Translations under genes and position numbers: made by a program | In this document: positions 1-26,198 of the stretch, piece by piece | Numbering within the stretch: position 1 is the first letter of the stretch | How the letters are laid out: every line of letters starts with the position of its first letter | The notes under the pieces: model-generated | The model's database searches: none | What the model saw: only the letters and a program-made list of their open reading frames with translations | What the model was told of the DNA's origin: nothing | IMG/VR virus record: IMGVR_UViG_3300025137_000245 | Span: 1 to 26,198 of that record | DNA: 26,198 bases | Source: a virus | Direction: 5' to 3' (one strand)

Positions 1-99
1 AATGCAGGGAGGAGTACACATCGCTCTATCTACACCGTAGAAAATTACAGCAATAAATATAGCTATTCCCAACCCTATCCATATCCATTTGTTTTTCAT
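1..99 (-). CDS. Small single-pass membrane protein, 3' end cut by window edge
   Basis: An open frame begins at the ATG at 99-97 and runs off the left edge after 33 codons with no stop. The first residues are MKNKW, followed by a hydrophobic stretch of about 18 residues (roughly 5-23, IWIGLGIAIFIAVIFYGV) that looks like one membrane-spanning helix, then a short segment with two cysteines. It begins just after the stop of the upstream gene (TAATATG junction), so it is probably translated by coupling; no strong ribosome site is seen. It could be a small holin-like or virion membrane peptide, but nothing fixes a function. Confidence 0.5.
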   Translation of the reverse strand, partial: MKNKWIWIGLGIAIFIAVIFYGVDRAMCTPPCI

Positions 100-100
100 A

Positions 101-322
101 TTATTTTTTCTTTTTGTTAACTGCTCCACCGTAACGCATCTTTTTTCTTTTGTTAACTGCTCCACCAGAACGCAGTTTTTGTGTTTTTTGTTTAATTTTA
201 GCAAAAGCATCTAAAGCAGGAGCTCCGTCAGATCCTTTTTTACGCATTTTTTCTCCAGAACCTGCTGCGATTCTGGCTTTCTTTGCCGCAATGTTAGCGT
301 ATAAGCCTTTAGGTTTACTCAT
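101..322 (-). CDS. Small Lys/Arg-rich phage protein
   Basis: 73 residues, strongly basic. The N-terminal half (SKPKGLYANIAAKKARIAAG, then EKMRKKG and GAPALDAF) resembles a short family I recall as common in marine phage genomes near portal and capsid genes; its function is unknown to me. The C-terminal part contains a duplicated segment, GGAVNKRKK and GGAVNKKKK, each preceded by Arg and Ser/Tyr. The start ATG at 322 overlaps the stop of the upstream gene as ATGA, so translation is coupled. A nucleic-acid-binding or virion-internal role is plausible from the charge but is inference only. Confidence 0.75.
   Translation of the reverse strand: MSKPKGLYANIAAKKARIAAGSGEKMRKKGSDGAPALDAFAKIKQKTQKLRSGGAVNKRKKMRYGGAVNKKKK
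112..166. repeat. 36-bp-spaced direct repeat inside the basic protein gene
   Basis: The 19-base sequence TTTTGTTAACTGCTCCACC is present at 112-130 and again at 148-166. The spacing is exactly 36 bases (12 codons), so the duplication keeps frame and produces the repeated GGAVNK peptide at the C-terminus of the encoded protein. It looks like a recent in-frame tandem duplication. Confidence 0.85.
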
Positions 323-654
323 GATATTGTAAAACTTCCACCTTTAACCATTGCGCCCATGCCACGACATGTCATTCTACCGTTGCCTTTGCCTTTGCCC
401 TGTTTAGCAGATTCAGTTGCAACATCACCACCATGCATCATTTTAACACGGTCGTCTTCAACATAACCTCCGCCCTTCATGCCTTGTACGCCACGGCCTT
501 TAAGTATGTCTTTTCTAGTGACTTTACCATCGCCAGTTAAATCAGGGAATCCTGTTGTGACTTCACCACCACCGCGCATTTTTAATTTAGCTTCTTTAGC
601 TGCTGTTTTCCCTTTTTTTGTATAGGGATATTTTTTCCCGTTAACCATTGGCAT
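319..654 (-). CDS. Gly/Lys-rich phage protein with an EF-hand/dockerin-like loop
   Basis: 111 residues. It starts MPMVNGKKYPYTKKGK, a pattern typical of small basic proteins in marine viral sequences. Around residues 38-49 lies DLTGDGKVTRKD, which fits the 12-residue calcium-binding EF-hand/dockerin loop (acidic or polar residues at positions 1, 3, 5 and 12, Gly at 6, a hydrophobic at 8). Glycine-rich blocks KMRGGG, MKGGG, MMHGGD and MVKGGS are spaced along the rest. The ribosome site AAGGAG precedes the ATG at 654. It sits between the portal-side gene and the basic 73-residue gene, so a minor virion component is likely. Calcium binding is inferred from the loop alone. Confidence 0.75.
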   Translation of the reverse strand: MPMVNGKKYPYTKKGKTAAKEAKLKMRGGGEVTTGFPDLTGDGKVTRKDILKGRGVQGMKGGGYVEDDRVKMMHGGDVATESAKQGKGKGNGRMTCRGMGAMVKGGSFTIS

Positions 655-668
655 TTGTTTTCTCCTTT

Positions 669-1115
669 TTATTTTTCATATTTGTATTGAAATCCTACTG
701 AACCTTTTAAAGGGTTAAGCAGATTTAAATCCCCACCCCCTAAAGGAATATTAAAATTGCTCGTTATCCCTGAGAAAGGACTTTTTTCCTGCATATTTAA
801 ATTTTGATTTTCTGGCATTATACTTATACTTTGATCTGGTGGTGTAATACCATATGTATTGTACACATCAGGGGGCATAACATTATCAAAATAATTAGTG
901 CGAGCTTTATTTCCGCCAAACAAAACCCCTACAATTCCTAAGTTTTTATTATTTTGTTGGTCTGCGAGTTGATTATTTATGCTCATCATTAGTGGGCTAT
1001 TTATTGCAGGTTCATCACCTCCAGGAGCTACACCACTAGGACTACCCATTGTATCTCCGCCCTGATAACCTTGCCCCATAGCTTGAGCTTGTCCTGGACT
1101 CATTCCTAATGCCAT
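669..1115 (-). CDS. Hypothetical protein downstream of portal
   Basis: 148 residues with no motif I recognise. The N-terminus is rich in Gly, Gln, Met and Pro and looks disordered, the middle is Asn/Gln-rich, and the end (GSVGFQYKYEK) has the alternating aromatic pattern of a terminal beta strand. A clear ribosome site, AGAGGAG, stands before the ATG at 1115, and the gap to the portal stop is 11 bases. The position directly after the portal gene suggests a virion or assembly protein, but this is positional inference. Confidence 0.65.
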   Translation of the reverse strand: MALGMSPGQAQAMGQGYQGGDTMGSPSGVAPGGDEPAINSPLMMSINNQLADQQNNKNLGIVGVLFGGNKARTNYFDNVMPPDVYNTYGITPPDQSISIMPENQNLNMQEKSPFSGITSNFNIPLGGGDLNLLNPLKGSVGFQYKYEK

Positions 1116-1126
1116 ACTAAACTCCT

Positions 1127-3505
1127 CTATCTTTGTCCGTTTTGTTTTTGCATTGCGATATTAGCCCTCATAATTGCTATCTCTTCTGTCGTATCATTTC
1201 TTTCCCTAGCTATCTCTGCATTCTCTTGTTGTTTTTGTGCATCTAATGATAACTTCTGTTGATCGTATTGTGTATCAGCTTGCACTTGTTGGCCTTTTAA
1301 AGCAACCTCTTGGCGTTTTATTTCAACTAAAGGATCAGTTTCTTCTGGAACAGGGTTTTGTTGTTGGTACTCTGCAATTACTTGTGCCTGTATTTGTGCA
1401 ATCATTTTATCATGCTCTTCAGGTGGTTGTTGTTGCGATTGTGGGTTTTGTGCCATTTGTTGATCGTGTATAACTTGTGCCTTCATACCTAAATGCTCGT
1501 AGATATGTTTTTCTAACGTCATTAAAACTGGGGGTTGCATTTGTGCAACTCTACTATTCATATACGCAGAATGCACTGCAATATGGCTATCGTGGTCTTG
1601 TTCAGGGTATGCTTGCAATTTAGTTTGACCCCCTGCCGCTGCACTTGACATTTGGTTCTCAGTCGCAGGGTCAGTGGGCTTTGGTAACTCTTCTGGTTTT
1701 AATAATTGTTCGATATTATGGACACCTAAAGCTTCGTACATTCTGCGGTAAGCTTCGTAAGTATTATGGAGCTCTGGTGCTGCTTGTGCTAATTTTAATT
1801 GCTCTTGTGCTAAAACAACCCTTTGCGACATACTAAAAATATTAGGATCACTAACAGGCAGTACATCTACACGGTTATCAAAGTCTTGAATTTTTATCTG
1901 GGCATCAGCACCAACTTCATATGGGTAAGGAACAGGATCTTCTGCAAATAGCCTAGCAAGCATTTTTAATTCTTGTTTCATACTTGCGTGTAGACGTTTA
2001 TGCACCGCACTAATTATTCTTGCCCCACGTTCTAATAACGCGATTGTTGTGCCAACTGGCATTTCTTGGTTGCCATCAGCTACACCTATATCAGTATTGC
2101 CAATAAACTTCTGGGCAGATTCTATAACAAAGCCCATTAATTGAAATAACGTATTAGAAGGTTCTTTATACGGTAAAGGCATTAAAGATGCTTTTAGATC
2201 TCCTCCTGGAACATCTACATCTCTAAACTCTCCTGGTTGTATAGGATTTTGATCATCAGCAATACGCATACCTCTAGCTTTAAAACCTGCTGGCATATTG
2301 CTGAGAGTGCCTGAATCTATTAACTGGCGTAAGTTAGCTGTAGCTGTGCGAGATAAATTGCCTAATAAATGTATTAAACCAAACCCATAAAACCCTAATC
2401 CTGGAGTAAATTTGTATTGTACAAAATGTGGGATCTTAGATTTTAATACATCATCAGGAGAATAATTTCTACGAACACTTAATACTTCACCACTATCTAC
2501 AGCAACAGTTACAATGTATGGCAGCTTAATACCTGTCTCATTATTTTCTGCATCTACATCAGTGTACTCAGGAATGTCCAAGTAACAATGGCACTCATAT
2601 AAAGTTATCTCACTATCTTCAGAACTACCTGTAGGAGATCTTCCTTCTAATTTATTATAAGTTTCTTGAACTTCATCAGGACTATTTTCAGATTCTTCAG
2701 AAATTTCTATATCACGGTAAAAACCCATAACCTGTTGTTTGCGAAGTTCATTAGAAGACATACGCAATACATGGGTAATACGCTCTGCTGATTTTAAATC
2801 TGTAGCTGTGTAAGGAGCAATAACATCTTCAGCAGGAATAAATTTGCTAACAGGGCGACCCAATGTATCATCGCGGTAAACTTTTTTAAACGAACTACCT
2901 GCTAACCCTAAGTAGTATAACATCTGGTCGAACTCTGGCTCGTACTCCTCCATCTGGTACATTATTTGATAATTCATATAATCTTGTACGCGTGAAGCTT
3001 GTTGCTCTATTTCTAAACTAGGTGTGCCTACTATAGTAGCCCTAACAGGACCACTAGAAGGTAACATTTCTTTATACGCCTGTGCTTGAAATTGTGTTAC
3101 AGCTTCATTTAATATTGGGTGGATAACACCAGTTGCACCATTAAAAGGTTCTGTACGAGATTCATACTTCAAACCAAGTAAATCTAACCCTTTAATATAA
3201 GTATCTGCCCAATCTTCACGGCTAGATTTATCATCTTCAACACTACCTACAATGTAAGAAGAGATATCTTCTAAAGAAGACTGCTCCATAAAATCTGCTA
3301 AATTGTCGAAAAAGTTCTCAGGCTCCTCACCCATAGGGGCATCTTCACCGAAAGTTACTTCAACACTTTCATCATCAGCTTCTTCTACTATAACATTTAA
3401 AAAATCATCTTCTTGTTGCAGTAAATTATCTTCTTCAAAACTTAATCCACTAGCAGGGTTTAATAAAGAACGATCAACATTGCTCGGACGGTCATTTATA
3501 GCCAT
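1127..3505 (-). CDS. Portal protein (P22-like, head-to-tail connector)
   Basis: 792 residues, the length and layout of the large P22-like portal family of podoviruses. The portal forms the dodecameric ring at the capsid vertex through which DNA is packaged and ejected. The acidic N-terminal 90 residues are followed by the portal core (for example EPFNGATGVIHPILNEAVTQ, DQMLYYLGLAGSSFKKVYRD, FIPAEDVIAPY, FTPGLGFYGFGLIHLLGNLS). The last 100 residues are Gln/Glu-rich and helical, as expected for the C-terminal barrel of P22-like portals. Its ATG shares one base with the stop of the large terminase gene (TAATG), so the two are translationally coupled. Portal identity rests on these features plus position next to terL; the structural subclass is less certain. 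Confidence 0.88.
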   Translation of the reverse strand: MAINDRPSNVDRSLLNPASGLSFEEDNLLQQEDDFLNVIVEEADDESVEVTFGEDAPMGEEPENFFDNLADFMEQSSLEDISSYIVGSVEDDKSSREDWADTYIKGLDLLGLKYESRTEPFNGATGVIHPILNEAVTQFQAQAYKEMLPSSGPVRATIVGTPSLEIEQQASRVQDYMNYQIMYQMEEYEPEFDQMLYYLGLAGSSFKKVYRDDTLGRPVSKFIPAEDVIAPYTATDLKSAERITHVLRMSSNELRKQQVMGFYRDIEISEESENSPDEVQETYNKLEGRSPTGSSEDSEITLYECHCYLDIPEYTDVDAENNETGIKLPYIVTVAVDSGEVLSVRRNYSPDDVLKSKIPHFVQYKFTPGLGFYGFGLIHLLGNLSRTATANLRQLIDSGTLSNMPAGFKARGMRIADDQNPIQPGEFRDVDVPGGDLKASLMPLPYKEPSNTLFQLMGFVIESAQKFIGNTDIGVADGNQEMPVGTTIALLERGARIISAVHKRLHASMKQELKMLARLFAEDPVPYPYEVGADAQIKIQDFDNRVDVLPVSDPNIFSMSQRVVLAQEQLKLAQAAPELHNTYEAYRRMYEALGVHNIEQLLKPEELPKPTDPATENQMSSAAAGGQTKLQAYPEQDHDSHIAVHSAYMNSRVAQMQPPVLMTLEKHIYEHLGMKAQVIHDQQMAQNPQSQQQPPEEHDKMIAQIQAQVIAEYQQQNPVPEETDPLVEIKRQEVALKGQQVQADTQYDQQKLSLDAQKQQENAEIARERNDTTEEIAIMRANIAMQKQNGQR

Positions 3506-5010
3506 TAGTAATATATCCTTTGTACAGGGGCAGATTCAACATCTTCATAATCTTCAGGGTGTTGAATGAATCCACCTTCTCTAAATCTCCTTAACGCTTG
3601 AGTCACCGTATCTACGTAATCGTCATGTTCCCCTGCTGGAAACGCGGCACACTCTTCAATAACTTCTTCAGCCCATCGGGTATCTGGTGACCACACCATA
3701 CCACTTTCGAAGATAGGAGCAATCGAATTTACTCTTGTGAATTTATCGTTCCCCCTACTAGGGCTATAATTTACCACAGGAATGCCCATTGTCCTTAATT
3801 CTTGGGTTAAAGGCATACCAGAAGCTTTTGCTTCAATTATCACACATTCAGGATCCCAATACTTATATTCTTCTAATGCCCTGCGTCTAAGGTCGGGGAA
3901 GTCCCACCTACCGCGTTTTGCATCCATTAAAATAACATTAGCCGTTTTACCTTCATCAGGGTAAAAAACCCCCCATGTAGTTATAGCACTAAAATCAGCA
4001 TTAGTCTGTTTGCTAAATGCCGTATCATAAGATTGCATAATATATTCTATAGGGGGTAAATCATCTTTCTCCCAAACCTGCCACCAATCGCGTTTTATAA
4101 TAGCACTTTGCTCGCTCGTAGGGTTTTGTTGCCATTGGGCTTCCCATTTGCCCACAGATAAACTACCTTTAACGGCTAATAAATCATCTTTAGACCAATA
4201 CTCAGGCCATAAAGGATTATTTGTTTCTGGCATTAAAGCAGGGAATTCTACTACTTCCCACTTATCGGCAAGTATATCGCGCCCCTGTTGCCGCAAAAGT
4301 TTACCTGTTAAATCGTTCTCTGCCCAACGCGTCATAATAATAACGATACTACCTCCTGGTTGTAACCGCTGCCGTGGACCAGAAGTATACCACTCATAAG
4401 CGTGTTCTAAAGCAGTAGGACTTAATGCATCTTGTTCACTATGCGGATCGTCAATTATTAATAAATCTGCACCACGACCCGTCACCGCTCCGCCAACACC
4501 TGCCGCAAAATACTCACCACCTTTATCCGTCTCCCAACGGCCTGCCGCTTGGCTGTCAGCACGTAATTGGACATCTTGGAAAACTTTTGTGTAATCTCGC
4601 GAATTCATCAAGTTTCTTACCTTACGTCCAAACCTAAAAGCTAACTCAGCAGTATGCGTAGTCTGCATTATCTTTAAACGTGGGTTTCTGCCCATCAACC
4701 AACTAGGCAATAAATAACTGCCAAACTCACTCTTAGTATGTCTCGGGGGCATATTAACAATTAATCGTTTTAACTCGCCCTTCGCCAATCGGTTAAACTT
4801 CTCCGCCATAATTCCATGGTGGCGTCCATTAATAAACTCAGGCCAAACCGTCTTAGTATACGTCATGAAATCTTCTTTAGCCTTCGCACTCTGCACAAGC
4901 GTAGAAGCTCTATCTAATAAAGTAGCATACTTTTTTAATTGGTCTTCAGGTACTAACTCTACATCCATTAAAAGTAACCCACCATCAAAATCGATATATT
5001 CTCTATACAT
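3505..5010 (-). CDS. terL: Terminase large subunit (packaging ATPase/nuclease)
   Basis: 501 residues; the motor that cuts and translocates phage DNA into the prohead. The ATPase domain shows a Walker A-like MPPRHTKSE (about 87-95), ITGRGAD before the Walker B LLIIDDP (183-189, acidic pair D187/D188), and the coupling segment IIMTRWAENDLTG (224-236). The RNase H-like nuclease domain has SYDTAFS (D329), VIIEAKASG (E393) and EHDDYVDTV (D463/D464), the expected acidic triad. The start is uncertain: the ATG at 5010 has no ribosome site, while an ATG at 4968 (MDVELVPEDQL) has a weak GGTGG upstream and gives a more family-like N-terminus. It is coupled to the portal gene. Confidence 0.95.
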   Translation of the reverse strand: MYREYIDFDGGLLLMDVELVPEDQLKKYATLLDRASTLVQSAKAKEDFMTYTKTVWPEFINGRHHGIMAEKFNRLAKGELKRLIVNMPPRHTKSEFGSYLLPSWLMGRNPRLKIMQTTHTAELAFRFGRKVRNLMNSRDYTKVFQDVQLRADSQAAGRWETDKGGEYFAAGVGGAVTGRGADLLIIDDPHSEQDALSPTALEHAYEWYTSGPRQRLQPGGSIVIIMTRWAENDLTGKLLRQQGRDILADKWEVVEFPALMPETNNPLWPEYWSKDDLLAVKGSLSVGKWEAQWQQNPTSEQSAIIKRDWWQVWEKDDLPPIEYIMQSYDTAFSKQTNADFSAITTWGVFYPDEGKTANVILMDAKRGRWDFPDLRRRALEEYKYWDPECVIIEAKASGMPLTQELRTMGIPVVNYSPSRGNDKFTRVNSIAPIFESGMVWSPDTRWAEEVIEECAAFPAGEHDDYVDTVTQALRRFREGGFIQHPEDYEDVESAPVQRIYY

Positions 5011-5045
5011 CGAAAAATTTCACAGGGCAATGAACCTATTATCAA

Positions 5046-5123
5046 TACACACAATAAGGGGGTAAGTGTGTCAAAGTCGGTTTTTTTGGTAATATTTATT
5101 TGGTACTCGATAAACTGTGTCAA
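5046..5123 (-). promoter_or_regulatory. Duplicated TTTGACACA element upstream of terL
   Basis: On the minus strand TTTGACACA occurs twice, ending at 5124 and 5075, 49 bases apart. Each contains a perfect -35 hexamer TTGACA (5123-5118 and 5074-5069). Downstream of the first, at 16-19 bases, lies AT-rich AATAAATA, a poor -10. Downstream of the second there is TGTGTA at 17 bases and then GATAATAGG. One or both may be promoters for terL and portal, or an operator pair. The start site cannot be fixed by eye. Confidence 0.4.
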
Positions 5124-5134
5124 ACTTGGTTACG

Positions 5135-5226
5135 CCTGACGCCCTAACCAGACTTCTTCGTCAGGGGGGGTTTGGGGGGAGGGGGGGCTGTTTGGTGGGT
5201 AGGTTGGCGGCTGTAAACCGCCAACC
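5135..5226. other. Intergenic hairpins and poly-G tract between orphan gene and terL
   Basis: The 223-base gap 5011-5233 holds no gene. Two inverted repeats are visible: CCTGACG/CGTCAGG (5135-5141 with 5159-5165) and a perfect 9-bp stem GGTTGGCGG/CCGCCAACC with a 7-base loop (5202-5226). The second stands 8 bases beyond the stop of the orphan gene, so it may be its transcript end, but no T tract follows on the minus strand. Between them lies a run of three G blocks of 8, 6 and 7 (5164-5187) on the plus strand. Confidence 0.5.
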
Positions 5227-5233
5227 CTGTAAC

Positions 5234-5647
5234 CTATTTGGTAGGCTGTGGGCTGACCACTAGCTGAGCGAATGCTGTACCCCATGTGCTAGAGCTAGGG
5301 CTGTAGCCGCCATTTAAATAAGCCATTAAGCATACTGGATTTTTGCGGCTGTGGCCTAGTTTAGTACCTGCTCCTAATACCGCGCCAACAGTGTGACCGT
5401 TGGCGTGGCCGTTATGCACCCAACCTTGAACTGTTTGGCGAACGCCACCTGCTTTGCCATTGTTACCAAATGGTACACCCTTGGCAGCATTGGGTAGTAA
5501 AACAATTTGTACATTGTTTGCCTGACCTGCTGCATGGGTATTTATAAACGCCCAAATTGCCGCGCCATTTACTTGACCTGCTGGTGTTGCCATGACAACA
5601 CTTTTAGGTGTTGCTGTTGCGTTTTTGTTTTTTAGTGCTTTTGCCAT
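5234..5647 (-). CDS. Orphan protein, paralogue A of a two-member family
   Basis: 137 residues. The first about 25 residues are Lys/Ala/Thr-rich, and the rest aligns end to end with the product of 6731-7165. Shared blocks include an AF.N.HA.G..NV segment (about 33-47), VPFG..GK..GVR.T.Q.W (about 59-77), LGHS...P.C (about 97-106) and GGY.PSS.TW...F..LVV (about 113-132). I recognise no known domain. The ribosome site AAAGGGG precedes the ATG at 5647. It has its own promoter-like leader and a hairpin after the stop, so it seems to be a monocistronic unit between terS and terL. Abundant expression and a DNA- or virion-associated role are guesses from the basic tail and private promoter. Confidence 0.8.
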   Translation of the reverse strand: MAKALKNKNATATPKSVVMATPAGQVNGAAIWAFINTHAAGQANNVQIVLLPNAAKGVPFGNNGKAGGVRQTVQGWVHNGHANGHTVGAVLGAGTKLGHSRKNPVCLMAYLNGGYSPSSSTWGTAFAQLVVSPQPTK

Positions 5648-5714
5648 TTTGTTACCCCTTTACTGGTTTTTGGCTACCGACCTTTGTGGTTGGTATAACA
5701 CTCTTATATACTAG

Positions 5715-5744
5715 TATATATTTAACCGCAACCCCTTTTGACAA
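5715..5744 (-). promoter_or_regulatory. Sigma70-like promoter of paralogue A
   Basis: On the minus strand TTGTCA (5744-5739) is followed after 17-18 bases by ATATAT/TATATA, which lies in a perfect 16-base palindrome TATATACTAGTATATA (5705-5720). It stands about 70 bases before the start codon at 5647. Just upstream, TCGTCAAAAAT occurs twice exactly 25 bases apart (5757-5767 and 5782-5792 on the complementary strand), a likely operator pair sharing its core with the -35 region. Confidence 0.5.
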
Positions 5745-5868
5745 TTATTTTTAATTATTTTTGACGAGGGGTGCTGACCCGATTTTTGACGATATGCGAT
5801 GATATATAGTATATAGATGCGCGTATAGATGTCTCATGATAGAGAAAAAAGGAGACAGACGTTGTAAT

Positions 5869-5903
5869 CTCAGGCAGCTATTGTAATCTAATAGCTGCTT
5901 GAG
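5869..5903. terminator. Strong hairpin after the small membrane peptides
   Basis: CTCAGGCAGCTATT (5869-5882) pairs with AATAGCTGCTTGAG (5890-5903): a 14-bp stem with one G-T pair and a 7-base loop that is itself the motif GTAATCT. It lies 1 base beyond the stop of the 22-residue gene. The minus-strand T run (TTTTTT, about 5845-5850) comes 18 bases after the stem, so it is not a textbook intrinsic terminator; it may be a transcript end or a processing site. Confidence 0.5.
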
Positions 5904-5904
5904 G

Positions 5905-5973
5905 TTAGTATAATAAGTGAATAAGTGTGACCATAGCGACTATGACCACACATACTAGAATTAGTAGGAACAT
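5905..5973 (-). CDS. 22-residue hydrophobic mini-protein
   Basis: This very short frame starts at the ATG 5973-5971, whose first base is the last base of the upstream stop (TAATG). It encodes 22 residues, almost all hydrophobic (begins MFLLILVCVVIVAMV, ends HLLY), which is one membrane helix and little else. A strong hairpin follows the stop directly. The stop-start junction matches that of other genes here (3505, 6297, 22523), which supports real translation. Two consecutive membrane mini-proteins could be lysis-related, but no family is recognised. Confidence 0.5.
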   Translation of the reverse strand: MFLLILVCVVIVAMVTLIHLLY

Positions 5974-6077
5974 TAACCACCCCATAGCAGAGGGATAAAT
6001 AAGACTGCTATACAGATTACGGCTATACTAATGACTGCGATAAGCTGTTGTGTCCAGAACCAAATTTTACCTAACAT
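5973..6077 (-). CDS. 34-residue single-pass membrane protein
   Basis: I place the start at the ATG 6077-6075 (MLGKIWFWTQQL), which follows the upstream stop as TGATATG and has GAGAG five bases before it. A longer frame back to 6170 would overlap the upstream gene heavily and has no ribosome site. The protein is a short amphipathic start followed by a hydrophobic helix of about 20 residues (IAVISIAVICIAVLFIPLL) ending WGG. It is coupled to the 22-residue hydrophobic peptide downstream. It may be a small holin-like or membrane-modifying peptide; the function is unknown. Confidence 0.6.
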   Translation of the reverse strand: MLGKIWFWTQQLIAVISIAVICIAVLFIPLLWGG

Positions 6078-6078
6078 A

Positions 6079-6297
6079 TCAGCTCTCATACTTTGGGTGA
6101 GCTTCAATGCGCTGTAGCTCTGCACTATCTGGCAAAGCTTCAAGGTGTGCGTCAGTGCCATAATAGTCACGTTCTAACTCACGTTCACGCAGTGCGTCCC
6201 ATACAGGCTCATAGCTGTGTAAGTTTTGTTGCACCTCGGGAAGGTCATGATCCCAACCTTCTATGATGTTGTTGATCAGTTCGCTTATGCTTTTCAT
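6079..6297 (-). CDS. Small acidic hypothetical protein
   Basis: 72 residues, rich in Glu and Asp and predicted mostly helical (SISELINNIIEGWDHDLP, WDALRERELERDYYG). No known domain is recognised. The start ATG at 6297 shares its first base with the stop of the upstream 58-residue gene (TAATG), and the stop is followed immediately by the start of the 34-residue membrane protein. The four genes 6473 to 5905 form one compact coupled mini-operon. Confidence 0.65.
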   Translation of the reverse strand: MKSISELINNIIEGWDHDLPEVQQNLHSYEPVWDALRERELERDYYGTDAHLEALPDSAELQRIEAHPKYES

Positions 6298-6473
6298 TAG
6301 TTCATCCCTTCGTGGTAGTTAATTTTTATCGTAAAAGAAGAATGTGGGGAATCTTCGTTTAATGCCTCCATTTTTCTAATTGTTTTTTCAGCGTCCCAAT
6401 GCACTTGAAAAATTCTACCTGTTTCTACCTCTACTATGCAGAAGATATCAGGTTCGCTAGGGTTATCTTTCAT
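6297..6473 (-). CDS. 58-residue hypothetical protein
   Basis: This gene opens the mini-operon 6473-5905. The start ATG (6473-6471) is preceded by AAAGGA with 7-base spacing, and the stop TAA overlaps the next ATG as TAATG, which is good evidence that it is translated. The product begins MKDNPSEPDIFCIVEVETGR and ends FTIKINYHEGMN. It looks like a small beta-rich domain (alternating IFCIVEVE, RIFQVHWD, SFTIKINY) with one helix. No family is recognised. Confidence 0.7.
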   Translation of the reverse strand: MKDNPSEPDIFCIVEVETGRIFQVHWDAEKTIRKMEALNEDSPHSSFTIKINYHEGMN

Positions 6474-6576
6474 TATATAGTCCTTTACTACTAATTAATT
6501 TGTGCCACCACACTACTATATATGCCTTTGTACGGACAACACTCGTAGATAAAAAAAGAGAAAAAAAGAACCGACC

Positions 6577-6679
6577 GTCATCAAATATCTTCTATATATG
6601 TCTATATATATAGACAGGTCGTGTCATCAAATATCCTCAAGGGAGAGTCGTCGTAATCTGTCGCCAGATATCGTAATCT
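6577..6679. repeat. Direct repeats flanking a perfect palindrome, plus two TCGTAATCT copies
   Basis: GTCATCAAATATCTTC (6577-6592) and GTCATCAAATATCCTC (6623-6638) are direct repeats 46 bases apart, with one mismatch in 16. Between them is the perfect 18-base palindrome TGTCTATATATATAGACA (6599-6616). They are followed by TCGTAATCT at 6651-6659 and 6671-6679, the second within an inverted repeat CCAGAT/ATCTGG. This sits between the terminator of paralogue B and the mini-operon starting at 6473, so it is probably the control region of that operon. No clear -35/-10 pair was found. Confidence 0.7.
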
Positions 6680-6684
6680 GGTAC

Positions 6685-6712
6685 AAAAAAAGGGACGCAG
6701 TAAATGCGTCCC
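6685..6712 (-). terminator. Intrinsic terminator of paralogue B
   Basis: On the minus strand the perfect 8-bp stem GGGACGCA/TGCGTCCC (6712-6692) with a 5-base loop is followed at once by seven T (6691-6685). It lies 19 bases after the stop of the gene at 6731-7165 and is a textbook rho-independent terminator. With the promoter at 7219-7247 it makes paralogue B a single-gene transcript. Confidence 0.93.
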
Positions 6713-6730
6713 TCAAAGTTGTTCTGGATA

Positions 6731-7165
6731 TTAAGCTTTAACGACAAGCTTAATAAATGGTTTCATCCAGGTCTTGCTTGACGGTGTATACCCACCATGC
6801 ATGAGGGCGTGAATACAATTAGGTTTAGTTGACGAATGACCTAGTTTTTTCGCTTTAGTAAGGACAGCTCGTAGTGAGCGGTCAACTTTGCCAGCACCGA
6901 CGGGAACACCATGCAATGCCCAGTTTTGGATCGTGGCACGAACGCCCTCGCCTTTGCCACCATAACCAAAAGGAACTGGCTCAGGGTTTTTTAAGTCTAC
7001 ATTGTCTAACGCCTCAATATAAACATTGCCCATGTTACCTCCAGCGTGTTGATTAACAAACGCATGAATCTCAGAGTATGAAAGTTCGCGGTCAGTAACG
7101 ACTAACTCAACAGATTTAGCTTTAGCTTTGGATTTTGGGGCGGATTTTTTATTTGCTTTTAACAT
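6731..7165 (-). CDS. Orphan protein, paralogue B of a two-member family
   Basis: 144 residues. The N-terminal 18 residues are a Lys/Ala/Ser tail (MLKANKKSAPKSKAKAKS); the rest aligns over its whole length with the product of 5234-5647, with a 6-residue insertion before VPFGYGGKGEGVRATIQNW and a rearranged stretch before KKLGHSS. Conserved are the HAFVNQHAGG block, the VPFG..GK..GVR block, one Cys (in TKPNCIHAL) and the C-terminal GGYTPSSKTW...F..LVV. I recognise no known family. The ribosome site AGAAAGGA precedes the ATG. It has a private promoter and a perfect terminator, implying separate, probably strong, expression. A nucleic-acid-binding role is possible given the basic tail. Confidence 0.82.
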   Translation of the reverse strand: MLKANKKSAPKSKAKAKSVELVVTDRELSYSEIHAFVNQHAGGNMGNVYIEALDNVDLKNPEPVPFGYGGKGEGVRATIQNWALHGVPVGAGKVDRSLRAVLTKAKKLGHSSTKPNCIHALMHGGYTPSSKTWMKPFIKLVVKA

Positions 7166-7218
7166 TGTAAAGTCCTTTCTACGACTTAGTGCAGAGCCAT
7201 TGTAGCTGTGCTATAACT

Positions 7219-7247
7219 CTTCTAACATAACTATAGTTTACTGACAA
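7219..7247 (-). promoter_or_regulatory. Sigma70-like promoter of paralogue B
   Basis: Minus-strand TTGTCA (7247-7242) is followed after 17 bases by TAGAAG (7224-7219), a 4-of-6 match to TATAAT. The spacer contains a perfect AACTATAGTT palindrome. An AT-rich track with two AGATAATAAA-like blocks lies upstream. The -35 hexamer is identical to that of paralogue A. The leader to the start codon is about 50 bases. Confidence 0.45.
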
Positions 7248-7350
7248 GTCTTTTATGCTCTTTTATTATCTTTTATTATCCTTCGCCCGAGGCCTCTTTC
7301 ATCATCAAAAATCATCACGAATCGTCTCATCAAGACCGAGGATAGAGGAT

Positions 7351-7419
7351 GATTGACGATGAACGACAGACTGATGACGATTGACGAGGATTGACGATGA
7401 AGGACAGTCGTCGTAATCT
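7351..7419. repeat. Three TCGTCAATC repeats and one TCGTAATCT upstream of paralogue B
   Basis: GATTGACGA (minus strand TCGTCAATC) occurs at 7351-7359, 7379-7387 and 7389-7397. The first and third are parts of a longer near-identical block, minus strand CTGTCNTTCATCGTCAATC. TCGTAATCT follows at 7411-7419, touching the stop of the nuclease gene. The block fills the gap upstream of the paralogue B promoter, and its core TCGTCAA is shared with the repeats upstream of paralogue A. It looks like a set of regulator-binding sites. Confidence 0.7.
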
Positions 7420-7832
7420 CAAGATGATAGAAGATATTTGAGGAGAGCTTCGTAATCGCATTTTATCGGGGAACTCCAATCAGGTATCAAATCTTCTTTA
7501 CTCTCGGTTTCTGCTCCTAGCTCAATCGCCCTAGAACCATGAAATAAATTGACAGTCCCTGACGAAGGCTGCTCAACCAAGTTCCAAACTCGCCCTAATT
7601 CGGTAGCATATCTTATTTGCCAAGCGATCTGGTGGGGTCGTAATTGTATTTTCTTTAACGACTTTAACCTGTGGACTTTCAATTCTATCCAAAAACTCTT
7701 GCCGTCTACAATGCCGTGTAAGTCAGGAACACCAGGACTTGCCCATGATTCTAATCGTGTCCAAAACACGCCCAAGTCCTTAGTTCCGTCACGCAATTTA
7801 TGCCACATTCGTGACTCAGGTTTAATACCCAC
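7419..7832 (-). CDS. PD-(D/E)XK nuclease-like protein (VRR-NUC/Holliday resolvase type)
   Basis: 137 residues. The core shows the pattern of small phage PD-(D/E)XK nucleases: a Glu in RLESWASPG (about 28), G-x-PD in GVPDLHGIVDG (D37), the xELK strand FWIELKV (E49, K51), then LRPHQIAWQ (64-72), the Gln-containing helix typical of VRR-NUC and Hjc-like enzymes. Such proteins cut branched or recombining DNA, and in phages serve resolution before packaging or recombination. The start is GTG at 7832, sharing one base with the upstream stop (TAGTG); there is no strong ribosome site, so coupling is likely. The C-terminal 50 residues match nothing I know. Confidence 0.72.
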   Translation of the reverse strand: MGIKPESRMWHKLRDGTKDLGVFWTRLESWASPGVPDLHGIVDGKSFWIELKVHRLKSLKKIQLRPHQIAWQIRYATELGRVWNLVEQPSSGTVNLFHGSRAIELGAETESKEDLIPDWSSPIKCDYEALLKYLLSS

Positions 7833-8008
7833 TATGAGATAAACTTGTTTGTCGCTACATATTTGGTATACGACTTTAACACATGAGCAATCACTTGATT
7901 GTTGTTGGGTTTAAATCCCCACTCTTTTTCTAAGTTCATAACCACTATATCCATAGCGTCTTTGGTATCAGGCGTTAGCCAAATACCATGTTTCTTTCTA
8001 TCTGCCAT
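7832..8008 (-). CDS. 58-residue protein, possible ribbon-helix-helix regulator
   Basis: The ATG at 8008-8006 follows the stop of the upstream gene by two bases and has AGGAGG 12 bases before it; the stop overlaps the GTG of the nuclease gene. The product begins MADRKKHGIWLTPDTKDAMD and continues with NLEKEWG, FKPNNNQVIAHVLKSYTKYV. A short strand (GIWLTP) followed by two helices, with N-x-x-I-x-x-x-L in the second, resembles the ribbon-helix-helix fold of Arc/MetJ/CopG-like repressors. That would make it a candidate binder of the nearby repeats, but the match is by pattern only. Confidence 0.6.
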   Translation of the reverse strand: MADRKKHGIWLTPDTKDAMDIVVMNLEKEWGFKPNNNQVIAHVLKSYTKYVATNKFIS

Positions 8009-8009
8009 A

Positions 8010-8246
8010 TTAAAATCCAGCCTCCTTTATAAAATTAATACGTTTATCATAATCTTGTTTAGCATTATCATAGCTATTGTATGCTTTGATATTGCCCTGT
8101 GTCCTGTACTTTTTCGGTCCGAGTAACCCATCTTCGCGGTACACAATATATGCCTCGCCTATTGAGGAGATGTCTGCAAAATGCAACACTGTACGAGATT
8201 TACCTTTGTTGAAATAGCGCACGTTAGGGAGCGGTTTATCTACCAT
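8010..8246 (-). CDS. Small hypothetical protein
   Basis: 78 residues with no recognised domain. The sequence suggests a small beta-rich fold (RTVLHFADI, EAYIVYRED) with a C-terminal helix (SYDNAKQDYDKRINFIKEAG). The ribosome site AAAGGA within the shared leader CGTAGAAAGGA precedes the ATG at 8246, and a sigma70-like promoter lies at 8281-8309. Its stop is two bases from the start of the possible RHH gene; 8246-7419 looks like one three-gene operon. Confidence 0.65.
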   Translation of the reverse strand: MVDKPLPNVRYFNKGKSRTVLHFADISSIGEAYIVYREDGLLGPKKYRTQGNIKAYNSYDNAKQDYDKRINFIKEAGF

Positions 8247-8280
8247 TATTAATCCTTTCTACGATTATGTATGTACTTAT

Positions 8281-8309
8281 AGTATAGTTTTAGATAATTA
8301 AATTGACCA
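8281..8309 (-). promoter_or_regulatory. Sigma70-like promoter between terS and the small-gene operon
   Basis: Minus-strand TGGTCA (8309-8304) is followed after exactly 17 bases by TATACT (8286-8281). Upstream is AAATAAAGATT, like the AAATAAAGCTT upstream of the promoter at 20955-20984. Transcription would start about 30 bases before the start codon at 8246. Confidence 0.5.
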
Positions 8310-8313
8310 ATCT

Positions 8314-8865
8314 TTATTTGTCTTGTTTTGTCACATCTACTGCTGTGCTTTCTATTAAAACTGCATCTGTGTTATTTACCTGCAAAGCAGGGAACTCTTT
8401 TTGCAGCCGTTCTATTTCTTTCATAACTTGCTCTTTATCCATTTGATCTATATTACCATGCATGATTTCTTTACGATCTATATATAGTCCTGCGGCTTGG
8501 CCTCTAGATTTTTCAGCGGCAACGGCAGCAGCAAAGTTTCCTGCAGAAATTGATGCGTCTCGTATCTCACCTAGTTTTTTAACGTGGCTTTCAAAACTTA
8601 CCTCAAACTTTTTAGAGAGCTCTTGCTTTAACTCACGGATTCTTTGTACGACGTGGGGGTATCGTTGCCCATTGAGTAATTGCGAAGCGATAGCGTGGGC
8701 GGATTTTACAGAATATCCTGCTCTTACTGCGGCTTCTGTCTGGCTAATGTCTTCACAAACATAAATTCTACAAAACTCTTCTTGTTTTGGTGTGATTCCT
8801 TTTTCTGAACGAGGATTTGCGACGACTTCAATTGTTGGTTTGTGAGTTGCTTTTGCGAGAGCCAT
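8314..8865 (-). CDS. terS: Terminase small subunit (Terminase_2-like)
   Basis: 183 residues. The N-terminal half carries the small-terminase signature: ITPKQEEFCRIYV (24-36), then SQTEAAVRAGYSVKSAHAIA (41-60), a helix-turn-helix-like DNA-recognition segment, then QLLNGQRYPHVVQRIREL. The middle is helical (oligomerisation core), and the end (ERLQKEFPALQ) is an amphipathic helix that may contact the large subunit. TerS binds the packaging start site and loads TerL. A weak AGAAAG stands before the ATG at 8865. It is the first gene after the control region 8866-9288 and is separated from terL by 3.3 kb of small genes. Confidence 0.85.
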   Translation of the reverse strand: MALAKATHKPTIEVVANPRSEKGITPKQEEFCRIYVCEDISQTEAAVRAGYSVKSAHAIASQLLNGQRYPHVVQRIRELKQELSKKFEVSFESHVKKLGEIRDASISAGNFAAAVAAEKSRGQAAGLYIDRKEIMHGNIDQMDKEQVMKEIERLQKEFPALQVNNTDAVLIESTAVDVTKQDK

Positions 8866-9201
8866 TAAATATCTTTCTGCATTTATCGTAATCTGGTGAT
8901 ACTTTGTATAATAGGGTAGAATTCGCTAAAGTGTAAATTCTTTTTTATCGTTTTAAATGTCGCGCGTACTGAGAAAGTGAGTCAGAGATAGTCCTTTTTG
9001 TATTAACTCTACCTCGTAACCTATTGTAGATAGGTGGATACTGAGATATCTGATATTATGAAATCATAAAAACGAATTTCATTGATCCTGAACATCTACT
9101 CCTATTATACAAAGTGAAAGGTTTTAGAGCCTCTGATAAAGGTCAAAGTTTAAATTGTGCTGTGTTATGTGGTATATATTGTGACCCCTCGGAGAGTGGT
9201 T
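8866..9201. promoter_or_regulatory. Control region upstream of terS, duplicated at the right end of the window
   Basis: This gene-free stretch (the gap runs to 9288) separates the replication module from the packaging module. It holds TCGTAATCT (8886-8894), ACTTTGTATAATAGGG on the plus strand (8901-8916), GAGATATCTGATAT (9043-9056), AAAAACGAATTTCA (9068-9081) and an inverted copy of the first motif, minus strand ACTTTGTATAATAGG (9115-9101). The same elements occur in the same order at 25969-26120. The TATAATAGGG ending, just where G-start transcription would begin, resembles phage-polymerase promoters. It may be a promoter, an origin, or the packaging start site that often lies near terS. Confidence 0.6.
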
Positions 9202-9249
9202 AAAAAAACGCCCTGCTATAATCATTTGGGAATACAATTATGGCAGGGC
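9202..9249 (-). terminator. Intrinsic terminator ending the replication module
   Basis: On the minus strand GCCCTGCCATAAT (9249-9237) pairs with ATTATAGCAGGGC (9222-9210): a 13-bp stem with one G-T pair and a 14-base loop, followed one base later by seven T (9208-9202). It lies 40 bases beyond the stop of the last gene of the upstream block (9289) and is an unambiguous rho-independent terminator. Confidence 0.93.
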
Positions 9250-9288
9250 AGTAATGAGTTAACCAAGGACAGGCGATTATTTTATATA

Positions 9289-9537
9289 TCACCTATTTAA
9301 ATATAGCAGATTTTTGACGGATTGCCACAAGTTTCCTAAGAAATAATCTTTTTCTTTTATTGGAATCTTCTTTATTTGGGCTTCGGGTCGTGTAGACAAA
9401 ATATACTCTATTTGTAATCTTGTCAGGCCATACTGCTTAACCAACTCATTAAGGGCTTTTTTATGAGTATTGTTCTGCACTAAAGAATCATAATGAACAG
9501 CAAACTTTTTACAGAAATCACTTGTATAACGCATCAT
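9289..9537 (-). CDS. Small hypothetical protein, last gene of the replication module
   Basis: 82 residues with no recognised family. It is basic and helical; residues 28-50 (ALNELVKQYGLTRLQIEYIL) could be a helix-turn-helix, so a small DNA-binding protein is possible. Two ATG codons in tandem open the frame, overlapping the upstream gene by 20 bases with only a weak ribosome site. The gene is followed by the terminator at 9202-9249. Confidence 0.6.
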   Translation of the reverse strand: MMRYTSDFCKKFAVHYDSLVQNNTHKKALNELVKQYGLTRLQIEYILSTRPEAQIKKIPIKEKDYFLGNLWQSVKNLLYLNR

Positions 9538-9790
9538 TTTCAGTATTCACTTTTTTAACTCTTTTGGCTAATTCATCATTAGCAGTTTGTTTCTGGGTCA
9601 ACATCACAATCAGCTTATTATATGCTTCATCATTTCTAAAACAAATAGTGCTACATAAAAAAGATAATGCCCCAATCTCATGATCGGGGCTCCAAAGGTC
9701 GCCTACACGACCAGTGATTGTACTTTCTTCTTCACACAGCTTTAAATATCTAGCCACGTTGTTTCTAACCATACTATACGTTCTAGGCAT
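9518..9790 (-). CDS. Hypothetical protein, 90 residues
   Basis: I place the start at the ATG 9790-9788 (MPRTYSMVRNNVARYL), which has AGGAAGG five bases upstream and overlaps the preceding stop by 8 bases; a GTG at 9808 is possible but lacks a ribosome site. The N-terminal helix pattern (SMVRNNVARYLKLCEE) is followed by a segment with two Cys and a C-terminal coiled-coil-like tail (QTANDELAKRVKKVNTEN). No family is recognised. Confidence 0.55.
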   Translation of the reverse strand: MPRTYSMVRNNVARYLKLCEEESTITGRVGDLWSPDHEIGALSFLCSTICFRNDEAYNKLIVMLTQKQTANDELAKRVKKVNTENDALYK

Positions 9791-10301
9791 CAACACCTTC
9801 CTCACCAATTTTTACTTTTAAACGCACATCATGCCCACAGTAATCTTCTTCACTAAGGCAAGCTATCGCAATACCATCTTTTACATATTGGCCTGGATAA
9901 TCTTCACTAACAAACTCTTTGAACCTATCGGACGAAGGATCTCTCATCTCATATACTTTACCTTTATAAAAATCACGCAACCACTCTTCTTCAGTTTTGT
10001 TAGACCAATTAGTATGTAGACCAATATGGCGGTAAACATCAATCAATCTTATATAACGAGGGTCACCTTGTTTTGTGTATAAAAAAGCTCCATATTGGTT
10101 TTCATAAAAAGCAATACGATTGTGATACTGTTTATAATTTTTAGCAGTAATCTTGCCGAAACCTACAGCATTTCCAGCGAAAATTAAAGTATTGGTCAAT
10201 GGGGTAAGATACTTACCCATCTTACCTTTTTTATTAGTGCGCTCTTCTACACAATATATGTCGCAGTTATGGACTGCACTGTAATCATAATTTAATGGCA
10301 T
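9783..10301 (-). CDS. Hypothetical protein, 172 residues
   Basis: No known family. It is a mixed alpha/beta protein with many aromatic residues (NYDYSAVHNCDIYCVEERTN, RYIRLIDVYRHIGLHTNWS, EEEWLRDFYKGKVYEMRD). Three Cys lie near the ends (NCDIYC, IACLSEEDYCGHD), which could bind metal, but they are not in a standard zinc-finger spacing. The ribosome site AGAAAGGG precedes the ATG at 10301, and a sigma70-like promoter stands at 10334-10362, so this gene likely heads a three-gene unit 10301-9289. Confidence 0.65.
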   Translation of the reverse strand: MPLNYDYSAVHNCDIYCVEERTNKKGKMGKYLTPLTNTLIFAGNAVGFGKITAKNYKQYHNRIAFYENQYGAFLYTKQGDPRYIRLIDVYRHIGLHTNWSNKTEEEWLRDFYKGKVYEMRDPSSDRFKEFVSEDYPGQYVKDGIAIACLSEEDYCGHDVRLKVKIGEEGVDA

Positions 10302-10333
10302 TTTTATCCCTTTCTGTGGATTTAATATACTTT

Positions 10334-10362
10334 ATTTTAACTTAAAGTATTAGTATTGATAA
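10334..10362 (-). promoter_or_regulatory. Sigma70-like promoter before the 172-residue protein gene
   Basis: Minus-strand TTATCA (10362-10357), exactly 17 bases, then TAAAAT (10339-10334). The upstream context GGCTTATCAATA matches the promoters at 20955-20984 and 11501-11529. An inverted repeat ATACTTTA/TAAAGTAT (10327-10334 with 10343-10350) overlaps the -10 and could be an operator or leader hairpin. Confidence 0.6.
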
Positions 10363-10383
10363 GCCTTTTTTTATCTTATTTGT

Positions 10384-10605
10384 TCAGGGTAATTTTTCTA
10401 ACTCTGATGTGAGAGCGACTAATACATCTTCTGATTTTTTAAGATCGTGCCACTGTTTATCTACTTTATACATTATCGGCATAAAAGTATGTGGGTCACT
10501 TACTACTTTTTCAAGCATTTTTTCAACTAATGCTTTAACTTCATCTAAACATTCATGATAACCTTGGTCTTTTAACTCTGAATGATATTCTTCATCTATA
10601 GACAT
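10384..10605 (-). CDS. Small acidic helical hypothetical protein
   Basis: 73 residues, acidic and nearly all helical (EEYHSELKDQGYHECLDEVK, ALVEKMLEKVV, DVLVALTSELEKLP), with a possible short coiled coil. No family is recognised. The ribosome site AAGGAG lies inside the 3' end of the upstream zinc-ribbon gene, nine bases before the ATG at 10605, with a four-base gap between genes. Confidence 0.62.
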   Translation of the reverse strand: MSIDEEYHSELKDQGYHECLDEVKALVEKMLEKVVSDPHTFMPIMYKVDKQWHDLKKSEDVLVALTSELEKLP

Positions 10606-10609
10606 TTAA

Positions 10610-10744
10610 TCATTCTCCTTGCAAATAAACAGTTTCTATCATGTCTTTGTTGCCACAGTCAGGGCAAACCTTAACAACAGGCTCTTGCTCTGGATATGTG
10701 GTATCACATTTTAAACAATGTACTATTTGATTTAAGTACTCCAT
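10610..10744 (-). CDS. Zinc-ribbon mini-protein, 44 residues
   Basis: I choose the ATG at 10744-10742 (MEYLNQIVHCLKC): it follows the upstream stop directly and has GGAG nine bases before it. A longer frame to 10819 would overlap the upstream gene and adds an unrelated stretch. The protein is essentially one zinc ribbon, with two CxxC knuckles (CLKC about 10-13 and CPDC about 28-31) 14 residues apart. Such mini-proteins often act as transcription cofactors or inhibitors in phages, but no target can be named. Confidence 0.7.
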   Translation of the reverse strand: MEYLNQIVHCLKCDTTYPEQEPVVKVCPDCGNKDMIETVYLQGE

Positions 10745-10748
10745 GCTT

Positions 10749-10943
10749 TTAAACTCCGTTCTTATTAGGAAACTCTGCACAAAAAGCATAAACCCCGAAA
10801 AACTCGGGGTTTTGCTCAACTTCTTTATAAATATTTTCTGCCACTACTTCGCACTCTTGTAATTGAGCAGATTCTGTAAGTATATGTACATCGTTCTGCC
10901 CAGAAAAAGTCAAAGTAACTAGAATCACTTTCCATACAATCAT
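10749..10943 (-). CDS. Small protein with N-terminal hydrophobic segment
   Basis: 64 residues from the ATG 10943-10941, which follows the upstream stop as TGATATG; a GTG at 10955 is the alternative. The first residues (MIVWKVILVTLTFSG) could be a short signal or membrane anchor. The rest (ESAQLQECEVVAENIYKEVE, FFGVYAFCAEFP) has two Cys and could be a small disulphide-bonded export domain. No family is recognised. It lies between the DUF6876 gene and the zinc-ribbon gene in one operon. Confidence 0.55.
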   Translation of the reverse strand: MIVWKVILVTLTFSGQNDVHILTESAQLQECEVVAENIYKEVEQNPEFFGVYAFCAEFPNKNGV

Positions 10944-10944
10944 A

Positions 10945-11379
10945 TCAACGCTCACTAGGAAGCATCAATGTATGAGTGCCATTGTAATTAGATTCAAAGA
11001 AAAACTCCCAAGTACCCTCGTAAGCATCGGTATAAGATATTTCTGACTTCCATAATTCAGTACCATTACCATCTCCTGCGGTAATTACTGCGGTAGAGTC
11101 TGGGTTAACTACAAGTTTTATAGACATAAAAGGCTGTTCTGGTTGGAGTAAAAGTAACTCACTAAACACTTTATCAGTAAACCAATACGCTCCACGACCA
11201 CCCATGTATTCTATGAAGTAATGGACTCCATCAGTGTACAGGGCGTAATTGCTGATTATTGGGTGAGGTTTATAAAAAGTAGATGTGCCATAAAAATGAC
11301 CTAACCCTTCTTTAAAACTTTCTGAACATTTCTTTTTTAAAGCCTGATTATTGTGGCTTTTTCCGTTACCTGTCATCAT
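10945..11379 (-). CDS. DUF6876-like protein
   Basis: 144 residues. The sequence has the features I associate with the DUF6876 family found in phages and plasmids: YTDGVHYFIEYMGGRGAYWF (about 47-66), SIKLVVN, then ISYTDAYEGTWEFFF and the C-terminal LMLPSER. The fold is predicted to be mainly beta; no function is established as far as I know. The ribosome site AGAAAGGAG precedes the ATG at 11379. The 121-base leader between the promoter at 11501-11529 and the start can form two mutually exclusive hairpins (see 11389-11465), suggesting translational control. Confidence 0.7.
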   Translation of the reverse strand: MMTGNGKSHNNQALKKKCSESFKEGLGHFYGTSTFYKPHPIISNYALYTDGVHYFIEYMGGRGAYWFTDKVFSELLLLQPEQPFMSIKLVVNPDSTAVITAGDGNGTELWKSEISYTDAYEGTWEFFFESNYNGTHTLMLPSER

Positions 11380-11388
11380 TGTAATACT

Positions 11389-11465
11389 CCTTTCTGCGAG
11401 TATAAAGTTATAAGGTGGGATACAGAAAGGTAAAGGACTCTAATAAAAGAGACAATCTGCATCCC
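11389..11465 (-). promoter_or_regulatory. Leader with alternative hairpins controlling the DUF6876 gene
   Basis: On the transcript CCUUUCUG (11430-11423) is perfectly complementary to CAGAAAGG (11396-11389), which is the ribosome site of the gene starting at 11379. The same anti-ribosome-site segment overlaps UCUGUAUCCC (11426-11417), which pairs with GGGAUGCAGA (11465-11456) with one G-U pair. The two stems share bases 11423-11426 and cannot coexist: the upstream stem would free the ribosome site, the downstream stem would hide it. This is direct sequence complementarity; any ligand or trigger is unknown. Confidence 0.5.
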
Positions 11466-11500
11466 GTGTAATTAGACGCTGTCAAACTAACTACTATTAA

Positions 11501-11529
11501 TTTATACCTTAAGATTTTATAATTGATAA
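11501..11529 (-). promoter_or_regulatory. Sigma70-like promoter before the DUF6876 operon
   Basis: Minus-strand TTATCA (11529-11524), exactly 17 bases, then TATAAA (11506-11501), with upstream AAATAAAACTTATCAATTA matching the promoters at 10334 and 20955. It opens a four-gene unit 11379-10384 behind a structured leader. Confidence 0.62.
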
Positions 11530-11536
11530 GTTTTAT

Positions 11537-11770
11537 TTAATCTTTTTTATTCCCCTCACTCCAGTGTCCTTGGATTCTACTCCCACAATCAGAGCAACCG
11601 ATTCCATGGCGTTCTTCAGAGAGTAGATGAAAATAAGCAGACCCACATAAGGAACAAAGCACAATATCAACTTCTTCCTCTATTATAGTAACTGGGACAA
11701 CTGGGTCTGGTCTTTTGAACTGGATAATGTTGGTATTATCATAAATGGGGGAGTTTTTCTTTTTTTCCAT
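11537..11770 (-). CDS. Zinc-ribbon protein, 77 residues
   Basis: After a 35-residue N-terminal segment (IIQFKRPDPVVPVTIIEEEV) come two CxxC pairs, CSLC (about 39-42) and CSDC (about 59-62), with 16 residues between: a zinc ribbon. The N-terminus overlaps the 3' end of the upstream gene by 88 bases in another frame, a long overlap even here. The ribosome site is weak (AAAAGATTAG). It may bind nucleic acid or RNA polymerase; no family is recognised. Confidence 0.62.
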   Translation of the reverse strand: MEKKKNSPIYDNTNIIQFKRPDPVVPVTIIEEEVDIVLCSLCGSAYFHLLSEERHGIGCSDCGSRIQGHWSEGNKKD

Positions 11771-12195
11771 ACTGCTAATCTTTTCTTTTCACCATTATAA
11801 TATTGGTGATATGCTTTTATAACATCTGCATTTTTATATTCGTCGGGCATTGCCTGAGCAAATTTAGTTAATCCTGTATTAGTTAATTCTACAGGGGGAT
11901 CTTTTACAATGGCAAGTATTTTCTCACAAGCATGAACTCTATTATACCTGAAGGTATACTCTTTACATAAACTTATGCCTAACTTCCACAACCATCTGTA
12001 ATTGTTTACAGTTTCGCCTGCCCATAGAGTACAAGGGTGTTTTTGATGCACAGGTTTATAAGGAGCTTCTTGGTTGTATCGCCAATTAACAGTACATAAC
12101 ATCTGTGTTGTTTCTAAAGGCATTTTGACAACGTGTTTGTCGCAATGGTAACGAGCACAAGTTTCATGGTCGTAGTCTAATAAAAATATATTCAC
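11683..12195 (-). CDS. Conserved phage protein (sometimes annotated as pyrimidine-dimer glycosylase-like)
   Basis: 170 residues. The start MNIFLLDYDHETCARYHCDK followed by HVVKMPLETTQML, then HPCTLWAGETVNNYRWLWKLG, EYTFRYNRVHACEKI and LTKFAQAMPDEYK, is a well-conserved phage family I recall being labelled hypothetical or pyrimidine dimer DNA glycosylase. I do not see an obvious match to T4 endonuclease V, so the repair role is doubtful. Many His and Cys residues suggest metal binding or a catalytic centre. The family consensus seems to end near AVWKKRKTPP; here the frame runs 20 residues further into the zinc-ribbon gene, so the tail may be a local extension. Confidence 0.68.
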   Translation of the reverse strand: MNIFLLDYDHETCARYHCDKHVVKMPLETTQMLCTVNWRYNQEAPYKPVHQKHPCTLWAGETVNNYRWLWKLGISLCKEYTFRYNRVHACEKILAIVKDPPVELTNTGLTKFAQAMPDEYKNADVIKAYHQYYNGEKKRLAVWKKRKTPPFMIIPTLSSSKDQTQLSQLL

Positions 12196-12196
12196 A

Positions 12197-12469
12197 CTAC
12201 CCCCTTTTTACTCTATCAATACAAGCAAGAACTGCACTTCTGAGATGTGGTGTAGCTACTCCTCCTGCCTTATACAAATAAATATCGTTAACAGCTATGT
12301 TTTCGAGAATATCTATTGCTGTTTTCCACTCTAATGTTTTGGAAGCTTCATGGGCTATATTAAAGTTAAGCCCATGAACATCTGTTGTATCTAATGCTTT
12401 CATGTCATATATTTGAAGATCTGTAAAAACACGCTTTACTGCTTCTGTCGGGTTTATAATTTCTGGCAT
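12197..12469 (-). CDS. Hypothetical protein, 90 residues
   Basis: The ATG at 12469-12467 (MPEIINPTEAVKRVFTDLQI) has GGAG six bases upstream and is preferred to the ATG at 12481, whose codons hold that ribosome site. The protein is helical (HEASKTLEWKTAIDILENIA, HLRSAVLACIDRVKRG) with no recognised domain. The stop is one base from the ATG of the next gene. The upstream gap 12470-12534 is AT-rich with a TATAAT (12504-12499) but no matching -35. Confidence 0.6.
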   Translation of the reverse strand: MPEIINPTEAVKRVFTDLQIYDMKALDTTDVHGLNFNIAHEASKTLEWKTAIDILENIAVNDIYLYKAGGVATPHLRSAVLACIDRVKRG

Positions 12470-12534
12470 ATCTTTCTCCATATGTTGTTGATATTTATAT
12501 TATAATATATAGTTAAAAGCAGGACTATTCTTAT

Positions 12535-13089
12535 TTACTCCGAAGGGTTCAGATCATTATCTAACAGTTCAATAAGTACGTTTTTAGCTATATCATAATG
12601 GGGTCGACCTCTATATTTATGGTCTAAATAATCTCTACCATTAACAATAATATCTCCTGCAAGATAATTTCCTCGCAAATACATTCTTTGACAATGAAAA
12701 ACTAATTCTAATTTATCTGCTATATCACAACAATCTTTTTCTTTATCGGTCACAGGGAAATTAACACCTAATTCGCAGTTGTATTTAAATTCTATTTTAG
12801 CAACCTCAACTGCCAAACGATCGTAATCCCATTTAGTTGTCGCAGGTATATCTCCTGTTCTGCTTTCTGCAATATCATGATACATTAAATGTAAAAGAGC
12901 ATTTTTTGAAAGATCAGGCCATAAAGTCTGTAAAATAACCATTGCTCTCCAAGTATGGGCTGCGACATTTTGCCCATCGCTACAATCTGGGCGTGTATGG
13001 TATCTTAATATATGACCGCCTTTTAATCTTTCTAATACATCTTCTAAGTTAGCATCTCGCTGTGGTTTCCCGTTAGTCCTCGTGTCCAT
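12535..13089 (-). CDS. HD-domain phosphohydrolase (YfbR/5'-deoxynucleotidase-like)
   Basis: 184 residues from the ATG at 13089, which has GGAG five bases upstream; an in-frame start at 13125 lacks one. The HD metal-binding set is complete: H45 in NVAAHTWRAM, H71-D72 and E75 in MYHDIAES, and D125 in DIADKLELVF. The size and the R-Y-H-x-R...NVAAH pattern fit YfbR-type 5'-deoxynucleotidases and the related phage dNTP hydrolases such as DatZ. These remove phosphate(s) from deoxynucleotides and shape the dNTP pool. The gene overlaps the end of the polymerase gene by 46 bases, an intimate arrangement suggesting joint function. Substrate cannot be read from sequence; clearing dTMP/dTTP would fit the nearby thymidine-modification genes. 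Confidence 0.8.
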   Translation of the reverse strand: MDTRTNGKPQRDANLEDVLERLKGGHILRYHTRPDCSDGQNVAAHTWRAMVILQTLWPDLSKNALLHLMYHDIAESRTGDIPATTKWDYDRLAVEVAKIEFKYNCELGVNFPVTDKEKDCCDIADKLELVFHCQRMYLRGNYLAGDIIVNGRDYLDHKYRGRPHYDIAKNVLIELLDNDLNPSE

Positions 13090-14960
13090 GGTTTCTCCGT
13101 AAATGTTTGTTTTGCTTCCCCCCAATTTGGTCCAAATTCTGCATCAACTATTGAAGGGACTTCTAGTTTAACACAGTTCTCCATTATTTCTGTAACTATT
13201 TTTGCTTGTTTTTCATTTTCTACAGAAATATCTAATTCATCGTGAACTTGAATCATAGGTAATATGCCTTCTTCATTTAAAGCTACCATCGCGGCTTTAG
13301 TTTGGTCAGCAGCACTCCCCTGGATTAATTTATTAAGAGCTTTGTAAGTAAATGCTCGTTTTATCGCAGGTCCGTGTTCGTTAAAAGCTTCTTGATAATT
13401 TAAAGGTTTCCAAATGCCATATCTGTTTGGTTCCCATTTGTCGAATCTGCACCTGCGTCCTAAAACTGTGCGGATTACTCCTTTTTGGCTAGCTCTGTTG
13501 CTAGAATATTCACTGAGTTCACGCACAAAAGGGACTTTTTCGTGGTATGTTGCAAATAATTCTTTTGCATCTTCAAATTCTAAACCAAGGCTTGCCGCTA
13601 ATTTTTTAGACCCCATGCCATAAAATAAACCAAGGTTGATATCTTTAGCTTGCTTGCGTGGGACACCAACAATATCTGCCGCCATTTGGTGGAAATCAGT
13701 GCGAGGGTCTTCATTATATTGTTCGGCAAACTCTATTGCCCCTCTGAAGTTCATCAACTTAGCATAATGTACAACAATGCGTGGTTCTTGGCTAGAGTAG
13801 TCAAATGCACCCCACAATGTATCTTGTTCTGGTAAAAACAAACTGCGTATCATAGGTCCGATTTCACCATGCCTTGCAGGTATTTGTTGCAGATTTGGGT
13901 TACTGTAGCTAAATCTTCCTGTTACTGTGCCGCCTTGGTCGTTACGCAGTGGGTGAAGCTCTGCGTGAATACGACCTTTAATTTGATGTTTTAAAATAGT
14001 ATCAACAAAAGTGCTACGAGCTTTGTTAAACTCTCTTGCTTGCACAATTTTTTGAGCTATCTCGTGGGGGTGGTTACTTAAAAAACCTTTCGTAAAACTA
14101 GGAGCTCCAGTTTTTTCTGTTTTTGCGTAATCTAAACCTAACTTATCAAAAACTTTTGCTACAGATTCAGCCGCCCACATTTCTACAGCGATTCCTGTTT
14201 GTTTAGCTACATCATCTAAAAGTTTTTTCTCTCGTTGCTTTAAATCTATTTTTATTAGCTCTGTTTTATCTACATCAACTCTTACTCCACGTTCTCGCAT
14301 AGGAATAATAGTTTTGAGAACTTTTAACTCTAAATCTAAAACATCACCAATCTCTTCTTTAATTATTAATCCTTTAAAAAACTCCCATAAACGTAAAGTC
14401 AAAGAAGCATCTTGCTCTGCATAAGCTCCTACATACGCGGCAGGTAGTTTATACATTTCACTTTTAGCGTTTACTCCAAATGCTTCAGCTGCTTCTCGTA
14501 ATTCTACTTCAGACTTACGTTCTTGTAAGTAATCTCTGCCAATAGCGTTGAGGGCGTAACTGAATCTATTTTCGTCGAGCAGCGGTGCAACGACCATCGT
14601 ATCCACGATTCGCCCTTTGATAAACACATCTTCGGCGAGCAACCACCCAACATCATACTGAGCATTATGGAAAACGTAATCACGATTAATTTTGCATACA
14701 TCTCTTAACCAACTTAATGTGACTTTAGGATCAAAATTAGGACCATTTTCATGTCTAATAGGAAAGTACCATTGATTTCCTGTTACTGCAACTGCCACAC
14801 CAATTATGTGTCCATCTTTCCTTGCCCAACCCGAACCCATTGTAGTTAAATTAGGGTCTTTAGTTTCTAAATCTATAGCTATTTCTTCGTAAGAGCTTAA
14901 ATCTGGGTAGCCATCTGGCATAACCCATTCAGTAGGTGGCTTAAATAGAGGTAACTGCAT
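13044..14960 (-). CDS. polA: DNA polymerase I family (family A) with 3'-5' exonuclease
   Basis: 638 residues: proofreading exonuclease plus polymerase, no 5' nuclease, as usual for phage replicases. Exonuclease motifs are AIDLETK (D30, E32), FHNAQYD (D103) and YAEQD (Y180, D184). Polymerase motif A is DYSSQEPR (D387); the O-helix is RKQAKDINLGLFYGMG (R435, K439, Y447); motif C is VHDE (H573, D574, E575). The residue equivalent to E. coli Phe762 is Leu443. Leu at this site is known to affect fidelity and rate and has been linked in viral ecology studies to slower or temperate life styles. There is no DnaJ-like or other insertion. The start ATG at 14960 has only a weak ribosome site and overlaps the upstream zinc-binding gene by 20 bases. 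Confidence 0.96.
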   Translation of the reverse strand: MQLPLFKPPTEWVMPDGYPDLSSYEEIAIDLETKDPNLTTMGSGWARKDGHIIGVAVAVTGNQWYFPIRHENGPNFDPKVTLSWLRDVCKINRDYVFHNAQYDVGWLLAEDVFIKGRIVDTMVVAPLLDENRFSYALNAIGRDYLQERKSEVELREAAEAFGVNAKSEMYKLPAAYVGAYAEQDASLTLRLWEFFKGLIIKEEIGDVLDLELKVLKTIIPMRERGVRVDVDKTELIKIDLKQREKKLLDDVAKQTGIAVEMWAAESVAKVFDKLGLDYAKTEKTGAPSFTKGFLSNHPHEIAQKIVQAREFNKARSTFVDTILKHQIKGRIHAELHPLRNDQGGTVTGRFSYSNPNLQQIPARHGEIGPMIRSLFLPEQDTLWGAFDYSSQEPRIVVHYAKLMNFRGAIEFAEQYNEDPRTDFHQMAADIVGVPRKQAKDINLGLFYGMGSKKLAASLGLEFEDAKELFATYHEKVPFVRELSEYSSNRASQKGVIRTVLGRRCRFDKWEPNRYGIWKPLNYQEAFNEHGPAIKRAFTYKALNKLIQGSAADQTKAAMVALNEEGILPMIQVHDELDISVENEKQAKIVTEIMENCVKLEVPSIVDAEFGPNWGEAKQTFTEKPWTRGLTGNHSEMLT

Positions 14961-15105
14961 TTGAAATCACTTTCATTGGTTCTTTACATTTTTTACAATG
15001 AGGCCATCTGTTTTTTAAATTTCTAAAAGTGACTTCACGCTCTTCTTTTCCGCACTCACAAACAACTTTAGTAGTTTTATCTAAATCAGTTGGTTTGGGT
15101 TTCAC
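14941..15105 (-). CDS. Small zinc-binding protein, GTG start
   Basis: 54 residues. The GTG at 15105-15103 has GGAGG six bases before it, a better start than the upstream ATGs at 15135/15129, which would overlap the preceding gene by 50 bases without a ribosome site. Two Cys pairs, CECG (about 18-20) and CKKC (about 38-41), form a zinc ribbon. It overlaps the genes on both sides by 20 bases. It sits directly before polA and could assist the polymerase or transcription; no family is recognised. Confidence 0.65.
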   Translation of the reverse strand: MKPKPTDLDKTTKVVCECGKEEREVTFRNLKNRWPHCKKCKEPMKVISNAVTSI

Positions 15106-15532
15106 AAGAATCCTCCAAAAACTCAGCATAGGCAAGATAGTTTGCTTCCTCAGGAGTAGGTGGGTTTTTTATTGTGTTTTTTGAAAGTACATCTAACCTT
15201 ATGACTTCAGCTTCCACTAATAATAAGTACCTTCTAAGGTCGCGTATATCATCAATCACACCTTCTGCCCTAGCGTCTTTTAAAACAGCTTTGAAAATAT
15301 CGTACTCTGAATCAGAGGACTGTAACTCTAATCTGTCCCACTTTCGGGCAAGCATCATAAACGCACCTTGCCCACCACGTTGTTTCCAGCTGTTTCCATA
15401 GTTCTTTTCTGATTCATGCAAACAAACGATGTCTGATTTAGCTATTTTATCTACAAGGTAGATAATTTCACTTTGTATGTCTTTTGAATCTAAAGATTCA
15501 TTTAAACGCTGTACTTCTAATGGCTTTTTCAT
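15086..15532 (-). CDS. Conserved phage protein, possibly Nmad1/DUF1599-like
   Basis: 148 residues, all helical. The core KNYGNSWKQRGGQGAFMMLA (about 43-62), RKWDRLE (63-69) and GVIDDIRDLRRYLLLVEAEV (about 91-110) is a widespread phage family usually left as hypothetical. The Y-G-x-S-W...K-W-x-R-L...D-x-x-D-L pattern resembles nucleotide-modification-associated domain 1 (DUF1599), an all-alpha domain linked with nucleotide handling and related in style to MazG/dUTPase helical folds. I hold that link loosely. Its ATG overlaps the upstream stop as ATGA. It follows the hypermodification-type genes, which is consistent with a nucleotide role. Confidence 0.65.
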   Translation of the reverse strand: MKKPLEVQRLNESLDSKDIQSEIIYLVDKIAKSDIVCLHESEKNYGNSWKQRGGQGAFMMLARKWDRLELQSSDSEYDIFKAVLKDARAEGVIDDIRDLRRYLLLVEAEVIRLDVLSKNTIKNPPTPEEANYLAYAEFLEDSCETQTN

Positions 15533-15831
15533 TTGTGTTCCTTTAAAGTGAAGAATTCAAAAAAACTTTCTAAAATAGTTTTTTTGCGTGGGAGTTTAGG
15601 GGCAGAACCTACAGCCTCTGCTTTAGCTTTTTTTATTACTTCAACAAGTTCCTCATTGTATTCACTAGAAGGAACCCTTGTGTAAAGAACATAACCTAAT
15701 TCTGTCTCATTTAAACTACATTTTGCTTTTATTTCGTCGCGGCTACAGCCGAAATCGTACAAGTTGTGTGCCTCATTTACTAAATCTTGGGGGTATCTTC
15801 TATAAGGTCTTTTCTTTGCTTTCTTTTTCAT
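15529..15831 (-). CDS. Small basic protein, possible helix-turn-helix
   Basis: 100 residues with a very basic N-terminus (KKKAKKRPYRRYP). Residues 15-52 (DLVNEAHNLYDFGCSRDEIK followed by AKCSLNETELGYVLYT) read like a small resolvase/Trp-repressor-type helix-turn-helix, in which SRDEIKAKCSLNETEL is the turn and recognition helix. A similar pattern is seen in the orphan at 9289-9537. Strong ribosome site AAGGAG. It may be a phage DNA-binding regulator; no named family fits. Confidence 0.58.
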   Translation of the reverse strand: MKKKAKKRPYRRYPQDLVNEAHNLYDFGCSRDEIKAKCSLNETELGYVLYTRVPSSEYNEELVEVIKKAKAEAVGSAPKLPRKKTILESFFEFFTLKEHK

Positions 15832-15841
15832 TTGGTTCTCC

Positions 15842-16486
15842 TTATTTTTTCCAATAGACTCCGTCTTGTATCACCCAATAACTATTGCAATCTTCTTGCT
15901 TAGTTAAAACATAACCTCTGTTTTTTAAAATATCGTACTTTTTATTTTTAGAAACTTCTTGTTCTTCCCAATACGATTGTGTGGTTTTACCTCTAACTGC
16001 CACATGGTCTTCTGTAATTATTTCAACAGGCATAACACTCCAATCATAACTTTCAAAAATAGTTGTATCATTCCCTTCTGTATCTACTTTTAATATATCA
16101 ACATGGTTTATATTATTTTCTGTTAAAAGAGTATGTAGCGTTTTTGTGGGAACTTCTTGGTATTCATCTGTTAAATGTTGGGCAACAAACTCCTCACCAT
16201 TAACTAAAGAGGAACGCATACACTTTTCTTTCTGAGCAGGCGACCTCCTATCAAAAAACCCATACTTCCCCATAAACAGTTTGCCTACACCATCTGTTGA
16301 ACTAACTGCACAATGAACGTATTTAAAATCAGTGCCTTTTAAACTTTTAAATATATCCTCTTTCATATAAGCATTAGGCTCTACCATTAAACCAAACCAT
16401 GTTTCTTTTTTACGATGCAAAAGTTTGTTAGCTAAAGATAAAGTACGAGCATTAAAACAACCGATATCAACTATTGTTTTTGTCAT
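15842..16486 (-). CDS. FkbM-family SAM-dependent methyltransferase
   Basis: 214 residues from the ATG 16486-16484, which has a perfect AGGAGG before it and overlaps the stop of the TS-like gene as ATGA; the frame continues to 16516 but those starts lie within the ribosome site. The SAM-binding fold shows VDIGCFNART (motif I), LMVEPNAYM (acidic end of strand 2), YVHCAVSS, and the FkbM signature VDILKVDTEGND. FkbM enzymes usually O-methylate sugars or hydroxyls, for example on glycans and lipids. Coupled directly to a TS/dUMP hydroxymethylase-like gene and close to a glycosyltransferase, it may methylate a sugar on modified phage DNA. Methylation of a host or virion glycan is the alternative. 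Confidence 0.85.
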   Translation of the reverse strand: MTKTIVDIGCFNARTLSLANKLLHRKKETWFGLMVEPNAYMKEDIFKSLKGTDFKYVHCAVSSTDGVGKLFMGKYGFFDRRSPAQKEKCMRSSLVNGEEFVAQHLTDEYQEVPTKTLHTLLTENNINHVDILKVDTEGNDTTIFESYDWSVMPVEIITEDHVAVRGKTTQSYWEEQEVSKNKKYDILKNRGYVLTKQEDCNSYWVIQDGVYWKK

Positions 16487-17463
16487 TTTAACCTCCTCTC
16501 TAACCATTCTACACAAGCCCTACGCCAAGCCCTGTCTTCTATAGTGTAGCATTCATCTATAGCTTTTAAAGGCCACTTGTTTTTCCAAAAACTCCATGCC
16601 CTGCGCACAGGGTCACAGGTTGTTTCTAAATATTTGTTTTCATAGTGTTGATACAAAGTACCTTGTGTAAACCATTTTTTTAACTCTGTATCAAATGTAT
16701 CAGGGTTATTTATTAAATAGGGTGAAGTATAAGAAAGCCCTTGGTCAGATAAAGTTAAGTAGGGTTCGTAATCTGGTTGCATATCATCTAATTTGTATAA
16801 CACATCTGTGTATGCATGAAGATTATTACTAAACTGATAATAATCACCTACTTTTAATTTCAGTTTACCTGCCATGTACTCAAGCAAAAAAGACATATGT
16901 ACAGCATTTGCTCCATAAGCACCCCATATCATATCATTACTACGATTAACTACAGTCATGTGTAATTTTTCATCTCTTTTCCAAAAAAAGATTTGTGTAT
17001 TGCAAGGGTAGTCTTTTCCGCCATTATCTGTCCGTAAATCTTCCCACGGATCCCACATACCCACTACAGTTCTTCTATCGTTTTCGTATAAAGATAATCT
17101 TTCTAGGGCAGTTACCAACTGGTCGTCGCCAAACCATTCACGCCATCTAAAGCCATACGCACCATGGAATACATCGCCATCATCACTATATTCTTCAATG
17201 CGGTGGTTGAATTGGCTAATCCATTCTACATCATTACGCCCTGCTAACATCCAAAGGCTTTCCATTAAATGAAAAAAGGGGTTAGCATCTCTTTCAGGGT
17301 AGAACATCACACGTTGCCTACTGTTTCTGTACTTTGTAATAACAGGACCAGTAAACTCTAAAGCATCTCCGTTTCTGGTTTGAACTAACCGCCCTTCCTC
17401 TTTTATGGCTTGCTTAACTACCCATAAAGCTTCGCTGACGTTTTTTACGTTAAATGTTTGCAT
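16483..17463 (-). CDS. Thymidylate synthase family (possible dUMP hydroxymethylase)
   Basis: 326 residues. ThyA-family core: AYGFRWREWF (102-111), RRTVVGMWDPW (130-140), catalytic Cys154 in YPCNTQIFF, phosphate-binding RS in NRSND (R174, S175), Asn186 in WGAYGANAVH aligned with the Asn that selects dUMP over dCMP, and LHAY (H216, Y218). Compared with cellular TS (RSCD...GLPFN) the motif is RSND...GAYGAN, one residue longer, a version I associate with phage dNMP hydroxymethylase-like proteins. The C-terminus lacks the DPHP and terminal residues of E. coli TS. So it makes either dTMP or 5-hydroxymethyl-dUMP; the genes around it favour the latter. Ribosome site GAGGGG. The 86-base leader has two small hairpins. 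Confidence 0.82.
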   Translation of the reverse strand: MQTFNVKNVSEALWVVKQAIKEEGRLVQTRNGDALEFTGPVITKYRNSRQRVMFYPERDANPFFHLMESLWMLAGRNDVEWISQFNHRIEEYSDDGDVFHGAYGFRWREWFGDDQLVTALERLSLYENDRRTVVGMWDPWEDLRTDNGGKDYPCNTQIFFWKRDEKLHMTVVNRSNDMIWGAYGANAVHMSFLLEYMAGKLKLKVGDYYQFSNNLHAYTDVLYKLDDMQPDYEPYLTLSDQGLSYTSPYLINNPDTFDTELKKWFTQGTLYQHYENKYLETTCDPVRRAWSFWKNKWPLKAIDECYTIEDRAWRRACVEWLERRLK

Positions 17464-17549
17464 ATAAAGCCCCTCTGACTGCTCATTTTAATATTTGGGT
17501 AGTAACACCCATTAATGTAACTCAGGGCAACACTGCCCCTTAAACACTT

Positions 17550-18569
17550 TTAAACACGCTCAAATAAAAATTCAAAGTATTTTTGGCCTATTATGTATTC
17601 GCTGTGTTGTTCTAAGCTTTTAAATCCATTGAGACGCATGATTTCTATTATATCATAAGGCTGAACAGTTTTCAACACTTCTGCTAAATTTTCAGGACTA
17701 TTTACAGTAAGACAATTATATCCTGGAATCATATCATCAGGTTTATCCAATAGCCAACTCTCGTGTATGATAGGAATACAACCTGCGTTCCATGCTTCTA
17801 ACCAAGTGTACTGAGTACCACCACCATCACCAACTATATGGGTCATATCTACGTTAAATGTGTAACCCTTCATTAATTCTACTGCGTAATTTTTCTCTCT
17901 GGGGTAATGTGCTTTAGATTGCTCCCACTCAGGGTACTTTGGCACTATCTTAAACCTAGTATATATTCTGTTCTCAAAACCACGAATGTTTATTTTGCTA
18001 CCTTCGGGTAATAACCTGTTAGCATCTAATAAAATATCTGTGCGTTTATCAAAATCTATACGAGAAGTGCTTATCGCCTTGTTACCTGTGGTGTTTGTAC
18101 GTTCCATGTTAAAACGAGACTCACCTGTGTGTTCCATAAAACTGTAGGGGTGTCGTATAAAAGTAGGCTCTTTACCTGTTGCTTTTTTAAGAACTTCTAT
18201 GCCTATTTTTCTAATCACTACGCACCTGCTCGAATCTAACGGATTCGGAAGGTTTTTTAGCTCTGTCGGATCATGTACAACTATACTAGCATCACCCTCT
18301 TTATACAGTTTGAGCGTTTGTTCTTTAAACTGTTTAGCACCTGCTACGATTAACTTTTCATACTTGCGTGATAAAGCAACTTCCATAGATATGTTTCGGT
18401 ACAGTTTATCATAACCAAACTTACGAGTGAACTTTTCAGTTTTGGGTCTTATCTTAAATAGGTTGCATTTAACACCTACAGCTTCTAATGCTTCTATTAA
18501 GTGACAAGTATAAGTAACCCAACCACCATACGGATTAGGACTTAAATAAAATAAATCTACTTGTTTCAT
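17550..18569 (-). CDS. Glycosyltransferase (GT-B, GT4-like)
   Basis: 339 residues. The N-terminus (YLSPNPYGGWVTYTCHLIEA) has the glycine-rich start of a GT-B fold that binds an acceptor. The C-terminal half has STSRIDFDKRTDILLDA and then VGDGGGTQYTWLEAWNAGCI followed by PIIHES, the donor-binding E-x7-like region of GT4-type enzymes (LEAxxxGxxPI). It would transfer a sugar from a nucleotide-sugar. The start ATG overlaps the stop of the upstream hypermodification-type gene as ATGA with GAGGGGGG before it. Phage glycosyltransferases commonly decorate hydroxymethylated bases; that is my favoured role here given both neighbours, with virion or host-surface glycosylation as the alternative. Confidence 0.82.
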   Translation of the reverse strand: MKQVDLFYLSPNPYGGWVTYTCHLIEALEAVGVKCNLFKIRPKTEKFTRKFGYDKLYRNISMEVALSRKYEKLIVAGAKQFKEQTLKLYKEGDASIVVHDPTELKNLPNPLDSSRCVVIRKIGIEVLKKATGKEPTFIRHPYSFMEHTGESRFNMERTNTTGNKAISTSRIDFDKRTDILLDANRLLPEGSKINIRGFENRIYTRFKIVPKYPEWEQSKAHYPREKNYAVELMKGYTFNVDMTHIVGDGGGTQYTWLEAWNAGCIPIIHESWLLDKPDDMIPGYNCLTVNSPENLAEVLKTVQPYDIIEIMRLNGFKSLEQHSEYIIGQKYFEFLFERV

Positions 18570-19516
18570 GCGACACCCCCCTCAGGTAAATCTACTTGTA
18601 ATAAAGTGTTTCCATCGTATTTGCTTCTAGGCTTACCTTGCCCATGCAATACTCTTTCGTATTTATCCCACTCACATAAGCTATGCTCAATAGTTCGCAT
18701 ATCAACTTCAGCTAAAGGAACATGGGATAAAATAAACTCTTTAGCATCTTCTAAAAGAAGTTGCATTTCATGGTTAGCTTGTATTTGACTCATGCCTTTT
18801 TTTAATTCACGTTGGTGGATTCTGTTTAAACCCCTAATCGCTCCTGGACCTGCATTAGCCCATTCAAATCTATCTTCAGCATATCTTAATACAGGTGTGT
18901 AGTTCAAATCAGTAACCACTTCATAAGACATAAAGCCACCGCCACCCCAACCTCGGTACTGTTTAAAAAACTCATGGGTTTCTTGTAAAGATCTAGTACT
19001 CTTTGCAACTTCTGCTATTTTGTCTGAATCTTTATATATAGGTTTTAAGAAGTGGTCTATCACAACTTCAGCTTTGGGTAGTTTCAACCCTTGGTTTGTG
19101 ATAATATAAGCTCCTGTAAAGGTTCTTTTCTTTTGAGAAATCATATCAGAAATTAATTGTTTGCTGTGCAAAGGATTCCAAGTAGAATCAAATTCTACCC
19201 AACCATGTTCCTCAGCAAACTCTACTGTGCCAATCATTCTAAACAAACAACAATTAAAAACAATTTCTGCCCATGATTTATTATCATTAGGTTTTGTCCA
19301 GTTGTTTCTCATCCAAACTGTTACACGATCATTTTCTCTAAATGGGTTTGTGAATTTAAAGTTTTGCAAAATGGGGTCAGTTGTCCAAGGTGCTTGTTCT
19401 TTTTTAATTCTGCGTTGATAAATGGCATGGCGTTCGTTTATCCAATAAAAATACCTACCTTTTTCTGTAGATAAATGTTTATTGCGTAGTAATCTTGTTA
19501 TTACTGTGTCTTGCAT
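18566..19516 (-). CDS. DNA base hypermodification protein (HMUDK-helical/aGPT-PPlase, AADT-like)
   Basis: 316 residues from the ATG 19516-19514 with AAAGGGAG upstream; the frame extends to 19552 without a ribosome site. Conserved blocks: YFYWINERHAIYQRR (22-36), PWTTDPILQNFKFTN (43-57) with PFRENDR, GGFMSYEVVTDL (193-204), WANAGPGAIRGLNRI (219-233) and IEHSLCEWDKYERV (276-289). These match what I know of the family named after the helical domain of 5-hmdU DNA kinase and the alpha-glutamyl/putrescinyl-thymine pyrophosphorylases. They have a DNA-glycosylase-like fold, and relatives in phages such as M6 were shown to be amino acid:DNA transferases acting on phosphorylated 5-hmdU. No P-loop is present, so it is not the kinase itself. 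Confidence 0.72.
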   Translation of the reverse strand: MQDTVITRLLRNKHLSTEKGRYFYWINERHAIYQRRIKKEQAPWTTDPILQNFKFTNPFRENDRVTVWMRNNWTKPNDNKSWAEIVFNCCLFRMIGTVEFAEEHGWVEFDSTWNPLHSKQLISDMISQKKRTFTGAYIITNQGLKLPKAEVVIDHFLKPIYKDSDKIAEVAKSTRSLQETHEFFKQYRGWGGGGFMSYEVVTDLNYTPVLRYAEDRFEWANAGPGAIRGLNRIHQRELKKGMSQIQANHEMQLLLEDAKEFILSHVPLAEVDMRTIEHSLCEWDKYERVLHGQGKPRSKYDGNTLLQVDLPEGGVA

Positions 19517-19595
19517 TTTGCTCCCTTTCTGTGGAAAACTGCTAGTGTTCACAATAAGTTATGAACACTAGCAAGACAACTATTACTTTGTCAAG

Positions 19596-20624
19596 TTAAG
19601 AAACTGAAGCATATTCCAATACTTTTGTCAATGCTTTTCGTTTAGTGTTTGCACCGCTACCTAACCAAGCAGAGTGCAGAGCATTACCTTCAGCTAAAGA
19701 TTTTTTCTTATGATCTATAACATAAGTAACACCATTCAAAGCCCCCCACCAAGTTCCCTTGGCAGAATCCATATTTGATCCTGGTGAGTTTTCTACTGCT
19801 TCATGTACAAGTTCGGCAGTATGGCTGAACTCTTCATGCAAGTGTGGTAGAATGTCTGGGTTAGAAGCTTTTGCTCTTTCAATAAGCAGTTTAGGTTGAA
19901 ACAACTCTGCAATAAAGTTATCTACATCGAACTTCTCAGCTTTCTTATTAGCTAAGAACTCAGATTGTTCTTGGAACTTTTTCATTTGCACAGTACTCAA
20001 CCCTAAAGCTTCCTCTGCTGCTTTTTGGATTTCTTCATCAAACATTTGTAAGTGCAATACTCTAAAGCGGTCTTGATTACGTTCTAAAGCTAACGTCAAA
20101 GTATTGTTACAAACAACTCTAATAGGCGTAAGCATAGCGGTCATAGCTTTGCCTACCTGATGGCTATTGTTTAAAAGCAAATAGCCACCTACTTCATCGT
20201 TTCCAGGAAGGGAAAACTTACTGGTCAATTTGGCTAAACCCCAAATGTCCTTACCTTCCTTTAAACTACCTGCTGTTTCCATTTCCATTTTACCTGCTTC
20301 AGTAAACCTTTTAAAAAAGTCCATAACTTCAGCATTTTGAAAAGGCACATAACTTTCACCACAAGGGGATAATACTTTGTTATCACTATCCCTAACTAAA
20401 AAGTGGTTATCAGGGCATCTTAAAAACCCTGCTTCACCTGTGGGGTCGATAATGTTCCAACAATCTGGTTTATCTGTAGTAAAAGCAGGTCGTTTGCTTA
20501 CTGTCCAGTCTAACTGAGCAGCTTTTAACATTTGCTCAGGTGTCATACCATTGTCGACTTTTTTACCTAAACCATGCCAAGGAACCTCTCCTGCGTAGGC
20601 CATTGTTTCTACTTCATGTGACAT
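19596..20624 (-). CDS. DUF932 (phage/plasmid-like protein) family
   Basis: 342 residues. The N-terminus AGEVPWHGLGKKVDNGMTPE and blocks such as FLVRDSDNKVLSPCGESYVP, FQNAEVMDFF, VVCNNTLTLAL and GTWWGALNGVTYVIDH are characteristic of DUF932, common in phages, plasmids and mobile elements. The biochemical function is not established to my knowledge; it is often found near recombination or replication genes, as here. Length fits the family. Strong AGAAAGGAG before the ATG at 20624. It follows the 91-residue gene by 20 bases, so both probably use the promoter at 20955-20984. Confidence 0.9.
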   Translation of the reverse strand: MSHEVETMAYAGEVPWHGLGKKVDNGMTPEQMLKAAQLDWTVSKRPAFTTDKPDCWNIIDPTGEAGFLRCPDNHFLVRDSDNKVLSPCGESYVPFQNAEVMDFFKRFTEAGKMEMETAGSLKEGKDIWGLAKLTSKFSLPGNDEVGGYLLLNNSHQVGKAMTAMLTPIRVVCNNTLTLALERNQDRFRVLHLQMFDEEIQKAAEEALGLSTVQMKKFQEQSEFLANKKAEKFDVDNFIAELFQPKLLIERAKASNPDILPHLHEEFSHTAELVHEAVENSPGSNMDSAKGTWWGALNGVTYVIDHKKKSLAEGNALHSAWLGSGANTKRKALTKVLEYASVS

Positions 20625-20644
20625 TTTAAAACTCCTTTCTCGAG

Positions 20645-20920
20645 TTAGTGTGCAGTTGTCGCTGCATTGGGTACTTCAATTGAAGGTAAATTGTCGTACG
20701 TATCAAACGGTACGTCGATCCACCCTGTTTTGCCTTCAGCATTTAAACAAATTTGTAAACGCACTTCTTGGTCATTATGTACCATATCAAATACAACAGG
20801 ATATAACATTTCTTCAAACACAGCTACATCTTCTGTCCAAATAGAACGATTACGGTTTGTCTTTATTGCAACTTCATTAGCTGAAGTTAATGAATGTTTA
20901 GTAAAATATTTTACCTGCAT
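20645..20920 (-). CDS. Hypothetical protein, 91 residues
   Basis: The ATG 20920-20918 (MQVKYFTKHSLTSANEVAIK) has AGAAAGGAG five bases upstream; a GTG at 20926 lies within that site. The product is acidic with alternating hydrophobic residues (EVRLQICLNAEGKTGWIDVP), probably beta-rich. No family is recognised. It heads the operon that runs through DUF932 into the hypermodification cluster. Confidence 0.65.
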   Translation of the reverse strand: MQVKYFTKHSLTSANEVAIKTNRNRSIWTEDVAVFEEMLYPVVFDMVHNDQEVRLQICLNAEGKTGWIDVPFDTYDNLPSIEVPNAATTAH

Positions 20921-20954
20921 GGTCACTCCTTTCTGTGTGTTAACCTTGCCATAC

Positions 20955-20984
20955 TATATATACACAAGCCGTTTATATTGATAA
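20955..20984 (-). promoter_or_regulatory. Sigma70-like promoter before the DUF932/hypermodification operon
   Basis: Minus-strand TTATCA (20984-20979), then after 17-18 bases ATATAT/TATATA (20961-20955), with AAATAAAGC upstream of the -35. The same architecture is seen at 10334, 11501 and 8281. It lies in the 85-base gap after the helicase gene and would drive 20920 to at least 18566. Confidence 0.55.
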
Positions 20985-21005
20985 GCTTTATTTGTTCTTA
21001 TTTGT

Positions 21006-22523
21006 TCAATAGGGCAAAGCATAACCCTGACTAAACATCGGGTGTATCAAATGTAGCTTTTGTTTTGCTCTTGTAAGGCCAACATAAAAAACCCTTGCTT
21101 CATCATCTTCATAACCCTTTATTTTTCTCCACATAGAATAAGGTCTACGCATTGTATCTGTTAAAAGCATTACATTGTTAGCTTGAGCTCCTTTTGCAGA
21201 ATGTATGGTTGAAATCCTTAAACGTGGTACAGTTGTCAGGCTTTCGCCTTTACGCAAGCAAGCTCTAATATAAACCCTATCTCTGCTACTTATTTTGCCT
21301 AATCCTTTATCCCAAGGCAGACTGTGTAATAAACCATGATTTTGCTGTAGCTCTTCTATAGAATAAAACACCCCTTCTTGACCATCAGGCATTGTTTTAA
21401 ATCCGTAAGCTATTTGCGAGTTTAATAACATTTGTTTGTACACTAACCGCACTTGATCTACATTTAATTTATTGCCTTCGCGTAAAGATTCCCATAACCT
21501 AACTGATTCTATTACCTTACTATCTATACTGGTTGAGCCATTGTATATATACAGGTGTCCCCTACGCCTAACTTCTTCTTCAATTTGTTGAGCTCCACGA
21601 GTAGTTCGGCTAAGTAACAACCAATCTCCATCAGCAAGGTTTACCTCTTCAGAATGGCGATGCCAAAATATATCACCATTTTCATCTCTTGGTTTAAAAG
21701 TTTTTTCTCTTCTGCCAACTATCTTTTGTATAACTTTACTGCTCAATGTATGGTGTGAAGTAGGAATACGATAACTTTGGTTTAATAAAGTTACTTCGCC
21801 TTCTAAACCAATAAAATGCTCTACATCTGCTCCTGCGTAACGAAAAATAGCTTGGTCATCATCACCTGCAACATAACAAACCTTACTGTTCTTTTCTAAC
21901 ATTCGCACCATTTCCCATTGTAAAGGGGATAGATCTTGGGCTTCATCAATAAAAACAATCTCTAATTTAGGGCAAAGCTCTTGCTCTACAAATAACTCCA
22001 ACATACCTGCGTAATCTTGCAACCCATAAGATCTTTTCCAATGTGCTAACCCTCTGTCCACATAATCTACCCTCGCCCAATCTGTTTTTAGAGGAACAAT
22101 ACTTTCATTATAAATTTTCCTCAAAGGTTTTCTTAATATTCTTGCAATGTTTATGATTTCTAAAAATTTATCGCCATAACCAAAATCTTTATATGGACCT
22201 TGCTCTACCTGTGAGCCGCTGTAAAACCTACCGATCTTTAACCAATCTGCCGCTTCTTGGTATTTTTCAGGTGTCATAACCTGTGAGTGAGTCAGCCCTG
22301 CTCTTAAAAAAGCAAGACTGTGTAATGTTCTAAAGTATGGCAGTTCTTTTTTAGAAAGGTTAAATTGTGTGCAAGCTCTGTCTATTGCTTCCTCTGCGGC
22401 TCTTCTTGTAAAAGCAAAATAGCCTATTCTATCTGGTGGAACGCCTGATGTAAGGTACTGTTCAACAAGGTTAATTAATCTTGTTGTTTTGCCTGTTCCA
22501 GGAGGACCGAGTACTACTTTCAT
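21006..22523 (-). CDS. UvrD/Rep-like SF1 DNA helicase
   Basis: 505 residues; a 3'-5' DNA helicase. The motifs are in order: GPPGTGKT (6-13, Walker A), FAFTRRAAEEA (motif Ia region), YFRTLHSLA, FIDEAQDLSPLQ (Walker B, D193/E194), VAGDDDQAIFRYAGAD (motif III), LNQSYRIP (motif IV), ISTIHSAKGAQANNVML (motif V) and VFYVGLTRAKQKL (motif VI). It is shorter than cellular UvrD (about 720), with reduced accessory domains, as is common in phages. The ATG shares one base with the primase stop (TAATG), so primase and helicase are made together and probably act at the same fork or origin. Confidence 0.93.
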   Translation of the reverse strand: MKVVLGPPGTGKTTRLINLVEQYLTSGVPPDRIGYFAFTRRAAEEAIDRACTQFNLSKKELPYFRTLHSLAFLRAGLTHSQVMTPEKYQEAADWLKIGRFYSGSQVEQGPYKDFGYGDKFLEIINIARILRKPLRKIYNESIVPLKTDWARVDYVDRGLAHWKRSYGLQDYAGMLELFVEQELCPKLEIVFIDEAQDLSPLQWEMVRMLEKNSKVCYVAGDDDQAIFRYAGADVEHFIGLEGEVTLLNQSYRIPTSHHTLSSKVIQKIVGRREKTFKPRDENGDIFWHRHSEEVNLADGDWLLLSRTTRGAQQIEEEVRRRGHLYIYNGSTSIDSKVIESVRLWESLREGNKLNVDQVRLVYKQMLLNSQIAYGFKTMPDGQEGVFYSIEELQQNHGLLHSLPWDKGLGKISSRDRVYIRACLRKGESLTTVPRLRISTIHSAKGAQANNVMLLTDTMRRPYSMWRKIKGYEDDEARVFYVGLTRAKQKLHLIHPMFSQGYALPY

Positions 22524-24046
22524 TAAATCACATCTTCTCCTGCAGGTAAAGAGGGCAGGGGCATTTGCGAATCATCTATTTGGAAAAAGTCTTGTGGCAA
22601 AGACCATACATGAATACCTTTACCCCTTACTCGCCAAAACATTTTTTCAGCCTGTAGGTCTTGTAATCGTAATGTTATTTTGTTTGAAGTGTAATGGTTA
22701 AAATCATTTACAGATAAATGTTTCTTAATATCTTTTACTTGGAAAAACACTTTATCTTCTACCCAAACGGCTACCCCTTGTAAAATGTCCTCACGCTCTT
22801 CTCCTTTAGCTCTTTCACAAGCAAAAGCATTTAACAAATCTTCAAACTCACCTTTGAAAGTTGCATCAGGTGGTACTTCAACAATAGCAACATTGTCTAA
22901 CAAAGTTTGTATTCTAGTTTGCCAAGCCCTTTGATTTATAGCTACAGGAAATTTATTTATCTGTGCTACGCATTCTTTCTGAAACTGTATCTGGCTTGTT
23001 AATCCGCTAGTGGTTAACTCTAACCTAGCACCATCTACATTTAAAATCCATATAGGTGGGTCGCCATCTATTTTAGTTAAGCTGGACATATCACTGCCTA
23101 CGCCACTTGGACCAACCCCGAACTTTCGTAATTTACAAACCTCTTTATCACAAAAAGGTTTTATAGGTTGGTCGTCGCACTTGTAAAAGTAATCTTTCTT
23201 TTTAAGCTGTCTTATAACTGCACCAACTTCATTGTGACTTAACGGAGGGTGAAGGTAATCTATATTATATCTTTGTACTAAGCTTTCCCAATTAGTTTCA
23301 TCAAACAAACGTGCATATACTCCTAAATTAAATAGGGCGTTGTTTCTAGAACCTTCGCCAAATCCTTTACTACATAGGTGTTGTAAGCAAGGCGGACCTT
23401 CTTCTAAAACGCCTTCCTTAGTTCCAAAGTTAGTATTCAACTCATAAAACTTTTCTGGTTTCATTATAAACCGTTTACAGTGTTGTATGAACTGCTCTGT
23501 ATTTAAAGCTTCACCTTTAGTATCAAAAGCATATCGTGTAGAGCTGTCTGATCCGTGATAGGGCATATTTAAAAAGTTGCCTGTATCACCCCTGTCTAAT
23601 AAAATAGTTGTTTGTTTAGGGAATATCTCACTACCTGCAAAACCCAGAGCCGCACTTAACTCTGTCATTTTCCTTTGCATATCTTCTGCTTCAACTGTTT
23701 CGTTTACAAATAGCCAAACATGAGCTCCTCCACTTTTAGTTCTACCAACTACAGCAGGGATTTTGTTTTCTTTTAACTTGGCTACTAAATCTTTATGGCT
23801 AACCGCGTAATCGTCTATATCAATAGCACCCCATTGACATTTGTTATCACTGCGTATAGGAATTATACCTAAACCAACTCCACCTTTTAAATGCTCTTGC
23901 CACATCTCTATAGTGGTTGGCTCTCTTAATATTTTGGCACTACCCTGTTTTTTGCCATCACTTGCTCGGTTATTTTTTACTACAAATGTTCCATGAGCTA
24001 TATCGCTACCTTTGAACAAATTGTAAAACTCTTCTGCTAATGACAC
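22523..24046 (-). CDS. AEP-superfamily DNA primase / primase-polymerase
   Basis: 507 residues, GTG start with AGAGG five bases upstream. The N-terminal catalytic domain has the archaeo-eukaryotic primase set: WGAIDIDDY (metal-binding D76 and D78), TKSGGAHVWLFV (S-x-x-x-H, H109) and FPKQ...GNFLNMPYHG. This resembles the primase domain of TOTE-type and phage PrimPol proteins. After a linker come Cys220/Cys225 and a cluster Cys290-Cys299-Cys304 in KCDDQPIKPFCDKEVCKLRK, an arrangement seen in related primases and possibly holding zinc or an iron-sulphur cluster. The remaining C-terminus (about 330-507) is a winged-helix-like or helicase-binding region I cannot name. It would start DNA synthesis for PolA. 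Its leader can form alternative hairpins (24051-24170). Confidence 0.85.
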   Translation of the reverse strand: MSLAEEFYNLFKGSDIAHGTFVVKNNRASDGKKQGSAKILREPTTIEMWQEHLKGGVGLGIIPIRSDNKCQWGAIDIDDYAVSHKDLVAKLKENKIPAVVGRTKSGGAHVWLFVNETVEAEDMQRKMTELSAALGFAGSEIFPKQTTILLDRGDTGNFLNMPYHGSDSSTRYAFDTKGEALNTEQFIQHCKRFIMKPEKFYELNTNFGTKEGVLEEGPPCLQHLCSKGFGEGSRNNALFNLGVYARLFDETNWESLVQRYNIDYLHPPLSHNEVGAVIRQLKKKDYFYKCDDQPIKPFCDKEVCKLRKFGVGPSGVGSDMSSLTKIDGDPPIWILNVDGARLELTTSGLTSQIQFQKECVAQINKFPVAINQRAWQTRIQTLLDNVAIVEVPPDATFKGEFEDLLNAFACERAKGEEREDILQGVAVWVEDKVFFQVKDIKKHLSVNDFNHYTSNKITLRLQDLQAEKMFWRVRGKGIHVWSLPQDFFQIDDSQMPLPSLPAGEDVI

Positions 24047-24050
24047 TGTT

Positions 24051-24170
24051 ACCTCTCTTTCTAATTAAAGTAGAGGTTGCCTAGTGTTTAGATGAAACCC
24101 ATAAACATGAATTAATGTGAATAACCTTTTCCTAGGCAACCTCCGCAGTATGGGGTCTCGACTCCCCATA
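24051..24170 (-). promoter_or_regulatory. Structured leader of the primase gene with alternative hairpins
   Basis: In the 143-base gap 24047-24189 the transcript can form: (1) TATGGGG/CCCCATA, 7 bp with an 8-base loop (24149-24170), extendable by CAG/CTG with a bulge; (2) a perfect 12-bp stem GAGGTTGCCTAG/CTAGGCAACCTC closing a 47-base loop (24132-24143 with 24073-24084); (3) ACCTCT with AGAGGT (24077-24072 with 24056-24051), extended by TTT/AAA, which covers the ribosome site of the primase. Stems 2 and 3 share the ACCTC bases and exclude each other. This is a translational-switch layout; the trigger is unknown. Confidence 0.55.
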
Positions 24171-24189
24171 GCTGTCCTGTATTGCCTAC

Positions 24190-24999
24190 TTAAAATGGTA
24201 TTTCATCATCCATAGGCCGTGTGGCATTAGCACTTTTTTCTTGTGCTGTTACTTCTCCTGCTTTTACAGAAAGGGCAAACGATACGGCAGTTTCAAACAA
24301 GCTTGTATCTGCGGCATTATCTAAATCTAATTGTCTTTTTCTTTTAATAGAAAAACCAAACCAATCCCCCTTGGAATTTTTCTCTTGCACAGAAGTTAAT
24401 GTCCATATTTGTGACATCAATGGCATTGTATAAATTGTGCCGTCTGCTTTTTTACCTGTAAAAGCTTGGGCATTTGACAGCCAACTACGAGACTTTTTAA
24501 GCTGTGATGAAGCCATAGGTATAAGTACCCTTTGCGGACCAAGGTTTTCATGTATCATTAAACTGAAAAACTGTGCTGTGTTAGCCAAAATATTTCCATT
24601 AGGTAATAACTCTTGGAAAATGTTTGGGTCTGGGTGTGGCTTTACAGTGCTGACAATAGGGTCGTTTGGTAAATAAGAACCTTTAAAACCGCCACCTTGG
24701 TCTCTGGGAACCCATTCATTGTACCGCCTATTATAATGGCAAGCAATTACATCAATGCCTTTAATACCATCGTACCCTTCCCCCAATACTGAGTTGAAAA
24801 ACATTCCTGGTTTGAGCCCGTCAATATATTCAGGGCTTCGCTCCATTGCCTGTGGTGATTTAGTATCTAATATTCTTAAAAAAGGTATAGCAAGATCTTC
24901 TGCTTGTACCTCTGAAAATCCTGCATTGCCATACTCTTCAAATGATGCTGTGGCAACAGCAGTGTTTTTTGGTTTGGTTAACTCACTTTTATTAGCCAT
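24190..24999 (-). CDS. Single-stranded DNA-binding-like protein with SSB-type acidic tip
   Basis: 269 residues. The extreme C-terminus is MDDEIPF, almost identical to the conserved tip of bacterial SSB (DDDIPF) through which SSB recruits its partners. The body (SEVQAEDLAIPFLRILDTKS, then EYIDGLKPGMFFNSVLGEGY, VIACHYNRRYNEWVPRDQGG, FSLMIHENLGPQRVLIPMAS, WFGFSIKRKRQL) is a conserved phage family with a predicted beta core and is often left unnamed. I infer an ssDNA-binding protein from the tip plus the position just before primase and helicase. It is not a canonical OB-fold SSB by length. Ribosome site AGAGGAG. Confidence 0.7.
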   Translation of the reverse strand: MANKSELTKPKNTAVATASFEEYGNAGFSEVQAEDLAIPFLRILDTKSPQAMERSPEYIDGLKPGMFFNSVLGEGYDGIKGIDVIACHYNRRYNEWVPRDQGGGFKGSYLPNDPIVSTVKPHPDPNIFQELLPNGNILANTAQFFSLMIHENLGPQRVLIPMASSQLKKSRSWLSNAQAFTGKKADGTIYTMPLMSQIWTLTSVQEKNSKGDWFGFSIKRKRQLDLDNAADTSLFETAVSFALSVKAGEVTAQEKSANATRPMDDEIPF

Positions 25000-25009
25000 G
25001 TTCGCTCCT

Positions 25010-25564
25010 CTAGCTTTTTGGTTTATCTATTTTGGTTTTTTCACCTATGTAGATGTTGAACAGATCAGCAGGTATTTCCACACCCTTTTCTGATTCTGTC
25101 TTAATCCACCCTTTCAACGTCATGGGTTCTACCCACTTTCTTGTATTAAAAGATTCGCCTTCTTCTTCTAATTTCTTTTGGAACTCGTCAGCTTTAGCTT
25201 CCTGTCCACGCACAAAATTCACAGCCACTACATTTTTAATTAAATCGCCATGATTATTGTTTATCAGCCAATCGAATGCTTCTTGCGTTTTTTCTTTTGA
25301 AACAGAACCATTGTAAAACTTTTTTATCTCAATCTTAGAACCATCGTTCATAGTAAAGTCTTTCATGTTGTTTTCGTGCATAGCGGCAGGTAAAAGATCT
25401 TCTTGTATTTTTCTAAGGTCTTTTTTAGTTTCTTTTACTTCTGCTTCTAAACTGGCTACTTTGTTTTCTAAAATAAGTTGTTGGTGGGCTAAAGAGCTTA
25501 CTAAGCTCAAACCCTTTTGGTCTGTTTGCGTTAATTGACTTGCAATATTTTCAAAACTATTCAT
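25010..25564 (-). CDS. Conserved phage protein of the replication module
   Basis: 184 residues. The N-terminal 60 residues form a coiled coil (LILENKVASLEAEVKETKKD), followed by LLPAAMHENNMKDFTMNDGS, KIEIKKFYNGSVSKEKTQEA, FDWLINNNHGDLIKNVVAV, a charged linker, VEPMTLKGWIKTESEKGVEI and LFNIYIGEKTKI. This is a recurring phage family, usually next to an SSB-like gene and a small protein as here. I know no proven function; a helper of single-strand binding or recombination is plausible from the constant gene order. AGGAG precedes the ATG at 25564, which overlaps the upstream stop by 8 bases. Confidence 0.72.
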   Translation of the reverse strand: MNSFENIASQLTQTDQKGLSLVSSLAHQQLILENKVASLEAEVKETKKDLRKIQEDLLPAAMHENNMKDFTMNDGSKIEIKKFYNGSVSKEKTQEAFDWLINNNHGDLIKNVVAVNFVRGQEAKADEFQKKLEEEGESFNTRKWVEPMTLKGWIKTESEKGVEIPADLFNIYIGEKTKIDKPKS

Positions 25565-25886
25565 TACTATCTCCTGGTCGGTAATTTAGGTCAGCCTGCA
25601 AAGGAAAGTATTTGCCTTCTTGCCTATCCCATTTTAACATTTTAAATTTACCAGAATTATTACGCGCTGCGATAGCAGAAGCTAAAGCAATAGCTGTAGG
25701 GTCTCCTGCCAATAGCAAGTAATCTTCATCATTAAATTTGCTAAGTTTTCTGGTAATTCTTCTTATTGTAGGTTGTGTGGAAAGTGTTGCCTGTTCACCT
25801 ACAGGTAATAGTATTTCTATATTCCCAAAGCTTGTAGCATCTGTAATGTCTCTGCCACGCATTTCTTGGGTTATGTAAACGGTCAT
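25557..25886 (-). CDS. Conserved phage protein, 109 residues
   Basis: The ATG 25886-25884 (MTVYITQEMRGRDITDATSF) has GGAG six bases upstream; a GTG at 25898 lies before it. Blocks GNIEILLPVGEQATLSTQPT, DEDYLLLAGDPTAIALASAI and FKMLKWDRQEGKYFPLQADL recur in many phage replication modules upstream of the coiled-coil/SSB-like pair. No function is known to me. It is the first gene after the right-hand control region, so it probably heads the replication transcript. Confidence 0.75.
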   Translation of the reverse strand: MTVYITQEMRGRDITDATSFGNIEILLPVGEQATLSTQPTIRRITRKLSKFNDEDYLLLAGDPTAIALASAIAARNNSGKFKMLKWDRQEGKYFPLQADLNYRPGDSNE

Positions 25887-25968
25887 GTCTCTCTCCACAT
25901 GGTGTTAAGTATTTAGTTGTAGCATGGGAAACAAAAATTATAAAGCAAAAAATAATCTAAAAACTTCG

Positions 25969-26120
25969 ACTTTATATAATAGGGCAAATATCGCGTGTAG
26001 TAAAAACTCTTTTTAACGTACAGATTTTTTCGCGTAGACCCGAGATATCTGATATCGTATATTCTAAGATCGTAAAAACGAATTTCACTGTTCGTTAAAA
26101 TTCCCCCTATATAGCAAAGT
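25969..26120. promoter_or_regulatory. Right-hand control region, duplicate of the one upstream of terS
   Basis: This gene-free region upstream of the replication module holds ACTTTATATAATAGGG on the plus strand (25969-25984), GAGATATCTGATAT (26042-26055), AAAAACGAATTTCA (26074-26087) and, on the minus strand, ACTTTGCTATATAGGGG (26120-26104). The order and approximate distances match 8901-9116. The minus-strand copy is placed to start transcripts running into the gene at 25886. It is a candidate promoter or replication origin. The rest of 25899-26198 holds no gene. Confidence 0.58.
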
Positions 26121-26127
26121 TATCTTA

Positions 26128-26198
26128 CAACAGGAATACATAACACAGCTATAGGTTAGACAACAGGAATACATAACACAGCTATAGGTTAGACAACA
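26128..26198. repeat. 33-bp tandem repeat at the window edge
   Basis: The unit beginning CAACAGGAATACATAACACA and ending GCTATAGGTTAGA occurs perfectly twice (26128-26160 and 26161-26193), and the first five bases of a third copy reach the edge (26194-26198). The copies have no mismatch. Next to a control region this suggests iterons of an origin or a promoter/operator array; it may also be where an assembly stopped because of the repeat. Confidence 0.95.

Follow-up and report, generated by a model that had tools for sequence, protein, structure and literature searches.

Introduction

The M6/YuA-type system of the Mesyanzhinovviridae combines a hydroxymethylase-type thymidylate synthase (TS), an HMUDK_hel protein, an HD nucleotidase and a family A DNA polymerase (PolA), and in YuA a 5-hmdU DNA kinase (PF18748), ADDT (PF18724), PALP, radical SAM and Nmad5 lie between or around these. 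HTVC023P-type pelagiphages were reported in 2022 to encode a TS and aG/PT-PPlase1 (with a 5'-deoxynucleotidase and a 'beta-glucosyl-HMC-alpha-glucosyltransferase'), according to the accessible part of PMC9599517. Sugar-bearing bases are also known from other systems. In base J of kinetoplastids (JBP1/2 and JGT) the sugar is attached directly to 5-hydroxymethyluracil in DNA; this 5-hmU arises by oxidation of T in DNA, and base J has no methyl cap. T-even phages glucosylate 5-hmdC (T4 gp42, alpha/beta-GT, TAGT), with a hydroxymethylase acting before replication and a glycosyltransferase after it. Bacillus phage SP-15 carries glucosylated, phosphoglucuronylated dihydroxypentyluracil, in which the sugar is on a thymine-derived base (PMC5977210).

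We analysed a stretch of 26,198 nucleotides from a marine-type phage (IMG/VR record IMGVR_UViG_3300025137_000245; hereafter the window). As in the M6/YuA type, its synthase, HMUDK_hel, HD nucleotidase and PolA are grouped in a corresponding gene neighbourhood; unlike YuA, its lineage has a glycosyltransferase (GT) and an FkbM methyltransferase, and neither kinase nor ADDT was found by profile search. It is related to the HTVC023P-type pelagiphages through PolA (50-55%) and a shared cassette concept. A TAGT-bearing variant of the cassette fits the glycosyltransferase annotated in those phages, as far as the accessible part of that report goes, whereas the window lineage has a different GT in that place and an added FkbM gene. 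It differs from base J in that the modification would begin at the nucleotide level and is predicted to end with a methyl cap; none of the window proteins included in the Pfam scan matched Tet_JBP (TET/JBP dioxygenase). The sequence of hydroxymethylase, replication and glycosyltransferase would be that of the T-even phages, which also share the TAGT family with an alternative gene of the cassette, but the window hydroxymethylase is of the uracil type, with Asn in place of the T4 residue, and is accompanied by HMUDK_hel. SP-15 differs in its base, its Thy1-type synthases and its teichuronic-acid-like ten-gene cluster.

Results

All four adjacent open reading frames of the original prediction, which placed a thymidine hypermodification cluster at 15842-19516, are present there on the minus strand. 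They encode a 316-aa HMUDK_hel protein (18566..19516), a GT4-like GT-B glycosyltransferase (17550..18569), a dUMP hydroxymethylase-type thymidylate synthase (ThyA) homologue (16483..17463) and an FkbM-family methyltransferase of subfamily A (15842..16486). The ATGA overlaps expected for the first and last gene pairs were found at 18566-18569 and 16483-16486, with a purine-rich ribosome site ahead of both, and because of the latter overlap and its upstream site we place the FkbM start at 16486 and not at 16516. For the HMUDK_hel gene an alternative upstream start, a GTG at 19552, is possible. The cluster goes far beyond what chance would produce, since the identical gene order recurs in about 100 related loci. 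The names first given to the genes held for the GT4-like, ThyA/dUMP hydroxymethylase and FkbM proteins, while the 316-aa protein, called AADT-like, proved to be HMUDK_hel. In the Pfam searches PF18723, PF00303 and PF05050 matched, and the GT was supported by its predicted structure with no Pfam match.

The 316-aa protein matched PF18723 (HMUDK_hel, 'aGPT-PPlase clade 1') with an E-value of 5.7e-54, residues 33-305 aligning with 6-278 of the 281 model positions, and it therefore does belong to the hypermodification families. It had no match to PF18724 (ADDT/AADT), and an AADT/ADDT identity was rejected on that ground. Identity with YuA gp14 and the Sonora counterpart was 35-37% with motifs retained, WANAGPGA-RGLNR and IEHSLCE-DKY being common to the window and YuA proteins; in YuA and Sonora the kinase gene adjoins the HMUDK_hel gene. 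The AF2 model (pLDDT 89) showed no significant PDB fold. HMUDK_hel is probably a helper or DNA-recognition component of a modification complex.

The ThyA homologue matched Thymidylat_synt (PF00303; E 2.3e-19), with catalytic residues intact, and phrog_5131 (E 1.1e-102). In the tree it falls in a clade with SPO1 gp29, YuA gp17 and a Kuttervirus homologue (support 97/99), which excludes E. coli ThyA and T4-type td. The position of E. coli L143 is Asp in the window homologue and in all hydroxymethylases aligned, T4 gp42 included, and Leu in ThyA, T4-type td and T5-type TS. Trp80 is lost, and the protein scores far below every NCBIfam TS equivalog cut-off. The uracil-type Asn186 (Asn177 equivalent) is retained where MilA has Asp, and because of Asn186 a dCMP hydroxymethylase identity was rejected. 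On the basis of the tree, residue signature and profiles, 16483-17463 is classed as a dUMP hydroxymethylase-type ThyA homologue.

The GT had no match in Pfam (curated GT1/GT4 and TAGT PF20691 included), PHROG or NCBIfam. Its predicted structure (pLDDT 73) has a GT-B fold (Foldseek probability 1.00, E 6.8e-10, with HepE first and PimA next), and hhalign related it to the GT4-like family C3 (95%, E 2.3e-8), for which the only Pfam support is a weak PF00534 match. The nearest folds are glycosyltransferases acting on polysaccharide, lipids or small molecules, and in sequence it matched no DNA glycosyltransferase. No relatives were found in the annotated phage collection or in the bacterial and archaeal genomes searched; all those identified have HMUDK_hel (or the radical-SAM gene next to it) on one side and the hydroxymethylase on the other. 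From its modelled fold, the hhalign match and the position of its homologues, we predict that this GT4-like enzyme glycosylates 5-hmdU.

The FkbM protein matched PF05050 (E 1.2e-10, 42.2 bits against a cut-off of 22.7) and TIGR01444 (43.2 against 37.7). The FkbM genes could not be treated as a single family, as they form two non-orthologous subfamilies; relatives of subfamily A, to which the window protein belongs, were found inside the cassette only. The gene behaves as a precise optional insertion, with a clean 641-bp gain or loss between loci L081 and L083. It was present in 6 of 8 GT clusters and in 2 of 25 others (Fisher p 6e-4, clusters being counted as independent though related), and some lineages with the window-type GT are without it. 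We predict that FkbM O-methylates the added sugar.

In about 100 related IMG/VR loci a conserved cassette of DUF932, HMUDK_hel, a variable slot and the hydroxymethylase lies between a UvrD helicase and PolA. In the window, also on the minus strand, its boundaries are a UvrD-like helicase upstream (21006..22523; PF00580) and PolA downstream (13044..14960; PF00476, E 1.1e-64), and the DUF932 protein (19596..20624; PF06067, E 8.7e-45) is a constant upstream member (80 of 84 loci). A UvrD-like helicase is near PolA in HTVC023P, 023Pt_psg01 and DSL-LC04; in 023Pt_psg01 the cassette is missing and the helicase is followed by two small genes (189-bp and 240-bp) and then PolA. Beyond PolA, on the same strand, is an HD-domain YfbR-like 5'-deoxynucleotidase (12535..13125; PF13023, PF12917) equivalent to YuA gp18. 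This pairing also occurs in YuA and in Manatee Spring phage, where TAGT, hydroxymethylase and HD are grouped together, and the enzyme is probably a nucleotide-pool partner. The defence-system library gave no matches.

Between HMUDK_hel and the hydroxymethylase, the slot is taken up by the window-type GT, by a GT4-like protein from another family, by C1 (a TAGT-family protein, accompanied by radical SAM), or by C6, a protein of no assigned family for which a GT identity was not supported. C1 matched PF20691 (E 2.1e-15) and phrog_842 'beta-glucosyl-HMC-alpha-glucosyltransferase' (E 1.9e-44). The radical SAM partner accompanies either TAGT or the window-type GT, and one record with no slot GT carries a GT elsewhere. 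L054 and L058 are 95.9% identical along 10.9 kb ending at the HMUDK_hel stop, differ in the GT, and regain homology just before the TS, a pattern that we read as a clean exchange of the slot gene.

As originally noted, no 5-hmdU kinase is seen in the window: PF18748 matched none of its proteins scanned against Pfam. That note left open whether the route differs or the kinase lies elsewhere. None of 25 related records, of which 20 span 50-69 kb, contained a PF18748 match, and YuA was positive in the same search; the kinase is therefore probably not simply elsewhere, and the route probably differs from that of SPO1/ViI/M6. A kinase too divergent for detection by PF18748 may exist. ADDT (PF18724) gave no match above cut-off in the related records. 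In genome G004 the position of its weak match identifies it as the HMUDK_hel gene; the other weak matches have similar frame lengths, consistent with distant clade 1/clade 2 similarity. In a scan of three genomes for strict Walker A motifs, G003, which has both GT and FkbM, yielded a helicase and two non-kinase-like frames.

Discussion

Sequence gives us the families of the genes, the signature of a hydroxymethylase, the swapping of slot genes, the optional presence of FkbM and the failure to find a kinase; from these we infer the chemistry of each step, the nature of the sugar, the order of steps and the role of HMUDK_hel. We consider it likely that the cassette substitutes 5-hmdU for thymine and attaches a sugar straight to this base, and that FkbM subsequently methylates the sugar. 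The ThyA homologue would make 5-hmdUMP from dUMP, with the balance of the nucleotide pool probably shifted by the HD nucleotidase, and PolA would replace thymidine, partly or wholly, by 5-hmdU in the DNA it makes. The GT4-like enzyme would then use a nucleotide sugar to glycosylate the 5-hydroxymethyl group, bypassing any DNA kinase. HMUDK_hel, present here with no sign of its usual kinase, would recognise 5-hmdU in DNA or present it for modification. FkbM would O-methylate the added sugar, giving a cap that is optional and goes with certain types of sugar transferase, and the product, methyl-glycosyl-5-hmdU, would block restriction and base-excision attack. The proposal of thymidine hypermodification starting from 5-hmdU, with GT and FkbM, thus draws support from the gene families and from conservation of the cassette. 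Points against it are that the enzymes closest in fold to the GT have other kinds of substrate, that C6 belongs to no assigned family and that FkbM is lacking in some lineages with the window-type GT.

An alternative is that HMUDK_hel and the hydroxymethylase modify DNA while the GT and FkbM are unrelated genes for the host surface (LPS or glycan), for example in superinfection exclusion. GT4 and FkbM enzymes often have surface glycans as substrates, the closest PDB folds of the GT fit such a role, and phage glycosyltransferases are frequently interpreted as LPS-modifying (cited in the accessible part of PMC9599517). We nevertheless think this unlikely: every GT relative found keeps its place in the cassette, window-type GT and TAGT-family enzymes interchange in one slot, TAGT, hydroxymethylase and HD occur together in Manatee Spring phage, and FkbM subfamily A was seen in the cassette only. 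A plain role for the ThyA homologue in thymidylate synthesis, boosting dTMP supply with no hypermodification, would agree with its PF00303 match and intact catalytic residues; its position in the tree with dUMP hydroxymethylases and not ThyA or td, the Asp at E. coli L143, the loss of Trp80, the scores far below TS equivalog cut-offs and its company with HMUDK_hel throughout the lineage make this very improbable.

In a kinase-dependent route like that of M6/ViI, 5-hmdU would be phosphorylated by a kinase that escaped recognition, and the phosphorylated base would serve as substrate for the GT or some other enzyme. In favour of this route, HMUDK_hel is named for its partnership with the 5-hmdU DNA kinase, and the two genes are neighbours in YuA and Sonora. 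Moreover, C0, a protein of about 205 aa and of no known family, occupies the kinase position in many relatives. However, the C0 representative had no Pfam or significant PHROG match, the C0 sequences inspected had no Walker A motif, and C0 is absent from the window lineage and from locus L005. Together with the absence of PF18748 from all 25 records (20 of at least 50 kb) and the outcome of the Walker A scan in G003, this leaves the kinase-dependent route rather improbable.

Returning to direct glycosylation, we give roughly even chances to a broader proposal: a kinase-free branch of thymidine hypermodification in which interchangeable GTs directly glycosylate 5-hmdU, FkbM O-methylates the sugar in the window lineage and HMUDK_hel is a general 5-hmdU-DNA adaptor and not a kinase accessory, a counterpart of base J in a bacterial virus. 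In the original prediction the modification was not recognised as one already described. This needs to be narrowed, since hydroxymethylase, aGPT-PPlase1 and a glycosyltransferase already appear together in PMC9599517; the accessible part of that report makes no mention of a missing kinase, slot swapping or a methyl step, and these three appear to be new here. In the literature surveyed we found no phage report of base-J-like, sugar-decorated and methylated 5-hmU DNA.

If the proposal is true, phage thymine would be open to plug-in sugar chemistry, with a constant 5-hmdU core (hydroxymethylase and HMUDK_hel) and lineage-specific transferases and caps, paralleling T-even practice on cytosine. 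Base-J-like DNA would occur in marine phages of the pelagiphage type, the cassettes would be a source of candidate 5-hmdU glycosyltransferases, and HMUDK_hel would be independent of its kinase.

Two observations on HMUDK_hel may be added. Its retention without the kinase weighs against the direct-glycosylation reading. In the fold search a 3-methyladenine DNA glycosylase ranked fourth (probability 0.33), which we treat as a lead only.

Identity of the four genes

The virus sequence is a metagenomic contig of 26,198 bases from IMG/VR. Four open reading frames lie in order where the original prediction had placed them, all on the minus strand, encoding an HMUDK_hel protein (18566-19516), a GT4-like glycosyltransferase (17550-18569), a ThyA homologue (16483-17463) and an FkbM methyltransferase (15842-16486), and both of the proposed ATGA overlaps are present. 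In profile searches the HMUDK_hel protein (316 aa) matched PF18723 (E 5.7e-54), the ThyA homologue matched PF00303 thymidylate synthase (E 2.3e-19) and phrog_5131 (E 1.1e-102), and FkbM matched PF05050 (E 1.2e-10). The additional label 'AADT-like' for the first protein was incorrect, since PF18724 gave no match. Profile searches assigned the glycosyltransferase to no family; its AlphaFold model (pLDDT 73) matched GT4 GT-B enzymes including HepE and PimA, with Foldseek E values down to 6.8e-10.

In a tree whose reference enzymes were drawn from annotated records, the ThyA homologue grouped (support 97/99) with YuA gp17, a Kuttervirus homologue and SPO1 gp29, the last annotated there as dUMP hydroxymethylase; E. 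coli ThyA and T4-type td fell elsewhere. The position of E. coli L143 is Asp in every aligned hydroxymethylase, T4 gp42 included, and Leu in ThyA, T4-type td and T5-type TS. All 30 family members compared keep the uracil-recognising Asn (E. coli N177, N186 here), a position that is Asp in the CMP hydroxymethylase MilA. The protein also scored under the cut-off of every NCBIfam thymidylate synthase equivalog. Tree placement, these residues and the low scores together support conversion of dUMP to 5-hmdUMP as its predicted activity.

An exchangeable sugar-transferase gene

With the glycosyltransferase, HMUDK_hel and FkbM as queries, scans of IMG/VR yielded about 100 related loci on metagenomic contigs, a pattern-based collection biased toward similar sequences. 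Gene order among them is highly conserved: primase, UvrD helicase, DUF932, an optional family C0, HMUDK_hel, a slot gene, hydroxymethylase, PolA and HD nucleotidase. In the closest named phages by PolA (023Pt_psg01, HTVC023P and DSL-LC04; 50-55% identity), PolA follows shortly after the helicase and PF18723 was not found, so the block between these genes behaves like a cassette that can be inserted. Downstream of it, a pyrimidine dimer DNA glycosylase-like protein is encoded at 11683-12195 (PF03013, E 1.1e-5), as at 61 of 84 loci. At the upstream end of the window in the minus-strand sense (25890-26198), a non-coding unit of ~30 bases, TGTTGTCTAACCTATAGCTGTGTTATGTATTCC, is repeated ahead of the replication operon.

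Four alternative families occupy the slot. Besides relatives of the window glycosyltransferase (window type), these are C3, a second GT4-like family (hhalign probability 95%, E 2.3e-8 against the window type; weak PF00534); C1, a TAGT-family glycosyltransferase (PF20691, E 2.1e-15; phrog_842 'beta-glucosyl-HMC-alpha-glucosyltransferase', E 1.9e-44), accompanied in TAGT-type loci by the radical-SAM/SPASM protein C2 (e.g. L033:11911-12963); and C6 (~335 aa; L082:10916-11932, also L084, L083 and L155), which matched neither any family nor the other slot profiles and is possibly an unrecognised transferase. Slot swapping and gene content are observed directly: L054 and L058 are 95.9% identical across 10.9 kb as far as the HMUDK_hel stop, beyond which their slot genes differ (window type versus C3), and homology returns just ahead of the hydroxymethylase. 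The L063 genome lacks the slot gene and encodes a C3 enzyme elsewhere.

Every relative of the window glycosyltransferase adjoins either HMUDK_hel or the radical-SAM gene and precedes the hydroxymethylase or FkbM, except where contigs end there. In T6-type phages, the second DNA glucosyltransferase is likely to belong to the TAGT family (PMC13390438); interchange of the slot with this family argues that the window enzyme would act on the hydroxymethylated base. At L112 (8913-9998) and L113 (9000-9998) the radical-SAM gene adjoins the window type rather than TAGT. Since it partners either type and is cleanly gained or lost (L113 versus L115), it is a putative additional tailoring step in other lineages.

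Distribution of FkbM

The FkbM subfamily of the window (subfamily A) was found at 11 loci; wherever neighbouring genes are visible, it lies within the cassette, adjoining the window type or C6. L081 and L083 (94-96% identity) differ by 641 bp, which is the FkbM gene. A second, non-orthologous subfamily occurs at L110, L114/L115 and L068. Counted over HMUDK_hel clusters at 90%, either subfamily was present in 6/8 window-type clusters versus 2/25 others (Fisher p 6e-4, a guide only as the clusters are related). This distribution fits FkbM as a putative cap specific for certain sugars.

HMUDK_hel without its kinase

The cassette shares a syntenic core with the M6-like phage YuA, which differs in carrying ADDT, PALP, radical SAM, 5-hmdU kinase and Nmad5. 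The kinase model PF18748 matched YuA, but 25 related records, of which 20 span 50-69 kb, gave no match; using the YuA kinase as direct query likewise returned none. In one genome (G003), strict Walker A open reading frames were the helicase and two frames unlike kinases. The kinase was likewise not found in G017 (60.3 kb; window-type glycosyltransferase and FkbM), where the FkbM gene is divided between the two ends of the contig, the pattern that a complete circular assembly would give. The searches behind this absence were a single Pfam model, a single protein query and, in three genomes, a scan for Walker A motifs. C0 (~205 aa; e.g. L024:9233-9979 and relatives), absent from the window lineage, matches the YuA kinase gene in position; the C0 sequences printed contain no Walker A motif.

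HMUDK_hel retains the motifs it has in common with the YuA protein and so, judged by sequence, is under selection in a lineage where the kinase was not found. A fold search with it gave no significant match; our guess is that it serves to recognise or present 5-hmdU within DNA.

Proposed route and known systems

From these observations we infer the chemistry, the sugar, the order of steps and the role of HMUDK_hel. Most likely, dUMP would be converted to 5-hmdUMP and 5-hmdU built into DNA, its hydroxymethyl group would be glycosylated directly without a phosphate intermediate, and the sugar would be O-methylated last. Phage SP-15 carries glucose on a thymine-derived base, although a different base from that proposed here (PMC5977210). 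The literature searched yielded no mention of the kinase-free architecture, slot swapping or FkbM step; key hypermodification papers lay outside that search and an earlier mention is possible.

In L120 (MW202897.1, Manatee Spring), TAGT, a 'pyrimidine hmase' (43.6% to the window ThyA homologue) and an HD domain are adjacent at 8195-10493, and PF18723 was not found in this 40-kb record; it is a putative hydroxymethylase and glycosyltransferase pair without HMUDK_hel. In L135 (Maribacter phage Colly_1), genes for UDP-glucose dehydrogenase, a nucleotide-sugar epimerase and a 'beta glucosyl transferase' share one operon (3831-8590) with a TS homologue that shows the hydroxymethylase signature and the uracil-type Asn; this operon is a candidate for another glycosyl-5-hmdU system.
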